A DNA stretch of 64,000 nt, from NCBI RefSeq assembly GCF_011046735.1, contig NZ_CP049258.1, positions 1,940,001-2,004,000 on the forward strand, in the 5' to 3' direction. The notes beneath the pieces were generated by a model. That model was not told the DNA's origin, made no database searches, and saw only the letters and a program-made list of their open reading frames with translations. The stretch comes from Nordella sp. HKS 07 (GTDB lineage Bacteria > Pseudomonadota > Alphaproteobacteria > Rhizobiales > Aestuariivirgaceae). Below, piece by piece: positions 1 through 64,000 of the stretch (positions are counted from its first letter, which is position 1; the number at the start of each line of letters is the position of its first letter). A program made the translations under genes and the position numbers.

Positions 1-784
1 GAAAGTACCGGCCGGCACGCAGGTCTTCGAAGAGGACAATGAGACGTTTGTCGCCGACCTCGCCAAGATCGGCGATCGCATCCGCCTGGCGCGCGGCGGC
101 AATGGCGGCTTCGGCAACGCGCATTTCAAGTCCTCGACCAACCGGGCGCCACGCCGCGCCAATCCGGGCGAGGATGCCGAGGAGCGCTGGCTGTGGCTGC
201 GGTTGAAGCTCATCGCCGATGCCGGCCTTCTGGGCATGCCCAATGCCGGCAAATCGACCCTGCTCGCCGCCGTCTCGGCCGCGAAGCCGAAGATCGCCGA
301 TTATCCCTTCACCACGCTCACCCCACAGCTTGGCGTTGTGCGCGCGGCCGGATCGAGCTTCGTGCTGGCCGACATTCCAGGCCTTATCGAGGGCGCCCAT
401 GAAGGCCATGGCCTCGGCACCCGCTTCCTCGGCCATGTCGAGCGCTGCGCCGTTCTCTTGCATCTCATCGATGTGACGGCGGAAGATCCCGTCGCCGCCT
501 ATCGGGTCATCCGCAAGGAGCTCAAATCCTATGGCGGCCATCTCGCCGACAAGCCGGAAGTGATTGCCTTCAATAAGGTCGATGCGGTTTCCGAAGAGGA
601 CCTCAACCTCAAGCTCGCCGACTTCAAGCGCCGCATCCGCAAGACGCCGATCGTGATGTCGGGCGTCACCGGCAGGAATGTCGAGGACGTGATGAAGAAG
701 CTCCTCACGGTCATCACCGACACGCGCCGCGCCGAAAGGGGCGAGACCAGCGACAAAATCAAGATAGAGAACTGGCAGCCGTGA
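1..784 (+). CDS. obgE: GTPase Obg/CgtA, 3'-terminal part
   Basis: The gene runs in from the left edge; about 260 codons are visible (reading frame from base 2). Obg is an essential ribosome-associated GTPase that acts in late 50S assembly and the stringent response. Visible are the end of the glycine-rich Obg fold (GGNGGFGN), the G1 loop GMPNAGKST, the switch/G3 motif DIPGL and G4 NKVD. It ends soon after the G domain, in KIENWQP, with no long C-terminal OCT domain, as is usual in Alphaproteobacteria. Its stop overlaps the GTG start of proB (GTGA), so the two are probably cotranslated. Identification is secure; the N-terminus is outside the window. Confidence 0.96.
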
Positions 785-1908
785 CACAGAGACTGAATGA
801 AGCCCGCCGCATCGTGGTGAAGATCGGTTCGGCGCTGCTGGTCGACGGCAAGACCGGCGCGATCAAGGCCGACTGGCTCGGCTCTCTCGTCGAAGACCTG
901 GCGAAGGCGCGCGCCCGCGGCCAGGACATCATCATTGTCTCGTCGGGCGCCATAGCGCTCGGCCGCCGCAATCTGGGCTTCGCGCAGGGGCAGATCAGGC
1001 TCGAGGAGAGCCAGGCCTCGGCCGCGGTCGGCCAGATCGCCTTCGCCCATGCGTGGTCGGAGGCCTTGCGCCAGCATGGCATCGTCGCCGCGCAGATTCT
1101 GGTGACGCTCAACGATACCGAGGAGCGCCGCCGCTATCTCAATGCCCGCTCCACGCTCTCGACCCTCCTGGCGCGCGGCGCCGTGCCGGTGATCAACGAG
1201 AACGACACGGTCGCCACCTCCGAAATCCGCTATGGCGACAATGATCGCCTCGCCGCCCGCGTCGCCTCGATGATGTCGGCCGACTGCCTGGTGCTGCTCT
1301 CCGACATTGACGGACTCTATACCGCGCCGCCCGGCACACCCGACGCCCGGCTGATCCCTGAGGTCGCCGAAATCACGCCTGAGATCGAAGCCATGGCCGG
1401 CAAGCCGGTGTCGGGTCTGGGCTCAGGCGGCATGATCACCAAGATCGAAGCCGGCAAGATCGCGCTTTCGGCCGGCTGCAACATGGTGATCGCCTCGGGC
1501 CACGCGCTGCATCCCTTCCAGCGCATCGAGAAAGGCGAGGCCTGCACCTGGTTTCTGTCCGGCGCCACTCCCCTGCAATCGCGCAAGCGCTGGATCGCCG
1601 GCACCCTGGTGCCGATGGGAAGGCTCCATGTCGATGACGGCGCGGCGGCCGCCTTGAACAAGGGCAAGAGCCTGTTGCCGGCCGGTGTGAAGCGCATCGA
1701 AGGCAGCTTTGCCAGGGGCGACGCGGTGAGTATTGTAAGCACCGCCGGCCTGGAGATCGCCCGTGGCCTCGTCGCCTATGATCGCGACGACGCGGCGCGC
1801 ATCGCCGGGCGCAAGACGAATGAGATCGAGAAGGCCCTGGGCTTCAGGGGCCGCGACGAGATGGTGCATCGGGATGACCTGGTGATGACGGCGGGAGCAC
1901 GCGCGTGA
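781..1908 (+). CDS. proB: glutamate 5-kinase
   Basis: This enzyme phosphorylates L-glutamate to gamma-glutamyl phosphate, the first and feedback-inhibited step of proline synthesis. The 375-residue product has an N-terminal amino-acid-kinase domain (VVKIGSALL near the start, [15 protein letters not shown], the GDND segment and LLSDIDGLY) and a C-terminal PUA domain from about residue 280. Length matches the two-domain bacterial form. The GTG start overlaps the obgE stop by four bases and the 3' end overlaps the proA GTG start by four, so obgE-proB-proA look like one translationally coupled unit. Confidence 0.97.
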
Positions 1909-3185
1909 ACAAGATCGAATCCAAATCCGACACCAAGGCGACGCTTCTGGCCATGGGCGCCGCCGCCCGTCTGGCTGCCCGCCAGCTGGCGCTCGCTTCG
2001 CCGGACATCAAGAACCAGGCTCTCGCTCATATGGCGCAGGCGATCCGCGCCGACGCCCTCCTCATCGCGCGCGAGAATGCCGCCGATCTCGCGGCCGCCA
2101 GGAGCAAGGACCTCAAGAGCTCCTTCCTCGATCGCCTGACTCTGACACCGGAGCGCATCGAGGCGATGGCGAAAGGCCTCGACGACATCGCCGCTTTGCC
2201 TGATCCGATTGGCCGGGTGACCGAGAGCTGGACCAGGCCCAATGGCCTTACCATCGCGCGGGTGCGCGTGCCGATCGGCGTCATCGGCATCATCTATGAA
2301 AGCCGCCCCAATGTGACCGCCGATGCGGGCGCCCTGGCGATGAAATCCGGCAATGCCGCCATCCTGCGCGGTGGTTCGGACAGCTATCGCTCATCGGCGG
2401 CCATCGTCGCCGCGCTGCAGCGCGGCCTCGTCCAGGCCGGCCTGCCAAAAGAAGCGATCCAGATGGTGCCGACCATGGACCGCGACGCCGTTGGCCATCT
2501 GCTTTCGGGCCTCGACGGCACGGTCGATCTTATCGTGCCGCGCGGCGGCAAGAGCCTGGTGGCGCGCGTGCAGCAGGAGGCTCGCGTGCCGGTGTTCAGC
2601 CATCTCGAGGGCATTTGCCATGTCTATGTCGACAAGGCTTCCGAGCTCGGCATGGCGACGAAGATCGTCCTCAATGCCAAAATGCGGCGCACCGGCATAT
2701 GCGGCGCCGCCGAAACCATTCTTGTCGACCGTGCTTGCGCGGCGAGCCATCTCAAGCCTCTCATCACCATGCTGATCGAGGCAGGCTGTCAGGTCAGGGG
2801 CTGCGCCGAGACACAGGCGGCGGACCCGCGCGTGACCCCGGCGAGCGAGGAGGACTGGTCGACCGAATATCTCGACGCCATCGTCTCCATGAAAGTCGTC
2901 GCGGGGCTGGATGACGCGATGGCGCATATCGCCCGCTACGGCTCGCAGCACACCGATGCGATCATCACCGGCGACGAGCAGGCGGCCCGACGCTTTCTCG
3001 CTGAAGTGGACAGCGCGATCACGTTGCACAATGCCTCGACGCAGTTTGCCGATGGCGGCGAGTTCGGCTTCGGCGCCGAGATCGGCATCGCCACCGGCCG
3101 GCTGCATGCCAGGGGGCCCGTCGGCCTCGAGCAATTGACCACCTTCAAATATCAGGTGTCGGGCACGGGGCAGATCCGCCCGTGA
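1905..3185 (+). CDS. proA: gamma-glutamyl phosphate reductase
   Basis: This NADPH-dependent enzyme reduces gamma-glutamyl phosphate to glutamate-5-semialdehyde, the second step of proline biosynthesis. The 426-residue protein belongs to the aldehyde-dehydrogenase superfamily. It shows [10 protein letters not shown] in the cofactor domain, VPRGGKSLV, and the catalytic cysteine within [10 protein letters not shown] at about residue 266; [20 protein letters not shown] near the end is typical of ProA. The start is GTG, inside the end of proB. Full length, with nothing unusual. Confidence 0.97.
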
Positions 3186-3192
3186 GGCCTGC

Positions 3193-3804
3193 GTGATCGT
3201 CCCCCCTCCTTTCGGTGCCGGCCAGCGCATCGGGCTCTTCGGCGGCTCATTCAATCCGGCGCATAGCGGCCATCGGGCCGTGGCGCTGTATGCGCTGAAG
3301 CGCCTGGGGCTCGACTGGATCTGGTGGCTGGTCTCGCCGCAGAACCCGCTGAAGGATGCCGGAGACTACCGCGACTATGACGAACGCCTTGCGGTGACGC
3401 GGCTGGTGGCGCGGCATCCGCGTTTCATCGTCAGCAATCTCGAGGAGCAGCTCAAGACCCGCACCACCGCGGCGACGCTCGCCGCCTTGGCCCCGGTTTT
3501 GCGGCGCGGCCGCTTCGTCTGGATCATGGGCGCCGACAGCTTCGCCAATCTGCACCATTGGAACGACTGGACCGAAATTCCAGAAACCATCCCGCTCGCG
3601 ATATTGGCGAGGCCGGGATACTCCATGCGGGCCCTCGAAAGCCCGGCGGCACTGCGGTATGAGAACCGGCGCATCGCCACCGAAAGGGCGAAGGAATTGC
3701 CGGGGGCTCCACCGCCGGCCTGGTGCTTTATTCCCATGCCATTGCGGTCCGAAAGTTCCACGGCGATCCGGGAACGCGCCAAAAACCGGAAACAAACGTC
3801 ATGA
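3193..3804 (+). CDS. nadD: nicotinate-nucleotide adenylyltransferase
   Basis: NadD transfers AMP from ATP to nicotinate mononucleotide in NAD synthesis. The 203-residue product begins with the nucleotidyltransferase signature GLFGGSFNPAHSGH, carries WIMGADSFANLHHW in the middle and ends with the SSTAIRERA version of the ISSTxIR motif. The start is GTG, seven bases after the proA stop, so it probably belongs to the same transcript. proA-nadD-rsfS-rlmH is the standard alphaproteobacterial order, which supports the assignment. Confidence 0.95.
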   Translation: MIVPPPFGAGQRIGLFGGSFNPAHSGHRAVALYALKRLGLDWIWWLVSPQNPLKDAGDYRDYDERLAVTRLVARHPRFIVSNLEEQLKTRTTAATLAALAPVLRRGRFVWIMGADSFANLHHWNDWTEIPETIPLAILARPGYSMRALESPAALRYENRRIATERAKELPGAPPPAWCFIPMPLRSESSTAIRERAKNRKQTS

Positions 3805-3909
3805 CCACGTCATGAGCGAGGTGCTTGAATAGAATCGCCGACGCTCCTATTCTTAGGGTGTCGTAATCCCTGAAGGGAACTGACGCAGTCTCTATGAAGC
3901 ACTGCCTTA

Positions 3910-4344
3910 TTGAAGAGGACATCCACACTGACAGCGCCAAGAAAGAAAACCGGCGCGCCTAAGCGCGCCGTAGCGGTGAAGTCTGCGCCGAAGCGCAAGA
4001 CGAAGAACGCTCTCCTCACTTCCATCCTCAGCCATCTCGAAGATGCCAAGGCCGAGGACATCGTCACCATCGATCTCAATGGCAAGGCGGTCATCGCCGA
4101 CGGCATGATCGTCGCGACCGGACGCTCGAACCGTCATGTCGGCGCCATCGCCGACCAGCTGGTCGAAAAGCTCAAGGGCGAAGGCTACAAGGACCTGCGC
4201 GTCGAGGGCTTGCCGCATGCGGACTGGGTTCTGGTCGATGCCGGCGACATCGTCGTGCATATTTTCCGGCCGGAAGTCAGAAGCTTCTACAATCTCGAGA
4301 AGCTCTGGTCGGACCACGCGCCCGACGAACGCGTCGCGGTCTGA
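3910..4344 (+). CDS. rsfS: ribosomal silencing factor RsfS
   Basis: RsfS binds uL14 on the 50S subunit and blocks subunit joining when nutrients are scarce. The family domain occupies about residues 35-140 (LEDAKAEDIVTIDL, the conserved ATGRSNRHVGAIAD segment, and ADWVLVDAGDIVVHIF). The N-terminal 30 residues are lysine/arginine-rich and low in complexity. I placed the start at a TTG because no in-frame ATG lies upstream in the open frame; the ribosome-binding site is weak, so the true start could be somewhat downstream. The gene sits between nadD and rlmH as expected. Confidence 0.92.
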   Translation: MKRTSTLTAPRKKTGAPKRAVAVKSAPKRKTKNALLTSILSHLEDAKAEDIVTIDLNGKAVIADGMIVATGRSNRHVGAIADQLVEKLKGEGYKDLRVEGLPHADWVLVDAGDIVVHIFRPEVRSFYNLEKLWSDHAPDERVAV

Positions 4345-4359
4345 CGGCGCTTCGCCAGG

Positions 4360-4842
4360 GTGAGGCTCGCCATTCTTGCTATTGGCCGGCTCAAGGCCGG
4401 CCCTGAGCTTGACCTGTTCGACGACTATGCCAAGCGGGCTCGCGGGCTGGGCCGGGCTTGCGGCATAACCGAGATCACGGCGCGCGATTTCGCCGAATCG
4501 AAACTTTCCGACGCGCCCGGCCGCATGGCGGCCGAAGCCGCCCTGCTCACCGAAGCGATACCGCCATCCGCCTTCACCATTGTCCTCGACGAACGGGGAA
4601 AATCACTGTCGAGCGATGAGTTCGCCCAGCTTTTCCGCCGCCATCTCGATCAGGGAACACAATCGATTGCCTGTCTCATCGGCGGACCGGACGGGCATGG
4701 ACCGGAACTGCGCAGGAAGGCCGGGCTTCTCTTGTCCTTGGGTTCCATGACCTGGCCGCATCGCCTCGCCCGCGTGATGCTGGCCGAGCAGATTTACCGG
4801 GCAGTCACCATTTTGGTGAAACATCCCTATCATCGCATTTGA
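4360..4842 (+). CDS. rlmH: 23S rRNA pseudouridine-1915 N3-methyltransferase RlmH
   Basis: RlmH is a small SPOUT methyltransferase that modifies pseudouridine 1915 of 23S rRNA in assembled 70S ribosomes. The 160-residue product has the typical length, the SAM-binding LIGGPDGHG loop, and the knot-forming C-terminus SMTWPHRLARVMLAEQIYRA followed by KHPYHR. The start is GTG, 15 bases after rsfS. Identification is secure. Confidence 0.96.
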   Translation: MRLAILAIGRLKAGPELDLFDDYAKRARGLGRACGITEITARDFAESKLSDAPGRMAAEAALLTEAIPPSAFTIVLDERGKSLSSDEFAQLFRRHLDQGTQSIACLIGGPDGHGPELRRKAGLLLSLGSMTWPHRLARVMLAEQIYRAVTILVKHPYHRI

Positions 4843-4867
4843 AGCCGGATGCGGTAATTCGTGTTGC

Positions 4868-4980
4868 TTTAGATTACGATCATTTCAGGTTGGGTCGACC
4901 TGAAATGATAAACGTGATCGGAATCTTATATTTAGCGCGTAATTGGACGGAAAACCGGTAGCCACTTTTCCTGATTACGT
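4868..4980. repeat. mosaic intergenic repeat family A, copy 1
   Basis: A palindromic stretch (TTTCAGG...CCTGAAA inside CGATCA...TGATCG-like arms) is followed by a second conserved block containing GCGCGTAATT and GGAAAACCGGTAGCCACTTTTC. The same two-part structure recurs at 26335-26452 and, inverted, at 35037-35140. The rest of the 4843-5030 gap holds nothing else recognisable. It may serve as a transcript end for rlmH, but that is inference. Confidence 0.75.
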
Positions 4981-5030
4981 ACTAGTGAAGCCCTACTTTG
5001 GACATCTCGCCTCGATAATTTGCCCATCCG

Positions 5031-6317
5031 ATGACGTCGTCCCTCCCGAATCTGCGTCCGATGCTGGCGGCTTTGGCCGCCTTTGCCGTCATGATTCCGG
5101 CCGCCTCGGCACAGACGGCGGACGACCTCAACACCCTGGAGCAGCAGCTCGACGCCTCCAAGTCCCTGCAGGAGCAGATCGCCGCCGAGCGCGAGGCGAT
5201 CGTCCAGGAGCAGGCGGCACTGTCGCAGAAGCTGATCGCGCTGGCCGAGAAGATCCAGTCGCGCGAGGCCGCCATCCTCGGCGCCGAGGAGCGCCTGCAG
5301 GAGCTCGATGCCGAACAATTGAAGATTCATACCGGTCTCGCCGCCAGGCGCGAGGAGATCTCTCGGCTTCTCGCCGGGCTCCAGCGCATCGAGCGCAATC
5401 CGCCGCCGGCCCTGGTCGTAGAGCCTACGGACGTGCTGTCCGCCTTGCGCAGCGCCATGATGTTCGGGACGATCGTCCCCGAGTTGCGCCAGGAAGCGGC
5501 ATCGCTGTCCGCCCAGCTGGCCCGGCTCGAGACCTTGCAGGCTCAGACGGTGACCGAGCGCGAAAGCCTCAAGGACCATGTCGCCCGGCTGTTCTCGTCG
5601 CGCCGCGAGATGACCGATCTCCAGGCGCGCAAGAAATCACTGCTCGCCGATACGAATGAACGTCTCAAGGCCGAGAAGCAGAGAGCCCGCGCACTCGCCG
5701 AGAAGGCGAAGGACATGAAGCAGCTCCTTGCCACACTGGAAGAGGAGCGCCTCAAGGCCGAGGCGGCCGAAAAGGCGAGAGCCGAGGCGGAAGCGAAGAC
5801 TGCCGCGGAGCTCAAGGCCAAGGCCGAAGCCCAGGCCCGCATCGCCGCGGCGAAGAAGCTCCAGCCGCGCATGGCCTTTGCCGATATCAAGGCCAGCCTG
5901 CAATATCCGGCCCAGGGCCAGATTCTTAAGGTCTATGGCGCAAGCGACGGTTTCGGCGGCACGACCAGAGGCATTTTCGTCGCCACAAGGGCCGATGCCC
6001 AGGTGGTCACCCCGGCTGACGGCCATGTGGAATTCGCTGGACCTTTCCGCTCCTATGGCCAACTCTTGATCTTGAACACGGGCGGCGGCTATCATGTGCT
6101 CCTGGCAGGCTTGGGTGAGATTACGGCTGAGCAGGGACAATTTCTGCAAGCCGGAGAGCCTGTAGGAATAATGGGAAAGAGCGCCGCGCCGGGGACGTTG
6201 ACGGGCGACCAGCTGCAAAATGGCCGGCCCGTACTATATATTGAGTTCCGGAAGAATGGCGAGGCGATCGATTCGTCACCCTGGTGGATCGGCGGCTTCG
6301 CGCAAGCCCGAGGATGA
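5031..6317 (+). CDS. murein hydrolase activator, EnvC/LytM-like
   Basis: This is a periplasmic cell-division protein of the EnvC type, which activates amidases rather than cutting peptidoglycan itself. The 428-residue product has a signal peptide (residues 1-29, ending ASA-QTA), long glutamine/glutamate-rich coiled coils at about 30-110 and 185-280, and a C-terminal LytM/M23-like domain from about 300. The zinc-binding residues of active M23 peptidases appear lost: the expected GxHxGxD region reads GTTRGIF and only GYHVLLAG retains a histidine. That fits an activator. It precedes ctpA, as in other Rhizobiales. The start ATG at 5031 gives a proper signal peptide. Confidence 0.9.
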   Translation: MTSSLPNLRPMLAALAAFAVMIPAASAQTADDLNTLEQQLDASKSLQEQIAAEREAIVQEQAALSQKLIALAEKIQSREAAILGAEERLQELDAEQLKIHTGLAARREEISRLLAGLQRIERNPPPALVVEPTDVLSALRSAMMFGTIVPELRQEAASLSAQLARLETLQAQTVTERESLKDHVARLFSSRREMTDLQARKKSLLADTNERLKAEKQRARALAEKAKDMKQLLATLEEERLKAEAAEKARAEAEAKTAAELKAKAEAQARIAAAKKLQPRMAFADIKASLQYPAQGQILKVYGASDGFGGTTRGIFVATRADAQVVTPADGHVEFAGPFRSYGQLLILNTGGGYHVLLAGLGEITAEQGQFLQAGEPVGIMGKSAAPGTLTGDQLQNGRPVLYIEFRKNGEAIDSSPWWIGGFAQARG

Positions 6318-6325
6318 GGCCTGAT

Positions 6326-7684
6326 ATGAAGATACGGTCATTTGGTTTGGTTCTGGCAGGCGCTGTCTCGGCGACGGTACTCTGGCAGGCTTGGAGTGGC
6401 GCCATTGCCGCGTCGAATTCCGATACCTACAAGCAGCTGAACCTGTTCGGCGACGTGTTCGATCGCGTGCGCTCCGACTATGTCGAGCCGCCCGATGAAG
6501 AGAAGATGATCGAAGCCGCCATCGACGGCATGCTCACTTCGCTCGATCCGCATTCGAGCTACATGAACGCCAAGCGTTTCCAGGAAATGCAGGTGCAGAC
6601 CAAGGGCGAGTTCGGCGGCCTCGGCATCGAGGTCACCATGGAGAACGGCCTGGTCAAGGTTGTGGCTCCCATCGACGAAACGCCCGCCGCCCGTGCCGGC
6701 GTCATGGCCAACGACCTCATCATCAAGCTCGACGGCGCCGAGGTGCAGGGCATGTCGCTCAATGAAGCGGTCGACAAGATGCGCGGCAAGGTGAACACGC
6801 CCATCACGCTCACCGTGATGCGCCAGGGCGCCAAGGAGCCGCTCGAATTCAAGCTGGTGCGCGACATCATCCGCGTGAAGTCGGTGAAATTCGAAATCGA
6901 GGGCCCGCAGAAGGACGTCGGCTATATCCGCATCTCCTCCTTCACCGAGCAGACCCAGGAAGGCCTTGATGCGGCGCTGAGCCAGATCCGGAAAGACACC
7001 GGCGACAAGCTCAAGGGCTATATCATCGACATGCGCAACAACCCGGGCGGCCTGCTCGACCAAGCGATCTCGGTGTCGGATACGTTCCTCGACCGCGGCG
7101 AGATCGTTTCGACGCGCGGCCGCAATGCCGACGAGACCCAGCGCTTCAACGCCCAGAAGGGCGACACCTCCGACGGAAAGCCGGTGGTGGTGCTGATCAA
7201 TGGCGGCTCGGCCTCTGCCTCGGAGATCGTCGCCGGCGCCTTGCAGGACCATAAGCGCGCTACCGTCATCGGCACGCGCTCATTCGGCAAGGGTTCGGTG
7301 CAGACCATCATCCCGCTCGGCAGCCAGGGCGCTCTCCGCCTCACGACGGCGCGCTACTACACACCTGCCGGCCGCTCCATCCAGGCCAAGGGCATCGACC
7401 CCGATACCGTGATCGAGCAGGAACTGCCGCCCGAGCTTCTCGGCAAGGATACATCGACCAAGGGCGAGGCGAGCCTCAAGGGCCACCTCACCAATGAGGG
7501 CGGCGGCGACGAGGGTGGCGGTTCTTCGGCCTATGTGCCGGAAGACAAGACGAAGGATCTGCAGCTGCAGGCGGCGATCGACGTTCTTCATGGCGTCAAG
7601 GTGGCGAGCAACGCCAAGCCAAAGGAAGCCGCCAAGCCGCCGCAGACGACCAATAACTCGGACGACGAAACCAACGCCAACTGA
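6326..7684 (+). CDS. ctpA: carboxy-terminal processing protease (S41)
   Basis: This periplasmic tail-specific serine protease has 452 residues from the ATG at 6326. The start was chosen because it gives a clean signal peptide (MKIRSFGLVLAGAV...). A PDZ domain lies at about residues 85-165 (GEFGGLGIEVT, AARAGVMANDLI). The S41 catalytic core shows the serine motif GGSASASEIVAGAL and the general-base lysine in RSFGKGSVQ. The C-terminal tail after about residue 400 is glycine/lysine-rich and probably disordered. It lies directly after the EnvC-like gene, consistent with joint work in envelope remodelling. Confidence 0.95.
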   Translation: MKIRSFGLVLAGAVSATVLWQAWSGAIAASNSDTYKQLNLFGDVFDRVRSDYVEPPDEEKMIEAAIDGMLTSLDPHSSYMNAKRFQEMQVQTKGEFGGLGIEVTMENGLVKVVAPIDETPAARAGVMANDLIIKLDGAEVQGMSLNEAVDKMRGKVNTPITLTVMRQGAKEPLEFKLVRDIIRVKSVKFEIEGPQKDVGYIRISSFTEQTQEGLDAALSQIRKDTGDKLKGYIIDMRNNPGGLLDQAISVSDTFLDRGEIVSTRGRNADETQRFNAQKGDTSDGKPVVVLINGGSASASEIVAGALQDHKRATVIGTRSFGKGSVQTIIPLGSQGALRLTTARYYTPAGRSIQAKGIDPDTVIEQELPPELLGKDTSTKGEASLKGHLTNEGGGDEGGGSSAYVPEDKTKDLQLQAAIDVLHGVKVASNAKPKEAAKPPQTTNNSDDETNAN

Positions 7685-7703
7685 TTTTGTTGGGTAAGCA
7701 TCT

Positions 7704-7730
7704 GCGCGCGACTGGCCTCCAGTCGCGCGC
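7704..7730 (+). terminator. intrinsic terminator after ctpA
   Basis: A perfect 12-bp stem (GCGCGCGACTGG / CCAGTCGCGCGC) with a three-base loop starts 19 bases after the ctpA stop and is followed by TTTGCATT. The hairpin is very stable and well placed, though the T-tract is short. Confidence 0.8.
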
Positions 7731-7873
7731 TTTGCATTCAAGGCGCGCATTGTGTCGATGATGCAACCCTACGTTGGCAAGCCGACAGAATATAGAATCC
7801 CGTTGTAATTCAAAGGGTGAACGCGGCATTAACCCTTCCCAGGGCAGCATCGGCCGAGGGAGACGATTCGGTT

Positions 7874-9043
7874 ATGCGGCGAAACGAATTTCGGCAGCCT
7901 CTGCGTCGGCGCGGGGCATGGGAAAAGCTCTGGGCCAAGCGCCCGTCTTCCTTGTGGGTGGCATCGGTTTCGGCCATCGTGCTGCTGACCGCCGGCACCG
8001 TCTGGCTCTCCCGCGTCCCCTATCCCTATGCCGGTGAGCCAGTGATAGTGGTCAAGATCCCCCCCGTTGCGGAACTGAACACCGCATCAACCGACCCCGC
8101 GCCGAGACCCGAAGCGGAAGCCCCCGAAACGCCATCCGAAGACGAAGACAGCAGGAAGGTCGAGATCCTGGAGGCTCCCCCCCAGGAGACCGTGGAGACG
8201 GAAGCTGCGATCATCATCTCGCCGCGCCGCAGCCTGAAACCCGCCCCCTTCGCCGAAGTGAGCGAGACGGGACCTTATGGTGCCCTGCCGCGCATCGGCG
8301 CCGGCAACAAGAAGCCGCATAACATCTACGCACGGCCCGTTTCTGCCAGCATCCTGTATTCCAACATGCCGAAAGTGGCCATCGCGCTGGGTGGCATGGG
8401 ACTCAACACCGAACTGACGCAGAAGGCCATCAAGTCGCTGCCCGGCGAGGTGACCTTCGCCTTCGCCCCCTATGGCGAGAATCTGCAGGTGCAAGTAAAC
8501 AAGGCGCGCGCCGATGGCCACGAAGTCATGCTGCAGCTGCCGCTCGAGCCCTTTGGCTTTCCCGCCGCCAATCCCGGCCCCAAGACATTGATGGCGCACG
8601 CAGACGCCGGCGCCAATCTCGATGCGCTCGCCTGGCATATGGGGCGCTTTGCCGGCTATACCGGCATCACCAACTATATGGGAGCACGGTTCCTGACTGA
8701 TGCCCAGGCCTTGCGCCCGGTGCTTGCCGAAATGAAGAAGCGCGGAGTCGTCTTCCTGGATGATGGCCAGGCAGCCCGCAGCATGGCCGCACAGGTCGGG
8801 CAGGTTGTCGGCCTACCGGTGCGTAACGGGGTTAAGGTGATCGACTTGGACGCGACGGAAGAAGGCATTGAGAAGGCCCTTGAAGAGCTGGAAACCGAGG
8901 CCCGCGACAAAGGCGTGGCGATTGGCACCGGAACCGGTCTCGACGTCACCATCGATACGCTCGATCAATGGTCGCGTTCGCTCTCCGAAAAGGGCATATT
9001 ATTGGTCCCCGTCAGTGCCGCCTATCGTGGACGAGCGAGCTAG
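7874..9043 (+). CDS. divergent polysaccharide deacetylase family protein
   Basis: The product belongs to the divergent polysaccharide deacetylase group (formerly DUF610), found next to ctpA in Alphaproteobacteria. It has a basic N-terminus, one membrane anchor at about residues 25-45 ([20 protein letters not shown]), a proline/glutamate-rich linker to about residue 130 and the deacetylase-like barrel to the end ([44 protein letters not shown]). I prefer the ATG at 7874, which has GAGGGAG upstream; a GTG at 7817 would add 19 residues. Enzymatic activity is unproven. The stop overlaps the rppH start. Confidence 0.85.
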
Positions 9044-9540
9044 TGAGCAAGAAGCTATCCGACCTGCCTTACCGCCCTTGCGTGGGCGTCATGCTGATCA
9101 ATCGCCTGGGTCTCGTGTGGATTGGCCGGCGCGCCGACAAGCCTAATGACGAAGGCTCGGGCCAATGGTGGCAGATGCCGCAAGGCGGCATAGACAAAGG
9201 CGAGGACCCGCAAGTGGCCGCTTTGCGCGAATTGCAGGAGGAGACTTCCGTCACCTCGGCGGAGGTCATCACCGAATCGCCCGAATGGTACAAGTACGAT
9301 CTGCCCGAGCATCTGATCGGCAAATCGTGGAATGGCAGATATCGCGGCCAGACGCAGAAGTGGTTTGCTCTGCGCTTCACGGGCACCGACAGCGAGGTCA
9401 ATCTGAAGTCGCCCGGTCACAAGCAGGAATTCGACGAATGGCGCTGGGCCGGCATGGATGAGATCCAGGACCAGATCGTGCCCTTCAAGCGTGAGGTCTA
9501 TGCCAAGGTGATCGCCGCTTTCCGCCATCTCGGCGCGTGA
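9043..9540 (+). CDS. rppH: RNA pyrophosphohydrolase
   Basis: RppH removes pyrophosphate from the 5' end of mRNA to start RNase E-dependent decay. The 165-residue protein shows the Nudix box G-I-D-K-G-E...RELQEETSV following WWQMPQGG, and the RppH-typical start of [11 protein letters not shown]. The start is GTG at 9043, sharing one base with the upstream stop (TAGTG). The upstream extension of the frame is not needed for the domain. It could also be called (di)nucleoside polyphosphate hydrolase, the older name for the same family. Confidence 0.94.
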
Positions 9541-9552
9541 GCTGACTGCCCC

Positions 9553-10209
9553 ATGTTCAAGCACATCATCTTCGATTGTGACGGCGTATTGGTCGACAGC
9601 GAGCCGCTTTCGATGGAGGTCGATCGCGACATACTTGCCGAGAACGGCATCGCCATGACGGTGGAGGAGGTCGGCGCCCAGTTCATCGGCCTCACCTTCG
9701 AGGACTTCATCAGGAAGATTGAAACCGACTACCGCATCAAGCTGCCGGCCGATGTGACGGAGGACAAGAACCGCCGCCTGCTCGACCTCTATGAACGCAA
9801 GCTCAAGCCCGCGCCCGGCATCCACGACATACTGGCGCGGATGGCGACGCCGACCAGCGTCGCTTCCAACAGCCCGCGCCACCGCGTCGAGGCGGCCTTC
9901 CGCATCGCCGGCCTCACGCCGTTCTTCGGGAGCCGCATCACCACTTTCGAGGATGTGGCGCAAGGCAAGCCGGCGCCCGACGTCTATGTCGAGGCGGCGC
10001 GGCGCGCTGGCCTCGCACCTGCGGCCTGTCTCGCCATCGAGGATAGCAGGGCGGGCGTTGCCTCGGCGGTGGCGGCCGGCTGTCCCGTCATCGGGTTCAC
10101 CGGCCTGGCCCATGACGGCGATGCCTTGGAACAGGCCCTCCTGCGTCTCGGCGCCCGGAAAGTCATCGCCCGCCATGCCGATTTGCCTGCGGCATTTGCT
10201 GCCGTTTAA
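9553..10209 (+). CDS. HAD-superfamily phosphatase (beta-PGM/GPH-like)
   Basis: A 218-residue haloacid-dehalogenase hydrolase with motif I DCDGVLVDSEP at residues 7-17, motif II SNSPRHR, motif III in GKPAPDVY and motif IV IEDSRAGV. A helical C1 cap lies between motifs I and II. The family includes phosphoglycolate phosphatases and beta-phosphoglucomutases; the substrate cannot be read from sequence. It starts 12 bases after rppH and is probably cotranscribed with it. Confidence 0.88.
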   Translation: MFKHIIFDCDGVLVDSEPLSMEVDRDILAENGIAMTVEEVGAQFIGLTFEDFIRKIETDYRIKLPADVTEDKNRRLLDLYERKLKPAPGIHDILARMATPTSVASNSPRHRVEAAFRIAGLTPFFGSRITTFEDVAQGKPAPDVYVEAARRAGLAPAACLAIEDSRAGVASAVAAGCPVIGFTGLAHDGDALEQALLRLGARKVIARHADLPAAFAAV

Positions 10210-10213
10210 GCCT

Positions 10214-10244
10214 TTGACATTCGGGGCGGACCAGCCCATATACC
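10214..10244 (+). promoter_or_regulatory. sigma-70-type promoter for the helicase gene
   Basis: A perfect -35 box TTGACA (10214-10219) is followed after 17-19 bases by an AT-rich -10 candidate (CATATA/TATACC, 10237-10244). The predicted transcript would carry a leader of about 185 bases before the helicase start at 10434. Confidence 0.55.
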
Positions 10245-10433
10245 GCTTGCTCGCTGCATAATTACGGATGCGTGAAGTGGCGCCTGTGCGCCCCGTCCGG
10301 CTCACGCGAGCATTTCCAAACATTCCTGTCACGCGGAAGGTTTCAGCGCCGCGCCCAGGGTCTGCGCCTCATCGCGTATGCCCGTTTCGGACAGGACGGT
10401 GCTGCTCATCCGTTCCGAATTGAAAGCAGTATT

Positions 10434-11735
10434 TTGACTCATTTCAAAGACCTTGGCCTCGACGCTGCGCTCCTCAAAGCACTGGACCAGCAAGGCTATC
10501 AGACCCCCACGCCGATCCAGGCGGCGTCCATTCCCGAACTTCTGAAGGGCACCGATCTGCTCGGTATCGCCCAGACCGGCACCGGCAAGACCGCCGCCTT
10601 CGCGCTGCCGATCCTCGATCGTCTGTCGAAGCTGAAGGGGCGCCCTGACCGCGGTACGTGCCGGGCTCTCATTCTGTCGCCGACGCGTGAACTCGCTGCG
10701 CAGATCGGCGAGAGCTTCCGCACCTACGGCAAATTCCTGCGCCTGACACAGGCGGTCGTCTTCGGCGGTGTTTCGATCAACAACCAGATCCGTACTGTCG
10801 GTAACGGCGTCGACATCCTGATCGCCACGCCTGGCCGGCTCGTCGACCTCATCGATCGCCGCGTACTGAGCCTCGGCAAGATCGAGGTGTTTGTTCTCGA
10901 TGAAGTCGATCAGATGCTGGATCTGGGCTTTATCCATGCGATCCGCAAGATCACCGGCCTGCTTCCGGCCAAGCGCCAGAACCTGTTCTTTTCGGCGACC
11001 ATGCCGAAAGAGATCGCCGGCCTCGCCGCCGCCCTCCTCAGGGATCCGGTGCGCGTCGAGATCACGCCTGTGGCCACGACCGCCGAGCGCGTCAACCAGA
11101 GCATCATCCATGTCGAGACCCGCAACAAGCTCGGCCTGCTGCTCGATCTGCTCGAAAACGGCGCCATGCCGCGCACACTGGTCTTCACGCGCACCAAGCA
11201 CGGCGCCGATAAGGTGGTGAAGGGCCTAATCCAGAAACGCATCGAGGCGGCCGCGATCCACGGCAACAAGTCGCAGAGCCAGCGCGAGCTTGCGCTCGCC
11301 GGCTTCAAGAGCAGCAAGTTGCGCGTGCTGGTGGCGACCGACATCGCCGCGCGCGGCATCGATGTTGACGGCGTCTCGCATGTGGTGAACTACGATCTGC
11401 CCTTCGTGCCGGACTCCTATGTGCACCGTATCGGCCGCACGGCGCGCGCCGGCGCTTCCGGAGAGGCAGTGGCTTTCTGCGATCCGGAAGAGCGTCCGCT
11501 GCTGCGCGACATCGAGCGCACCATCCGCCAGAAGATCCCGGTCGCTCAGCATGCGCTGAGCATCGCGGCACCTGAGGGCAATGAGCGCTCGGGCGGTCCA
11601 CAGGGTCATCATCGTCCGCAGCAGAACCAGCCTTCCTGGCGTAAGAAGCCCGGCCACAAGCAGCAAAACGGCGGCGGCAAATGGCGTCCGAAGCAGCAGC
11701 AGCGCCAAGGTGGTGGCGGCGGGCAACATCGCTAA
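10434..11735 (+). CDS. rhlE: DEAD-box RNA helicase, RhlE-like
   Basis: This ATP-dependent RNA helicase has 433 residues from the TTG at 10434. The Q motif is GYQTPTPIQ, motif I AQTGTGKT, Ia PTRELAAQ, motif II DEVD instead of DEAD, motif III SAT, motif V ATDIAARGIDV and motif VI HRIGRTARAG. The C-terminal 60 residues are Gln/Gly/His/Lys-rich, an RNA-binding tail. The DEVD variant occurs in alphaproteobacterial RhlE proteins and is not a defect. The frame stays open upstream to a GTG at 10272, but the extension has no family similarity and lies in the predicted leader. The start is uncertain; the function is not. Confidence 0.92.
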   Translation: MTHFKDLGLDAALLKALDQQGYQTPTPIQAASIPELLKGTDLLGIAQTGTGKTAAFALPILDRLSKLKGRPDRGTCRALILSPTRELAAQIGESFRTYGKFLRLTQAVVFGGVSINNQIRTVGNGVDILIATPGRLVDLIDRRVLSLGKIEVFVLDEVDQMLDLGFIHAIRKITGLLPAKRQNLFFSATMPKEIAGLAAALLRDPVRVEITPVATTAERVNQSIIHVETRNKLGLLLDLLENGAMPRTLVFTRTKHGADKVVKGLIQKRIEAAAIHGNKSQSQRELALAGFKSSKLRVLVATDIAARGIDVDGVSHVVNYDLPFVPDSYVHRIGRTARAGASGEAVAFCDPEERPLLRDIERTIRQKIPVAQHALSIAAPEGNERSGGPQGHHRPQQNQPSWRKKPGHKQQNGGGKWRPKQQQRQGGGGGQHR

Positions 11736-11764
11736 GCCTTCCTGAAGTCCGGATTCCGCGCCCC

Positions 11765-11793
11765 TTGTAAAGTGTCCGAATTTGGACTATATC
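11765..11793 (+). promoter_or_regulatory. promoter of the Xre-RES operon
   Basis: The -35 candidate TTGTAA (11765-11770) and the -10 candidate TATATC (11788-11793) are separated by exactly 17 bases. The -10 lies in the centre of the palindrome at 11773-11805, an arrangement suited to repression. Confidence 0.6.
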
Positions 11794-11805
11794 CAAATTC
11801 GGACA
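11773..11805. promoter_or_regulatory. palindromic operator of the toxin-antitoxin operon
   Basis: A perfect inverted repeat with 14-bp arms (TGTCCGAATTTGGA / TCCAAATTCGGACA) around a 5-bp centre CTATA. It ends 12 bases before the antitoxin ATG and covers the predicted -10 box. Xre-RES systems are known to autoregulate; binding by this antitoxin or antitoxin-toxin complex is inferred. Confidence 0.75.
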
Positions 11806-11817
11806 ACGGAGGGCATC

Positions 11818-12351
11818 ATGGCACGCCAGCGCCATCGCCGGCAAGGTTTCGAGGAAGCACCGCAGCCTCATCTGGGCTCTGATCTCGACCGTTTCGCACC
11901 GGCCAACCGCCGGCGCCTCAGCGCGCCGGCTTTGCGCAGCTTCCTCGCCATTGCCGATCTCTGGGGCCTGAGCGAGGAGGAGCGCCGGCTCGTCCTCGGC
12001 TACCCGTCACGCTCCACCTATCATCATTGGGCCAAGCTCGCGCGCGAGCACCGCGACATCACCCTCGATGTCGATGTGCTCATGCGCCTCTCTGCCGTCT
12101 TTGGCATTCACCAGGCTCTGGGCGTTCTCCACGCCGACGAGCATGACGCGGTCGCCTGGCTGCGCGGCCCGCATGACGGCATCGTCTTCGGCGGCAAGCC
12201 GCCGCTCGCTCTGATCACCAGCGGATCGCAGGACGGAATTTTATTGGTGCGACGTTTCCTGGATGCCGCGCGCGGCGGCCAATATATGGAACCAAACCGC
12301 ATCGATGCCGGCTTCACGCCTTATTCGGAAGCGGACATCGTTCTGGCGTGA
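11818..12351 (+). CDS. antitoxin, Xre/MbcA/ParS toxin-binding family
   Basis: The 177-residue protein pairs with the RES toxin that follows. Residues 25-110 look like the Xre-like helical DNA-binding part (LRSFLAIADLWGLSEEERRLVLGYPSRSTYHHW), and the C-terminal half carries the DUF2384 toxin-binding domain (IHQALGVLH...AVAWLRGPH, then GGKPPLALITSG). The ATG at 11818 was chosen because it follows the operator and an AACGGAGG ribosome-binding site. The stop overlaps the start of the toxin (GTGAG), the usual coupling in type II systems. Confidence 0.88.
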   Translation: MARQRHRRQGFEEAPQPHLGSDLDRFAPANRRRLSAPALRSFLAIADLWGLSEEERRLVLGYPSRSTYHHWAKLAREHRDITLDVDVLMRLSAVFGIHQALGVLHADEHDAVAWLRGPHDGIVFGGKPPLALITSGSQDGILLVRRFLDAARGGQYMEPNRIDAGFTPYSEADIVLA

Positions 12352-13022
12352 GTTATGTCCTCTCTCCGGCCTTTCATCCATCCTATCGGCTGATCCCGTC
12401 TCGCTTTCCACCGATCGGGCTTTTCGACACGGTGGTCGCCGCCGCCGATCTCGGCGCGGTGATGGAGCTTGCCGGTTGGACCAATGACCGCCTCGTCGCC
12501 GAGCGGCTGGCGCGCCTGCCGCACACCGAATGGGTCTTCGGCCGTGCCAATTCCAGTGTGATCATGGCGGCGTTCCTGCACGCCCCTTTGACCGGCGCGC
12601 GTTTCAACAGCCGCGATCTCGGCGTCTGGTATGCGTGCGCCGATATCCGGACGGCGGCAGCCGAAGTCGGCCATCATTTGCGCCGCGAAGCCGTTGCGCG
12701 CCGCATTCCTAACCTTTCACGAACCTATCGCGCTTATTCAGCGCGGCTCGACGGGAAATATGTCGATATCAGAGGCCGGCAATCGGCTCTCCCGGACCTC
12801 TATGCGCCGGATGACTATACGGCCTCGCAAGCTTTCGGCGAGGATCTGCGCAAGAAGGGCGAAACTGGCCTGCTCTATCACAGTGTCAGATTTGCCGGCG
12901 GCCACAATGCCGCTGTCTTCCGCCCGACTTCTATCCTGGACGTGGTCCAGGCCGATCATTTCGAGATTTCGGTCGCCGCCGAAGCAAAGCGCATAGAGGT
13001 CAAGAAGCTCGGCGCATCATGA
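12348..13022 (+). CDS. RES-family toxin (NAD+ phosphorylase-like)
   Basis: RES-domain toxins degrade cellular NAD+ and halt growth until their antitoxin is resupplied. The 224-residue product has the expected features: YRLIPSRFPPIGLFD near the N-terminus with the early conserved arginine, then GARFNSRDLGVWYACADIRTA followed by the glutamate in AAEVGHHL, and a serine-containing C-terminal segment (HSVRFAGGHNAAVFRP). The GTG start lies within the antitoxin stop region. The gene appears intact. It is followed by the atp terminator on the opposite strand. Confidence 0.88.
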   Translation: MSYVLSPAFHPSYRLIPSRFPPIGLFDTVVAAADLGAVMELAGWTNDRLVAERLARLPHTEWVFGRANSSVIMAAFLHAPLTGARFNSRDLGVWYACADIRTAAAEVGHHLRREAVARRIPNLSRTYRAYSARLDGKYVDIRGRQSALPDLYAPDDYTASQAFGEDLRKKGETGLLYHSVRFAGGHNAAVFRPTSILDVVQADHFEISVAAEAKRIEVKKLGAS

Positions 13023-13043
13023 AGCCGCCGCCCCCAAAGGAAA

Positions 13044-13062
13044 GGCCCGCGCGAGGCGGGCC
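13044..13062 (-). terminator. terminator of the atp operon
   Basis: A 7-bp G+C stem (GGCCCGC / GCGGGCC, loop GCGAG) lies 25 bases beyond the atpC stop. On the - strand it is followed by TTTCCTTT. It also lies just after the convergent RES toxin gene and may stop both transcripts. Confidence 0.75.
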
Positions 13063-13086
13063 TGTCATTTCATCTTGTGGTGGTCA

Positions 13087-13479
13087 TCACAGTGCGCTTT
13101 GCAGGGCCTGGAGGTGATCGACATTCTCCTGGGCGCGACGGCGCGTTTCATCGTCCTGCGCGTCCGATACGTCTTCCTGCGCGTCCCTGATCTCCTGCGC
13201 CAGGCGCTCGGCATCGAGCTCGGCGACCGGCACCGCGACTTCTGCCAGGACAGTGAGCCCTTGCGGATTCACTTCGGCGAAGCCGCCGCGTACGAAGATG
13301 CGCTCCTTCCCGCCACCTTCCATGGTGACGGTGACGACACCCGGACGCAGCGTGGAAAGCACCGGCGCGTGGCCAGGGAGGATGCCCATATCGCCCTCGG
13401 TGCCGGGAATATCGACTTCCGCGACATCGCCCGAGAACAACAAGCGTTCCGGAGAGACGAGTTCGAAGTGAAGGGCCAT
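13087..13479 (-). CDS. atpC: ATP synthase F1 subunit epsilon
   Basis: Epsilon is the rotating, inhibitory subunit of the F1 stalk. The 130-residue protein starts LHFELVSPERLLFSGDVAEVDIPGTEGDMGILPGHAPV, the family hallmark of the N-terminal beta-sandwich, and ends in a helical hairpin rich in Asp/Arg/Gln. It follows atpD by five bases and is the last gene of the operon. Confidence 0.96.
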   Translation of the reverse strand: MALHFELVSPERLLFSGDVAEVDIPGTEGDMGILPGHAPVLSTLRPGVVTVTMEGGGKERIFVRGGFAEVNPQGLTVLAEVAVPVAELDAERLAQEIRDAQEDVSDAQDDETRRRAQENVDHLQALQSAL

Positions 13480-13484
13480 GGTGA

Positions 13485-14960
<1,476 letters not shown>

Positions 14961-15839
14961 CTAGAGCGCTTCCGCGCCCGAAATGATTTCGATGAGTTCC
15001 TTGGTGATCTGCGCCTGGCGCTGGCGATTGTAACGGATCGACAGCTTGTTGATCATGTCGCCGGCATTGCGCGTCGCACTGTCCATGGCGCTCATCCGCG
15101 CACCCTGTTCGGATGCCGCGTTTTCGAGCAGCGCCCGGAAGATCTGCACCGCGATATTGCGCGGCAGGAGATCGGCAAGGATTTCGCCTTCATCCGGCTC
15201 GGTGTCGTAGATGGCGCCGCCGAGATCGGGAGCATTGCCGCCTTTGACGCTGGCCGGAATAAGCTGCAGCGCCGTCGGCTTCTGCGAGATCACCGACTTG
15301 AATTCGGCGAAGAACAGGGTGCAGACGTCGAACTGCCCCTCTTCGAAGAGCTTGAGCACCTTCTGGGCGATGGCCTGGGCATGGCCGAAGGCCAGCGTGC
15401 GCGCCGCGCGCAGGTCCACCGTATCGATGATGAAGCGGCCATAGAGCCGCTTCAGGATGTCGTTGCCCTTCTTGCCGACGGTGATGATCTTCACCGTCTT
15501 GCCTTGCGCCATCAGCCGGTCGGCATGATCGCGCGCCAGCCTGGCGATCGATGAGTTGAAGCCGCCGCACAGGCCGCGCTCGGCGGTGCACACGACGAGC
15601 AGGTGCACCTGGTCCTTGCCGTTGCCGGCAAGGAGCTGCGGCGCGTCATCGCGGCCTTCCATCGAAGACGAGAGATTGGCCAATACCGTCGCCATGCGCT
15701 CCGAATAGGGGCGCGCCGCGACGGCCGCTTCCTGGGCGCGGCGCAATTTCGCCGCCGCCACCATCTGCATCGCCTTGGTGATCTTGCGCGTCGACTTCAC
15801 CGACGTGATGCGATTTCTAAGGTCTTTTAGACTTGGCAT
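14961..15839 (-). CDS. atpG: ATP synthase F1 subunit gamma
   Basis: The central rotor shaft of F1, 292 residues. The N-terminal helix [21 protein letters not shown] and the C-terminal helix [20 protein letters not shown] are the conserved coiled-coil segments; [11 protein letters not shown] marks the Rossmann-like core. It lies between atpA and atpD as expected. Confidence 0.97.
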
Positions 15840-15875
15840 CGTCCTGCCTTCAGCTTGTTGCCTCGTTCAGGATGA

Positions 15876-17405
<1,530 letters not shown>

Positions 17406-17406
17406 A

Positions 17407-17967
17407 TCAGCCGGTCCCCTTCATCGCGATCTTGAGGTTTTGAAGTTTGGTCTTGAGCGAATTGTCCACCATGCGCGAACCGACCTTGACGATAAGGCCG
17501 CCGAGAATGGAGGGGTCAACCCGGGTGGAGAGTTGCACGTCGCGCCCCACGCTCGCCTTGATGGCGGCCTTGAGGTCGTCGAGATGTTTCGGTGTGAGAG
17601 TGTCGGCCGAAGTGACTTCGGCGCTGATCTCGCCCTTCGACTGGGCCACCAGCGTGCGGTAGGCCTTGATCATGTCGGAGATCACGAAGAGTCGGCGGTT
17701 TTGCGCGGCCAGCTTGATGAAATTGAGCGCGAGGCTCTTGATGCCGGCCTGGTCGCAGATCGCCTCGAGGGCGGAAATCTGGTCCTCGGCGGAAAAGACT
17801 GGAGAGCGGACGAGCCGGCTCAGATCGTCGGATTCGTCCAGCAGCGCCTGAAAATTCGCCAGGTCGGCGCCGACCTGGTCGACCGATTGGTCTTCCTGCG
17901 CCAGTTCAAAAAGGGCGGTCGCATAACGTCCCGGGACGCCTGATACCGTTTGATCACTTTGAGCCAC
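17407..17967 (-). CDS. atpH: ATP synthase F1 subunit delta
   Basis: Delta is the peripheral-stalk cap that links F1 to the F0 b subunits. From the GTG at 17967 the protein has 186 residues and begins with the usual ...[11 protein letters not shown]; the C-terminal segment [25 protein letters not shown] is diagnostic. I chose 17967 over an upstream ATG because GGGGAG precedes it and its length matches homologues. It is the first gene of the F1 operon; priA, often upstream in relatives, is not adjacent here. Confidence 0.95.
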
Positions 17968-18190
17968 GACAACTCCCCGCCGAACCCGCGTTCTCCGGAC
18001 CCTTGGCAGCGGTCCGGAAAGCTTGAATTTATTGGATAATCGCACTTAAGAAAGTACGCGCGGCAAGGGTTCCGCCTGAAGCCGCGGGCGTGGGTTATCA
18101 CATGGGAAATGGACTCGCAACAAGGAAGGCACGGCGGATTGCCGCAATGGGACAGGATTGTGGCGGAGCACTCGGCACGTAAAATGCGAA

Positions 18191-18216
18191 GAGCCCGCCG
18201 GAAGGCCGGCGGGCTC
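18191..18216 (-). terminator. terminator of the DUF1127 gene
   Basis: A perfect 11-bp stem (GAGCCCGCCGG / CCGGCGGGCTC) with an AAGG loop lies 25 bases beyond the small gene. On the - strand it is followed by TTCGCATTTT, a good intrinsic terminator. Confidence 0.85.
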
Positions 18217-18241
18217 CTACAAATCTCTCTCGGTGAGACGT

Positions 18242-18394
18242 TTAGCGGCTCACGCTATCCCGCGCGATGCGCGGAATGTCGGAGCGCATGATGCCGAGAT
18301 CGGCAAGCTCACGGTCGGTGAGCAGGTCGAGCTCACGCTTGGTGGTGTTGTAACGGTTCCAGCGCTTGAGGCCATCAGTGAAGAAGTTGAACAT
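18242..18394 (-). CDS. small DUF1127-domain protein
   Basis: A 50-residue protein beginning MFNFFTDGLKRWNRY and ending RIARDSVSR. The core TKRELDLLTDRELADLGIMRSDI matches the arginine-rich DUF1127 (YjiS-like) family, abundant in Rhizobiales. Members can affect RNA turnover or phosphate/carbon responses, but no function can be assigned here. AGGGGAAAG lies a few bases before the ATG, a promoter sits upstream and a strong terminator downstream, so it is a complete monocistronic unit. Confidence 0.88.
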   Translation of the reverse strand: MFNFFTDGLKRWNRYNTTKRELDLLTDRELADLGIMRSDIPRIARDSVSR

Positions 18395-18444
18395 GGTCTT
18401 TCCCCTATGGATTGACGGGTTGGTTGGTTGCTTTGGACGGGTCT

Positions 18445-18473
18445 AATATGGTGCGTCGCACCATTTTGTGCAA
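18445..18473 (-). promoter_or_regulatory. promoter with embedded palindrome upstream of the DUF1127 gene
   Basis: On the - strand, -35 TTGCAC and -10 CATATT are spaced by 17 bases. The palindrome ATGGTGC-GAC-GCACCAT (18448-18464) fills the spacer and touches the -10, an operator-like position. The remainder of the gap 18474-18771 has no other clear signal until the GGGGAGGA ribosome-binding site of the next gene. Confidence 0.5.
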
Positions 18474-18771
18474 TGCAAAATTTACATGGCTGACTTTACC
18501 CTCGGCTTCACACAACCTTAACATTCGTCTCCCTTAACTATCTGAAATTACTGTGTCTCTTTCGTGACGCGATAAACACGATCGAATTCATAGACTTAGG
18601 CTTTCTCAGAGCCTTTTCCCGCCCCGAATTGTCCAAAATTCATGCACCGCAGCATAGAATGTCGCACCCTGATTCCCTGCTTTCGAGCAGCGTCCCCCAC
18701 CCACCCTGAGCGCTGTTGTCGGCGCCGATGTCTTCCGGCATATGCTCGGCCGTCTTTGTGGGGAGGAATGA

Positions 18772-19698
18772 ATGACCGTCGCCATTTTCGGCTCCATCAA
18801 TATGGATGTGATCGCCTATCTCGATCGTCTGCCGAGGCCCGGCGAAACCCTGCATGGCGCGGGCTACAAGATGGGACTCGGCGGCAAGGGCGCCAACCAG
18901 GCGGTGGCGGCGCGCAAGCTCGGCGCCGATGTGTGTTTCATCGGCCGCACCGGCGCTGATTCTTTCGGCGATGCGGCGCGCGCCGAACTCACCTCTTATA
19001 ATGTCGACCTCGCCCATATCCGCCGCGACGAAGACTCGGCGACAGGCATCGCCATCATCAAGGTCGGCGAAGGCGGGCAGAACATGATCAGCGTGATCGC
19101 CGGCGCCAATGGCGCGGTCGATGCAAGCGACGCCGCGGCCGCGAAAGCCGATCTCGAGGGCGCACGCGTGCTCCTGCTGCAGCTCGAAGTGCCGCTCACA
19201 GGGGCCCTCGCCGCCGCCCGGACCGTGCGCGCCAAGGGCGGCACGGTGATTCTCGATCCGGCGCCGGCGCCAAGGGAACCATTTCCCGCCGAGGTCATCG
19301 CGGCGGTCGACATCGTAACCCCCAATGAAAGCGAGACGGCGGGCCTGCTCGGCTGGCAGCCGGCGACGGCCGATGACGCCGTGCGCGCGGCGCGCGAGCT
19401 CAGGAGCAAAGGCTTCCGCACCGCGCTGGTCAAGCTCGGCGCCAAGGGCGTCGCCTTCTCAGGTCCCGAATCGGAAGGCTTCGTGCCGCCCTTCAAGGTC
19501 ACGGCCATAGACACGGTGGCGGCCGGCGACAGTTTCAATGGCGGCCTCGCCGTTGCTCTCGATGAAGGCAGACCGCTCGCCGACGCGGTGCGTTTCGCCG
19601 CCGCCGCAGGCGCTCTGTCGACGACCAAAAAAGGCGCTTCCACCGCCGCGCCAACGCGTGCCGAGATCGATGCTTTTCTCGCGTCTCACTCAGGGTAA
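18772..19698 (+). CDS. rbsK: ribokinase
   Basis: This PfkB-family kinase phosphorylates ribose (or a related sugar) at the 5-hydroxyl. The 308-residue protein shows the N-terminal GSINMDVIAYLDRLPRPGET, GGKGANQAVAARKLGA, the NESE segment and the catalytic DTVAAGDSFNGGLAVAL anion-hole/base motif. GGGGAGGA directly precedes the ATG. It stands 83 bases before a polyamine-type ABC transporter on the same strand, suggesting a shared transcript, so its physiological substrate may be a sugar released from the imported compound. Confidence 0.88.
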   Translation: MTVAIFGSINMDVIAYLDRLPRPGETLHGAGYKMGLGGKGANQAVAARKLGADVCFIGRTGADSFGDAARAELTSYNVDLAHIRRDEDSATGIAIIKVGEGGQNMISVIAGANGAVDASDAAAAKADLEGARVLLLQLEVPLTGALAAARTVRAKGGTVILDPAPAPREPFPAEVIAAVDIVTPNESETAGLLGWQPATADDAVRAARELRSKGFRTALVKLGAKGVAFSGPESEGFVPPFKVTAIDTVAAGDSFNGGLAVALDEGRPLADAVRFAAAAGALSTTKKGASTAAPTRAEIDAFLASHSG

Positions 19699-19781
19699 CG
19701 CGGCGCGCCGGCGCATTGCGGGGCTGATGCCCTTCCGTTAAAGTCCGCCGCCAAGAGAGAACAAGACCGAGGGAGACTACG

Positions 19782-20861
19782 ATGTCACGCTTTGCACTGT
19801 CCCGCCGATCCGCCTTGGCCCTGATGGGCGGCGCGGTCGCTTTTGGGGCCACCAGCCGCCGCGCTTTTGCTGCTGGCGAGATCAAGGTTCTCAACTGGCA
19901 GGGCTATGGCACGGACGAGAAATGGGCGCTCGAGATGTTCGAGAAGAAGACCGGCATCAAGGTCGTCCATGACTATTTCAACTCCGAGCAGGAGATGCTG
20001 ACCAAGTTGCGTACCAGCCCCGGCGTCTACGACGTGGTGCTGATGAACAACATCTATGTCATGGAAGCCGCCCATGAGGGCCTCGTCCAGGCGCTCGATA
20101 CCGCGAAATTCTCCAACTTCAACGATCTCACTCCGGCGCTGCGCGACAGCGATCGTTTCGTGATGGGCGATAAGCACTTCGCCATCGCCTGGGTCTGGGG
20201 CCTCACCTCCTTCGCCTACAACACCCAGAAGATCGCCACCAGGCCCGACAGCATGAACGCGCTGTGGGATCCGGCCCATGCCGGCAAGGTCGGCTGGCGC
20301 GACGACGCGCTCGAATCGATCCAGATCGCTGCGCTTGCCACCGGCCAGGATATGAACGCGCCCGCCGATATCGAGAAGATCAAGGAAAAGCTGAAAGGCC
20401 TCAAGACGCAGATCAAGACCTTCTGGTCGTCGGAGGACGAGTGGAACAAATATATGGCGGCCGGCGATTACGATATCGCCGTCTACTGGTCGGGCTCGGC
20501 GGCGCGCTCCAAGAAGGCGATGAAGCTGCCGGTCGAATTTGTGGTGCCGAAGGAAGGCGCCATCGGCTGGTTCGACGGCCTCACCATCGCCGCCAATGCG
20601 CCCAATCCGGAAGGAGCGGCCGCCTTCATCAATTTCATGGTCGATCCCGAATTCTACGTAAAATGGGACAATGATATCGGAGCACCTGCTTCCGCCAACG
20701 CCAAGGCCAACGCCCAGCTGCCCGAGGATGCGCTCAACCGCGTCGTGCTCGGCGATCCCGAAGTGGTCAAGCGCGTCCAGTGGATGGCGCCGATCACCGA
20801 CGAGCAGAAGCAGAAGAACCAGGAACTCTGGGACGAGGTCAAGACGAGCTTTGCCCTTTGA
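19782..20861 (+). CDS. ABC transporter substrate-binding protein, PotD/PotF-like
   Basis: The periplasmic receptor of a spermidine/putrescine-type importer, 359 residues. The N-terminus SRRSALALMGGAVAFGA is a likely Tat signal. IKVLNWQGYGTDEKWALEMFEKKTGIKV and the FNSEQEMLTKLRTSPGVYDVVL segment are typical of the PotD family. GAGGGAG precedes the ATG. It is followed by a hairpin-rich repeat and then the permeases. Polyamine specificity is not certain; this family also takes up opines, betaine-like compounds and other amines. Confidence 0.88.
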   Translation: MSRFALSRRSALALMGGAVAFGATSRRAFAAGEIKVLNWQGYGTDEKWALEMFEKKTGIKVVHDYFNSEQEMLTKLRTSPGVYDVVLMNNIYVMEAAHEGLVQALDTAKFSNFNDLTPALRDSDRFVMGDKHFAIAWVWGLTSFAYNTQKIATRPDSMNALWDPAHAGKVGWRDDALESIQIAALATGQDMNAPADIEKIKEKLKGLKTQIKTFWSSEDEWNKYMAAGDYDIAVYWSGSAARSKKAMKLPVEFVVPKEGAIGWFDGLTIAANAPNPEGAAAFINFMVDPEFYVKWDNDIGAPASANAKANAQLPEDALNRVVLGDPEVVKRVQWMAPITDEQKQKNQELWDEVKTSFAL

Positions 20862-20886
20862 TATTCCGTCGCGCCGGCACGAAATC

Positions 20887-21034
20887 CCCTCTCCCCCGCG
20901 GGGGAGAGGGTTAGGGTGAGGGGGAACGGGCGCAAAAACTTCCGCGAGATCCGAGGAAAAATCCTTGCCAGTTCCCCCTCACCCTCCCAATGCTTCGCAT
21001 TGGGTCCCTCCCTCTCCCCCGTAGGGGGCGAGGG
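20887..21034. repeat. hairpin-rich repeat between binding protein and permeases
   Basis: Two inverted copies of a CCCTCTCCCCCGCGGGGGAGAGGG-like REP unit (20 bases or less per arm) with GGGTGAGGGGGAAC / GTTCCCCCTCACCCT flanks. It occupies most of the 206-base gap within the transporter operon and could lower expression of downstream genes relative to the binding protein. Related units lie at 45304-45360 and 45509-45561. Confidence 0.7.
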
Positions 21035-21067
21035 TAAAAGGTCCACATCCTGCGGGAGTGACGGCTG

Positions 21068-21880
21068 ATGGCTCTCTCTCGCCAGACCCGCACAGTATTC
21101 GCACTGACGGCGCCGGCCTATCTGTGGCTCGCCGTGACGGTGCTGCTGCCGCTCGCGGCGATGTTCTACTTCAGCTTCCTCACCGCCTCGCCGCTCGGCG
21201 GCAAGGAAGTGCAGTTCACGCTGAAGCACTACACGGCCTTCTTCACCAAGCAGATCTACTGGTACAATGCTTGGCGCTCGATCGAGCTCGGCCTATATGT
21301 GACCACGCTCTGCCTCATCATCGGTTATCCCGCCGCCCTAGGGCTCGCCAAATATGTGAAGGGCCGCTGGCGCGAGGCCATCTTCCTGCTCATCATCCTG
21401 CCCTTCTGGTCCAACGCGCTGGTGCGCACCTTCTCCTGGACCATGGTGCTGCGCGAGCCCTTCAACATCCTCTTCTCCTATCCGGCGATCGTCGTCGGCC
21501 TCGTCCATGCTTATCTACCCTATGCGATCCTCACCTGTTACATCTCGCTGCAGGCGATCGACGACTCGCTCATCGAGGCGGGCCGCAGCCTCGGCGCGAC
21601 ACCCGCCCAGGCCTTCCGCCGCATCACCTTGCCCTTGAGCCTGCCCGGAATATTGGCGGCGGTGTTCCTCATCTTCGTGCCGGTGATCGGCTCCTTCATG
21701 GAGCCGCGCATATTGGGCGGCAAGGATGCGATCATGCTGGGGCCGATCATCGAGGGCCAGTTCATCACCGCCTTCAACTGGCCCTTGGGTGCTGCCCTTT
21801 CCTTCACCATGCTCGGCATGGTGCTGCTCATCCTGCTGATCGCGGCCCCTTTCCTCAAGCGCCAGTTGGAGAAAGGCTGA
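21068..21880 (+). CDS. ABC transporter permease, PotB-like
   Basis: An inner-membrane permease of 270 residues with about six transmembrane helices; the first is at residues 12-40 (FALTAPAYLWLAVTVLLPLAAMF in shorter pieces). The EAA loop is IEAGRSLGATPAQAFRRITLPLSLPGI. It overlaps the next permease by one base (TGATG), so the two are translationally coupled. Partner of the binding protein at 19782. Confidence 0.92.
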   Translation: MALSRQTRTVFALTAPAYLWLAVTVLLPLAAMFYFSFLTASPLGGKEVQFTLKHYTAFFTKQIYWYNAWRSIELGLYVTTLCLIIGYPAALGLAKYVKGRWREAIFLLIILPFWSNALVRTFSWTMVLREPFNILFSYPAIVVGLVHAYLPYAILTCYISLQAIDDSLIEAGRSLGATPAQAFRRITLPLSLPGILAAVFLIFVPVIGSFMEPRILGGKDAIMLGPIIEGQFITAFNWPLGAALSFTMLGMVLLILLIAAPFLKRQLEKG

Positions 21881-22650
21881 TGGAACGCGCCGCCAAGACC
21901 TATCTGGGCCTCGTCCTCGTCTTTCTCTATCTGCCGATCGCGGTGATGATCGTCATGGCCTTCAACCGCTCGGCGCTCTACGAGTTGCCCTTCACCTTCG
22001 ATCTCGTCTGGTTCAAGGCGCTCGCGCAGAACGAACGGCTGCTGCAGGCGAGTTGGAACAGCGTGTGGATTGCCACCGTCAATGCGGTGATCGCGACGAC
22101 GCTTGGCACGCTCGCGGCCTATGCCTTCGCGCGCTACGACTTCCGCGCCAAGCGCCTGCTGCAGGTCCTGCTCTTTCCGCCGATCACTATCCCGTGGCTG
22201 ATCATCGGCACCTCGATGCTGATCTTTTTCTTCTGGACCGGCATCGGCCGCGGCCTGCATGCAATCCTGCTCGGCCATGTGGCGCTCTCTTTGCCATATG
22301 TGATCGTGGTGGTGGGTGCCCGCTTCGCTAATTTCGGACCTGAGCTCGAGGAAGCCGCCGCAAGCCTGGGCGCCGCGCCCTGGCAGACCTTCTGGCGCGT
22401 CACCATTCCGGTGCTGCTGCCCGGCATCACCGCCGCAGCGCTCTTCGCCTTCGCCGTGTCCTTCGATCAGTTCGTGATCTCCTATTTTCTGGCGCCGCCC
22501 GGCACTTCGACCTTGCCGGTCGAGATCTACACGTCGATCCGCAAGGGCTTTACGCCGGAGATCAACGCCATTTCGTCGATCATCATCCTGTTCTCGATGG
22601 GTCTCATGCTGATCGTGGCGCGCAATTACAAATTCGGCGGAGACAATTGA
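21880..22650 (+). CDS. ABC transporter permease, PotC-like
   Basis: The second permease of the polyamine-type importer, 256 residues and about six membrane helices. The cytoplasmic EAA motif is EEAAASLGAAPWQTFWRVTIPVLLPGI. It starts on the stop of the first permease and its own stop overlaps the ATG of the ATPase. Hydrophobic segments (LVFLYLPIAVMIVMAF, LLFPPITIPWLIIGTSMLIFFF) are evident. Confidence 0.92.
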   Translation: MERAAKTYLGLVLVFLYLPIAVMIVMAFNRSALYELPFTFDLVWFKALAQNERLLQASWNSVWIATVNAVIATTLGTLAAYAFARYDFRAKRLLQVLLFPPITIPWLIIGTSMLIFFFWTGIGRGLHAILLGHVALSLPYVIVVVGARFANFGPELEEAAASLGAAPWQTFWRVTIPVLLPGITAAALFAFAVSFDQFVISYFLAPPGTSTLPVEIYTSIRKGFTPEINAISSIIILFSMGLMLIVARNYKFGGDN

Positions 22651-23696
22651 TGAGCCGCGTCGACATCCAGCATGTGACCAAGCGCTATGGCACCTTCGCC
22701 GCGCTCGACAATGTCTCGATCACCTTCAATGACGGCGAGTTCTTCGGCCTGCTCGGCCCCTCGGGCTCGGGCAAGACCACCTTGCTGCGCTCGATCGCGG
22801 GCTTCATCACGCCGGACGAGGGCACGATATCCTTCGACGGCGAGCAGGTCGAGAACGTGCCGGTGCATCGGCGCGCCATCGGCATGGTGTTCCAGTCCTA
22901 TGCGCTTTTCCCGCATCTTACCATCGGCGAAAATATCGGCTTCGGCCTCGATGTGCGGGGTATCGCGCGCGAGGACATCAGGAAGCGCGTCGCCGAGATG
23001 CTTTCCCTCGTCCGCCTCGCCGGTCTCGAAGGCCGCTATCCACGGCAATTGTCGGGCGGCCAGCAGCAGCGCGTGGCGCTTGCCCGCGCGCTGATCACCA
23101 AGCCCAAAGTACTGCTGCTCGACGAACCTTTGGGCGCCCTCGACCGCAGGCTGCGCCAGGAAATGCAGGTGGAGCTCAAGGACATCCAGCGCGAAACCGG
23201 CATCACCGCGATTTTCGTGACGCATGACCAGGAGGAGGCGCTGACGCTCTCCGACCGCATCGCCATCATCGACCAGGGCCGATTGATCCAGGTCGACTCG
23301 CCGCACACAGTCTATGAGCGTCCCACCAATATCTTCGCCGCGAACTTTCTGGGCGACGCCAATGTGTTCCGCGGCACGCCGGTGCCGGAGGGGCTCAGGC
23401 TCGCCGACGGCACGATCATCGCCACGTTCACCGCTTCGACAGGTGCGGCCATCGTGCGGCCGGAGAAATTGCGCGTCACCAGCGGACATACCAAGTGCAG
23501 CGGCAACAGCCTTCAGGGCGAGATCATCCAGGCGATCTATTCCGGCGCCAGCGTGACCTATCGCATCCGCACCAAGGTGCTGGGCGAGACGCCGCTTCTC
23601 GCTTTCATCCAGAACCAGACGGGCGAGGTGCTCGACACCGGCGCCTCCGTCACGGTGAACTGGGACAAGGAACAGACCATTCCGGTGAATACATGA
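22650..23696 (+). CDS. ABC transporter ATP-binding protein, PotA-like
   Basis: ATPase of the same importer, 348 residues. Walker A GPSGSGKTT, the Q-loop in VFQSYALFPH, signature LSGGQQQRVALARAL, Walker B LLLDEPLGALD and switch H in FVTHDQEEA. A C-terminal TOBE regulatory domain follows from about residue 270. The ATG overlaps the previous stop (TGATG); the next gene starts inside its last codons. Confidence 0.94.
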   Translation: MSRVDIQHVTKRYGTFAALDNVSITFNDGEFFGLLGPSGSGKTTLLRSIAGFITPDEGTISFDGEQVENVPVHRRAIGMVFQSYALFPHLTIGENIGFGLDVRGIAREDIRKRVAEMLSLVRLAGLEGRYPRQLSGGQQQRVALARALITKPKVLLLDEPLGALDRRLRQEMQVELKDIQRETGITAIFVTHDQEEALTLSDRIAIIDQGRLIQVDSPHTVYERPTNIFAANFLGDANVFRGTPVPEGLRLADGTIIATFTASTGAAIVRPEKLRVTSGHTKCSGNSLQGEIIQAIYSGASVTYRIRTKVLGETPLLAFIQNQTGEVLDTGASVTVNWDKEQTIPVNT

Positions 23697-24304
23697 CCAT
23701 CAGCGGACTTCGCTTCGGCGCCATCGGTAAGCACGCCGTCCATGCCTCGATCGACATGCAGCGGCTTTTCGCCGAGGATACCGAATGGGCCTCGCCGGTC
23801 GTGCATGCGATCGCGCCCAAGGTAGCCCGGATCTGCGCGCATGCCCCGCATCTCACTCTCTTTACCCGCTTCCTGACGCCGGAGCACGTCGAGGAGGCGA
23901 AGGGCCAGTGGCAGATCTATTACCGCCACTGGAAGAGCGTGCTGGCCAGCAATATCGCTGCCGACATGCTCGATCTCCTGCCGGCTCTGCGTCGTTTTGT
24001 GCCGCCGGCGCGCGTCATCGACAAATATGTGCATTCCGCCTTCGAGGCGCCGGCATTCCAGGAAGCGCTCGACGACCTCAATGCCGACACGATCATCTTC
24101 ACCGGCGTCGAGACGGATGTCTGTGTGCTCGCCACCGCCTTGACCGCGATCGATCGTGGCTACCGCACCATCCTCGTTTCCGATGCGATCGCGAGCTCGA
24201 ATGAAGCGAGCCACGAGGCCGCGTTCGACGGCATCTATCCGCGCTTCGACCAGCAGGTCGAGCTCATCGACACCGACACATTGCTGAAGGCCTGGTCGCC
24301 ATGA
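23693..24304 (+). CDS. isochorismatase-family cysteine hydrolase
   Basis: A 203-residue cysteine hydrolase. The likely catalytic residues are Asp in SIDMQRLFAED, a lysine in the middle region and Cys in VETDVCVLATALTAIDRGY. The family includes nicotinamidases, N-carbamoyl amidases and ureidoacrylate hydrolases, so it probably breaks an amide or carbamoyl bond in the imported compound. The ATG overlaps the ATPase stop and its own TGA overlaps the next ATG, showing that it belongs to the transport operon. The specific substrate is unknown. Confidence 0.85.
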   Translation: MTISGLRFGAIGKHAVHASIDMQRLFAEDTEWASPVVHAIAPKVARICAHAPHLTLFTRFLTPEHVEEAKGQWQIYYRHWKSVLASNIAADMLDLLPALRRFVPPARVIDKYVHSAFEAPAFQEALDDLNADTIIFTGVETDVCVLATALTAIDRGYRTILVSDAIASSNEASHEAAFDGIYPRFDQQVELIDTDTLLKAWSP

Positions 24305-26334
24305 CGGTTCCGAACTACCTGCGCACCCCAAACATCCCGACTCACCGCGCCTGGAACAGCTGGGCCGCCGACCGCTATCTCGAAATGTCGCATCTGCCGC
24401 TCGGCGTGAAGGTGACGCCGGTCTTTTATGCCGCGAGCATCGGCAAGACGACGCTCATGGGCCCTGGCGCCGACATCAGGCTCGGCCGGCACGAGCCGGA
24501 CGGACGCCTCATCGAAGCCTCCTTCGCGCATGGCGGCACGCATCTCGACTGGACCTACACGAAGCCGTCGCCCTTCGCCGTCGCCGGACGCTGGAAGACG
24601 ACGAAATTCGGTGAATGGGGCCTGCGCTACTGGGTGGTCCTCGCCTTGAGCCAGACCGACGGCGCGCTCTGGCATTATGACGAACAGACGCGCACCGCCT
24701 ACTGCACCATCGGGCCGCGCAGCGTGGCGATCAAGGCGAAGCATGCTCCGCTTCTGGTGACGGCGCATGAGACGCTCGAGGACCTGCGCGGCGAATATGA
24801 GACCAATGGCTATTGGTATCTGGCATCGCGCGGTGAGACTGCCAAGGTGCTGGCTTTGCGCTTCAATCTCGAAGAGGCGGCGGAGAATGATTTCACGATC
24901 GCGATCGCCGACCGCAAGGAAGTGGCTTTCGCGCTGGTCGCCAAGCCTGCCGCTCAAGCCACGCCCTCCTCGCGCGGCGCAGCACTCGATGCGATGGCCG
25001 ACATCATGGGATGGAATACGATCTGGGACAGCGTCAATCATCGTCCCTACATCACCTGCTCGCGCAACTGGGACTTGAAGAAATTCGGCGGCTTCGGTTT
25101 CTGGCTCAACGACACCGCGATCAACGCGTTCATTGTCGCGCAGTTCGATGCCGATCAGGCGCGCGAGAATCTGGCCATGCTGCTATCGGCGGCGACCCCG
25201 CAAGGCAACCTGCCTTGCATCATGACCGGCAATGACGCCTGGGTCGACCGCACCCAGACGCCGCTCATCTCCTTCATCGTCTGGCAGATCTTTCTGCGCA
25301 CCGGCAACCGCCTCTTCATCGAGATGGCCTATGCGACCTTGGCGCGCAATAATGAATGGATCCGCTCGGTGCGCGACGGCAATGGCAATGGTTTGCTCGA
25401 ATTCGGTTCCTCCGATGTAGGCCAGGGCCTCTATAAGGGCACCAAGCTCGCCGCCAAGGACGAGTCCTTCATGGACAATTCGCCTATTCATGACGAGGCG
25501 CGCTGGAACGCGGAAAGCCGCACCCTCGACAGCGAGGATGTCGGGCTCAACAGCCTCGTCTGCCTCGATTGCGAGATGCTGGCGCATATGGCTCGCGCAC
25601 TGGGGCTGAGCGCGGAGGCCAAGCGGCATGACGCTCATGCCGAGACGATGCGCAAGAAGATCGGTACGCATTTCTGGGACGACAATCGCAAGATCTTCGC
25701 CAACCGCCTGTGGTCGGGCGCTTTCGTGAAGAGCGTGGCGCCGACAAGCTTCTATCCCCTGCTGTGCGGCGCCGCCTCGAAGGAACAGACGAAACACCTG
25801 CTGAAGCATCTCGAAGACCCGGAGGTGTTCGGTGGAGACTTCGGGCTCCCCTCGGTGTCGCGCGACGACCCGGCGGTCCACGACAACGTCTATTGGCGCG
25901 GCCGCATCTGGCCGATCCTCAACTGGCTGACATGGAACGGGCTCGAGCGCGCCGGCGAATTTGGGGCCGCCGATCGGCTGGTCGAGAAGAGCTGGCGCCT
26001 CTTCGGCCGCAGCTGGGACGAAAGGCGCCTGTCGCCGGAGAACTACCATCCCGAGACCGGCGAAGGTCTCGATCAGCCCGATACCGACCCCTTCTATTCC
26101 TGGTCGGCGCTTCTGCCCTTTATAGCGCATGCCAAGGTGATGAGTTTCCTGCCCTGGCAGGGATGGGTCTTGCGCAATGAAGGCGAGGATTTCAGCGTCG
26201 GCCCGGTCATGAGCCCCTTGGGCAGCGTGACGGTGACGCGCAGGGACAGGACGCTCACCCTCAGGCGCGGCGAGGAAGCCATCTTCACCAGCGACAAGCA
26301 GGGCCGCATTGCCGGACCGATCACGACCCCGTGA
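24301..26334 (+). CDS. GH63/MGH1-like glycoside hydrolase
   Basis: A 677-residue protein with an (alpha/alpha)6-barrel of the GH63/GH37-like kind, described in databases as MGH1-like or mannosylglycerate-hydrolase-like. An N-terminal beta-rich region (about 1-200) precedes the barrel (about 220-620). Barrel signatures are WVDRTQTPLISFIVWQIF, GNGLLEFGSSD, DNSPIHDEARWN, VYWRGRIWPILNWL and ENYHPETGEG. No signal peptide is seen, so it should act in the cytoplasm on a substrate that has been imported. It is the last gene of the ABC/cysteine-hydrolase operon (four-base overlap). The exact glycoside is unknown. Confidence 0.8.
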   Translation: MTVPNYLRTPNIPTHRAWNSWAADRYLEMSHLPLGVKVTPVFYAASIGKTTLMGPGADIRLGRHEPDGRLIEASFAHGGTHLDWTYTKPSPFAVAGRWKTTKFGEWGLRYWVVLALSQTDGALWHYDEQTRTAYCTIGPRSVAIKAKHAPLLVTAHETLEDLRGEYETNGYWYLASRGETAKVLALRFNLEEAAENDFTIAIADRKEVAFALVAKPAAQATPSSRGAALDAMADIMGWNTIWDSVNHRPYITCSRNWDLKKFGGFGFWLNDTAINAFIVAQFDADQARENLAMLLSAATPQGNLPCIMTGNDAWVDRTQTPLISFIVWQIFLRTGNRLFIEMAYATLARNNEWIRSVRDGNGNGLLEFGSSDVGQGLYKGTKLAAKDESFMDNSPIHDEARWNAESRTLDSEDVGLNSLVCLDCEMLAHMARALGLSAEAKRHDAHAETMRKKIGTHFWDDNRKIFANRLWSGAFVKSVAPTSFYPLLCGAASKEQTKHLLKHLEDPEVFGGDFGLPSVSRDDPAVHDNVYWRGRIWPILNWLTWNGLERAGEFGAADRLVEKSWRLFGRSWDERRLSPENYHPETGEGLDQPDTDPFYSWSALLPFIAHAKVMSFLPWQGWVLRNEGEDFSVGPVMSPLGSVTVTRRDRTLTLRRGEEAIFTSDKQGRIAGPITTP

Positions 26335-26452
26335 CATCGATCACGATCGCTTCAGGCCTTTATGGCCTGAGGTGATCAAACGTGATCGAATTCTCTGGTT
26401 CAGCGCGTGATCGGCCGGAAAACCGGTGGCCACTTTTGCCGATCACGCGCCA
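26335..26452. repeat. mosaic intergenic repeat family A, copy 2
   Basis: The same two-part element as at 4868-4980: a palindrome CTTCAGGC...GCCTGAGG between GATCACGATC and AACGTGATCG, then AGCGCGTGATCGG and GGAAAACCGGTGGCCACTTTT. It fills most of the gap between the hydrolase and the efflux adaptor and may act as a transcript end. Confidence 0.75.
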
Positions 26453-26537
26453 TGGTATTAGGCCGCCATTAAAGCGACGGGATTTAGCAGTCCCTTCGTC
26501 TTATCCGTGGGCCCAATATCCGCTATTATAGAGTTCG

Positions 26538-27665
26538 ATGAAGAAAACGCTGGTTTCTCTGTTTGTTCTGGCATTGCTGGCTGGCGCCGGCTACACCGCT
26601 CAGCGCTCCGGCTGGGTGGAGCCGATCTGGGCGACAATCACCGGCAAGCTGCGCGAGGCGGCGCCAGCGCCGTCGTCGCCGGAAAAACGCCAGGCGCGGC
26701 CCGCCAATGCCTCCCCCGTCGAGGTCGTCGCCGCCGCCGCCAAGACGCTGAGCGACGATATCACCGCGGTGGGCTCGCTGCTCTCGGACGAGTCCGTGCA
26801 GATCGCCGCCGAGACCGATGGCCGGGTGGCGGAGATCCGCTTCACCGAAGGCGATTCCGTCGCCGCCGGCGCCGTGCTCATCCGGCTCGACGACGCGCTC
26901 ATCAACGCCCAGCGCGGGGATGCCGAAGCACGCCTCGCTCTGGCGAAGGCGAATTACGACCGCGCCGTCACCTTGCGCAAGTCGGGCACCGCTTCGCAGA
27001 CGACCCTCGACACCGCGCAGTCCGAATTACTGGTCCAGCAGGCGGTCTATGATCTGATCCGCACCCAGCATGACAAGCTGTCGATCAAAGCGCCCTTCCC
27101 GGGCGAGCTCGGCTTCCGGACTATTTCATTGGGCGCCTATGTCACCGCCGGCACGCCGCTCGTCAATCTGGAGAAGATCGACCAGCTCAAGGTGAATTTC
27201 AGTGTGCCGGAATTCTATCTGAGCAAGCTCGTCGTCGGTCAGAAGATCGAGATCGTCGCCGACGCGTTGCCCGGCGCGCGCTTCGAGGGCACCGTCTACG
27301 CCATCGACCCGGCGATCGACGTCAATGGCCGCGCCGTCAGGGTCAAGGCGAAGCTCGCCAATCAGGATGGCAAATTGCGTCCTGGCCTCCTCGCCCGCAT
27401 CACGGTGAAAGGTCAGCCGCGCACCGCCGTCACCATTCCCGAAAGCGCGCTCGTGCCGCGCGGCGACGACTTCCTCGTCTTCAAGGCCGACAATGGCAAG
27501 GCGAAGGAGACGAAGGTCCTGGCTGGTCGGCGCGAAAACGGCTTCGTCGAGATCCTCGACGGGGTCGAGGTCGGACAGCAGGTCGTGGTCGCCGGGCAGT
27601 CGCGCCTGCGTGACGGGTCCGATGTCGAGATCGTCCCGCCGGCGACCGCCGCCGTCGAGGGCTGA
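26538..27665 (+). CDS. RND efflux periplasmic adaptor (membrane fusion protein)
   Basis: A 375-residue adaptor that links an inner-membrane RND pump to an outer-membrane channel. It has an N-terminal membrane anchor/signal (KKTLVSLFVLALLAGAGYTA), two lipoyl half-motifs (IAAETDGRVAEIRFTEGDSV and KAPFPGELGFRTISLGAYV), an alpha-hairpin between them and beta-barrel/membrane-proximal domains after about residue 200. It is upstream of the RND permease at 27852, separated by a REP-type repeat. No outer-membrane TolC-like partner is in the window. Confidence 0.92.
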   Translation: MKKTLVSLFVLALLAGAGYTAQRSGWVEPIWATITGKLREAAPAPSSPEKRQARPANASPVEVVAAAAKTLSDDITAVGSLLSDESVQIAAETDGRVAEIRFTEGDSVAAGAVLIRLDDALINAQRGDAEARLALAKANYDRAVTLRKSGTASQTTLDTAQSELLVQQAVYDLIRTQHDKLSIKAPFPGELGFRTISLGAYVTAGTPLVNLEKIDQLKVNFSVPEFYLSKLVVGQKIEIVADALPGARFEGTVYAIDPAIDVNGRAVRVKAKLANQDGKLRPGLLARITVKGQPRTAVTIPESALVPRGDDFLVFKADNGKAKETKVLAGRRENGFVEILDGVEVGQQVVVAGQSRLRDGSDVEIVPPATAAVEG

Positions 27666-27696
27666 GCGGGATGGAGTCGGAGCGCATAGCCTCTTT

Positions 27697-27822
27697 CAAC
27701 ACCCTCATGCTGAGGTGCGAGCGGAGCGAGCCTCGAAGCATCCCTCAGGATAGAGCGAGGCTATTGCACCACACCCTTCGAGGGCCGCTGCGCGGCCACC
27801 TCAGGGTGAGGGTAAGCCGGCT
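27697..27822. repeat. palindromic repeat family C, copy 1
   Basis: ACACCCTCATGCTGAGGTGCG starts the element and CACCTCAGGGTGAGGGTA closes it, with internal CCTCGAAGCATCCCTC and CACCCTTCGAGGG blocks. The same order of blocks occurs at 50890-51025. It lies between the RND adaptor and pump genes. Confidence 0.7.
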
Positions 27823-27851
27823 CAGTTTCACGTCAGCTTAGGGCCGGAGTT

Positions 27852-30800
27852 ATGTCACTTTCCGAAATCTGTATCCGCCGCCCGGTCTTCGCCACAGTCC
27901 TGAGCCTGATCATCCTGCTGATCGGCATCGTCGCCTATGGCCGCCTGACGGTCCGCGAATATCCGCAGGTGGACGAGCCGGTCGTCTCAGTGACGACCAC
28001 CTATAAGGGCGCCTCCGCCGTCCTCATCGAATCGCAGATCACCCAGGTCCTCGAGGGCTCGCTCGCCGGCATCGAAGGTATCGACATCATCGAATCGACC
28101 AGCCGCTCCGAATCGAGCCGCATCACTATCCGCTTCAAGTCGGACGTCGATATCGACACCGCGGCGAGTGACGTTCGCGATCGCGTGAGCCGCGTCCGCG
28201 GCCGGCTTCCCGACGAGGTCGATGAGCCGATCATCGCCAAGGTGGAAGCGGATGCCCAGGCCATCATTTACATCAACTTCCGCTCCGAGCGCCTGAACGC
28301 CATCGAGCTTACCGACTATGTCGACCGCTACGTCGTCGACCGCTTCAAGAACCTGACCGGCGTTTCCGACGCCGCCATCTATGGCGAGCGTCTCTATGCC
28401 ATGCGCATATGGCTCGACCGCGACCGGCTCGCCGGCTACGGCCTCACCGCCCAGGATATCGAAGACGCCTTGCGCAAGCAGAATGCCGAGATCCCGGCCG
28501 GGCGCATCGAAAGTACGGACCGCGAGTTCACCGTTCTCTCCAAGACCGCGCTGGCGACGCCCGAGGAATTCCGCAACATCATGCTGAAGCCCGCGGGCGG
28601 GCTGCAGGTGAAGCTCGGCGACGTTGCCCGGGTCGAACTGAGCTCGACCGATGTACGCCGCATCAGCCGCTATATGGGCCAGACCTCGATCACCGTCGGC
28701 ATCATCAAGCAGGCGGTCGCCAATCCGCTCGACGTCTCGAAGGCGGTACGCGAGGTCATGCCGTCGATCATCGATTCGCTGCCCGAGGGTGTCTCCGCCG
28801 AGATTGGCTACGATTCGACGCAATTCATCGAACAGTCGGTGGATTCCGTTTTCACGACCATCCTCGAGGCCATAGCACTGGTGATCCTGATCATCATGTT
28901 CTTCCTGCACTCGCTCAGGGCCGCGATCATCCCGATCGTCACCATTCCGATCTCGCTGGTCGCCACTTTCGCGATCATGCTGGCGGCCGGTCTGTCGATC
29001 AACATGCTGACGCTGCTCGCCATGGTGCTGGCCATCGGCCTCGTGGTCGACGACGCGATCGTCGTGCTTGAGAATATCTACCGTCATATCGAGGAAGGCA
29101 TGAAGCCTTTCGAAGCCGCTCTCAAGGGCATGCGGGAGATCGGTTTCGCCATCGTCGCGATGACGCTGACGCTGGCCGCCGTCTACGCACCGATCGCCTT
29201 CATGCCGGGCTCGACCGGCCGCCTGTTCCTCGAATTCGCCCTCACCCTCGCTGGCGCGGTGGTCATATCGGGCTTCGTCGCCCTTACCCTGACACCGATG
29301 ATGTGCTCGAAGCTGCTCAAGCACAATGACCGGCCCAATATCATCGCCCGCTTCATCGAAGCCTTCCTCGCCCGCCTCGAGAAGCTCTATCGCGGCGCGC
29401 TCAAATTCGCGATCAAGGCACGCTATCTCGTCTTCCTCATCGCGCTCGGCGTTGCCGGCCTTGGCGGCGTGCTTTTCACCGGGCTCAATTCCGAGCTGAC
29501 CCCGCCGGAAGACCGCGGCGTAATCCAGATCTCAGGCCAGGCGCCGGAAGGTTCGACGATCGGATTCACCGACCGCTATGCCGCACAGGTCGAGGGCATT
29601 CTCTCCAAGGCGCCCGACATCCGTGCTTATCTCGTCACCGTCGGCCAGCCGGAAGTGAACGAGTTCAACTCCATCGGCCGGCTCAAGGACTATTCCGAGC
29701 GCGAGCTCAGCCAGTCGCAGATCGCCCAGCGCCTCGGCCCCGAATTGCGCAAGGTGGCGGGCGCCCAGGTCTCGGCGCGTTCTTCCGGCGGCTTCGGCCG
29801 CCGCGGCAGCGGCCGGCCGGTCGAATTCGTGATACAGACCTCCGGCACCTATGAGGATCTGCAGAAATACTAGCGACACGTTGCTCGACAAGCTCGCCGA
29901 GAATCCGGGTCTCACCGACCTCGACACCAATCTCAAGCTCAACAAGCCGCAGCTCGAGGTGAAGATCGACCGCGACCGCGTCGCTGATCTGGGTCTCGAC
30001 GTGTCGGTCATCGGCCGCACGCTCGAAACCATGCTCGGCGGCCGCCAGGTGACGCGCTTCGAGATCGGCGGCGAGCAGTACGACGTCATCGTCCAGCTCG
30101 ATCCGCGCGAGCGCTCGGCGCCCGACAATCTCGCCCGCATGTTCGTGCGCAGCGCCGCCGGCGAGATGATCCAGCTCTCCAATATCGTGTCGATCCAGGA
30201 GACGGTGGCGCCGAAGGATCTGCGCCGCTTCAACCAGCTGCGCGCCGTCACCATCCACGCCAATCTGTCGCCCGGCTACACGCTGGGCCAAGCCTTGCAG
30301 GCGGTCCAGGCGACGGCCAATGAGATCCTGCCGTCGACGGCGCTGACCGACGTGTCGGGCCAGAGCCGCGAATTCCGCGACGCCTCGAGCAACATCTTGT
30401 TCATCTTCGTGCTGGCGCTGGCCTTCATCTATCTGGTGCTGTCGGCGCAGTTCGAGAGTTTCCGCGATCCGTTGATGATCATGCTGACCGTGCCCCTGTC
30501 GATGGCGGGTGCGCTGCTCGCCCTCAAGCTCACCGGCGGCACGCTCAACATCTATTCGCAGATCGGCCTCGTGACGCTGGTCGGACTCATCACCAAGCAC
30601 GGCATCCTGATCGTCGATTTCGCCAATCGCCTGCAGGAGGACGGCAAGAGCCGCGCCGAGGCCATTGTCGAGGCAGCCGCCTTGCGCCTGCGCCCTATTC
30701 TGATGACCACCGCGGCGATGGTGCTGGGCGCCGTGCCCCTGGCGCTCGCCGAAGGCGCCGGTGCCGAGAGCCGCCAGCAGATCGGCTGGGTCATCGTCGG

Positions 30801-30927
30801 CGGCATGACAGTCGGCACGCTTTTGACGCTGTTCGTCGTGCCCGCTGTCTACAGCCTCTTCGGCCGCAAAGCGGGCGAACTCAAGGAAGCGGCGATTCCC
30901 GCGCCGGCGCCATCACCGGCGGAGTAA
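27852..30927 (+). pseudogene. RND efflux permease interrupted by a +1 frameshift
   Basis: A multidrug-type RND proton antiporter of about 1,024 residues in two frames. The first part (27852-29873) covers the N-terminal membrane half, with the DD proton-relay residues in IGLVVDDAIVVLEN, and half of the second porter domain, ending GTYEDLQKY-stop. The second part continues in another frame from SDTLLDKLAENPGL to 30927, with the C-terminal six helices (LITKHGILIVDFANRL). Removing one T at 29871 (TAC-T-AGC) restores a continuous protein. The two parts together have full family length, so this is either a recent inactivating mutation or a sequence error; no slippery run is present. Confidence 0.85.
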
Positions 30928-30980
30928 GCATCAGTTCTGTCCGCCCGTCAGTAAACACGACCCGATCAACCTTCACATCC

Positions 30981-31086
30981 CCGTCATGGCCGGTCTTGAC
31001 CCGGCCATCCAGACTCGACGCCAACGGATGGGCTGGATGGCCGCCTCCATGGCCGGGTTAAACCCGGCCATCCGGGCGGCCATGAC
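30981..31086. repeat. palindromic repeat family D, copy 1
   Basis: Nested inverted repeats built from GTCATGGCCGG, GACCCGGCCATCCAG, GGGCTGGATGGCCGCC and GCGGCCATGACG. A shorter relative lies at 41404-41499. It separates the convergent efflux and ppk2 genes and could terminate both. Confidence 0.7.
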
Positions 31087-31103
31087 GAGCTAACAAAACC
31101 GCC

Positions 31104-31922
31104 CTACTCGATCACCACTTTCTTCGGATCCCAGCCTTCGGGCTTGGGATATTTCGGCGCCATATCCTCCAGCGTCTCGCGCACGATGCGCGCGATGGCG
31201 GCGTTGCGCACCCAGTTGCGGTCGGACGGGATCACATGCCAGGGCGCATGCGCCGGCGAGCAACGCCTGAGCGCCGTCTCATAGGCGTCCATGTAGTGGC
31301 TCCACAGCTTGCGGTCCTCGAGATCGGCCGGATTGAACTTCCAATGCTTCTTGGGATCGGTGACGCGCTCGCGCAGGCGCTCGGCCTGCTCGTCCTTTGA
31401 GATATGCAACATGAATTTGAGGATGCGCGTGCCGTGATCGCTCAGCAGCTTCTCGAAATTGTTGATCTCCTCATAGCGCCGCTCGATGTCTTCGGGCTTC
31501 GCGAGCTTCTTCACCTTCACGATCAGCACATCCTCGTAGTGCGACCGATTGAAGATGCCGATGATGCCCTTGCGCGGCGCGGCCTTATGGACACGCCAGA
31601 GATAGTCATGCGCGCGCTCTTCCTCATTAGGCGCCTTGAAAGGCGTCACCTCGACTCCGATGGGGCCGCAGGTGTTGAAGACGGCGCGCACGGTGCCATC
31701 CTTGCCGCTGCAATCCATGCCCTGCAGCACGACAAGCAGGCTGCGCTCATGTTCCGCATAAAGGGCGTCCTGCAGCTGGTTGATGGCCTCGGCGTCCTTG
31801 ACCGTATCCGCCTTGGCCTTTTCCTTGCTTTGGAATGCGCTTTCGTCGCGCGGGTCGATCCTGGCGAGCGAGACGCCCTTAGCCGCCTCGACGGTGAATC
31901 TCCTCGCAAATTGACTGGCCAT
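31104..31922 (-). CDS. ppk2: polyphosphate kinase 2 family protein
   Basis: PPK2 enzymes transfer phosphate between polyphosphate and nucleotides. The 272-residue single-domain protein has Walker A GMDCSGKDGT, FNRSHYEDVLIVKV (Walker B region) and the lid segment RERVTDPKKHWKFNPADLEDRKLW. I placed the start at 31922 (MASQFARRF) because AGGAG lies six bases upstream; a longer frame to 31976 has no support. It is divergent from the LOG gene. Whether it prefers ADP, AMP or GDP cannot be told. Confidence 0.92.
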   Translation of the reverse strand: MASQFARRFTVEAAKGVSLARIDPRDESAFQSKEKAKADTVKDAEAINQLQDALYAEHERSLLVVLQGMDCSGKDGTVRAVFNTCGPIGVEVTPFKAPNEEERAHDYLWRVHKAAPRKGIIGIFNRSHYEDVLIVKVKKLAKPEDIERRYEEINNFEKLLSDHGTRILKFMLHISKDEQAERLRERVTDPKKHWKFNPADLEDRKLWSHYMDAYETALRRCSPAHAPWHVIPSDRNWVRNAAIARIVRETLEDMAPKYPKPEGWDPKKVVIE

Positions 31923-32013
31923 GCAAGCTCCTGTTTTTGCTCGCATAAGCGTGAGGCAAACAGGGCTTGATTGCAAGGGCCGAGGCTTCTATTCCCTAAG
32001 ATCAGAAGGATAC

Positions 32014-32769
32014 ATGATGACAAGCAACAAGGCTCAGATGGCGTCGCCGGCCTACCGGATCGCCGCCCTCGATCAGGATTTTGTTCTCGGCGACACGATG
32101 CGCGGGGTGCGCTTCCACCTCGAATATCAGAAGGCGGAGGAATATCTGCGCAAATGGGGCGTGGCCACCACCGTGGTGGTATTCGGCTCCGCACGCGTCA
32201 AGGAAGGCGACAAGCGCGGCTGGTATGAGGCGGCGCGTTCCTTCGCCCGCATCGTCTCGGAAAGAGGCGGCGCCCTCTACAGCCACTCCGGTCCGCGCCA
32301 GAACGTGGTCGCGACCGGCGGCGGCCCGGGCATCATGGAGGCCGCCAATCGCGGCGCCGACGATGCCGGCGCGCCCTCGATCGGCTACAACATCACGCTC
32401 CCGCACGAGCAGGAGCCCAATGCCTATTCGACGCCGGATCTCACTTTCCGCTTCCACTATTTCGCGATGCGCAAAATGCATTTCGCCATGCGCGCCGCGG
32501 CCCTGGTGGTGTTTCCGGGCGGCTTCGGCACTCTCGATGAATTGTTCGAGATCCTGACGCTCCGCCAGACCGGCAAGATGGACGACGCTTTGCCCATCGT
32601 GCTTTATGACAGCATCTTCTGGCGCAAGACCATCGACTTCAACCGCTTCGTCGAGGAAGGCCTGTGCGCCAAAAATGATCTCAATCTCTTCAGCTTCGCC
32701 GACACGCCCGAAGAGGCATGGCTCGAGCTCATCGCGCGCGGCCTCAAGATTCCCGAACGCAAAGGATAA
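32014..32769 (+). CDS. LOG-family protein (TIGR00730-like)
   Basis: A 251-residue Rossmann protein with the LOG signatures GGGPGIMEAANRGA and PGGFGTLDELFE. Family members cleave ribose-5-phosphate from nucleoside monophosphates, often called cytokinin riboside 5'-monophosphate phosphoribohydrolase or, wrongly, lysine decarboxylase. The protein is longer than typical LOGs, with about 60 extra N-terminal residues; this form is common in Alphaproteobacteria. AGAAGGA precedes the ATG. It is three bases upstream of the beta-CASP gene and is probably cotranscribed. Confidence 0.87.
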   Translation: MMTSNKAQMASPAYRIAALDQDFVLGDTMRGVRFHLEYQKAEEYLRKWGVATTVVVFGSARVKEGDKRGWYEAARSFARIVSERGGALYSHSGPRQNVVATGGGPGIMEAANRGADDAGAPSIGYNITLPHEQEPNAYSTPDLTFRFHYFAMRKMHFAMRAAALVVFPGGFGTLDELFEILTLRQTGKMDDALPIVLYDSIFWRKTIDFNRFVEEGLCAKNDLNLFSFADTPEEAWLELIARGLKIPERKG

Positions 32770-32772
32770 CGC

Positions 32773-34452
32773 ATGACCGTCAAGCTGCATTTCCACGGCG
32801 CCACCCGCGTCGTCACGGGCTCCTCGTATGTCATCGAGACGGAGCGGGCGCGCCTTCTCATCGATTGCGGCATGTTCCAGGGCTCGAAGACCGAGAAGGA
32901 GCTGAACTACCGCGCCTTCCCGTTCGATGCGCGCAAGATCGACGCCATGCTGCTGACCCATGCGCATATCGACCATGCCGGGCTGATCCCCAAGCTGGTC
33001 AAGGCCGGCTTCACCAACAAGATCTATGCGACGCATGCGACCTGCGATCTCTGCGCCGTCATGCTGCCGGATTCGGGCTTCATCCAGGAGACCGAGGTCA
33101 GGCAGCTCAATGACCGCAACCGCAAGCGCGGTCTGCCTGAGGTCGAGCCGATCTATACCGCCGAGGACGCGCATCGCTCCCTCGAATTCTTCGAGGGCAT
33201 CGCCTACAAAACGTGGATCACGCCCGTTCCCGGCATCCGCGCGCGCTACTGGAATGCCGGCCATCTGCTCGGCTCCGCCTCGATCGAGGTGGAGGTGGAG
33301 CGTCCCGGCCAGAAATCCTTGCGCATCCTGTTCTCCGGCGACATCGGCCCCGACGCCAAGCTCTTCGAGCCGGATCCCGAGGCGCCGGCCGACTTCGATT
33401 ATGTCGTCTGCGAATCGACCTATGGCGGCAAGGACCGCTTCGAGCGCTCGGAAGAGAAGCGCCGCGAGGTGCTGGGCACCGAATTGCGCGCCGCCGCGAG
33501 CCGCCAGGGCGCCGTCCTCATCCCTTCCTTCGCGGTCGAGCGCACCCAGGAAGTCCTCGTCGATCTCATTGCGCTGATGGATATGGGTGTCATCCCCAAG
33601 GCGCCGGTCTTCATCGACTCGCCCCTGGCGCTCAAGGCCACCAACATCTTCACCCAGCACGCCAAGTCGCTGCGCAATGGCGGAGCGCTTCTCCACGCCC
33701 TCGAGTCTCCTTACGTGAAGACAACCGAGAGCGTCGAGGAGAGCAAGGCGATCAACCGCTTCTCCGGCTTCCACCTCATCGTCGCGGCGAGCGGCATGTG
33801 CGAGGCCGGCCGCATCCGCCATCACCTCAAGAACAATCTGTTCAAGCCGAATGCCACGGTGCTGCTGGTCGGCTTCCAGGCGGCGGGCACGCTCGGCCGC
33901 CTGCTCGAGGATGGCGCGCAGGCGGTCAAGATTCATGGCGAGGAGATCAAGGTCCGCGCCACGATTCGCCGCTTCGAGGACTACTCCGGCCATGCCGACG
34001 GGCCGGAACTTCTGCAATGGTTGAGGGAGCGCCTGCCCATCGCCAAGATGGTCTTCCTCACCCATGGCGAAGAAACCGCCCAGGTCGCGATGGCCGAGGA
34101 GATGGCCGAGGCCGGCCTCATGACGGCCGACCGGATCGCGCGCCCGAGCCTTGATGACATCTACGATCTGACGGGTGAAGAACCTGTGCTGCGTGCCGCT
34201 GAGACCAAGCCGCGCATCAGCCCCGACAAGTTGGCGCGCCGCGACTGGCATAATGAGCTCGCCGAACTCATCCTCGGCATCAATGAGGAAGTGGGCAAGG
34301 CGGCGGATGAGAAGGCCCGCGCGGTCATCATCCGCAGGCTGAAGCGCGCGCTCGAGGAAGAAAACGGCAACGGCCGGATGCCGCCACCCAATGGCAGGCA
34401 GAAGCCTCGCGAGGAAGGCCGCGGCGGCGCCCACGGCTTCGACGAGGGCTGA
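32773..34452 (+). CDS. metallo-beta-lactamase/beta-CASP ribonuclease-like protein
   Basis: A 559-residue MBL-fold hydrolase of the CPSF73/RNase J-like group. The zinc-binding motif THAHIDHAG is near residue 60, GHLLGSASIEVE and FSGDIGPDAKLF supply further metal ligands, the beta-CASP insertion spans about 210-390, and the RMMBL motif YSGHADGPELLQWL follows. A C-terminal tail after about 470 is charged. It probably acts as an exo- or endoribonuclease. No signal peptide. Confidence 0.88.
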   Translation: MTVKLHFHGATRVVTGSSYVIETERARLLIDCGMFQGSKTEKELNYRAFPFDARKIDAMLLTHAHIDHAGLIPKLVKAGFTNKIYATHATCDLCAVMLPDSGFIQETEVRQLNDRNRKRGLPEVEPIYTAEDAHRSLEFFEGIAYKTWITPVPGIRARYWNAGHLLGSASIEVEVERPGQKSLRILFSGDIGPDAKLFEPDPEAPADFDYVVCESTYGGKDRFERSEEKRREVLGTELRAAASRQGAVLIPSFAVERTQEVLVDLIALMDMGVIPKAPVFIDSPLALKATNIFTQHAKSLRNGGALLHALESPYVKTTESVEESKAINRFSGFHLIVAASGMCEAGRIRHHLKNNLFKPNATVLLVGFQAAGTLGRLLEDGAQAVKIHGEEIKVRATIRRFEDYSGHADGPELLQWLRERLPIAKMVFLTHGEETAQVAMAEEMAEAGLMTADRIARPSLDDIYDLTGEEPVLRAAETKPRISPDKLARRDWHNELAELILGINEEVGKAADEKARAVIIRRLKRALEEENGNGRMPPPNGRQKPREEGRGGAHGFDEG

Positions 34453-35036
34453 GGCGATTACAGGAAAAAACAGGCAGATACAGGGAAGAACAGGGCTTTT
34501 TTGAAATCGGCTTGGTGACTCCAGATTTCTCAAGGGCTTAATCCTCCGTCACGCCGCAGGAACAGGAAGTAACAGGAGGAGGCAGACTCCCGGGTCCCGG
34601 CGGGTTGCTTGACTCCCACGGTTGCGCCCACGATCACAATAGTAAATTGTCATCCCGGCGAAAGCCGCTATCGGATTCACACATCTTCCTCCGTCCCCTT
34701 GTGGGGAAAGCGGCTCCCCCGGCCCGGCCAAAGTCCGGGGACCCATCTGCTCACCCACGTCCCGCCCCGGGTCGGATACAGGGTAGATACAGGGTAGTTG
34801 CGAAGAACGGCTTTCTCCAGACTCGGTCTTCGGCACAACTCATTGCATTGGCTGTGGATTGTGTGACAGAGCCCCGTTGTCCGAGCAGGGAAGAGCGACG
34901 CCGCAAGCGCGCAGAAGCAGAAACGGGAGGGCTGCTCACTGCCCGCACGGGAAAAAGCAGATGTGTGAATACGGCAGCGGCGAAAGCCGGGATGACGGTA
35001 TGTGTGACGTGGGAAGCCCATGGCACTAGCGCGGAA
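34453..35036. other. gene-free, repeat-containing gap (left part)
   Basis: No coding sequence I can support. It contains two inverted REP-like copies with CCCGGCGAAAGCCG and the tail ATTCACACATC (34649-34686 and 34961-34998), about 310 bases apart, and short tracts such as CAGGTAGATACAGG-like repeats near 34465-34490 and 34775-34800. Small open frames across it lack ribosome-binding sites and family similarity. Confidence 0.6.
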
Positions 35037-35140
35037 TGCGAAAAATTGGGTACCGGCTTTTCGCAAGAATCCCGCGCTAGAATATTAGATTTCGATCACG
35101 ATGAGTTTGGATTGATTCAATCCAAACTCATCGTGATCTA
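35037..35140. repeat. mosaic intergenic repeat family A, copy 3 (inverted)
   Basis: Reverse orientation of the element at 4868 and 26335. GGTACCGGCTTTTCGC and CCCGCGCTAGAAT correspond to the second block, followed by CGATCACGATGAG...CTCATCGTGATC, the palindromic block with a different stem (GTTTGGATTG / CAATCCAAAC). The arms are conserved in layout rather than base for base. Confidence 0.65.
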
Positions 35141-35205
35141 GGCGCTGGGCTCAGCCCATGAGGAAGCACCAGTTCGAGCGAAAGCTGCTTCGGATTTCTT
35201 GAAAG

Positions 35206-35242
35206 AAAGATCAGGGCCCCTCTTGCGGGGCCCCGATCCTTT
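35206..35242 (+). terminator. strong hairpin, possible terminator of a small RNA
   Basis: GGGCCCC-TCTTGC-GGGGCCC (35214-35233) is extended outward by AAAGATC / GATCCTTT. No recognised gene lies directly upstream, so it may end a small transcript from 35140-35205, which also contains the short palindrome TGGGCTCAGCCCA. The right part of the gap, 35243-35559, holds nothing I recognise. Confidence 0.5.
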
Positions 35243-35559
35243 ATAAGGGGATGCCGGTTCTCACCATGATGCACAGACCGGCTTCTGCTCCTGGTCAGCC
35301 CGTCATTCATCTGCATGCCGGCGGCTATACCGGGTTCAACTCCATCTTCGAGGGTTCGGCGGCGGGGAGATCGACACGGGCGAGAGCACCGGTGTCGTTA
35401 CGGTGCTTTCGCTCGTGGTCCTGCGCTTCAGCCAGCGTCCGCCGCGTTCCCACATTTGGGCAGCAGAATCCCATGTCGACCGATCGCGGTCATCCCAATA
35501 GCGATCGGGATGCATAGGTCATGCCGGACGAAAGCGCGCCTACTGTCTCCATTTCCTGA

Positions 35560-36417
35560 TCAGAACTTGTAGTTCAGTGAGGCCCTGATGGTATGGAACT
35601 GCGTCTTCGCGCTCAACGAATCCAAATAGCCCCCCGTGAAACCAGTCCAAACGCCTCCTCCGTTAACGTGATCCACGGAGTCAATCTGACGGCTTTCATC
35701 GATCACATCACTCTTGCCGAGATCGACATAGAGATATTCGGTACCCAGCGTGATGTTCCTAGTCAGCGCGTATTCGATGCCACCGCCAACGGTCCACCCC
35801 CACTTCGTCGCGGATGTCGATCCGCTGTAGTCATCACCATTGACATTATAGTCATACGACGACTTCACACGACCGTAGGCAAGGCCTCCCGTGCCGTAAA
35901 AGAGCACTTCGTCCCAGGCAATGCCGGCGCGGCCACGGATCGTACCAAACCAGTCGACCTTGCTGCTAACAGAAAAATCTCCGCCGTCGCCAATGGCTAT
36001 GTTGGCAGAGTCGCTCTTGAGATCGGCGGCCGAAATGTCAGCTACAGCCCCGATGACGAAGTTCGAATATTGAAAATTATAGCCAATTTGCGCGCCACCG
36101 AATGCCCCATCCAGATCCTGCTCGTTCCCACCACGGTATTCATCGGACAATTCAGGATATAATTGAAGGGTATCTCCCGTTCCGTAACCGGGATCTCCGG
36201 GAGCAGTCGGATCGGTAAGATTGTCGTCCCAATATTCCGTGTGTCCTTCGTATGAGTATTCCGACTTTCCTTGGCCATAGCCACCGTGAACACCCACATA
36301 AAAGCCGCTCCAGTCAAATGACTCCTCAGCCGCGGATTCCACATCAGCAGCCTGGGCCCCGGCGGCGCCGAGCGCCAGGACAAACGCAAAAGTTCCAACA
36401 CTAACCGCAGTTTTCAT
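35560..36417 (-). CDS. outer-membrane beta-barrel protein, Omp25/31-like
   Basis: A 285-residue porin-family protein typical of Rhizobiales surface proteins. The start at 36417 gives a signal peptide (MKTAVSVGTFAFVLALGAAG, cleaved near AQA-AD), followed by FDWSGFYVGVHGGYGQG, glycine/tyrosine-rich amphipathic strands, YALTRNITLGTEYLYVDLG near residue 225, and a terminal phenylalanine (SLNYKF) as required for barrel assembly. AAGGGG precedes the start. Central loops (about 50-100) rich in Asp/Gly/Glu/Tyr look exposed. The codon use is less G+C-rich than that of the flanking core genes. Confidence 0.87.
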   Translation of the reverse strand: MKTAVSVGTFAFVLALGAAGAQAADVESAAEESFDWSGFYVGVHGGYGQGKSEYSYEGHTEYWDDNLTDPTAPGDPGYGTGDTLQLYPELSDEYRGGNEQDLDGAFGGAQIGYNFQYSNFVIGAVADISAADLKSDSANIAIGDGGDFSVSSKVDWFGTIRGRAGIAWDEVLFYGTGGLAYGRVKSSYDYNVNGDDYSGSTSATKWGWTVGGGIEYALTRNITLGTEYLYVDLGKSDVIDESRQIDSVDHVNGGGVWTGFTGGYLDSLSAKTQFHTIRASLNYKF

Positions 36418-36786
36418 ATCCAGCCCCTTCGAAGCTTCAGCTTTCACCGGGTCAGATTTATTGCATCGATCGATCTTCAACAATCACAGCAACTGTCGGA
36501 TCATGTCACTTGCTGTCACTCATTCGGATTGAGGAATGATCTTTCCAACTCCATCAAAATCCGCGAAAGCAGCGACCTGTTTCCTTTGTCCTTGGGCCAA
36601 GCGTCCTTCCTGCTCTTCGCAACGTCAGCAGCTGTCACTTCCTCGCACTCACTGACATGCATTGAATTCTCGATACAGCCGCTCTCTCCCACGAACGATT
36701 TTCAACTCGTTGATTGAGTAGGAAAGATTCTTCCGCATCGTGGGGCGTCGCTCTTGCCGAAGACGTTGAACGCCGTGGCCGGCCTA
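36418..36786. other. gap upstream of the porin and two-component genes
   Basis: About 370 bases without a supported gene. The segment contains several TGTCACT direct repeats (near 36505-36520 and 36630-36640) that could be binding sites, but there is no clear pattern. The small frame at 36529-36717 has no ribosome-binding site and no similarity I know. Confidence 0.45.
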
Positions 36787-36913
36787 CTAGAGCCTTTCCC
36801 GTTTTGATCGAATCAAGGGATTCCATCAAAGCGAGACAGAAAGGCTCTATTACATATATCTGGAGCGCTTCCTTCTCGCGAAAGTCGAGCAACTTTCGCG
36901 GGAAGCGCTCTAG
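36787..36913. repeat. CTAG-ended mosaic repeat family B, copy 1
   Basis: 127 bases starting CTAGAGCCTTTCCCGTTTTG and ending GGGAAGCGCTCTAG. The inner half carries GCGCTTCC...CGCGAAAGTCGAGC / ACTTTCGCGGGAAGCGC. It is a near-identical relative of 39831-39956; its first hairpin arm has degenerated (GGGATTCCATCAAAGCGAG). It marks one border of the two-component block. The remaining bases to 37015 show nothing. Confidence 0.85.
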
Positions 36914-37015
36914 CAAATGTTTTCCGACGAGGCGTGCATGTGTCGGTAAAGAATCGCCACCTAAGGTGGTTCTGCAACGAACCAACTTCCTCTGGACAAA
37001 ACAGGCAGGATGATC

Positions 37016-37735
37016 CTAATCGCTGAACGCGAAGCCTGACCCGCGAATTGTGTGCAAGGGAAGAAGCATGTTGGACTTTTCCGCTCTTCGACGCAGGCGG
37101 CTCGCAATGGTGTCCAGGTGACCGTAGTTGAAGTCATAGACGTCCGCTCCCAGGGCTTCGACGAGCGCACGCCGTCCGACGGTCTTACCGCGCTCACTGA
37201 ACAAGCGTCCCAGGAAACACTGTTCCGACGTGGTCAAGCGGAGACGGTGGCCAATGCCGTCGGTGAGCACCCAGCCACCCTCCACCAGCGCCCATTGTGG
37301 GGTTGGGGGCGGGGGCTGCGAAGGGGTGCGAAGCCTTTTGAGACGCTCGTTGAGCGCTACAATTGTTGCCGCGAGCTCCCGGAGATCAATTGGTTTGACG
37401 AGGTAAGCGTCTGCCCCCCTCGTAAGGCCATCAACCCGGTCATCTATGGAACTCCGGGCCGTCGCCATGATGATACCCAGAGACTGCGAGGCCCGCAGAT
37501 GGGCGGCTATTGCCAGACCGTCCTCGCCCTCCAAGCCAATATCGAGGATGACTATATCGGGCGGCCTTGTAGCGTAGACGCGATAGAGAGCGGCGGCATC
37601 GTGAAATCCATGCACTTCCAAGCCTAACCTGGATAGGCCGAGGACCATTTCCTCGCGAAAATCCTCGTCGTCATCGACAAGATAAACCAGGGGAGTGATC
37701 GTGGCACCGCCCTGTTTGGATTTTTCTCCGATCAT
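37016..37735 (-). CDS. two-component response regulator, OmpR-like
   Basis: A 239-residue DNA-binding regulator. The receiver domain (about 15-130) has the acidic pair in VYLVDDDEDF, the phosphoacceptor Asp in PDIVILDIGLEGEDG, a Ser/Thr switch in ATARSS and the lysine in LVKPIDL. A proline-rich linker (QPPPPTPQ) leads to a winged-helix domain (RLTTSEQCFLGRLF, YGHLDTIASRLRRR, IRGSGFAF). I chose the ATG at 37735, which has GGGGAT upstream. It is divergent from the sensor kinase gene, with only 15 bases between the start codons. Confidence 0.87.
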   Translation of the reverse strand: MIGEKSKQGGATITPLVYLVDDDEDFREEMVLGLSRLGLEVHGFHDAAALYRVYATRPPDIVILDIGLEGEDGLAIAAHLRASQSLGIIMATARSSIDDRVDGLTRGADAYLVKPIDLRELAATIVALNERLKRLRTPSQPPPPTPQWALVEGGWVLTDGIGHRLRLTTSEQCFLGRLFSERGKTVGRRALVEALGADVYDFNYGHLDTIASRLRRRAEKSNMLLPLHTIRGSGFAFSD

Positions 37736-37750
37736 CAATCGGTATCCCCA

Positions 37751-39883
37751 ATGCAGCACTTCTCCAACATCCGATTTCACATATTCGTTGTTTTGTCCAT
37801 CCTGTTCGGATGCTTTGTGCCACAAACGTCATGGGCCATTGAATTAAATCCGGCTGACGGCACCAAGGATCCCGTTTCGCTAGGTGGTCACCTCGCTGTC
37901 CTGCATGATCCCACCGGCGCGTTGACAATCGACGACATCATTTCCGGACGCCGAGACATCAAGTTCAAACCCATCCCGTCGATGCTTACCGAAGGTTATC
38001 GGGAGGGCGCGGTCTGGGTCCGGTTCTCCCTGTCCGCCCCGATGGCCCAAAATCAGTGGCTGCTGCAGGTGGAGCGGCCCCTGATCGAGCAGGTCACACT
38101 CTATGTTCCTGACGGGGCGGGGCACCTAGTGGTATCGCCTCCACGCGGCACATATCTATGGGATAAAGGCGAGGTTCGCGCCTATCCGAGTCTTTTTCAG
38201 ATCTCCGTGCCGCTGGTAGAAAGCGAATATTATGTTCGCCTCCAGTCGGCGACTTCGATGACCACGTCATTCAACATCTGGCAGGAGCCCGGTTACGAGA
38301 GTTATCGCCGTTCCAACGACTTGATCATGGGAATAGTGGTCGGCGCCATTGGCGCCATGATGCTCGCCAATCTCCTTTACGCGGCCTGGCTGCGGGACTC
38401 TCTCTATATTTTGTATGCCGCTGTCCTGCTTGAATCCGGGCTGCTGATTGTCTTTTATATGGGCTACGCCGTCGAGTTTCTGTTTTTCCTGGAAAAGCAG
38501 CAGCTCTATCGCAGCTGGGGCGCCATAGTCTGCCTATACAGCATGGTCATGGTATTGTTTCTGGCCTGGCTGTTCGAGTTCCGTCGCTACTGGGCCTGGG
38601 CCTGGCGCATCGCGCAGGGCATCGTCTTACTCAACGGCATCGCCTTGCTGTTCGCGCTGGCTGGCCGTTACGGTGACGTAGGGCTCTTTGTATCGCGGCT
38701 GCAGCAATTGTCCCACATCCTCATTGCCTTGTTCGTTCTCTATCTGATCGGATTCCGACGGCAATATCAGTATCTGCTGCCGGCGCTTGCTTTTGCGAGT
38801 GTGATCGCGATCGGCCTGGTCATGCAGATGCAGTATACTGGAGCCAATCCATTCCAGATCGACAGTTCCTTGGCCAGGATCATGGCTGTCGGGATATTGA
38901 TTCATCTGGTGCTGCTGAGCGCGGCTGTCGCGCGGCGCGCGCAGCTCGCCGAGCGCCATCTGAGTGCCGAGAAGGATCGTGTCATCGCCTTGTCACGGTC
39001 GGCTGAACAGGAGCTGACGGTTAAAGTGCGCGAGAGGACCGCGGAGCTTGCGGAACGGAATGCCGCGCTCAACGCGGAAATCGACCGACGTCACCTGCTG
39101 GAGGCCAAGCTCAGGCAGTCTCTGGACTCCATCAACGATGCCCTGGCTCAGCAGCGGAATTTCTTGGCCCTGGTCTCGCATGACTTTCGCGGTCCTTTGG
39201 CCGTCATAGCGGCAGCCGCGGAGAACCTGTCGCTTTCCGCGCCCGAAAGCACCGACATGATCAAGCTGCGCACAGACAAGATCAGGCAGACTGTGAAACG
39301 AATGTCGATTCTGATCGAGAATGTCCTGGCCGACGAGCGGCTCAGTGCCGGACAAAGTTCGCGCGCCGCGATAGAAATCTTCGATTTGAACGACATATTG
39401 CACACTGCCGAGGCGGGATTGGACGACAATGCCGCCAGTCGTGTTCGCTTCATTCACGCTGACGAAGCGACTGTGGAAGCCAGCCGCAATCTTGTTGAGA
39501 TTTCACTGCATAACCTGATCCACAACGCTCTGAAATACTCGACTGCGACCGGTACGGTAACTGTTCGGCTTTCCGCTGATCAAGGGTTGGCGTTCATATA
39601 TGTGATAGACCAGGGCATCGGCGTGGCGCCCGACGACCGCGAGCTCATATTCATGAAGTATTACCGCGCCCCGGGACAACGGGTGAATGGCTCCGGTCTC
39701 GGGCTCTACATTTCAAGAGAAATCGCCCGGCAGCACAATGGAGATCTCATACTGGCCGCCAGCGATGTCAACGGATCGACATTTTGCCTGTCGCTGCCCC
39801 TCCACAGGCCTGATTCCAATGAGCGTCCATCTAGAGCCTTTCCCGTTTTGATCGAATCAATGGATTCGATCAAAACGGGATAA
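37751..39883 (+). CDS. sensor histidine kinase with 7TMR-DISM input domains
   Basis: A 710-residue membrane kinase. A signal peptide (ending TSWA-IEL) leads to an extracytoplasmic 7TMR-DISMED2 domain (about 35-165), then seven membrane helices (about 190-385), a coiled coil, HisKA with the phospho-His in VSHDFRGPL at about residue 477, and an ATPase domain (N box NLIHNALKYS, G1 DQGIGVAP, G2 GSGLGLYI). Such sensors often bind carbohydrates or cell-wall fragments. The last 17 residues (SRAFPVLIESMDSIKTG) and the stop codon come from the repeat at 39831. There is no convincing ribosome-binding site; the start was chosen for its signal peptide. Confidence 0.87.
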   Translation: MQHFSNIRFHIFVVLSILFGCFVPQTSWAIELNPADGTKDPVSLGGHLAVLHDPTGALTIDDIISGRRDIKFKPIPSMLTEGYREGAVWVRFSLSAPMAQNQWLLQVERPLIEQVTLYVPDGAGHLVVSPPRGTYLWDKGEVRAYPSLFQISVPLVESEYYVRLQSATSMTTSFNIWQEPGYESYRRSNDLIMGIVVGAIGAMMLANLLYAAWLRDSLYILYAAVLLESGLLIVFYMGYAVEFLFFLEKQQLYRSWGAIVCLYSMVMVLFLAWLFEFRRYWAWAWRIAQGIVLLNGIALLFALAGRYGDVGLFVSRLQQLSHILIALFVLYLIGFRRQYQYLLPALAFASVIAIGLVMQMQYTGANPFQIDSSLARIMAVGILIHLVLLSAAVARRAQLAERHLSAEKDRVIALSRSAEQELTVKVRERTAELAERNAALNAEIDRRHLLEAKLRQSLDSINDALAQQRNFLALVSHDFRGPLAVIAAAAENLSLSAPESTDMIKLRTDKIRQTVKRMSILIENVLADERLSAGQSSRAAIEIFDLNDILHTAEAGLDDNAASRVRFIHADEATVEASRNLVEISLHNLIHNALKYSTATGTVTVRLSADQGLAFIYVIDQGIGVAPDDRELIFMKYYRAPGQRVNGSGLGLYISREIARQHNGDLILAASDVNGSTFCLSLPLHRPDSNERPSRAFPVLIESMDSIKTG

Positions 39884-39956
39884 AAGGCTCGATTACATTT
39901 ATGTGGAGCGCTTCCTTGTCGCGAAAGTCGAGCAACTTTCGCGGGAAGCGCTCTAG
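39831..39956. repeat. CTAG-ended mosaic repeat family B, copy 2
   Basis: 126 bases with ends CTAGAGC / GCTCTAG. Hairpin one is CCCGTTTTGATCGAATC / GATTCGATCAAAACGGG, and hairpin two is GCGCTTCC..CGCGAAAGT / ACTTTCGCG..GGAAGCGC. Hairpin one contains the end of the kinase reading frame. Confidence 0.88.
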
Positions 39957-40090
39957 CCGTGCCGCGTCGATATATACTGCGAAGCCTTCGCCGGTCACGC
40001 CGCAGGAGCAGGAAATATCAGAAGGAGCCTGATCCCACGATCCTCGACGAGCCGCTTGATTCCCACGGTTGGTCCTTGGACACAATTATT

Positions 40091-40177
40091 TGTCATGCCG
40101 GCGAAAGCCGGGATCCAATAGACACTCTCCGCCCGGTCAGGTCTATTGAATGGATCCCGGCTTTCGCCGGGATGACG
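40091..40177. repeat. inverted REP pair
   Basis: TGTCATGCCGGCGAAAGCCGG (first unit, 40091-40117) and CCCGGCTTTCGCCGGGATGA (second, 40151-40177) face each other across about 33 bases that also pair in part (AATAGAC / GTCTATT). The rest of the 39957-40253 gap contains no gene that I can support. Confidence 0.75.
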
Positions 40178-40253
40178 AGGGGGTGGGTGCGATGCACTCA
40201 TCTGCAACGCGCCGCGAAATCGAACGTCGATCTCCTCTGCTCCGCAGTGGTTT

Positions 40254-41375
40254 TCACCCCACATCCACCCAGCGCCGCTCGCGGGCCGAGCGCGCCATGC
40301 CGTGGATGACGCGTTCGATCTTCAGGCCTTCGGCGAAATTGACGAAGCATTCGTCTCCGCTGGCGATGCAGTCGAGAAGATGCTTCGCCTCGATCACCTT
40401 GAGCTCGTTGAAGCCGAGCTGATGGCCGGGCGCGGGGGTGAACTGCCCGTAGGGTGAATGGACGGGACCGGTGAGGATGGTGCGGAAGCCGCGCGTCGCT
40501 TCCGGGCCTTCCGTCATATAGAGCTGCAATTCATTGAGGCGCTCCTGATCGAAAGTGAGCATGCCCTTGGTGCCATGGACCTCGAAGCGGATCAGGTTCT
40601 TGCGGCCCCAGGCGGCGCGGCTCGAAGCGAGCGTACCCGAGACACCGGATTTGAAGCGCACGATGGCATGGGCGATGTCTTCATTCTCGACCTCGCGCAT
40701 CTCACTCGTGCCGGGCACCGGCCGTTCCTTCACCACCGTTTCCATGTCGGCCGAGACGGAAGCGATATCGCCGATGAGAAGATGCGCGAAGCTCACCAGA
40801 TGGCAGGTGATGTCGCCCAGCGTCCCCAAGCCCCACAGATCGATCCGCGCCCTTTTGCTCCAGGGCACATCGGGGGAAGCGAGATAGTCCTCATCGACCT
40901 GCCCGCGAAAATGCACGATCTCGCCGATGGCTTTGGTTTCGATCAGCTTCCTGGCATGCAGCACGGCGGGATTCTTGATGTAGTTGTAGCCGAGCAGCGT
41001 GCGGCCTTTGGCTTTCGCGGCGGCCGCCGTCATGGCCTCGGCTTCATCGAGGGTAAGCGCCATCGGCTTCTCGCACCAGACATGTTTGCCGGCTTCAAGG
41101 AAGGCGACCGCCATCTCGCGATGAACATTGTTGGGCGCGGTGATCGAGACGATATCGATGCGTTTGTCGTCGACGAGCTTGCGCCAGTCCGTCTCGGCAC
41201 GAGCGAAGCCATATTCGGCGGCGCGCTTGCTGGTCATAGCCGGATCGATGTCGCACAAGGTCTCGAGCCTGATCTCGGGAACATCGCCGAAGACGGGTCG
41301 CACATGGCTCCAGGCCATGGCGTGGCATTTGCCCATGAAGCCGGTGCCGATCAGGCCGATGCCGAGAGATGCCAT
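40254..41375 (-). CDS. Gfo/Idh/MocA-family oxidoreductase
   Basis: A 373-residue NAD(P)-dependent sugar or cyclitol dehydrogenase. The Rossmann motif GLIGTGFMGKCHAMAW is at the N-terminus, the catalytic EKP motif is CEKPMALTLDEAEAM, and the C-terminal alpha/beta domain follows from about residue 130. It lies downstream of the ABC importer on the same strand, separated by a REP repeat. The proximity of inositol genes makes it a candidate for oxidation of another inositol isomer or related sugar, but the substrate is inferred. Confidence 0.86.
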   Translation of the reverse strand: MASLGIGLIGTGFMGKCHAMAWSHVRPVFGDVPEIRLETLCDIDPAMTSKRAAEYGFARAETDWRKLVDDKRIDIVSITAPNNVHREMAVAFLEAGKHVWCEKPMALTLDEAEAMTAAAAKAKGRTLLGYNYIKNPAVLHARKLIETKAIGEIVHFRGQVDEDYLASPDVPWSKRARIDLWGLGTLGDITCHLVSFAHLLIGDIASVSADMETVVKERPVPGTSEMREVENEDIAHAIVRFKSGVSGTLASSRAAWGRKNLIRFEVHGTKGMLTFDQERLNELQLYMTEGPEATRGFRTILTGPVHSPYGQFTPAPGHQLGFNELKVIEAKHLLDCIASGDECFVNFAEGLKIERVIHGMARSARERRWVDVG

Positions 41376-41403
41376 GTAAGTCCCTCACAACGCTTCCCCC
41401 ACT

Positions 41404-41499
41404 CGTCATGGCCGGGCCTGACCCGGCTATCCAGCCTCGACGCCATACAGTTGCTGCACGGATGGGCTGGATGGCCGCCTCAAGGGCGGCCATGACGAA
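41404..41499. repeat. palindromic repeat family D, copy 2
   Basis: GTCATGGCCGGGCCTGACCC, GGCTGGATGGCCGCC and GGCGGCCATGACGA blocks in the same order as at 30981-31086. It lies between the binding-protein and oxidoreductase genes of one apparent operon and may act as a partial transcript end. Confidence 0.7.
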
Positions 41500-41559
41500 C
41501 TAGGAGGCAAGTCCCCGACTTTCGCCGGGACCTGCCGCAACTTCAAGACCGAACCGAGT

Positions 41560-42468
41560 TCACTTGTACTGGTCGGCATTGTCCTTGGTGACGAGCACCG
41601 TGCCGGTATCGATCACCGCGTCGATCTTCTCGCCCTTCTGGAGCTTGATCAGATTCTCGACGGCGAAGGCGCCCATATTCTTTGGCGCCTGTGCGACGGA
41701 GGCCGTCATATCGCCGGCGATGATCGAGGCGGCCGCGTCCGGATTGGCGTCGAAGCCGACCACCATGACGTCCTTGAGCTTATTGGCCGACTTGAGGGCC
41801 TCTACTGCGCCCAGCGCCATATTGTCGTTCGAGGCGAAGACCGCCTTGATATTCGGATTGCCGGTGAGGATGTTCTCCATCACCGACTGGCCCTTGGCGC
41901 GGTCCCAGTCGGCCGGCTGCTCGGCGACGACCTTGAGGCCACAGCCTTCCAGGCCTTCCTTGGCGCCGGTGGCGCGGGCCTGGCCGGTCGACTGCGTGAT
42001 GATGCCCTGCAGGATCACCACTTCCGATCCCTTCTCGATCTTGGAGCAGATGAAATCGGCGGCGAGCTTGGCGCCGACCTGGTTGTTGGTGCCGATGAAG
42101 GTCACGCCTTCATTGGTGCCCTTGGTGTCGACGAAGACGACCGGCACATTCTTGGCCTTGGCCGCATCGACGACCGGCGCCAGCGCATTGGGATCGGTCG
42201 GCGCCAGAGCGAGGCCGGATATGCCCTTGGCCAGCATGTCCTCGAGCTGTCCGATCTGCGCCTGCACATCGGATTCGGCCGGCGGCGACATGACGACGAC
42301 CTCGACGCCGAGCTCCTTACCCTTCGCTTCGGCGCCCGCCTGCACCGCCGCCCAGAACGGGTTGCCGGCACCCGGGCCCTTCATGTCGAGCACGATCGGA
42401 TCGGCGAAGGCCGAGCCGGCGAAGCCGAGTGCGGCAAGAGCGGCACCCGCGATCAGCAATTTCTTCAT
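41560..42468 (-). CDS. sugar ABC transporter substrate-binding protein
   Basis: A periplasmic binding protein of the ribose/inositol/fructose group, 302 residues from the ATG at 42468. GGGAGGAG lies just upstream and the signal peptide is KKLLIAGAALAALGFAGSAFA. The fold markers are GAGNPFWAAVQAGAEAKGKEL, PTDPNALAPVV, GTNNQVGAKLAADF, ASNDNMALGAVEAL and VGFDANPDAAASI. Given the adjacent iol genes, myo-inositol or a related cyclitol is a plausible ligand; ribose or fructose cannot be excluded. Confidence 0.9.
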   Translation of the reverse strand: MKKLLIAGAALAALGFAGSAFADPIVLDMKGPGAGNPFWAAVQAGAEAKGKELGVEVVVMSPPAESDVQAQIGQLEDMLAKGISGLALAPTDPNALAPVVDAAKAKNVPVVFVDTKGTNEGVTFIGTNNQVGAKLAADFICSKIEKGSEVVILQGIITQSTGQARATGAKEGLEGCGLKVVAEQPADWDRAKGQSVMENILTGNPNIKAVFASNDNMALGAVEALKSANKLKDVMVVGFDANPDAAASIIAGDMTASVAQAPKNMGAFAVENLIKLQKGEKIDAVIDTGTVLVTKDNADQYK

Positions 42469-42544
42469 CTTACTCCTCCCTTGGAACATGATGTCTCCAA
42501 CACGCAGGACAGCCGGCACGGAGACAAGGCCGGCTGCGAAATTT

Positions 42545-43543
42545 CTACCTTCGTGTCGCGGCGCGCCGCCTGAGCACGTCGATATAGACGGCGATGATGA
42601 TGATGAGGCCGATGAGAATCTGCTGCCAGAACGGGCTGATATTGTTGAGATTGAGCCCGTTGCGCAAAAGCCCCATGATCAGCACGCCGGCCAGCACGCC
42701 CAGGACCGTGCCGCGCCCGCCGAAGAAACTGGCGCCGCCGATGATCACCGCGGCGATGGCATCGAGCTCGTTGCCGACACCGGCGAGCGGAAAGCCCGAA
42801 TCGGTGCGCCCGGCGAGCAGCAGCGCCGCGAGCCCGGCGAAGAAACCGCAGATCGCATAGACATAGACCAGCACACGGTCGACATCGATGCCTGAGACGC
42901 GCGCCGCCTGCGGATTGCCGCCGATGGCGAAGATGTGGCGGCCCATATTGGTCCGGTTGAGAAAGAACCATAGAGCCACGGCGCAGACGATGACCAGGAG
43001 CAGGCTGAAGGGTATGCCGGCCGGCGGCGTGAAGACCTGGTAACCAAGGAACTCGGTAAAGACTTTCTGTCCGGCGTAACGCACTTCGGGCTGGAGGCCG
43101 GAGATCGGCGCCTGGCTGATGAGGCTGGTGAGCCCGCGCGCGATGTTGAGCGTGCCGAGCGTCATGATGAAGGGATGCGGCAGCTTGAGCAGCGTATAGC
43201 CGAGCCCGTTGACGAGGCCGCAGGCGGTGCCGACCAAAGGACCGATGAGCAGCACGATCGGCCAGGGCACGCCCGCTTTGTCGGCGACTGCGAGGCAGAT
43301 GATCGACAGTCCGAGAACCGATCCCACCGACAGATCTATGCCGGCGGTGATGATCACCACGAACATGCCGAGCGCCAGCATGGCCGGATAGGCATTCTGC
43401 TTGATGATGTTGGAAAGATTGGTGGCCGACAGGAAGGTCGCCGGCTGGGTGGCATAGAGGATCGCCATCATGACAAGGACCACGACGATGATGCCGTAGC
43501 TTTCGAGGAAACGGGACAGGGCCGGATTATTGCTGATCATCAA
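42545..43543 (-). CDS. sugar ABC transporter permease, RbsC/FrcC-like
   Basis: A 332-residue membrane permease of the ribose family with eight to ten helices. Typical segments are TAGIDLSVGSVLGLS, GLVNGLGYTLLKLPHPFIMTLG in part, GGNPQAARVSGIDVDRVLVYVYA and the GGASFFGGRGTVLGVL loop. Its start overlaps the ATPase stop by four bases and it is followed by the binding-protein gene 76 bases downstream. Confidence 0.93.
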   Translation of the reverse strand: MMISNNPALSRFLESYGIIVVVLVMMAILYATQPATFLSATNLSNIIKQNAYPAMLALGMFVVIITAGIDLSVGSVLGLSIICLAVADKAGVPWPIVLLIGPLVGTACGLVNGLGYTLLKLPHPFIMTLGTLNIARGLTSLISQAPISGLQPEVRYAGQKVFTEFLGYQVFTPPAGIPFSLLLVIVCAVALWFFLNRTNMGRHIFAIGGNPQAARVSGIDVDRVLVYVYAICGFFAGLAALLLAGRTDSGFPLAGVGNELDAIAAVIIGGASFFGGRGTVLGVLAGVLIMGLLRNGLNLNNISPFWQQILIGLIIIIAVYIDVLRRRAATRR

Positions 43544-44325
43544 TGCACCCGGTCATGGGCGAGCTGCGCGGTGTGATCCTTGGTGCCCATGATCCAGCCG
43601 ATGACCTCGTTGCGGTTGGTCTTGTCGAGCGGCGCGTCGGCGAAATTGGCGCCGTGGAACAGCGCCATCACGCGGTCGCAGGCATAGAAGATGTCGTCCA
43701 TGCGGTGCGAGATCATGATCACCGCGACGCCATGCTCCTTCAGCGTCTTGATGAGGTCGAGCACCTTGCCGACCTCCTTGATGGCGAGTGCTGCCGTCGG
43801 CTCGTCCATGATGACGACCTTGGCGTCGAAGGCGGTGGCGCGCGCGATGGCGACCGCCTGGCGCTGGCCGCCGGAAAGCTCCTCGACCGGCTGGTCGACG
43901 CTTTTCACATGGATCTTGAGCTTGTCGAGATGGGCCTGGGCCATCTCGCGCTCGCGGGCCCTGTCGATGACGGTGAGGCCGGCGATTTTCGTGCCGGGCT
44001 CGCGGCCCAGATAGATATTCTCATAGATCGGCAGGTTTCCGGCGAGCGCGAAATCCTGATAGACCATTTCGATGCCGATATTGCGCGCGATGCGCGGGCT
44101 CCCGAAATGGACGGGCCGGCCCTCGAAGATGAGCTGGCCCTCGCTCGGCTGGTAGAGGCCGGACAGGATCTTCATGAGGGTGGACTTTCCGGCGCCATTG
44201 TCGCCCACCACCCCCAGCGCCTCGCCGGCATTCACATGGAAATTCACATTGCGCAGCGCGGTGATCGCCCCGAAATACTTCGTGACGCCATTGGCTTCCA
44301 ATATCGGGCTAAGCGTGGCACTCAC
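43540..44325 (-). CDS. sugar ABC transporter ATP-binding protein, single-domain FrcA-like
   Basis: A 261-residue ATPase with Walker A GDNGAGKST, Q loop VYQDFALA, signature LSGGQRQAVAIARA, Walker B VVIMDEPTAAL and switch H in ISHRMDD. Ribose-class ATPases usually have two fused ABC domains of about 500 residues; this is the one-domain version, like rhizobial FrcA. I chose the GTG at 44325 because GGAGG lies nine bases upstream. It is the first gene of the importer operon, divergent from the RpiR regulator. Confidence 0.92.
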   Translation of the reverse strand: MSATLSPILEANGVTKYFGAITALRNVNFHVNAGEALGVVGDNGAGKSTLMKILSGLYQPSEGQLIFEGRPVHFGSPRIARNIGIEMVYQDFALAGNLPIYENIYLGREPGTKIAGLTVIDRAREREMAQAHLDKLKIHVKSVDQPVEELSGGQRQAVAIARATAFDAKVVIMDEPTAALAIKEVGKVLDLIKTLKEHGVAVIMISHRMDDIFYACDRVMALFHGANFADAPLDKTNRNEVIGWIMGTKDHTAQLAHDRVH

Positions 44326-44376
44326 CTGTCCATCCTCCCTCTTCCAGGATCCGACAGCCGGTCCAGGACTCAAAAT

Positions 44377-44419
44377 GGAATATTCTGGTGATTATTTTTA
44401 TTATTAGAATGTTTATTCC
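44377..44419. promoter_or_regulatory. candidate operator between importer and RpiR regulator
   Basis: An imperfect inverted repeat GGAATATTCT (44377-44386) ... AGAATGTTTATTCC (44406-44419) in an AT-rich stretch. The right arm, read on the - strand, is GGAATAAACATTCT, matching 12 of 14 bases of GGAACAAATATTCT at 47048-47061 before iolC. It is probably a site for the adjacent RpiR protein. Confidence 0.55.
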
Positions 44420-44454
44420 ATTTTTGCTTGACGACGTCAAGCCCTTCTGTTGAC

Positions 44455-45294
44455 ATGCTCTCCATGATCCCGACCGACACGACGCCCCGCGATTTCGCCG
44501 CCCTGAAGGCGCTGATCATCGAGCGCGGCAAGTCATTGCCCAAGCGCCTGGGCCAGATCGCGGCTTTCGCGCTCGAGCATCCCGACGACATCGCCTTCGG
44601 CACGGTGGCCTCGATCGCCGAGCAGGCGAAGGTGCAGCCCTCCTCCTTGATCCGCTTCTCGCAGGCCATGGGCTATCAGGGCTTTTCCGAATTGCAGGAG
44701 ATCTTCCGCGCCCGTCTGCGCGACCGCGTCCCCAATTACGAGGAGCGCATCGCGCAATTGCGCGAGCATGCGAAATCGGCGTCAAAGGCACATATCCTGT
44801 TCGAGGGTTTCTCGGATGCCGCGCAGAAATCGATCGCCGATCTCGCCAGCAAGCTCGAGGCAAGGACGCTCGACAAGGCCGTGGCGCGGCTCGCCGCGGC
44901 GCAGACGATCTATATCATCGGCTTGAGGCGGTCCTTCCCGATATCGTCCTATATGGCCTATGCCTTCGGCAAGCTCGGCATCCGCCATGTGCTGGTCGAC
45001 GGGCTGGGCGGGCTCGCCTCCAATGATCTCACTTTCGCAACACCCAAGGATGCGGTGCTGGCGGTGAGTTTCACGCCCTATGCCAGCGAGACGGTGACGC
45101 TCGTCGCGCAAGCGGCCCGCTCCCATGTGCCGGTGATCGCCCTCACCGACAGCGCCTTCTCGCCGCTCGCGCGCGATGCCGAGATCTGGTTCGAAGTGGC
45201 GGAAGCGAATTTCGAAGGCTTCCGCTCCCTCGCCGCTACCCTGGCGCTGGCGATGACGCTCACCGTCGCCGTGGCGGAGAAGCGGGGGAACTGA
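44455..45294 (+). CDS. RpiR/MurR-family transcriptional regulator
   Basis: A 279-residue regulator with an N-terminal HTH (about 15-90: LPKRLGQIAAFALEHPDDIAFGTVASIAEQAKV in parts, then PSSLIRFSQAMGYQGFSELQ) and a C-terminal SIS sugar-phosphate-binding domain (AQTIYIIGLRRSFPISSYMAY, AVSFTPYASETVTLVAQAA, IALTDSAFSPLARDAE). Rhizobial IolR repressors of inositol genes belong to this family, and its position between the importer and iol genes fits that role. The start may be ATG 44455 or 44464. Confidence 0.88.
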   Translation: MLSMIPTDTTPRDFAALKALIIERGKSLPKRLGQIAAFALEHPDDIAFGTVASIAEQAKVQPSSLIRFSQAMGYQGFSELQEIFRARLRDRVPNYEERIAQLREHAKSASKAHILFEGFSDAAQKSIADLASKLEARTLDKAVARLAAAQTIYIIGLRRSFPISSYMAYAFGKLGIRHVLVDGLGGLASNDLTFATPKDAVLAVSFTPYASETVTLVAQAARSHVPVIALTDSAFSPLARDAEIWFEVAEANFEGFRSLAATLALAMTLTVAVAEKRGN

Positions 45295-46039
45295 ATCACT
45301 CACTCTTACTCCCCTTCTCCCGCTTGAGGGAGAAGGTGCCCGAAGGGCGGATGAGGGTGTTGGTCAATCTTGCGGCAGCTTATCCGTCGACTTCAATGAT
45401 GGGGGCCGCTTCGCGGCAGAAAATCGATGGTGAATGGACCGATGGATGCAGATGCCAGGCCTGACGGAGACGTTGGACTCATTGACGGGCGTGCTCATCA
45501 TTTCAAAGATACACCCTCATCCGGCCTTCGGGCACCTTCTCCCGCAACCGGGAGAAGGAAAACTAGCAAGAGCAGGATGCCATAGAGACTTTACACCGAA
45601 CTCCAACATCGTCATCCCGGCGCAAGCCGGGATCCAATGAAGCCTTTCAACGCGAGCGGCACTTGCGAAGTTTGTATGAGTTTAGTGGATCCCGGCTTTC
45701 GCCGCTATCATATGCACACATCTTCCGGAGTCTTTCCAATGAGTTGGCGAAAAAATGCGGAAAGTCGGATCCTTTTCACTGCAGCTCGCTAGCCATGATT
45801 GTCGTCGAGCATCAGCTAAGCCCTTGATGCAGAGTCATTTTCTCGAATCGAAAAGATGTGTGAATCCGATAGCGGCTTTCGCCGGGATGACGAATGAGGA
45901 GGAGGCGCACTTGCAAAGTGCATGAGTTTAATGGATCCCGGCTTTCGCCGGGATGACCTACTTTAGGGGATGACGTACTTGATCCCGGCAAAGCCGGGCC
46001 CCAAATAGACCCGTGCAAAGCGAACGGCCGCTCGCTTTC
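45295..46039. other. 745-base gap made of REP units
   Basis: No gene is supported. It contains an inverted pair of CCTTCTCCC...GGGAGAAGG units (45304-45360 and 45509-45561) with the GGTGCCCGAAGGGCGGATGAGGGTGT flank in parts, and four CCCGGCGAAAGCCGG-type units at 45611-45638, 45686-45724, 45855-45892 and 45931-45958, in both orientations. The element at 45686 and that at 45855 carry the same ACACATCTT-type tail as the units at 34649 and 34961. Confidence 0.7.
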
Positions 46040-47032
46040 TTACTTCACCTTCACCGGCTTACCGGTCTTCCAGCTTTCCGTCGCCGCTTCGGCGAGCTTC
46101 TGCGCCTGAAGGCCGTCATGGCCGGAAGCGGTGGGTGCCACGCCCTTCTCGATCGCATCGAGGAAGGCCAGCACTTCGAGGCGGTAGGCTTCGGCATAAC
46201 GCTCGATGAAGGAGAACGGAATGAGGTCGCTGGTGAAGCCGTCGCCGCTGGCGCATTCGACGGTGGTGACATGGATATTGCCGGCACGCAGCATCGCCTT
46301 GCTGCCGTGCACCTCGATGCGCTGGTCGTGCCCATAAGTGGCGCGCCGTGAATTGGTGATGATCACCATGGCGCCGCGCTTCGTCTGCATATGCACTGCC
46401 GCGGTGTCGATGTCGCCGGCCTTGCCGATGGCGGGATCGACCATGTTGCCGCCGAGCGCATGAACGAGCTCGATCTCTTCACCGCCCAAGAGGAAGCGCG
46501 ACATGTCGAAATCGTGGATCATCATGTCGCGATAGAGGCCGCCCGAGCGCTCGATATAGGCGACCGGCGGCGGAGCGGGATCGCGGCAGGTGATGGTGAC
46601 GATCTCGACCTCTCCCACCTCGCCCTTGCGCAGACGCTTTTCCAGGACCGAAAAATTGGGATCATAGCGGCGGTGGAAGCCGATCATGAGCGGCACTTTC
46701 GCCTTCTCCACCACGGCGAGGCACTTCTGGATGCGCTCGACCGACAGCGACACCGGCTTCTCGCACAGGATCATCTTGCCGGCCTTGGCCGCGGCTTCGA
46801 TCAGGTCGGCATGGGTATCGGTCGGCGTGGCGATGAGGATGGCATCCACATCCTTCGCCTTGATCACCTCGTCCACCGAGGCGACCTTCGCCCCCACCGC
46901 CTTGGCCAGATTGTCGGCGGCCTTGCCATCGGCATCGGCGACATAGGCGACCTTGGCGCGGCCGGAATTGGCCAGTGTGTTCCCCTGGACCTTGCCGATG
47001 CGGCCAGCGCCCAGAACTCCGAAGCTGATCAT
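46040..47032 (-). CDS. iolG: inositol 2-dehydrogenase
   Basis: IolG oxidises myo-inositol to 2-keto-myo-inositol (scyllo-inosose) with NAD+. The 330-residue protein starts MISFGVLGAGRIGKVQGN, has the catalytic CEKPVSLSVERIQ motif, RRYDPNFSVLEKRL and the active-site pattern GGLYRDMMIHDFDM with the Asp/His pair. Divergent from iolC by about 100 bases, it is the first enzyme of the pathway whose later steps lie in iolC-D-E-B. Confidence 0.92.
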   Translation of the reverse strand: MISFGVLGAGRIGKVQGNTLANSGRAKVAYVADADGKAADNLAKAVGAKVASVDEVIKAKDVDAILIATPTDTHADLIEAAAKAGKMILCEKPVSLSVERIQKCLAVVEKAKVPLMIGFHRRYDPNFSVLEKRLRKGEVGEVEIVTITCRDPAPPPVAYIERSGGLYRDMMIHDFDMSRFLLGGEEIELVHALGGNMVDPAIGKAGDIDTAAVHMQTKRGAMVIITNSRRATYGHDQRIEVHGSKAMLRAGNIHVTTVECASGDGFTSDLIPFSFIERYAEAYRLEVLAFLDAIEKGVAPTASGHDGLQAQKLAEAATESWKTGKPVKVK

Positions 47033-47047
47033 GCGACCTCCCGAAAC

Positions 47048-47091
47048 GGAACAAATATTCTGAATTGACGATTGAATAGAATTATTGTTTC
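47048..47091. promoter_or_regulatory. candidate operator between iolG and iolC
   Basis: An imperfect inverted repeat GGAACAAATATTCT (47048-47061) / AGAATTATTGTTTC (47078-47091), 11 of 14 positions paired. Its left arm matches a half-site between the importer and RpiR genes, implying control by the same regulator. Confidence 0.55.
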
Positions 47092-47130
47092 ATGCCGTCA
47101 AGCACAGCAATCAAGGATGATCGGCAGGCC

Positions 47131-49026
47131 ATGGCGGAATTGGATATCATTACTATTGGCCGCTCCTCCGTCGATCTCTATGGCCAGCAGATCGGGTCGA
47201 GGCTCGAGGATATCGGCTCCTTCGCCAAATCGGTCGGCGGCTGTCCGTCGAATATCGCCATCGGCACCGCCCGGCTGGGTCTGAGATCCGGCCTCATTAC
47301 CCGCGTGGGCGATGAGCCGATGGGCCGCTATATCAAGGAGCAGATGGTCCGCGAAGGTGTTTCCCTGAAGGGCATCGTCACCGACAAGGAACGCCTCACC
47401 TCCCTCGTTTTGCTCTCGGTCGAGAACGACAAGACCTTCCCGCTCATCTTCTACCGCGACAACTGCGCTGACAGCGCGCTGTCGGAAGCCGATATCGATC
47501 CCGATTTCATGCGCTCGAGCCGGGCCGTCCTGGTCACTGGCACGCATTTCGCGAGGCCCCACAATCGCACCGCGCAGGAAAAGGCCATCGGCATCGCCAA
47601 GGCCAATGGCGGCAAGGTCGTCTTCGACATCGACTACCGGCCCAATCTCTGGGGCCTTGCCGGCCATGGAGCGGGCGAAGCGCGCTACATCAAATCCAAC
47701 AAGGTCTCGCAAAGCCTGCAGGCCATCCTCGCCGATTGCGACCTGATCGTCGGCACCGAGGAGGAAGTGCATATTGCCGGCGGCGCCGAGGATACGCTCA
47801 CCGCTCTGCGCAAGATCCGCTCCCTTTCCAAGGCGACCATCGTGCTGAAGCGCGGGCCGATGGGCTGCGTCGTTTATCCCGACGCCATTCCGGACCGGAT
47901 CGAGGACGGCATTGTCGGCAAGGGTTTCCCCATCGAGGTTTACAATGTTCTGGGCGCCGGCGACGCCTTCATGTCGGGCTTTCTGCGCGGCTGGCTCACG
48001 GGCGAGGACCACGCCACCTCCGCGACCTGGGCCAATGCCTGCGGCGCTTTCGCCGTGTCGCGGTTGCTGTGCTCGCCGGAAATCCCGACCTGGGAAGAGC
48101 TGCAGTATTTTCTCAAAGTTGGCAGCCCCTATCGCGCCTTGCGCAAGGACGCGGCGATCAACCATGTCCATTGGGCGACGACGCGACGGCCGCAGGCGAA
48201 GACCCTGCTGGCGCTGGCGATCGATCACAGGAAGCAGCTCGAGGAGATCGCCGACAAGCTCAATGTTCCGCGCGACCGCATCGCCGATTTCAAGCGCCTC
48301 GCGGTAAAGGCCACGGCGCAGGTTGCGCAAGGTGCTGCAGGCTTCGGCATGCTGCTCGACGACACCTATGGCCGGGACGCCATGTTCGACGCGGCGAAGC
48401 ACAATCTGTGGATCGCCCGCCCGCTGGAGGAGCCAGGTTCCAGGCCCTTGCGCTTCGAATTCACCCAGGATGTCGGCGCGCGCCTCGTCGAATGGCCGGT
48501 GACGCACACGATCAAATGCCTCGCTTTCTATCATCCCGATGACGACAAGGCCTTGAAGGACGAGCAGGCGCAGAAGCTCCTCACTCTGTTCGAAGCGGCG
48601 CGCCGCGTCGGCCGCGAGCTCCTGGTCGAGATCATCTGCGGCAAGAACGGCCCGCTCGAGGACGATACGGTGGCGCGCGCCATGGAAGAGCTCTATGCGC
48701 AGGGCATCCGGCCCGACTGGTGGAAGCTCGAGCCGCAAGCCACGGCCCAGGCCTGGGCAACCATCGGCGCCGTCATAAAGCGCAACGACCCCTATTGCCG
48801 GGGCATCGTGCTTCTGGGGCTGGAAGCCCCGGAGGACGCGCTCGCCAGAGCCTTCGCGGTGGCGGCCGGCCAGCCCGAGGTGAGGGGATTTGCCATTGGC
48901 CGCACGATCTTCAATGATGTGGCGAAGGACTGGCTCGGCGGACAGAAAAGCGACGATCAGGCGGTCGCCGCCATGGCCGGGCGCTTCGGCAAGCTCGTCG
49001 ATTTGTGGAAGAGGACGCATTCATGA
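47131..49026 (+). CDS. iolC: 5-dehydro-2-deoxygluconokinase fused to DUF2090 domain
   Basis: A bifunctional-looking 631-residue protein. Residues 1-320 form the PfkB-type kinase IolC, which phosphorylates 2-deoxy-5-keto-gluconate (LDIITIGRSSVDLYGQQIG, KSVGGCPSNIAIGTARLG, FDIDYRPNLWG, NVLGAGDAFMSGFLRGWL). Residues 330-631 are a DUF2090 aldolase-like domain (LLALAIDHRKQLEEIAD, RPDWWKLEP, RGIVLLGLEAP), perhaps performing the IolJ aldolase step. This fusion is common in Proteobacteria. I prefer the ATG at 47131 over 47092, which lies in the operator. The stop overlaps iolD. Confidence 0.93.
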   Translation: MAELDIITIGRSSVDLYGQQIGSRLEDIGSFAKSVGGCPSNIAIGTARLGLRSGLITRVGDEPMGRYIKEQMVREGVSLKGIVTDKERLTSLVLLSVENDKTFPLIFYRDNCADSALSEADIDPDFMRSSRAVLVTGTHFARPHNRTAQEKAIGIAKANGGKVVFDIDYRPNLWGLAGHGAGEARYIKSNKVSQSLQAILADCDLIVGTEEEVHIAGGAEDTLTALRKIRSLSKATIVLKRGPMGCVVYPDAIPDRIEDGIVGKGFPIEVYNVLGAGDAFMSGFLRGWLTGEDHATSATWANACGAFAVSRLLCSPEIPTWEELQYFLKVGSPYRALRKDAAINHVHWATTRRPQAKTLLALAIDHRKQLEEIADKLNVPRDRIADFKRLAVKATAQVAQGAAGFGMLLDDTYGRDAMFDAAKHNLWIARPLEEPGSRPLRFEFTQDVGARLVEWPVTHTIKCLAFYHPDDDKALKDEQAQKLLTLFEAARRVGRELLVEIICGKNGPLEDDTVARAMEELYAQGIRPDWWKLEPQATAQAWATIGAVIKRNDPYCRGIVLLGLEAPEDALARAFAVAAGQPEVRGFAIGRTIFNDVAKDWLGGQKSDDQAVAAMAGRFGKLVDLWKRTHS

Positions 49027-50870
49027 CCAGGACGATCCCCCTCACGATGACCCAGGCGCTGGCGCGCTTCCTGACCCGCCAGATGACCATGGTCGATGGC
49101 CGCAAGGTGCCGCTCTTCGCCGGGGTCTGGGCCATTTTCGGCCATGGCAATGTCGCCGGCATGGGCGAGGCGCTTTATGGCGTGAGGGATACGCTTCCCA
49201 CCTATCGCGCCCATAATGAGCAGGCGATGGCGCATGCGGCCGTCGCCTATGCCAAGGCCACGCGCCGTCGGCGTATGATGGCCTGCACCACCTCGATCGG
49301 TCCCGGCGCCCTCAATATGGTGACCGCCGCTGCCGTCGCCCATGTCGACCGCTTGCCGGTCCTGTTCCTCCCCGGCGACATCTTTGCCAACCGCAAGCCC
49401 GATCCGGTGCTGCAGCAGATCGAGAATTTCGGTGACGGCACGGCGTCCGCCAATGACTGCTTCCGTCCCGTCTCGCGCTATTTCGACCGCATCGCCAGGC
49501 CGGAGCAGCTGATACCGGCACTGCACCGCGCCATGCAGGTGCTGACCGATCCGGCTGAATGCGGCCCCGTCACGCTGGCGCTGTGCCAGGACGTGCAGGC
49601 TGAAGCCTTCGACTATCCGGAGAGCTTCTTCGCCGAGACGGTGTGGTCGCCGCGCCGCATTCGACCGGATGAAAGCGAGCTAACGCGTGCGGTGAGCGCA
49701 CTGCGCGCCGCCAAGAAGCCGGTGATCATATCGGGCGGCGGCGTTCTCTATTCGGAAGCCTCCGCCGCGCTGGCGGGCTTCGCCGAGCGCCATGGCATTC
49801 CCGTCACCGAGACGCAGGCCGGCAAATCCTCGCTCCCCTTCCTGCATCCGCTCAATATGGGCGCCATCGGCGTCACCGGCACCTCGGCCTCCAACCGGCT
49901 GGCGGAGGAAGCCGATGTGATCCTGGCGGTCGGCACCAGGCTTCAGGATTTCACCACCGGCTCCTGGGCGCTGTTCAAGAATCCCGACAAGACGATCATC
50001 GGGCTCAACGCGCAAGGTTTCGACGCCGGCAAGCATCGCGCTTTGCCCCTGATCGCCGATGCGCGGGTGGGGATCGATGAGCTGTCCGCCAATCTCGGCA
50101 GCTACAAGGCGCCCGCCGCTTGGACGAAGGCGGCGCAGGACGGCTTCAAGGCCTGGATGAAGGAAGCGGATGCGGTGACCGCCGCCAGCAATGCGCTGCC
50201 CTCCGACGCGCAGGTGATCGGCGCGGTGCAGCGCGCTCTCGGCCGCGATATCTCGCTGCTGTGCGCCGCGGGCGGACTTCCCGGCGAATTGCACAAGCTC
50301 TGGCAGGCGAGCACGCCGTCTTCCTACCATCTCGAATACGGCTTCTCCTGCATGGGCTACGAAATCGCCGGCGGCCTCGGCATGAAGCTGGCGCAGCCCG
50401 AGCGCGAGGTCGTGGTGATGGTGGGCGACGGCTCCTATCTCATGCTCAATTCGGAAGTGGCGACCTCGGTGATGATGGGCGTCAAGCTCACCATCGTGCT
50501 GCTCGACAACCGGGGTTATGGCTGCATCACCAGGCTGCAGAAAGCGACGGGCGGCGCCCGCTTCAACAATCTGCTCGCCGACAGCGTGCATGAGACGCTG
50601 CCCGAGATCGATTTCGCCGCCCATGCGCGCAGCATGGGCGCTGACGCCCAGAAAGTGAGCTCGCTCGCCGATCTGGAAACGGCGCTGGCGGCGGCGAAGA
50701 CCAACAAGCGCACCACCGTCATCGTCATCGACACCGATCCGTGGATTTCCACCGAGGCCGGCGGCCATTGGTGGGATGTGGCGGTGCCGGAAGTCTCAAG
50801 CCGCAAGGAAGTCGACGCGGCGCGCAAGAAATACGAGACGGCGGTCAAGCAGCAGCGGGTGGGGGATTAG
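49023..50870 (+). CDS. iolD: 3D-(3,5/4)-trihydroxycyclohexane-1,2-dione hydrolase
   Basis: IolD is a thiamine-diphosphate enzyme that opens the ring in inositol catabolism. The 615-residue product has the three ThDP-fold domains: TMTQALARFLTRQMT and HNEQAMAHAAVAYAKA (Pyr domain), ISGGGVLYSEASAALAGFAE (middle) and the PP-domain motif VMVGDGSYLMLNSEVATS followed by DNRGYGCITRLQ. The ATG overlaps the iolC TGA. After it lies a REP-type repeat. Confidence 0.95.
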   Translation: MTRTIPLTMTQALARFLTRQMTMVDGRKVPLFAGVWAIFGHGNVAGMGEALYGVRDTLPTYRAHNEQAMAHAAVAYAKATRRRRMMACTTSIGPGALNMVTAAAVAHVDRLPVLFLPGDIFANRKPDPVLQQIENFGDGTASANDCFRPVSRYFDRIARPEQLIPALHRAMQVLTDPAECGPVTLALCQDVQAEAFDYPESFFAETVWSPRRIRPDESELTRAVSALRAAKKPVIISGGGVLYSEASAALAGFAERHGIPVTETQAGKSSLPFLHPLNMGAIGVTGTSASNRLAEEADVILAVGTRLQDFTTGSWALFKNPDKTIIGLNAQGFDAGKHRALPLIADARVGIDELSANLGSYKAPAAWTKAAQDGFKAWMKEADAVTAASNALPSDAQVIGAVQRALGRDISLLCAAGGLPGELHKLWQASTPSSYHLEYGFSCMGYEIAGGLGMKLAQPEREVVVMVGDGSYLMLNSEVATSVMMGVKLTIVLLDNRGYGCITRLQKATGGARFNNLLADSVHETLPEIDFAAHARSMGADAQKVSSLADLETALAAAKTNKRTTVIVIDTDPWISTEAGGHWWDVAVPEVSSRKEVDAARKKYETAVKQQRVGD

Positions 50871-50889
50871 GGAATTCGATTCTTCTCTT

Positions 50890-51025
50890 GCAACACCCTC
50901 ATGCTGAGGTGGCCGCGAAGCGGCCCTCGAAGCATCCCTCCGGACAAGGCGAGAGTGCTGCAACACACCCTTCGAGGCTCCCCCGGCTCAAGGCCGGGGC
51001 CGCACCTCAGGGTGAGGACGGACGG
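50890..51025. repeat. palindromic repeat family C, copy 2
   Basis: Same block order as at 27697-27822: ACACCCTCATGCTGAGGTGG, CCTCGAAGCATCCCTCCGG, CACCCTTCGAGGC and CACCTCAGGGTGAGG. It separates iolD and iolE within the iol operon and, unlike terminators, lacks a T-tract. Confidence 0.7.
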
Positions 51026-51066
51026 AGCAAGTAAATTGTTTGAGGTTTGAAGAGGAGACATCACAC

Positions 51067-51951
51067 ATGGCAATCCGCATCGGCGCCAATCCGATCGGCT
51101 GGTCGAATGACGACATGCAGGAGCTCGGCGGATGGATTCCGCTCGAGCAGTGCCTGAGCGAGGCGAAGGCCGCGGGTTTTGTCGGCATGGAGCTCGGCAA
51201 CAAATTCCCGCGCGAGGCGGCGAAGCTGCGTCCGATCCTGGAGAAATACGGCCATGCGCTGATCGGCGGCTGGCATTCGATCTTCCTGATCGAGCGCGAT
51301 GCCGAGACCGAATTCGCCGAGGCCGCGCATCACCGCAAGCTGTTGAAGGACATGGGCACAAATGTCTTCATCGTGGCGGAATGCACCCGCACCATCCATG
51401 GCGACAAGTCGAGGCCACTTTCGACACGACCGAAGATGACGGAAGCCGAGTGGAAGCGCTTCACCGAAAGGCTCACAAAGCTCGCCGAGCTCCTGCGCGC
51501 GGAAGGCTTCCAGCTCGTCTATCATCACCATATGGGCACGGTCGTGCAGACGCCGGAAGAGATCGACCGGCTGATGCAGGAGACGGGTGAAGCCGTTCAC
51601 CTCCTGCTCGACACCGGCCACGCCACCTGGGGCGGCGCCGATCCGGTCAAGCTGGCGCGAACCTACCGCAAACGCATCAGCCATATTCATTGCAAGGATG
51701 TGCGTCCGGCCGTGCGCAAGGAAGCCGAGCAGAAAGACTGGTCGTTCCTCGATGCGGTCATTGCCGGCGTCTATACGGTGCCGGGCGACGGCATGGTGGA
51801 TTATGTCTCGGTGTTCAAGGAACTGCCTGGATATTCCGGCTGGGTGGTGGTCGAGGCCGAGCAGGACCCGAAGAAGGCGGAGCCGGCGACATATGCCAGG
51901 CTCGGCCATGATAATCTGGTCCGGTTCCTGAAAGAAGGCGGGCTCACCTGA
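51067..51951 (+). CDS. iolE: myo-inosose-2 dehydratase
   Basis: IolE dehydrates 2-keto-myo-inositol to the trihydroxycyclohexanedione. The 294-residue TIM-barrel protein begins AIRIGANPIGWSNDDMQELGG, has a MELGNKFPRE strand, the metal-binding YHHHMGTVVQTPEEIDRLM and LLLDTGHATWGGADPV, and ends with VVVEAEQDPKKAEP. A GAGGAG ribosome-binding site lies 12 bases before the ATG. Its stop overlaps the iolB ATG (TGATG). Confidence 0.95.
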   Translation: MAIRIGANPIGWSNDDMQELGGWIPLEQCLSEAKAAGFVGMELGNKFPREAAKLRPILEKYGHALIGGWHSIFLIERDAETEFAEAAHHRKLLKDMGTNVFIVAECTRTIHGDKSRPLSTRPKMTEAEWKRFTERLTKLAELLRAEGFQLVYHHHMGTVVQTPEEIDRLMQETGEAVHLLLDTGHATWGGADPVKLARTYRKRISHIHCKDVRPAVRKEAEQKDWSFLDAVIAGVYTVPGDGMVDYVSVFKELPGYSGWVVVEAEQDPKKAEPATYARLGHDNLVRFLKEGGLT

Positions 51952-52745
51952 TGTCGAAACTGCTGCTGAAACACAAGAAGGGTGACGGACGCATCCTGCA
52001 TGTGACGCCGGAAAGCGCCGGCTGGACCTATGTCGGCTTCGATGTGTGGAAGCTCGGCAAGGGCCAGAGCGCGAAGGGTGACGACAAAAGCCGCGAGACG
52101 TGCCTGGTCTTCATTTCCGGCAAGGGACGCGTCACGGTCGATGGCAAGGAGCTGGGGCTTCTTGGTGAACGTATGTCGCCTTTCGACGGCAAGCCTTGGT
52201 CGGTCTATGTGCCGGCGGGGGCGGCCTGGAGCGTCACCGCCGAGACGCCGCTCGAGCTCGGCGTCTGCACCGCACCCGGCACCGGCAAATTGCCGCTGCG
52301 CGTCATCTCCCCCGACCGCCTCGGCCAGGAGACGCGCGGCAAGGGCACCAATACGCGCTATGTCACCAATATCCTGCCCGAGACCGAGCCGGCGGAAAGC
52401 CTACTCGTCGTGGAAGTCATCACGCCGGGCGGCCACACCTCGTCCTATCCGCCGCATAAGCACGACCAGGACGACCTGCCGCGTGAATCCCTCCTCGAGG
52501 AAACCTATTATCACCGCTTCAACCCGCCCCAGGGTTTCGGTTTCCAGCGCGTCTATACCGATGACCGCTCGCTCGACGAGGCGATGGCGGTCGAGGACGG
52601 CGATGTGACGCTGGTGCCCAAGGGCTATCACCCTTGCGCCGCCACGCATGGCTACGATCTTTATTACCTCAATGTGATGGCGGGGCCGAAGCGCACCTGG
52701 AAATTCCACAATGCGAAGGAGCATGAATGGCTCATCGCCAAATGA
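51951..52745 (+). CDS. iolB: 5-deoxy-glucuronate isomerase
   Basis: IolB converts 5-deoxy-glucuronate to 2-deoxy-5-keto-gluconate, feeding IolC. The 264-residue cupin-type protein contains the metal-site segment GGHTSSYPPHKHDQDD followed by LEETYYHRFNPPQGFGFQRVY and the C-terminal VPKGYHPCAATHGYDLYYLNVMAGP in parts. It ends by overlapping 14 bases with the convergent HAD gene, so the two transcripts share sequence at their 3' ends and no terminator separates them. Confidence 0.94.
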   Translation: MSKLLLKHKKGDGRILHVTPESAGWTYVGFDVWKLGKGQSAKGDDKSRETCLVFISGKGRVTVDGKELGLLGERMSPFDGKPWSVYVPAGAAWSVTAETPLELGVCTAPGTGKLPLRVISPDRLGQETRGKGTNTRYVTNILPETEPAESLLVVEVITPGGHTSSYPPHKHDQDDLPRESLLEETYYHRFNPPQGFGFQRVYTDDRSLDEAMAVEDGDVTLVPKGYHPCAATHGYDLYYLNVMAGPKRTWKFHNAKEHEWLIAK

Positions 52746-53505
52746 AGCGCTCCATCAGATAATCGGGCGCCGGCTCGAATTCGCTGAGCCCCTCCGAAAC
52801 GCCGGTCTTGATCAGCAGTGTCGCAAGTCCGGCGCCGCGACCGCCGGCGACATCATGCTCGGCGCTGTCGCCGATGCACAGCACGCGCTTCGGATGTGCG
52901 ATCACCTTGAGCGCATGATCATAGATGTCGCGATAGGGCTTGCCGATCCACCGCACCGAACCGCCCTGCGCTTCGTAAAGGGCAGCGATGGCGCCGGGAG
53001 CGGGATAAAGGCCTGACGAGGTGATCATCCACCGATCGGGATTGCAGCAGATGGCGGGCTGGGTGAGGCCCTTGAGCAGTCGCTCATAGTCTTCGAGCGA
53101 GGTCCGGGGCGCATCCGATCCGAGAATCAGAAGTACTTCGGCATCTTGCGGCCGGGCGACGAGATCGAAATGATCGAAGCCATAATCGTCGCCTTCCTTG
53201 CCGATGATAAAGGCGCGTTTCGCCGGCGAGGACGCCAGCAGCTGATAGGCGACCTCTCCGGAGCTCACCGCGTCGACGAAATAGTCGCGCGGTATGCCGA
53301 TCCCCGTGAGGCGCGTGACATTTGCGGCCGCGCGCTTGCCGGAATTGGTCATCACCGCGACCGGAATGCCGAGCCGATGCAATTCGGCCAGCACCTCGAG
53401 GCTGCCGGGATAAAGTTTCGATCCGTCATGCAGCACGCCGAACTGGTCGATCAGCATGCCGTCATACTGGCCGGCGATTTCGCCGACGCCTTCAATAGGG
53501 ATCAT
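52732..53505 (-). CDS. class IIA HAD phosphatase (TIGR01459-like)
   Basis: A 257-residue HAD hydrolase with motif I LIDQFGVLHDG, in which the usual DxDGVL is altered to DQFGVL, then MTNSGKR (motif II), GKPYRDIYDHAL (motif III) and CIGDSAEHDVAGGRGAGL (motif IV). The capped IIA arrangement and the Gln-Phe variant match the alphaproteobacterial TIGR01459 group found near sugar-alcohol genes. The ATG at 53505 overlaps the preceding kinase by 14 bases. It is the last gene of the - strand polyol operon. It may remove phosphate from a dead-end sugar phosphate; the substrate is unknown. Confidence 0.82.
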   Translation of the reverse strand: MIPIEGVGEIAGQYDGMLIDQFGVLHDGSKLYPGSLEVLAELHRLGIPVAVMTNSGKRAAANVTRLTGIGIPRDYFVDAVSSGEVAYQLLASSPAKRAFIIGKEGDDYGFDHFDLVARPQDAEVLLILGSDAPRTSLEDYERLLKGLTQPAICCNPDRWMITSSGLYPAPGAIAALYEAQGGSVRWIGKPYRDIYDHALKVIAHPKRVLCIGDSAEHDVAGGRGAGLATLLIKTGVSEGLSEFEPAPDYLMERFIWR

Positions 53506-54772
53506 GACCCATCCCCCGCCAGGCGAGACGCGCGGCGCCGACCGCCGCATGTTCGCTGCGCGGCGTTTCATTGGCGACCCCGAGCAGTCTTTCGCGGATG
53601 CGCGTCCAGCCTTCATTGGCGGCGCCGCCACCAACTGTGCGCAGGGATTTGAGCGGCGTGGCGCCGAGCTCGGCGAGGCGGCGATAGGCCAGCGCCTCGA
53701 CGCCCGCTATGCCCTCGAGCAGTCCCTGAAAAAACAGCCGCTCATCATCGGGCTTTGGTGTCACACGCGACTCCATATTCGGATCATTGATCGGGAAACG
53801 CTCGCCGGGCTTCGGCAGCGGGTAGTAATCGAGGCCGGTCGGTTGATCGGGATCGATCAGGGGCGTCAGGCGCACGATGTCCGTGCGGCTCACATAGGCA
53901 TTGAGCGCAGCGCCCCCGGTATTGGAAGCGCCGCCCGCCAGCCATTGATCGCCGATGCGGTGGCTGTAGATGCCGTAATCCGGCGCGAAGACCGGCCGGT
54001 CGGAGAGCAGCTTGAGAGTCAAGGTCGTGCCGAGCGAGGTTACGCCGTCGCCGGGCTCAGAGGCGCCGCTCGCCAGAAGGGCGGCGCAGCCGTCGGTCGT
54101 GCCTGCAACGATCGCGACATTGCGCGGCAGACTGTAGCGATCGGCGATGGCGGGACGGATCTTGGCCGTGCGCTCACCCGCCGCCACCACTTGCGGCAGG
54201 AGCTCCATGGCGAGACCCGTCTCGACGATCCAGCCGGGCCAGCGCCGCGCGACCGGATCATAGCCGGTCTTCAGCGCGTTGTTTTCATCGCTCACATCGA
54301 AGCGGCCCGAGAAGCGTCCGCTAAGCCAGTCGGCCTGATGCAGAATGCGGACGGGCTTGATCGTCGCCTGCATTTCAAGTGCCCGCGCCAGTGGCGAAGA
54401 GCCGCCGCGCGCCGCCGTCTCCTGCGGCGCCACTTTCATGACCGGATCGAGATATTTCTGAGCGGCCACGTCATTATACATCGAGGCGAGGCCGGCCGGC
54501 GTGCCTTCGATGTCGGTCGGCACGATCGTGCCCGAGGTGCCGTCGATCGCCAGCGCCAGAACCTGGTGCGCCTTGAATTCTGATCTGAGCGCGAGCAACA
54601 CTTCGTCCAGCGCCGCCGCCCAGACATGCGGATCCTGCCACAGGCGGCCGAAGCTCTGCAGCGGCAGGACCATCGCGGTCTCCCGCATCGCCAGGATGTC
54701 GCCGCCGCGCCCGAGCAGGACGGCGCGCAGGCCCGAAGTGCCGATATCTATGCCGAGGGCTGCTTCGCTCAT
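53492..54772 (-). CDS. FGGY-family carbohydrate kinase (second of two)
   Basis: A 426-residue sugar or polyol kinase. The N-terminal ATPase motif is LGIDIGTSGLRAVLLG, the phosphate-loop region AIDGTSGTIV, the ADP-binding segment GTTDGCAALL followed by VTSLGTTLTLK, and the C-terminal TVGGGAANEGW. It is shorter than typical glycerol or xylulose kinases (about 500) and more like D-ribulokinase-type members. It starts on the stop of the SorC regulator (TGATG). The substrate probably belongs to the same polyol pathway as the kinase at 59859. Confidence 0.82.
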   Translation of the reverse strand: MSEAALGIDIGTSGLRAVLLGRGGDILAMRETAMVLPLQSFGRLWQDPHVWAAALDEVLLALRSEFKAHQVLALAIDGTSGTIVPTDIEGTPAGLASMYNDVAAQKYLDPVMKVAPQETAARGGSSPLARALEMQATIKPVRILHQADWLSGRFSGRFDVSDENNALKTGYDPVARRWPGWIVETGLAMELLPQVVAAGERTAKIRPAIADRYSLPRNVAIVAGTTDGCAALLASGASEPGDGVTSLGTTLTLKLLSDRPVFAPDYGIYSHRIGDQWLAGGASNTGGAALNAYVSRTDIVRLTPLIDPDQPTGLDYYPLPKPGERFPINDPNMESRVTPKPDDERLFFQGLLEGIAGVEALAYRRLAELGATPLKSLRTVGGGAANEGWTRIRERLLGVANETPRSEHAAVGAARLAWRGMGHDPY

Positions 54773-55749
54773 CACATCACCCGATCAGCCGTTGCCAGAA
54801 TTCCGGATGCCGTCGCCTCGTCGGTGATCAATATGTCGACCATGCCACCTTCGAGCGCGCCATGCAGGACATCGACCTTATCGGCGCCGCCTGACGCCAC
54901 GATGACGCAGGGCACCGCTTTGAGATCGAGCGGCGACAGGCCGACGGCCCGCTTGTTCAAGGGATGATCGACGAGCCGGCCGTGAATATCGAGCCAATGG
55001 GCGCAGAGATCGCCCACGGCACCCGCCTCCTTCAGCGACCCGGCATCGGCGGCGCTGATCAGGTCGACCTGGTTGATGGTGCTGTCGGCAGCGAGCCCGC
55101 CCGCCGAGACGAGCACCAGATCGACCTTGCGCAGGCGGTCGAACACGTCCCTGAGCATCGGCTGCTGGGCGAGGAGATCGCGCGTCGCTTCCGTATCGGC
55201 GAGCGCGGGTGCCGCGATGTAATAGCATTGCGCGTCGATCAGATCGGCGAGATGCGAGGCCGTCTCATGCGGGTTGACGGCGGCGCCGCGGGTAAGGCCG
55301 CCCATCAGCGAGACGACCGAGACGCGGCGCAAGGGCCGGCGCGGCACCGAGCGCAGGCTGAGCCTGAGGGTGCGGCCCCAGCCGACGCCGACCGACATGC
55401 CGTCTTTCAGGCGCTCGGCAAGGGCGCTGCCGGCGGCGGCGCCGATGACATGGCGCACCAGCGCCGGATCGGGCGGGGTCGGCACGATGATCGCCTGGTC
55501 GAGGCCGAAACGCTCGGTCAGCCTGTTCTCGAGCGCGACGCAGTCGGCGAGGCGGCCGGTGATGCGGATCTGCACCATTCCCTGCTCGCGCGCCTGGGCG
55601 AGCAGCCGGTTGACGCGGATGCGGTTGATGCCGAGCTTCTTGCCGATCTGCGCCTGGGTGAGGCCGGCGACGAAATAGAGCCATGCGGCGCGCGTCGCGA
55701 GCTGCTCGTCGCGGTCGACCGGCAATACCAGCAGGGACTCGTCGTTCAT
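54772..55749 (-). CDS. SorC/DeoR-type sugar-binding transcriptional regulator
   Basis: A 325-residue regulator. The N-terminal helix-turn-helix is LTQAQIGKKLGINRIRVNRLL (in two parts: LTQAQIGKKLG and INRIRVNRLL), and the C-terminal SorC sugar-phosphate-sensing domain includes VGWGRTLRLSLRSV, VVSLMGGLTRGAAVNPHE and IVASGGADKVDVLHGAL. Such proteins respond to a phosphorylated intermediate of the pathway they control. It is embedded inside the operon, overlapping rpiB by four bases, and probably regulates it. Confidence 0.87.
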   Translation of the reverse strand: MNDESLLVLPVDRDEQLATRAAWLYFVAGLTQAQIGKKLGINRIRVNRLLAQAREQGMVQIRITGRLADCVALENRLTERFGLDQAIIVPTPPDPALVRHVIGAAAGSALAERLKDGMSVGVGWGRTLRLSLRSVPRRPLRRVSVVSLMGGLTRGAAVNPHETASHLADLIDAQCYYIAAPALADTEATRDLLAQQPMLRDVFDRLRKVDLVLVSAGGLAADSTINQVDLISAADAGSLKEAGAVGDLCAHWLDIHGRLVDHPLNKRAVGLSPLDLKAVPCVIVASGGADKVDVLHGALEGGMVDILITDEATASGILATADRVM

Positions 55750-56216
55750 TTGACCGCTTTGCGGTACTTCTCGTCGATGGCATCCATCTTGGCGACCTTC
55801 GGTCCCGAGCGGCCGCCCTGGAATTCCGCATTGAGCCAGATATCGGTGAGCATCTTGGCGACCGCCGGCCCGACAATAAGCTGGCCGAAGGTGATGATCT
55901 GCGCGTTGTTGGACGCCATGGCGCGTTCCGCCGTATAGGGGTCCATCACCGGCACGGCGCGCACGCCAGGCACCTTGTTGGCGGTGATCGCCATGCCGGC
56001 CCCCGTCCCGCAGACCAGGATGCCGCGCGGATAGTCGCCGCGCCCGACGGCTTCCGCCACCTTGACGCCGATATCGGGATAGTCGACCGGATTACTGTCG
56101 ACGACACCCATATCCTCCACCTCATAGCCTTTGGCCTTGAGATGCTCGACCAGCGTGTTCTTGAGGTCGAGGCCCAGATGATCGGCGCCGATCGCAATGG
56201 ATTTCTTCTCAGTCAT
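55746..56216 (-). CDS. RpiB/LacAB-family sugar-phosphate isomerase
   Basis: A 156-residue isomerase with the family motifs SIAIGADHLGLDLKNTL, VDYPDIGVKVAEAV and the active-site GILVCGTGAGMAITANKVPGVRA (in parts), including the catalytic Cys in VCGTGAG. RpiB members isomerise ribose-5-phosphate, and relatives in tetritol pathways act on tetrulose/erythrose-4-phosphates. Context with two kinases and two polyol-phosphate dehydrogenases favours a pathway-specific role over the general pentose-phosphate one. Confidence 0.88.
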   Translation of the reverse strand: MTEKKSIAIGADHLGLDLKNTLVEHLKAKGYEVEDMGVVDSNPVDYPDIGVKVAEAVGRGDYPRGILVCGTGAGMAITANKVPGVRAVPVMDPYTAERAMASNNAQIITFGQLIVGPAVAKMLTDIWLNAEFQGGRSGPKVAKMDAIDEKYRKAVK

Positions 56217-56234
56217 GGCACACTCCGTAACCAG

Positions 56235-57293
56235 TCACGCGTAACGATGCAACTTGCTCCACGGCATTGCGAGCTTGTCGTTGGCGGTGAGCGCCTGGAG
56301 CAAAGCGGCCGTCACCGGCAATTGCGCGGCATCGAGCCTGCCCGCGGCCATCAGTTCCTTGAGCGTCGAAGCCAAGGCGATGCCGAGCTCGGCGCCCTCG
56401 ATCGTATCATCTTTCATCGGCCCGGCCTTGACCTCCGCGTAAGAGAGACCGAGGCCCAATTGCCGGCCGAGCCTGGAATTGCGGCCGGCTTGGCACGTCA
56501 CATAGAGGTCGCCGGCGCCGGGCATGCCCCAGACGCTTTTCTCGCTCCCGCCCATGAATCGCGCCAGCACCATCATTTCGGCGATCGCCTGGTCGAAGAT
56601 CACGGACGCCGCGTTGAAATTGAAAGCGCCGTTTTCGACGGGCGGCATCTTCTCATGCTGGCCGGCCGCCCAGCCGACCGAGATGGCGAAGAAATTCTTG
56701 AAGGCGGCGCAGAGCTCGACGCCGGCCAGGTCGTCGGAGACGCGCGGGTGATAATAGTCGGTCTCGAGCCAGCCGCAGAGTTTGGCGGCAAGGCCGGCGG
56801 TCCGCGAGGTGAAAACGACGCCGGTCTGCCGGCGCACCGCGAGCTCGCCCGCGATGCAGGGCCCGCCGACCGCGGCGAGATCGAGCACCATGCCGGTGCG
56901 CCGCTGCACTTCCGCCTGGACAAAATCGGGCAATGTCAGGATGGTGCCGTCTTTCGGCATCAGTCCCTTGGTGATCATCATCACCCGCACCGGCTTCTTC
57001 AGCGTCTCGCACAGGCGCTCGATGGCCCAGCCGACGCCGGCCGAGCTGACGCCGAGGATCACGAGATCGGTGTCGCCGCCGAACGCCTCGCCGAAGTCGC
57101 CATGCGCGAAGGCTTTGACTCCGTCCGGCAATTTCACATTGAGTCGCGGATGCCGGCCGGTCCTGGCGACGCTGTCGATGATCGCCTGGTCGAGATGCGT
57201 GCCGACGAGCCTGACTTCATGACCTCTGTCGCGGGCGGGGAGGACCATCGCCGATCCCATGACGCCGGCGCCGAGAATGGTGATGACCGCCAT
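56235..57293 (-). CDS. GpsA-like glycerol-3-phosphate/polyol-phosphate dehydrogenase
   Basis: A 352-residue NAD(P)-dependent dehydrogenase of the GpsA fold. The Rossmann motif is ITILGAGVMGSAM; VGGPCIAGELAV and the catalytic lysine region ELCAAFKNFFAISVGWAAG match, and GMPGAGDLYVTC is the usual GpsA substrate-site segment. It is probably a paralogue specialised for the operon, because core gpsA usually sits near other housekeeping genes; the true substrate is inferred to be a polyol phosphate. Confidence 0.8.
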   Translation of the reverse strand: MAVITILGAGVMGSAMVLPARDRGHEVRLVGTHLDQAIIDSVARTGRHPRLNVKLPDGVKAFAHGDFGEAFGGDTDLVILGVSSAGVGWAIERLCETLKKPVRVMMITKGLMPKDGTILTLPDFVQAEVQRRTGMVLDLAAVGGPCIAGELAVRRQTGVVFTSRTAGLAAKLCGWLETDYYHPRVSDDLAGVELCAAFKNFFAISVGWAAGQHEKMPPVENGAFNFNAASVIFDQAIAEMMVLARFMGGSEKSVWGMPGAGDLYVTCQAGRNSRLGRQLGLGLSYAEVKAGPMKDDTIEGAELGIALASTLKELMAAGRLDAAQLPVTAALLQALTANDKLAMPWSKLHRYA

Positions 57294-57303
57294 TTTCTAC
57301 ACC

Positions 57304-57404
57304 GTCATCCCGGCGCAAGCCGGGATCCATTCAATAAGCGCGACCTGGGAAACGCTGCCCGCGTGGAAAGAATTTAATGGATCCCGGCTTGCGCCGGGAT
57401 GACG
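57304..57404. repeat. inverted REP pair between ATPase and GpsA-like genes
   Basis: GTCATCCCGGCGCAAGCCGG (57304-57329) and CCCGGCTTGCGCCGGGATGA (57378-57404) face each other across a 48-base spacer. It lies within the polyol operon and may influence stability of the downstream mRNA. Confidence 0.75.
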
Positions 57405-57441
57405 ATAAGTGGATGAGCTCAACACTCTCATCTGAAACTCC

Positions 57442-58512
57442 TCACAAAATCGCTCTGCCGCTCTCAGCGTCAAACAGGTGAATGCGGTCGAGCCGCGGCT
57501 GCAGGCCGAGGGTCTCGCCGCGCTTGAGTTCGCGCCGCTCGTCGGTGATGGCGCAGATCTCCTCGCCGGCTAGCTCGGCATAGATATGGATCTCGGGGCC
57601 CGTCGGCTCGGTGACACTGATCGTGGCGGGGAGGCCGCCTGAGCCTGAAACCGGATCGAGATGCTCAGGACGCACCCCATAGATGACCTTGCGGCCCGCT
57701 TCCACTTCGTTGCTTTTCGGCAAGGGCAGCAGCACGTCGCCCGATCTGACCGCGATGCCGCCATCGGCCTTGACCGTCTCGCCTTTGAGCAGGTTCATCG
57801 CCGGTGAGCCGATGAAGGTCGCGACGAAGAGATTGACCGGATGGTCATAGACTTCGAGCGGCGAGCCGATCTGCTCGATGCGCCCGTCGCGCAGGATGAC
57901 GATCCTGTCGGCCATGGTCATAGCCTCGATCTGGTCATGAGTCACATAGACGGTCGTCGTCTTGAGCCGCTCATGCAGCTCCTTGATCTCGGTGCGCATC
58001 TGCACGCGCAATTTGGCATCGAGATTGGAAAGCGGCTCATCGAAGAGAAACACCGCCGGGTCGCGCACGATGGCGCGGCCCATGGCGACGCGCTGGCGCT
58101 GGCCGCCCGACAATTCGCGAGGGTAACGCTTGAGATAGGGTTCGAGATTGAGGATCTTCGCCGCCCAGGAGACCTTCTGGTCGACTTCCGACTGCGGCCT
58201 TTTGGCGAGTTTCAGCGAGAAGCTCATATTGTCGGCGACATTCATATGCGCATAGAGCGCATAATTCTGGAACACCATCGCGATATTGCGGTCCTTGGGA
58301 TGCACGTCATTGACGCGCTTGCCCGCGATCTCGATATCGCCTTTGGTGACGCTCTCGAGCCCGGCGATCATGCGCAGGAGCGTGGACTTGCCGCAGCCCG
58401 AAGGCCCGAGCAGCACGACGAAGGATCCGTCCTCGATATCGAGATCGATGCCATGGACGACCGCGACATCCCCGTAGCTCTTGAAGACCTTCTTGGCGGA
58501 AACCGATGCCAT
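57442..58512 (-). CDS. ABC transporter ATP-binding protein, UgpC/MalK-like
   Basis: ATPase of the polyol importer, 356 residues. Walker A GPSGCGKST, Q loop VFQNYALYAH, signature LSGGQRQRVAMGRAI, Walker B FLFDEPLSNLD and switch H in YVTHDQIEAMT. The C-terminal OB/TOBE domains (VIYGVRPEHLDPV, LQPRLDRIHLFDAESGRAIL) are typical of the CUT1 class. It sits between the AraM-like and GpsA-like enzymes of the operon. Confidence 0.94.
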   Translation of the reverse strand: MASVSAKKVFKSYGDVAVVHGIDLDIEDGSFVVLLGPSGCGKSTLLRMIAGLESVTKGDIEIAGKRVNDVHPKDRNIAMVFQNYALYAHMNVADNMSFSLKLAKRPQSEVDQKVSWAAKILNLEPYLKRYPRELSGGQRQRVAMGRAIVRDPAVFLFDEPLSNLDAKLRVQMRTEIKELHERLKTTTVYVTHDQIEAMTMADRIVILRDGRIEQIGSPLEVYDHPVNLFVATFIGSPAMNLLKGETVKADGGIAVRSGDVLLPLPKSNEVEAGRKVIYGVRPEHLDPVSGSGGLPATISVTEPTGPEIHIYAELAGEEICAITDERRELKRGETLGLQPRLDRIHLFDAESGRAIL

Positions 58513-58527
58513 GAGCTTTACCCGTCC

Positions 58528-59859
58528 CTATTGCGGATCACGTGAGAGGAAGTCGTCGAGCAGGCCTGCGTCATCGGCCAGGTCGAGGAACGACCAGCGG
58601 TTGCGCACCTCGCGGGCATATTTCATCGCATCGCGCCAGATCTTGCGCGGCAGATTCATCTCGGTCGCGGTGGTGGGGCCGCCGGCTTCCCTCAGTGCCT
58701 TCTCCATCTCGGCCGGGTCCATCACGAAACCCTTGAGCTCCTCGCGCAATTGCGGCCAGAGATCGGCCAGTTTGGCGTTGAACGCGTCGGCGCCCTTTTT
58801 GTCGAAGGCCTTCTTCTTCGCTTCCGCATAACACATGCTGCCGATCTCGCGGCCATAACGATCGATGAACTCCGCCTCGACGATATGGGTCGGCTTGATC
58901 TTCGGCGCCTTGTCGAGCTTGAGCAATTCGCTCTGGAGACGCGCGATGGCGAGCGAGGCGACGCCGACCTGCTGGCCATGGGTGGTGCCGGGATGAGCGG
59001 GCCCGGCGAACATGTCGATCCAGTGCGACACCTGATGCTCGCCCATCGAGCCATGATGCGAGATGCCGGTGAAGCAGACGCCGAGGCCGCACAGCGTGAG
59101 CACCCGGTGCAGGTAGCCATTGGCGGCGACGTCGTGCCGGGCGAGACCGGACGCGGCTTTCAGCATCGGCGCCTCGTCGTCCTTCTGCAGCGCATAGGGC
59201 ACCGAGGAGTAAAAGGTGTCGAAGAGGCGATGCGAGGCCCACCAGTCGATCTGCGCGGTGGAACGGCACAGGCAGTCGCCCAACCCCGCGGCCGAAAGCC
59301 AGGTCGGCGCATCAGCTGAAACCTTGAGATCGAGGAAGATGCCCTTGGGCGCATGCGCCGGCAGCGAGGTCTTGTAGCCATTGGCGAGCGTCACCGAGGC
59401 GGTGGAGGCCGCATAGCCGTTCATCGAGGCGGCGGTGCCGAAAGTGGCATAGGGCCGGCCGTCCTTGAAGGTCGCGTATTTGCAAGTGTCGCTGAGCGCG
59501 CCCGAACCCACCGCGATCACCGCATCGGCATGACGGGTCTTCTCCTGGACGAGCGCGATCGACGGCTCGTCGCATTCCATATTGCCGGGCATCACGATCT
59601 CGTCGATCGTGCCGAGCGCCTTCAATTCCCTGGCGACGCGCCGGCCCATCGCCTCGAGCGTGTTGCTGTCGGAGACGACGGCGAGGCGCTTGCCGAGCTT
59701 CAAGGGCGCGGCCACGTCGGCTGCACCACCATCGAGCGTCTCGGCGAGAAGTATGGTCTTGAACGGCACTTTCGCCGGCTTGCCGGTCTCGGGATCGGTC
59801 CAGTTGCCGGCGACGACATCGCCGATCAGTTCGTTCCAGTCGCGCATGGCGTCAGTCAT
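58528..59859 (-). CDS. glycerol-1-phosphate-dehydrogenase-like protein (AraM/EgsA family)
   Basis: A 443-residue metal-dependent alcohol dehydrogenase of the AraM/Gro1PDH group. It shows the NAD-binding VIAVGSGALSDTCKYATF, YATFGTAASMNGYAS, KGIFLDLKVSADAP, and histidines in ISHHGSMGEHQVSHWIDMF and HPGTTHGQQVGV, which include the metal ligands. The start at 59859 (MTDAMRDW) was chosen by family length and AAGGAA upstream; it overlaps the kinase stop (TGATG). Known members reduce dihydroxyacetone phosphate to sn-glycerol-1-phosphate; here oxidation of a polyol phosphate is more likely. Confidence 0.84.
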   Translation of the reverse strand: MTDAMRDWNELIGDVVAGNWTDPETGKPAKVPFKTILLAETLDGGAADVAAPLKLGKRLAVVSDSNTLEAMGRRVARELKALGTIDEIVMPGNMECDEPSIALVQEKTRHADAVIAVGSGALSDTCKYATFKDGRPYATFGTAASMNGYAASTASVTLANGYKTSLPAHAPKGIFLDLKVSADAPTWLSAAGLGDCLCRSTAQIDWWASHRLFDTFYSSVPYALQKDDEAPMLKAASGLARHDVAANGYLHRVLTLCGLGVCFTGISHHGSMGEHQVSHWIDMFAGPAHPGTTHGQQVGVASLAIARLQSELLKLDKAPKIKPTHIVEAEFIDRYGREIGSMCYAEAKKKAFDKKGADAFNAKLADLWPQLREELKGFVMDPAEMEKALREAGGPTTATEMNLPRKIWRDAMKYAREVRNRWSFLDLADDAGLLDDFLSRDPQ

Positions 59860-61382
59860 CAATTTGTTCCTTGGGCAAAGGCGGCCATGCGTGCATTCCA
59901 TTTCGAAAGAGACGGCCAGAGATCGGCATAGATGGCGGAAAGTTCGGCATAGCGCGCATGCGAACGGCTGTCCGGGGTGAACGTCCTGGTGAGGTCGCCC
60001 GTCATATTGCGCGCGGCTTCCGTGACGGTTGGATACCAGCCCGCTCCCGTCGCCGCGGCGGCGGCCGCCCCCAGCGACGATGCCTCGACCGTCGTCGAGC
60101 GCAGGACCTTGCGGCCCGACGCATCGGCAATGATCTGGCACCAGAGATCGGAAGCCGCACCGCCGCCAATGGCGACGAAATGATCGATGGGCTGCGTCAC
60201 TCGGCCGATGCGGTCCGTCACCATGGCCTGCTCGAGTGCCACACCTTCGAGAAGTGCGCGATAGACATCGCCGCGCCGGTGCGAGGCGGTGAGGCCGGCG
60301 ATGACGCCGCGCGCATGGGGATCCCAATAGGGCGTCATCGATCCCGACCAGTAAGGCACCAGCGCCAGGCCGTTGGAGCCGATGGGCGACTGTTGGGCTT
60401 CCGCCTCGAGCGTCCTGAAGATCTGCGGATTCTTCACAGGATCGATATTGAAGAGCTGCTCCACCAACCAGTTGACCAGGAAGGTGCCGGTGCGCAGGCA
60501 GGACTCGTAGATATAGCCGGTTTCGGCGATCGCCGTCATGGTGCGGAAGGCCGGATCATGCGCATAGGCCTCGCCGAAGCTGCCCGACACCACGGCGGTA
60601 CCGAGATTGAGATAGGCACGGCCCTTCTCGAACACATTGGCACCGCTGCCGGCGCATTGCCCGTCACCGCCGCCCGCCACCACGATGCAATCGCGTGGCA
60701 GGCCGGTGGCTTTTGCCGCACCCTCGGACAATGCCGCGATCTTCTGGCCCGGCCGCATCAGCCTGGGCAATTGCGCACGGCTCAGGCCCACGGCGTCGAG
60801 TAGCGTGTCGGACCAGTCCTGCGCCGCCATGTCGAGAAGCCCCATCGGATCGGCGGAAGCGGTCGAGGTGACCCATTCGCCGGTCAGATGATGGATGAGG
60901 ACGCCATGCACCTCGGCGGTCCGGGCGGTCCGTCTCCACATCTCCGGCATATGCGCGTCGAACCAGGCGCAGCGATAGAGACAGGGCGTCAGGTCGACCG
61001 GCTTGCCGGATATGCGATGGATCTCGGAGCGGCCGATGAGCTGAGCGAGCCGTTCGATTTCGGAGCGGCCACGCTCATCGAGCCACAGCGTGCCGGGCCT
61101 GAGCGGCGATCCCGCCGCGTCGAACTGCGCGAAGCTCTCGCGCTGATTGGAAATGGCGATGGCGGCGACACGCTCGGGCTTCACCTTGACCAGGACTTCG
61201 CGGATCGCGGTTTCGGCGGAGCGCCGCCAGTCTTCCGCCTCCTGCTCGAACCAGCCGGCCTGCGGATTGGACAAGGCGATCCCGGCGCGGCCTTCTGCCA
61301 GCGCATTGCCGTCGCGGTCCCAGGCGATGGCCTTGGCGGCGGTTGTCGAGGAATCAAGGCCGATGACGAGGTCGCGGGTCAT
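59859..61382 (-). CDS. FGGY-family carbohydrate kinase (first of two)
   Basis: A 507-residue kinase of the xylulokinase/glycerol-kinase superfamily. The motifs are VIGLDSSTTAAKAIAWD, ISNQRESFAQF, the substrate Asp in WLDERGRSEIER, GGGDGQCAGSGANVF, YLNLGTAVVSG, and AIGGGAASDLWCQIIAD. It is full length. The gene directly follows the binding-protein gene by 60 bases and precedes the AraM-like dehydrogenase by a one-base overlap, which suggests that it phosphorylates the imported polyol before oxidation. Confidence 0.86.
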   Translation of the reverse strand: MTRDLVIGLDSSTTAAKAIAWDRDGNALAEGRAGIALSNPQAGWFEQEAEDWRRSAETAIREVLVKVKPERVAAIAISNQRESFAQFDAAGSPLRPGTLWLDERGRSEIERLAQLIGRSEIHRISGKPVDLTPCLYRCAWFDAHMPEMWRRTARTAEVHGVLIHHLTGEWVTSTASADPMGLLDMAAQDWSDTLLDAVGLSRAQLPRLMRPGQKIAALSEGAAKATGLPRDCIVVAGGGDGQCAGSGANVFEKGRAYLNLGTAVVSGSFGEAYAHDPAFRTMTAIAETGYIYESCLRTGTFLVNWLVEQLFNIDPVKNPQIFRTLEAEAQQSPIGSNGLALVPYWSGSMTPYWDPHARGVIAGLTASHRRGDVYRALLEGVALEQAMVTDRIGRVTQPIDHFVAIGGGAASDLWCQIIADASGRKVLRSTTVEASSLGAAAAAATGAGWYPTVTEAARNMTGDLTRTFTPDSRSHARYAELSAIYADLWPSLSKWNARMAAFAQGTN

Positions 61383-61442
61383 GAATGCATCAAAAAAAGC
61401 GGCGGAGACGGGATCGTCCGCCTCCGCCCAGTCCAGGGAGTA

Positions 61443-62966
61443 TCAGAGAAGACCGGCGTCTTCGACGGCCTTGTTGATCAGGCTGGCAACGTTGTCCATG
61501 CACTTCTTGGCATCGCCGCCATAGTCCTGATTGGTGAGCAGCTTGCCGAGCTCGACCGGGATCTCATTGTTGGAGAAGCCCGCCCACAGGGGCATGTCGG
61601 GTTCAGACGCCATGACATTGTCGATCGTCCACTTCACCACTTCGAGATGGCGCGTGGTGCCGGGGCCGACGACGGCCTTGGCCTTGACGCGCGGATCCTC
61701 GAAGGAGGAAAGCCGCATCGGCGCGAAGCCGCCCAACAGCGTGCAACGGGTCATGATCTCCTTCGAGCAGGCCCACTGCATGAAGACCCAGGCGGCGTCG
61801 AGATTCTTGGAGTATTTCGAGAGGCCGAGGATCGAGCCGCCCTGATGGCCGACATTCGGGATCTCGCCGAAGCCCGCATCCGCCACGGCGCGGATTCCGC
61901 TCATGGAGGAGATCGGGTGCAGCGGCTCCCACAGGCCTTTCACCTTCGAATCATCGGCATCGAGACCGGGGAAGAACTCGTCCCAGCTGTTGACCAGCGC
62001 CACCTGGCCCGCATGCATCATCTGGAACTGGCCATCCCAGGTCGACGCGGTCGACTGCGGCGGGGCGTTCTTCAGCATCTCCTGATACCACTGGAGACCC
62101 TTGATGCCCTGCTCGTCATTGCCGGCGAACTTCTTGTCCTTGCCGAAGATCGAGCCGCCATGGCCCCACACCGCCGCCGTCCAATCGCATTCGAGCGAAT
62201 AGTGGCCCGATTTCGCCTGCAGGCCGGTGCCGAAGATGCCGTTGGCTTTCTCGGCCTCGGTGATCGCCTTCACGCCGGCGGTGAACTCGTCGAAATTGGT
62301 CGGCGGCTTGATGCCGTGCTTTTCGAGGATGTCCTTGCGATACATGGTGATGAAAATCGGAATGTCGAAGGGAATGCCGGCCCATTTGCCGTCATAGAGC
62401 GCCAGACCCTCGACCAGCGGCTTGGAGAAGTCGTCGAAGTCGAAGCCCGGCATCGCGAGATCGGGCTTGTCCTTGTAGTACTGGACCGGGTCGACGGTAT
62501 CCTGCGCGAAGGTCGCCACCCAGGACTGGTCGAGATAATAGACGTCATAGGTGCCGAGCTGGCCCTGCACGTCCTGCGTCGCCTTGGCGAGCACCTGCTC
62601 GAGCGGCACGATTTCGATCTCGACATCGATGCCGGTCGCGTCAGTGAATTCGCCCTTGATCTGGTTGAGGACGACGGTGGGCGGCGTGGCTTCCGAGGTG
62701 TAGCGCACCTTGGTGCCCTTGAATTGGCCGCCGACATCCTTGAGCCATTTGGTCATCTCTTCCGGCGTCTGGGCGTAGGCCGCATTGCCGCCGAGATTGC
62801 CGCGGAAGGGCCGCGTCGTGCCGAGAAGGCCCGAGGCGAAGGCCGAGAAGCCGATGCCCGCCATGCCGGCCTTGCGCAGGAAGTCGCGCTTGGAGATGCG
62901 CCGCGCCGCGAAGTCGCGCGCCGTGTCGATAATGAAGGTCTTCTTGTCGTAGTCACGGAAACTCAT
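61443..62966 (-). CDS. ABC transporter substrate-binding protein, large CUT1-type
   Basis: A 507-residue periplasmic receptor of family SBP_bac_1, longer than the usual 420-440. The N-terminus has an arginine-rich Tat-like signal preceded by about 25 residues (RRISKRDFLRKAGMAGIGF). Mature features are KGTKVRYTSEATPPTVVLN, VYYLDQSWVATFAQD and LVNSWDEFFPGLDADDSKV. GGAGG precedes the ATG by six bases. The gene comes after, not before, the permeases, which is the reverse of the commonest order. Confidence 0.87.
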   Translation of the reverse strand: MSFRDYDKKTFIIDTARDFAARRISKRDFLRKAGMAGIGFSAFASGLLGTTRPFRGNLGGNAAYAQTPEEMTKWLKDVGGQFKGTKVRYTSEATPPTVVLNQIKGEFTDATGIDVEIEIVPLEQVLAKATQDVQGQLGTYDVYYLDQSWVATFAQDTVDPVQYYKDKPDLAMPGFDFDDFSKPLVEGLALYDGKWAGIPFDIPIFITMYRKDILEKHGIKPPTNFDEFTAGVKAITEAEKANGIFGTGLQAKSGHYSLECDWTAAVWGHGGSIFGKDKKFAGNDEQGIKGLQWYQEMLKNAPPQSTASTWDGQFQMMHAGQVALVNSWDEFFPGLDADDSKVKGLWEPLHPISSMSGIRAVADAGFGEIPNVGHQGGSILGLSKYSKNLDAAWVFMQWACSKEIMTRCTLLGGFAPMRLSSFEDPRVKAKAVVGPGTTRHLEVVKWTIDNVMASEPDMPLWAGFSNNEIPVELGKLLTNQDYGGDAKKCMDNVASLINKAVEDAGLL

Positions 62967-63009
62967 GAATTCCTCCCATGGGTTGCGTATGTATTTGCTC
63001 GTCCGTGTC

Positions 63010-63919
63010 TCATTCCTTGAGCGAGCCCAGAGTGAGGCCGCGGACCAGATGCCGTTGAACCAGAAGAATGAAGATGAAGCCGGGCAGGATCGCCGCGGTG
63101 CCGAGCGCCGAGATGAAGCCCCATTCCGAGCCCGTGGAGGTGACGAAGGTGGTGATCTTGACCGGCACCGTGCGGATGATGGTGGTGAGGAAGAGTGACA
63201 GCAGGAACTCGGTCCACGAGAAGATGAAGCACAGGACCGCCGCCGCGGCGACGCCGCCCCTCACCATCGGCAGCACCACCTTGCGGAAGGTCTGCCAGCG
63301 CGTGGCGCCGTCGATCATCGCCGCCTCGTCGACATCCTTGGGCACATCGTCGAAGAAGGATTTGAGCAGGAGCACCGCGATCGGCAGGTTCATCAGCGAA
63401 TGGATGATGATGAGCCCGACATAGCCGAGAAAGAGATTGTCGGTGTCGCGCATGCCGGCGACCTTGTACATGCCGACGAGCGGCACGATGATCGCGATCG
63501 GCGGCAGGAAGCGCTGGCCGAGCACCCAGTTGAGGAAGCCGTCGCGCCCCCCGGAAGCGCATTCGCGAGAGAGCGTAGGCCGCGAGCACCGCGATGATGA
63601 TGGTGAGCCCGGTGGAGCCCACCGCGACGATGATCGAGTCGACGATGGTCTGGCGCGAATCATAGGAGCTGGTGCCGCCGACGCCGAAGGTCGAGCCGCT
63701 TTCGATAGCGATCTCGGCGCGCGACCAGCCGAGCAGCACGACGGCATAGTTGATGAGCGTCGGCACGAAATCGAAGACGACGACCTCGTCCTTGTTGAAG
63801 ATCGCATACATCGGCTTGATCGAGGTCAGCGCCCACCAAAACAGCGGGAACATGAAGATCGCCACGACCGTGACCGCGGTGATATCGCGCAATATGCGCT
63901 TGGGGAGTGACTGTTCCAT
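63010..63919 (-). pseudogene. ABC transporter permease, UgpE/MalG-like, with a frameshift
   Basis: A 302-residue permease in two frames. The first part (from 63919) has the first helix (ITAVTVVAIFMFPLFWWAL), a periplasmic region and ALSRMRFRG; the second, in the next frame, continues DGFLNWVLGQRFLPPIAIIV to the EAA motif EAAMIDGATRWQTFRKVVLPM and ends LTLGSLKE. The switch falls in a run of six C on the + strand (63547-63552); five would restore one frame. Without correction the first frame runs to 62963 with meaningless sequence. It could be a mutation, a phase-variable tract or a sequencing error. Confidence 0.83.
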
Positions 63920-64000
63920 CAGAGCTTCACCCGGAAAATCTTCATGAACAGGCTCGACGCGACGATCACCAGGATGAGGGTGATGAGCGAGAGCGTCGAG
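63919..64000 (-). CDS. ABC transporter permease, C-terminal end
   Basis: The last 26 codons of a gene that begins beyond the right edge: TLSLITLILVIVASSLFMKIFRVKL followed by TGA, in shorter pieces one membrane helix and a basic tail. The TGA overlaps the ATG of the next permease (TGATG). By position it is the MalF/UgpA-like partner of the 63010-63919 permease. Only the end can be seen. Confidence 0.72.
   Translation of the reverse strand, partial: STLSLITLILVIVASSLFMKIFRVKL

Follow-up and report, generated by a model that had tools for sequence, protein, structure and literature searches.

A minus-strand operon with two FGGY kinases and AraM-like and GpsA-like dehydrogenases as a candidate system for alditol catabolism

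The genome of Nordella sp. HKS 07, a soil-type bacterium, carries a minus-strand operon that brings together a CUT1 importer, two FGGY kinases (FGGY1 and FGGY2), an AraM-like and a GpsA-like dehydrogenase, an RpiB-type isomerase, a SorC-type regulator, and a HAD-IIA protein. With a little less than even confidence, the operon is read here as a system that may import and degrade an alditol by a kinase-first route, in which a ketose-1-phosphate would be cleaved or have its phosphate moved. In broader terms, the genes very likely serve to take up, phosphorylate, and oxidize a sugar alcohol and to pass it to central metabolism, and the route matches no described pathway that we found. Parts of the gene set recur in several bacterial phyla. 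A preliminary description of the same DNA knew of no pathway with this combination, and in the open-licence PMC literature the combination was not found among the matches listed (e.g., the best 20 of 603).

The window is the whole stretch of 64,000 nucleotides that was analyzed, and the operon runs to its right edge (Table 1). All the gene families named in the preliminary description are present on the minus strand, and Pfam backs each of them. From permease 2 to the HAD-IIA gene, in transcription order, the spacing is 43, 60, −1, 15, 148, 18, −4, −4, and −14 bases. Neighbors overlap in four of nine gene pairs; the "many" overlaps of one to four bases described earlier are real but slightly generous, with one overlap extending to 14 bases. 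Extension of the sequence to the right, suggested as a way to find the first genes, located permease 1 just past the window edge, where the complete gene reaches window-scale position 64878 (L009:13923-14879). The NCBIfam cut-offs are passed by neither kinase and neither dehydrogenase, and Rfam gives zero matches within the 64-kb window.

Table 1. Genes of the operon in transcription order, with window positions and the family matches for each.
Feature	Position	Strand	Family evidence
CUT1 permease 1, operon's first gene	63922..64000, 3' end only	-	BPD_transp_1 4e-18; UgpA-like below cut-off
CUT1 permease 2, two reading frames	63010..63919	-	BPD_transp_1 on 63010-63807 frame (Pfam)
Solute-binding protein, 507 aa	61443..62966	-	SBP_bac_8 4e-28; nearest PDB chain 5iai
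FGGY1, candidate polyol kinase	59859..61382	-	FGGY_N/FGGY_C (PF00370/PF02782); own tree clade
AraM-like (sn-glycerol-1-phosphate dehydrogenase type), 443 aa	58528..59859	-	Fe-ADH_2 8e-31; PDB 9h4x 1e-28
CUT1 importer ATPase (UgpC/MalK type)	57442..58512	-	ABC_tran + OB_MalK; UgpC-subfamily NCBIfam model
GpsA-like dehydrogenase ("GpsL")	56235..57293	-	NAD_Gly3P_dh_N/C; clade apart from canonical GpsA
RpiB-type isomerase	55746..56216	-	LacAB_rpiB (Pfam); PRK05571
SorC-type sugar-binding regulator	54772..55749	-	Sugar-bind, PF04198 2e-63
FGGY2, predicted SePSK/AtXK-1 (D-ribulose kinase) type	53492..54775	-	PF00370/PF02782; PDB 5htn 2e-88
HAD-IIA phosphatase-like protein	52732..53505	-	Hydrolase_6/Hydrolase_like; TIGR01459 172.7 bits, cut-off 103.75

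The importer ATPase passes the NCBIfam cut-off for the UgpC subfamily (509.5 versus 432 bits, among the best 25 of 186 models). Permease 2 changes frame near residue 118 and is a single frame in nine of nine relatives compared; it may be broken in this strain. The solute-binding protein has an N terminus that, judged by eye, is twin-arginine-like, and its nearest PDB chain by sequence is a ribitol complex at an identity of ~25%. The structure model of this protein is of low confidence (pLDDT 38 from a single sequence and 53 from a ten-row alignment). Its structural matches are tied across many sugar binders, with 5iai fifth by Z and highest in identity (25%) among the best 50.

The gene order is identical in all three same-genus genomes with full coverage and is retained, minus RpiB, in the three same-family genomes whose contigs are of sufficient length; from a fourth, G010, there were only fragments. 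The GpsA-like gene occurs at better than E 1e-60 in 4 of the 19 same-family genomes searched and in all 4 of the same genus. Of 367 confirmed GpsA-like relatives in a wider collection, the best 80 were carried forward, and statements about phyla therefore rest on those 80. There are 46 long GpsA-like loci, each of at least 17 kb and related rather than independent. An FGGY1 match is found in 42 of them (41 at 40% identity or more and L126 at 32%) and an AraM match in 31, compared with 0 of 20 canonical gpsA loci for either gene. The four long loci without FGGY1 include Fischerella. The FGGY1 and GpsA-like clades travel together in several phyla. AraM and the GpsA-like gene are separable, with 15 of the 46 loci showing no AraM match. 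Two further AraM matches, in G331:C95 and G149, were covered without their flanks.

FGGY1 falls in its own clade (97/96), apart from E. coli GlpK, XylB, LyxK, AraB, FucK, and RhaB and from R. leguminosarum EryA, the single reference row that makes up the EryA branch. Four residues that we take to hold the CH2OH–CHOH unit in GlpK (R83, E84, W103, and D245) are retained in 21 of 22 clade members, including the protein in the window. The residues presumed to close the GlpK pocket have been lost: Gly replaces Q246 in all but one of the 22 members, Y135 and F270 are gone from all 22, and the window protein has T, G, and V at Y135, Q246, and F270. Loss of the closing residues with retention of the other four suggests that FGGY1 acts on a polyol longer than glycerol. 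The retained residues, together with the conserved gene order, also favor the polyol catabolism that had been proposed for the operon. For a second R. leguminosarum kinase in the tree, a GlpK label is not supported; it groups with LyxK and lacks the GlpK residues.

Enzymes of the AraM and GpsA families oxidize the carbon adjoining the phosphate on glycerol phosphates, and the two families act on opposite enantiomers. The AraM-like protein keeps likely catalytic residues, and its best-scoring NCBIfam model is that for sn-glycerol-1-phosphate dehydrogenase (G1PDH), at 135 bits against a cut-off of 413; the free-glycerol dehydrogenase model gives 44 bits. The AraM name is weak evidence for function, since one haloarchaeal protein that carries a G1PDH annotation is actually a glycolaldehyde reductase, according to the available part of PMC9700705. 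The GpsA-like protein belongs to a clade separate from housekeeping GpsA (100/100; 16 GpsA-like versus 9 canonical rows). A canonical GpsA is encoded elsewhere in the genome, and the GpsA-like gene of the operon is not the housekeeping gpsA. All 16 GpsA-like rows retain K109, K199, N200, D262, T266, R271, and N272, which we take to be the catalytic Lys/Asn/Asp and the phosphate-site Arg-Asn.

FGGY2 and the HAD protein form a second module, which a RhaD-type gene of the aldolase family frequently accompanies. FGGY2 is predicted to be a kinase of the SePSK/AtXK-1 D-ribulose type; it aligns with 5htn at 300 bits and retains the GTSG N-terminal loop and the AGTTD stretch. The HAD protein passes HAD-SF-IIA-hyp4 (172.7 versus 103.75 bits) and a HAD-IA subfamily model (26 versus 23.3). 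At 45% identity or more, FGGY2 is found in 15 of the 46 long GpsA-like loci, with the HAD-IIA gene directly after it in 15 of 15; the remaining long loci have no HAD-IIA match. In other lineages the pair comes with the RhaD-type gene in eight of eight loci. The RpiB-type isomerase passes PRK05571 (166 versus 135 bits) and rpiB_lacA_lacB (142 versus 88.3) and is the sole RpiB-family match in the genome, with RpiA present elsewhere.

A FucA-like aldolase gene lies 7.5 kb upstream of the operon and outside it, with 6 kb of mostly opposite-strand genes between. It is also farther upstream in three same-genus genomes and directly upstream in relatives. Among named models it scores best with those of the FucA type and the ribulose-1-phosphate aldolase type, without reaching a cut-off. 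A first count of the 15 loci with FGGY2 and HAD-IIA (3 with RpiB, 12 with an aldolase-family gene, and 0 with both) had suggested mutually exclusive exits. This exclusivity was an artifact, produced by flanks limited to 10 kb and by antisense ORFs that masked matches; in the corrected count, an aldolase-family gene is linked in all 15 and RpiB in 3. The linked aldolase, beyond the window, likely changes the end of the pathway.

The observations concern which genes are present, how they are conserved and linked, where they fall in trees, and which residues they keep; from these we infer the reactions, their order, and the substrate as follows. The CUT1 importer would bring a polyol into the cell, FGGY1 would phosphorylate a terminal CH2OH, and the AraM-like and/or GpsA-like protein would oxidize the carbon beside the phosphate to give a ketose-1-phosphate. 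In one exit, the linked FucA-like aldolase could split this product into DHAP and a short hydroxyaldehyde. In the other, the HAD-IIA protein would take off the 1-phosphate, FGGY2 would place a new phosphate on the opposite end of the free ketulose, and RpiB would yield an aldose phosphate for the pentose-phosphate pathway. To our knowledge, RpiB is inactive on ketose-1-phosphates, and this second exit would therefore require the putative phosphate swap. Weighing against the reading as a whole are the kinases and dehydrogenases that stay below the NCBIfam cut-offs, the low identity and tied structural matches of the binding protein, the position of the FucA-like gene outside the operon, the 12 of 15 FGGY2 and HAD-IIA loci that lack RpiB, the limited spread of the GpsA-like gene within the family (4 of 19 genomes), the four long loci that show no FGGY1 match, the weak AraM name, and the possibly broken permease 2. 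A pentitol of the ribitol or arabitol type is, weakly, the best fit as substrate. The larger claim, of a new cross-phylum alditol pathway that runs from a polyol-1-phosphate, formed by a glycerol-kinase-like enzyme, through dehydrogenases of the G1P and G3P families, and in which HAD and FGGY2 move the phosphate to reach RpiB instead of or beside aldol cleavage, is unlikely.

A rather doubtful alternative has two parallel routes meeting at RpiB, with FGGY1 and the GpsA-like protein working kinase-first while AraM oxidizes the free polyol to a ketulose for FGGY2. It would account for the occurrence of FGGY1 and the GpsA-like gene without an AraM match in Chloroflexi loci, Nostoc (L164), and Hyphomicrobiales MAG loci L119 and L121. 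It would also fit the Chloroflexi loci L157 and L166, which have a zinc dehydrogenase and a xylulokinase-type kinase, not AraM and FGGY2. However, AraM overlaps FGGY1 by one base here and adjoins it in most mapped alphaproteobacterial loci, Mesorhizobium loci L125 and L127–L132 carry AraM with no FGGY2 match, and AraM scores well above the free-glycerol model with the G1PDH model.

In the preliminary description, AraM and the GpsA-like protein were proposed to share the work on a polyol phosphate, each acting on a different enantiomer or at a different end; the kinase that makes it would be nonstereoselective. This would be chemically sensible given the stereochemistry of the two families, their place in one operon, and the likely catalytic residues kept in both, but it is quite unlikely in light of the long GpsA-like loci without AraM. 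In addition, the genome has two loci with AraM paralogues, neither of which shows a GpsA-like match, and in locus L126 of Bacterium UASB270 two GpsA-like genes occur in tandem with no AraM match.

An erythritol or threitol pathway, with the GpsA-like protein replacing EryB and RpiB leading to erythrose-4-phosphate, is very unlikely. An RpiB-type isomerase and an FGGY kinase are common to erythritol loci, and among the long GpsA-like loci there is an EryC match in one (L139) and TpiB matches in two (L115 and L166). RpiB scores 143 bits with the D-erythrulose-4-phosphate isomerase model, but the cut-off is 240. Neither EryC nor TpiB is among the matches listed for L061–L066 (the same operon in six relatives) or in the window. 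The rhizobial erythritol locus (eryABCD, tpiB, and rpiB), represented by R. leguminosarum plasmid locus L195 with ery names that are our reading of gene order, shares an FGGY kinase, a glycerophosphate-type dehydrogenase, SorC, RpiB, and an ABC importer. The operon differs in lacking EryC and TpiB, in having AraM and GpsA types rather than a GlpD type, in a kinase of another clade, and in its extra kinase and HAD. It was rejected as an erythritol locus because FGGY1 lies outside the EryA clade, EryC and TpiB are not among the listed matches, and an EryA-like gene sits at another locus. The contrast with EryB/EryC drawn earlier is right for the operon; the separate locus has EryA-like (52%) and EryB-like (64%) genes.

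Use of glycerol or glycerophosphates, with DHAP as the intermediate in converting G1P to G3P and back, is most improbable: the AraM, GpsA, and UgpC-type family names would fit, as would a Rubrobacter plasmid where a kinase of the FGGY1 clade and a remote relative of AraM (32%) occur with an annotated aquaporin and glycerol-3-phosphate dehydrogenase/oxidase, but FGGY1 lacks the GlpK closing residues, canonical GpsA is elsewhere, and RpiB, FGGY2, and the aldolase are left without obvious use.

The kinase-first alditol route can also be set beside other known systems. The B. subtilis ara operon, whose genes we take to be araABDLMNPQ, likewise groups an FGGY kinase, HAD-IIA, AraM, and a CUT1 importer, and relatives of the operon described here add a class II aldolase-family gene, which is of the AraD superfamily. 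Here there is no AraA isomerase, and a further FGGY kinase, the GpsA-like gene, RpiB, and SorC are extra. The available part of PMC5059525 places AraM in the Ara operon. The haloarchaeal noncarboxylating pentose bisphosphate pathway uses a HAD phosphatase and a FucA-type ribulose-1-phosphate aldolase to give DHAP and glycolaldehyde; unlike the operon, it starts from nucleosides and, in the available part of the source, has no polyol kinase or GpsA-like step (PMC9700705). The "ribitol kinase" system of B. diazoefficiens was rejected as a counterpart, being a mannitol operon in the parts of the sources available (PMC5996035, PMC10888616).

Closer in content are plasmid clusters of rhizobia and Acidiphilium annotated with an sn-glycerol-1-phosphate or iron-containing alcohol dehydrogenase. 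They share AraM (51–56% identical), an FGGY1-type kinase, and a SorC-type regulator, and those of rhizobia also carry a CUT1 importer and a GpsA-like protein. They differ in their HAD-IIB, GlpD-type, SDR, and aldolase/SDR genes, the aldolase being of class II and the importer of another kind in Acidiphilium, and neither RpiB nor FGGY2 is among the genes listed. No published function was found for these clusters.

Bacterial G1PDH (EgsA/AraM) family proteins are used in arguments about the origin of archaeal lipids, as the available part of PMC5059525 indicates. If the AraM clade does serve sugar-alcohol catabolism, many G1PDH labels would be mistaken. Because the GpsA-like clade, with 367 confirmed relatives, and the FGGY1 clade are found in more than one phylum, the same few assays would give a function to many genes that at present bear the label glycerol-3-phosphate dehydrogenase or "FGGY kinase."

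The window spans positions 1940001-2004000 of a single-contig genome of 7.18 Mb, and gene calls, Pfam and NCBIfam bear out the gene list of the preliminary description. Ten minus-strand genes encode permease 2, SBP (the solute-binding protein of a CUT1 importer), kinase FGGY1, AraM, an ATPase, a GpsA-like dehydrogenase, RpiB, SorC, kinase FGGY2 and HAD-IIA. Extension to the right, which that description had proposed for the first genes, places the operon start at permease 1, just beyond the window. Opposite-strand genes follow, among those scanned an ABC permease and an FAD-NAD(P)-binding protein. The operon end faces iolB, iolE and iolD head-on, all three above NCBIfam cut-offs, with a 14-base overlap between the HAD-IIA and IolB genes; at least one of the three iol genes also lies beyond the operon end in many loci among L092-L117. 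Since permease 2 is a single frame in all nine relatives compared, its frame change reflects either a fault in the assembly or a lesion that this strain acquired recently.

Features with coordinates in the window, the genome or fetched loci (L-numbers)
Feature	Position	Strand	Remark
iolD, iolE, iolB	window 49005-52745		converge on operon
Permease 2	window 63010-63919	minus	two reading frames, change near residue 118
FucA-like aldolase, this genome	genome 2012378-2013007		80% identical; DRL-family oxidoreductase follows
DRL-family oxidoreductase (PF21135)	L208:6437-7762 = genome 2010936-2012261		paired with FucA-like aldolase upstream of operon
EryA/EryB-like locus	L212 = genome 1655000-1672000		EryA-like (52%), EryB-like (64%), RhaD-type aldolase-family gene, importer genes
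Second GpsA match of genome	genome 2122282-2123178		30% identical; groups with canonical GpsA
FGGY_C_2-domain kinase	L103:118-1521		homologues in relatives
Tandem GpsA-like genes, Bacterium UASB270	L126:10001-12291		with RpiB and FGGY kinases; no AraM match
E1/E2 neighbours of GpsA-like gene	L122, L124, L147, L151-L154, L157, L158, L161, L162, L166

FGGY1 and 21 relatives form one clade (support 97/96 in a 41-row tree), separate from E. coli GlpK, XylB, LyxK, AraB, FucK and RhaB and from one R. leguminosarum EryA. R83, E84, W103 and D245 (E. coli GlpK numbering) are retained in 21 of 22 members, while Gly replaces GlpK Q246 in 21 of 22 and none of the 22 has kept Tyr135 or Phe270; the row from Bacterium UASB270 is the exception in this comparison. 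Taking the residue roles to be those of E. coli GlpK, we infer from this retention and loss a kinase that would grip a terminal CH2OH-CHOH unit as GlpK does, with space for a longer chain. FGGY2 belongs to the SePSK/AtXK-1 type, with a score of 300 bits; SePSK phosphorylates D-ribulose (PMC4880283).

The clade of the GpsA-like protein is set apart from canonical GpsA with support of 100/100 (16 versus 9 rows) and retains K109, K199, N200, D262, T266, R271 and N272. In 11 of its 16 members one loop has the sequence PCIAxEL, as against PSFAx(D/E)(V/L) in the canonical rows. For AraM, the top NCBIfam model is the sn-glycerol-1-phosphate dehydrogenase (G1PDH), at 135 bits and far under cut-off; the glycerol dehydrogenase model scores 44 bits. 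The name is no proof of substrate, since a haloarchaeal protein annotated as G1PDH is in fact a glycolaldehyde reductase (PMC9700705). Two further AraM paralogues occur in the genome, one in a DeoR-FucA-FGGY-AraM set and the other in an AraM-HAD-IIB-DeoR-FGGY set, and an FGGY kinase is present in 9 of the 16 AraM loci that have no GpsA-like match in their fetched flanks (L071 and L072 included). D177, H275, H279 and H294, which we take to be likely metal ligands, are invariant across 16 AraM rows.

Enzymes of the AraM and GpsA types oxidise the carbon neighbouring a phosphate, and FucA- and RhaD-type aldolases cleave ketose-1-phosphates to DHAP. FGGY1 would thus form a polyol phosphate, whose neighbouring carbon AraM or the GpsA-like enzyme would oxidise to give a ketose-1-phosphate, the kind of substrate that such aldolases cleave. 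Cleavage would leave RpiB, HAD and FGGY2 unused. All three would serve in a phosphate swap, which we put forward as a proposal for the second half of the route: HAD would free the ketulose, FGGY2 would phosphorylate its other end and RpiB would isomerise the product. A dedicated role for the operon RpiB is likely, because RpiA is encoded elsewhere and this is the sole RpiB-family match in the genome. The closest solved relative of SBP by sequence, 5iai (~25% identity), has ribitol as its ligand according to PMC8468352, which makes a thin case for a pentitol as substrate.

Aldolase genes recur near these components. A FucA-like class II aldolase (PF00596) directly adjoins permease 1 upstream in several relatives; its top named models, L-fuculose-phosphate aldolase and ribulose-1-phosphate aldolase, are both below cut-off. 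In this genome it and its DRL-family partner are separated from the operon by 6 kb, mostly of opposite-strand genes. The DRL family is DXR-like, and its place beside the aldolase could point to branched polyols. In many relatives the FucA-like aldolase and the FGGY_C_2-domain kinase are divergently oriented.

FGGY2 is rare, found in 9 of 385 genomes of the class including this one (E 1e-60). Among 46 long GpsA-like loci it occurs at 45% identity or more in 15, each with HAD-IIA immediately after, and a HAD-IIA match is absent from the remainder. Fifteen loci have both FGGY2 and HAD-IIA with sufficient flank: 12 carry a class II aldolase-family gene inside the fetched stretch, and the other three, of the window's genus, show one in longer stretches. 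RpiB is present in three of the 15. In all eight genomes of the class with FGGY2 other than this one (L071, L242-L248; two of one genus), FGGY2 lies near HAD-IIA (29-42% identical) and an aldolase-family gene of the RhaD type; the module adjoins EryA-like and EryB-like genes in L242 and L243. Here, that RhaD-type gene stands beside EryA/EryB-like genes away from the operon, at a locus where EryC, TpiB and RpiB are absent among the matches listed. Since it is found with different kinase and dehydrogenase partners, EryA/EryB-like ones included, FGGY2-HAD seems to be a portable module for the exit steps, coupled to various polyol kinase/dehydrogenase pairs.

At the operon, the named relatives closest to this genome, with GpsA-like proteins 86-92% identical, are Aestuariivirga sp. 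YIM B02566, 'Rhizobiales bacterium Y(2018)' and Taklimakanibacter lacteus. When matches had to be better than E 1e-60, the GpsA-like gene was found in all four genomes searched from the genus and in 4 of 19 from the family, the remaining same-family genomes having only canonical-type matches or no match. Gene order is kept with full coverage in three same-genus genomes, and also in three same-family genomes but without RpiB; two genomes (G004 and G010) yielded fragments only. An alignment scan of named genomes gave 367 GpsA-like relatives, and loci were drawn from the best 80. In the 46 of these loci of at least 17 kb, FGGY1 is matched in 42 (41 at 40% identity or more; L140, L145, L148 and L165 lack it), SBP in 37, AraM in 31, SorC in 29 and RpiB in 8, counts that are descriptive only, since related loci are no independent trials. 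All five are absent from 20 loci of canonical gpsA with comparable length, one of which has any FGGY kinase.

Loci from Chloroflexi, Nostoc and Desulfobacterales have FGGY1 along with the GpsA-like gene. AraM is matched in proteobacterial loci and, weakly (25-26%), in two from Anaerolineales. In loci from Chloroflexi and a few others, TPP-dependent pyruvate-dehydrogenase-like E1/E2 genes are neighbours of the GpsA-like gene; by annotation, a Shinella plasmid (L184) also has such genes, close to a kinase of the FGGY1 clade and a distant relative of AraM (26%).

Closer AraM relatives are carried on Rhizobium, Sinorhizobium, Agrobacterium, Shinella and Acidiphilium plasmids (32 of 72,556 records, 50.7-55.8% identity, E 1e-40). 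In three annotated rhizobial clusters (L087, L088, L091), AraM is accompanied by a kinase of the FGGY1 type, a SorC-type regulator and importer genes, and each cluster ends with a GpsA-like gene, which in L088 is in two pieces and unannotated. The GpsA-like stretch of the R. etli p42a copy is in three pieces, and on the Acidiphilium plasmid stretch the gene is absent among the matches listed. Rubrobacter plasmids hold distant AraM relatives (31-32%) alongside GpsA-like genes, FGGY kinases and RpiB. Two of them (L183, L187) bear islands with several FGGY kinases and genes annotated as sn-glycerol-1-phosphate dehydrogenase, together with GpsA-like, glycerol-3-phosphate dehydrogenase/oxidase, dihydroxyacetone-kinase-family, RpiB and Rpe genes.

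The contrast with the erythritol pathway drawn in the preliminary description holds for three tested features: FGGY1 is not in the clade of the R. leguminosarum EryA row, the operon is without EryC/TpiB, and the EryA/EryB-like genes sit at another locus. The B. subtilis ara operon is closer in family content than the erythritol locus compared. The view that this is not a described pathway likewise stands, as no published description of the combination was found among the matches listed in the open literature, subscription papers lying mostly outside it. Ordinary enzyme families are brought together here in an unusual, widely conserved and apparently undescribed combination, and the operon is a variant of polyol catabolism, not a novel kind of system.
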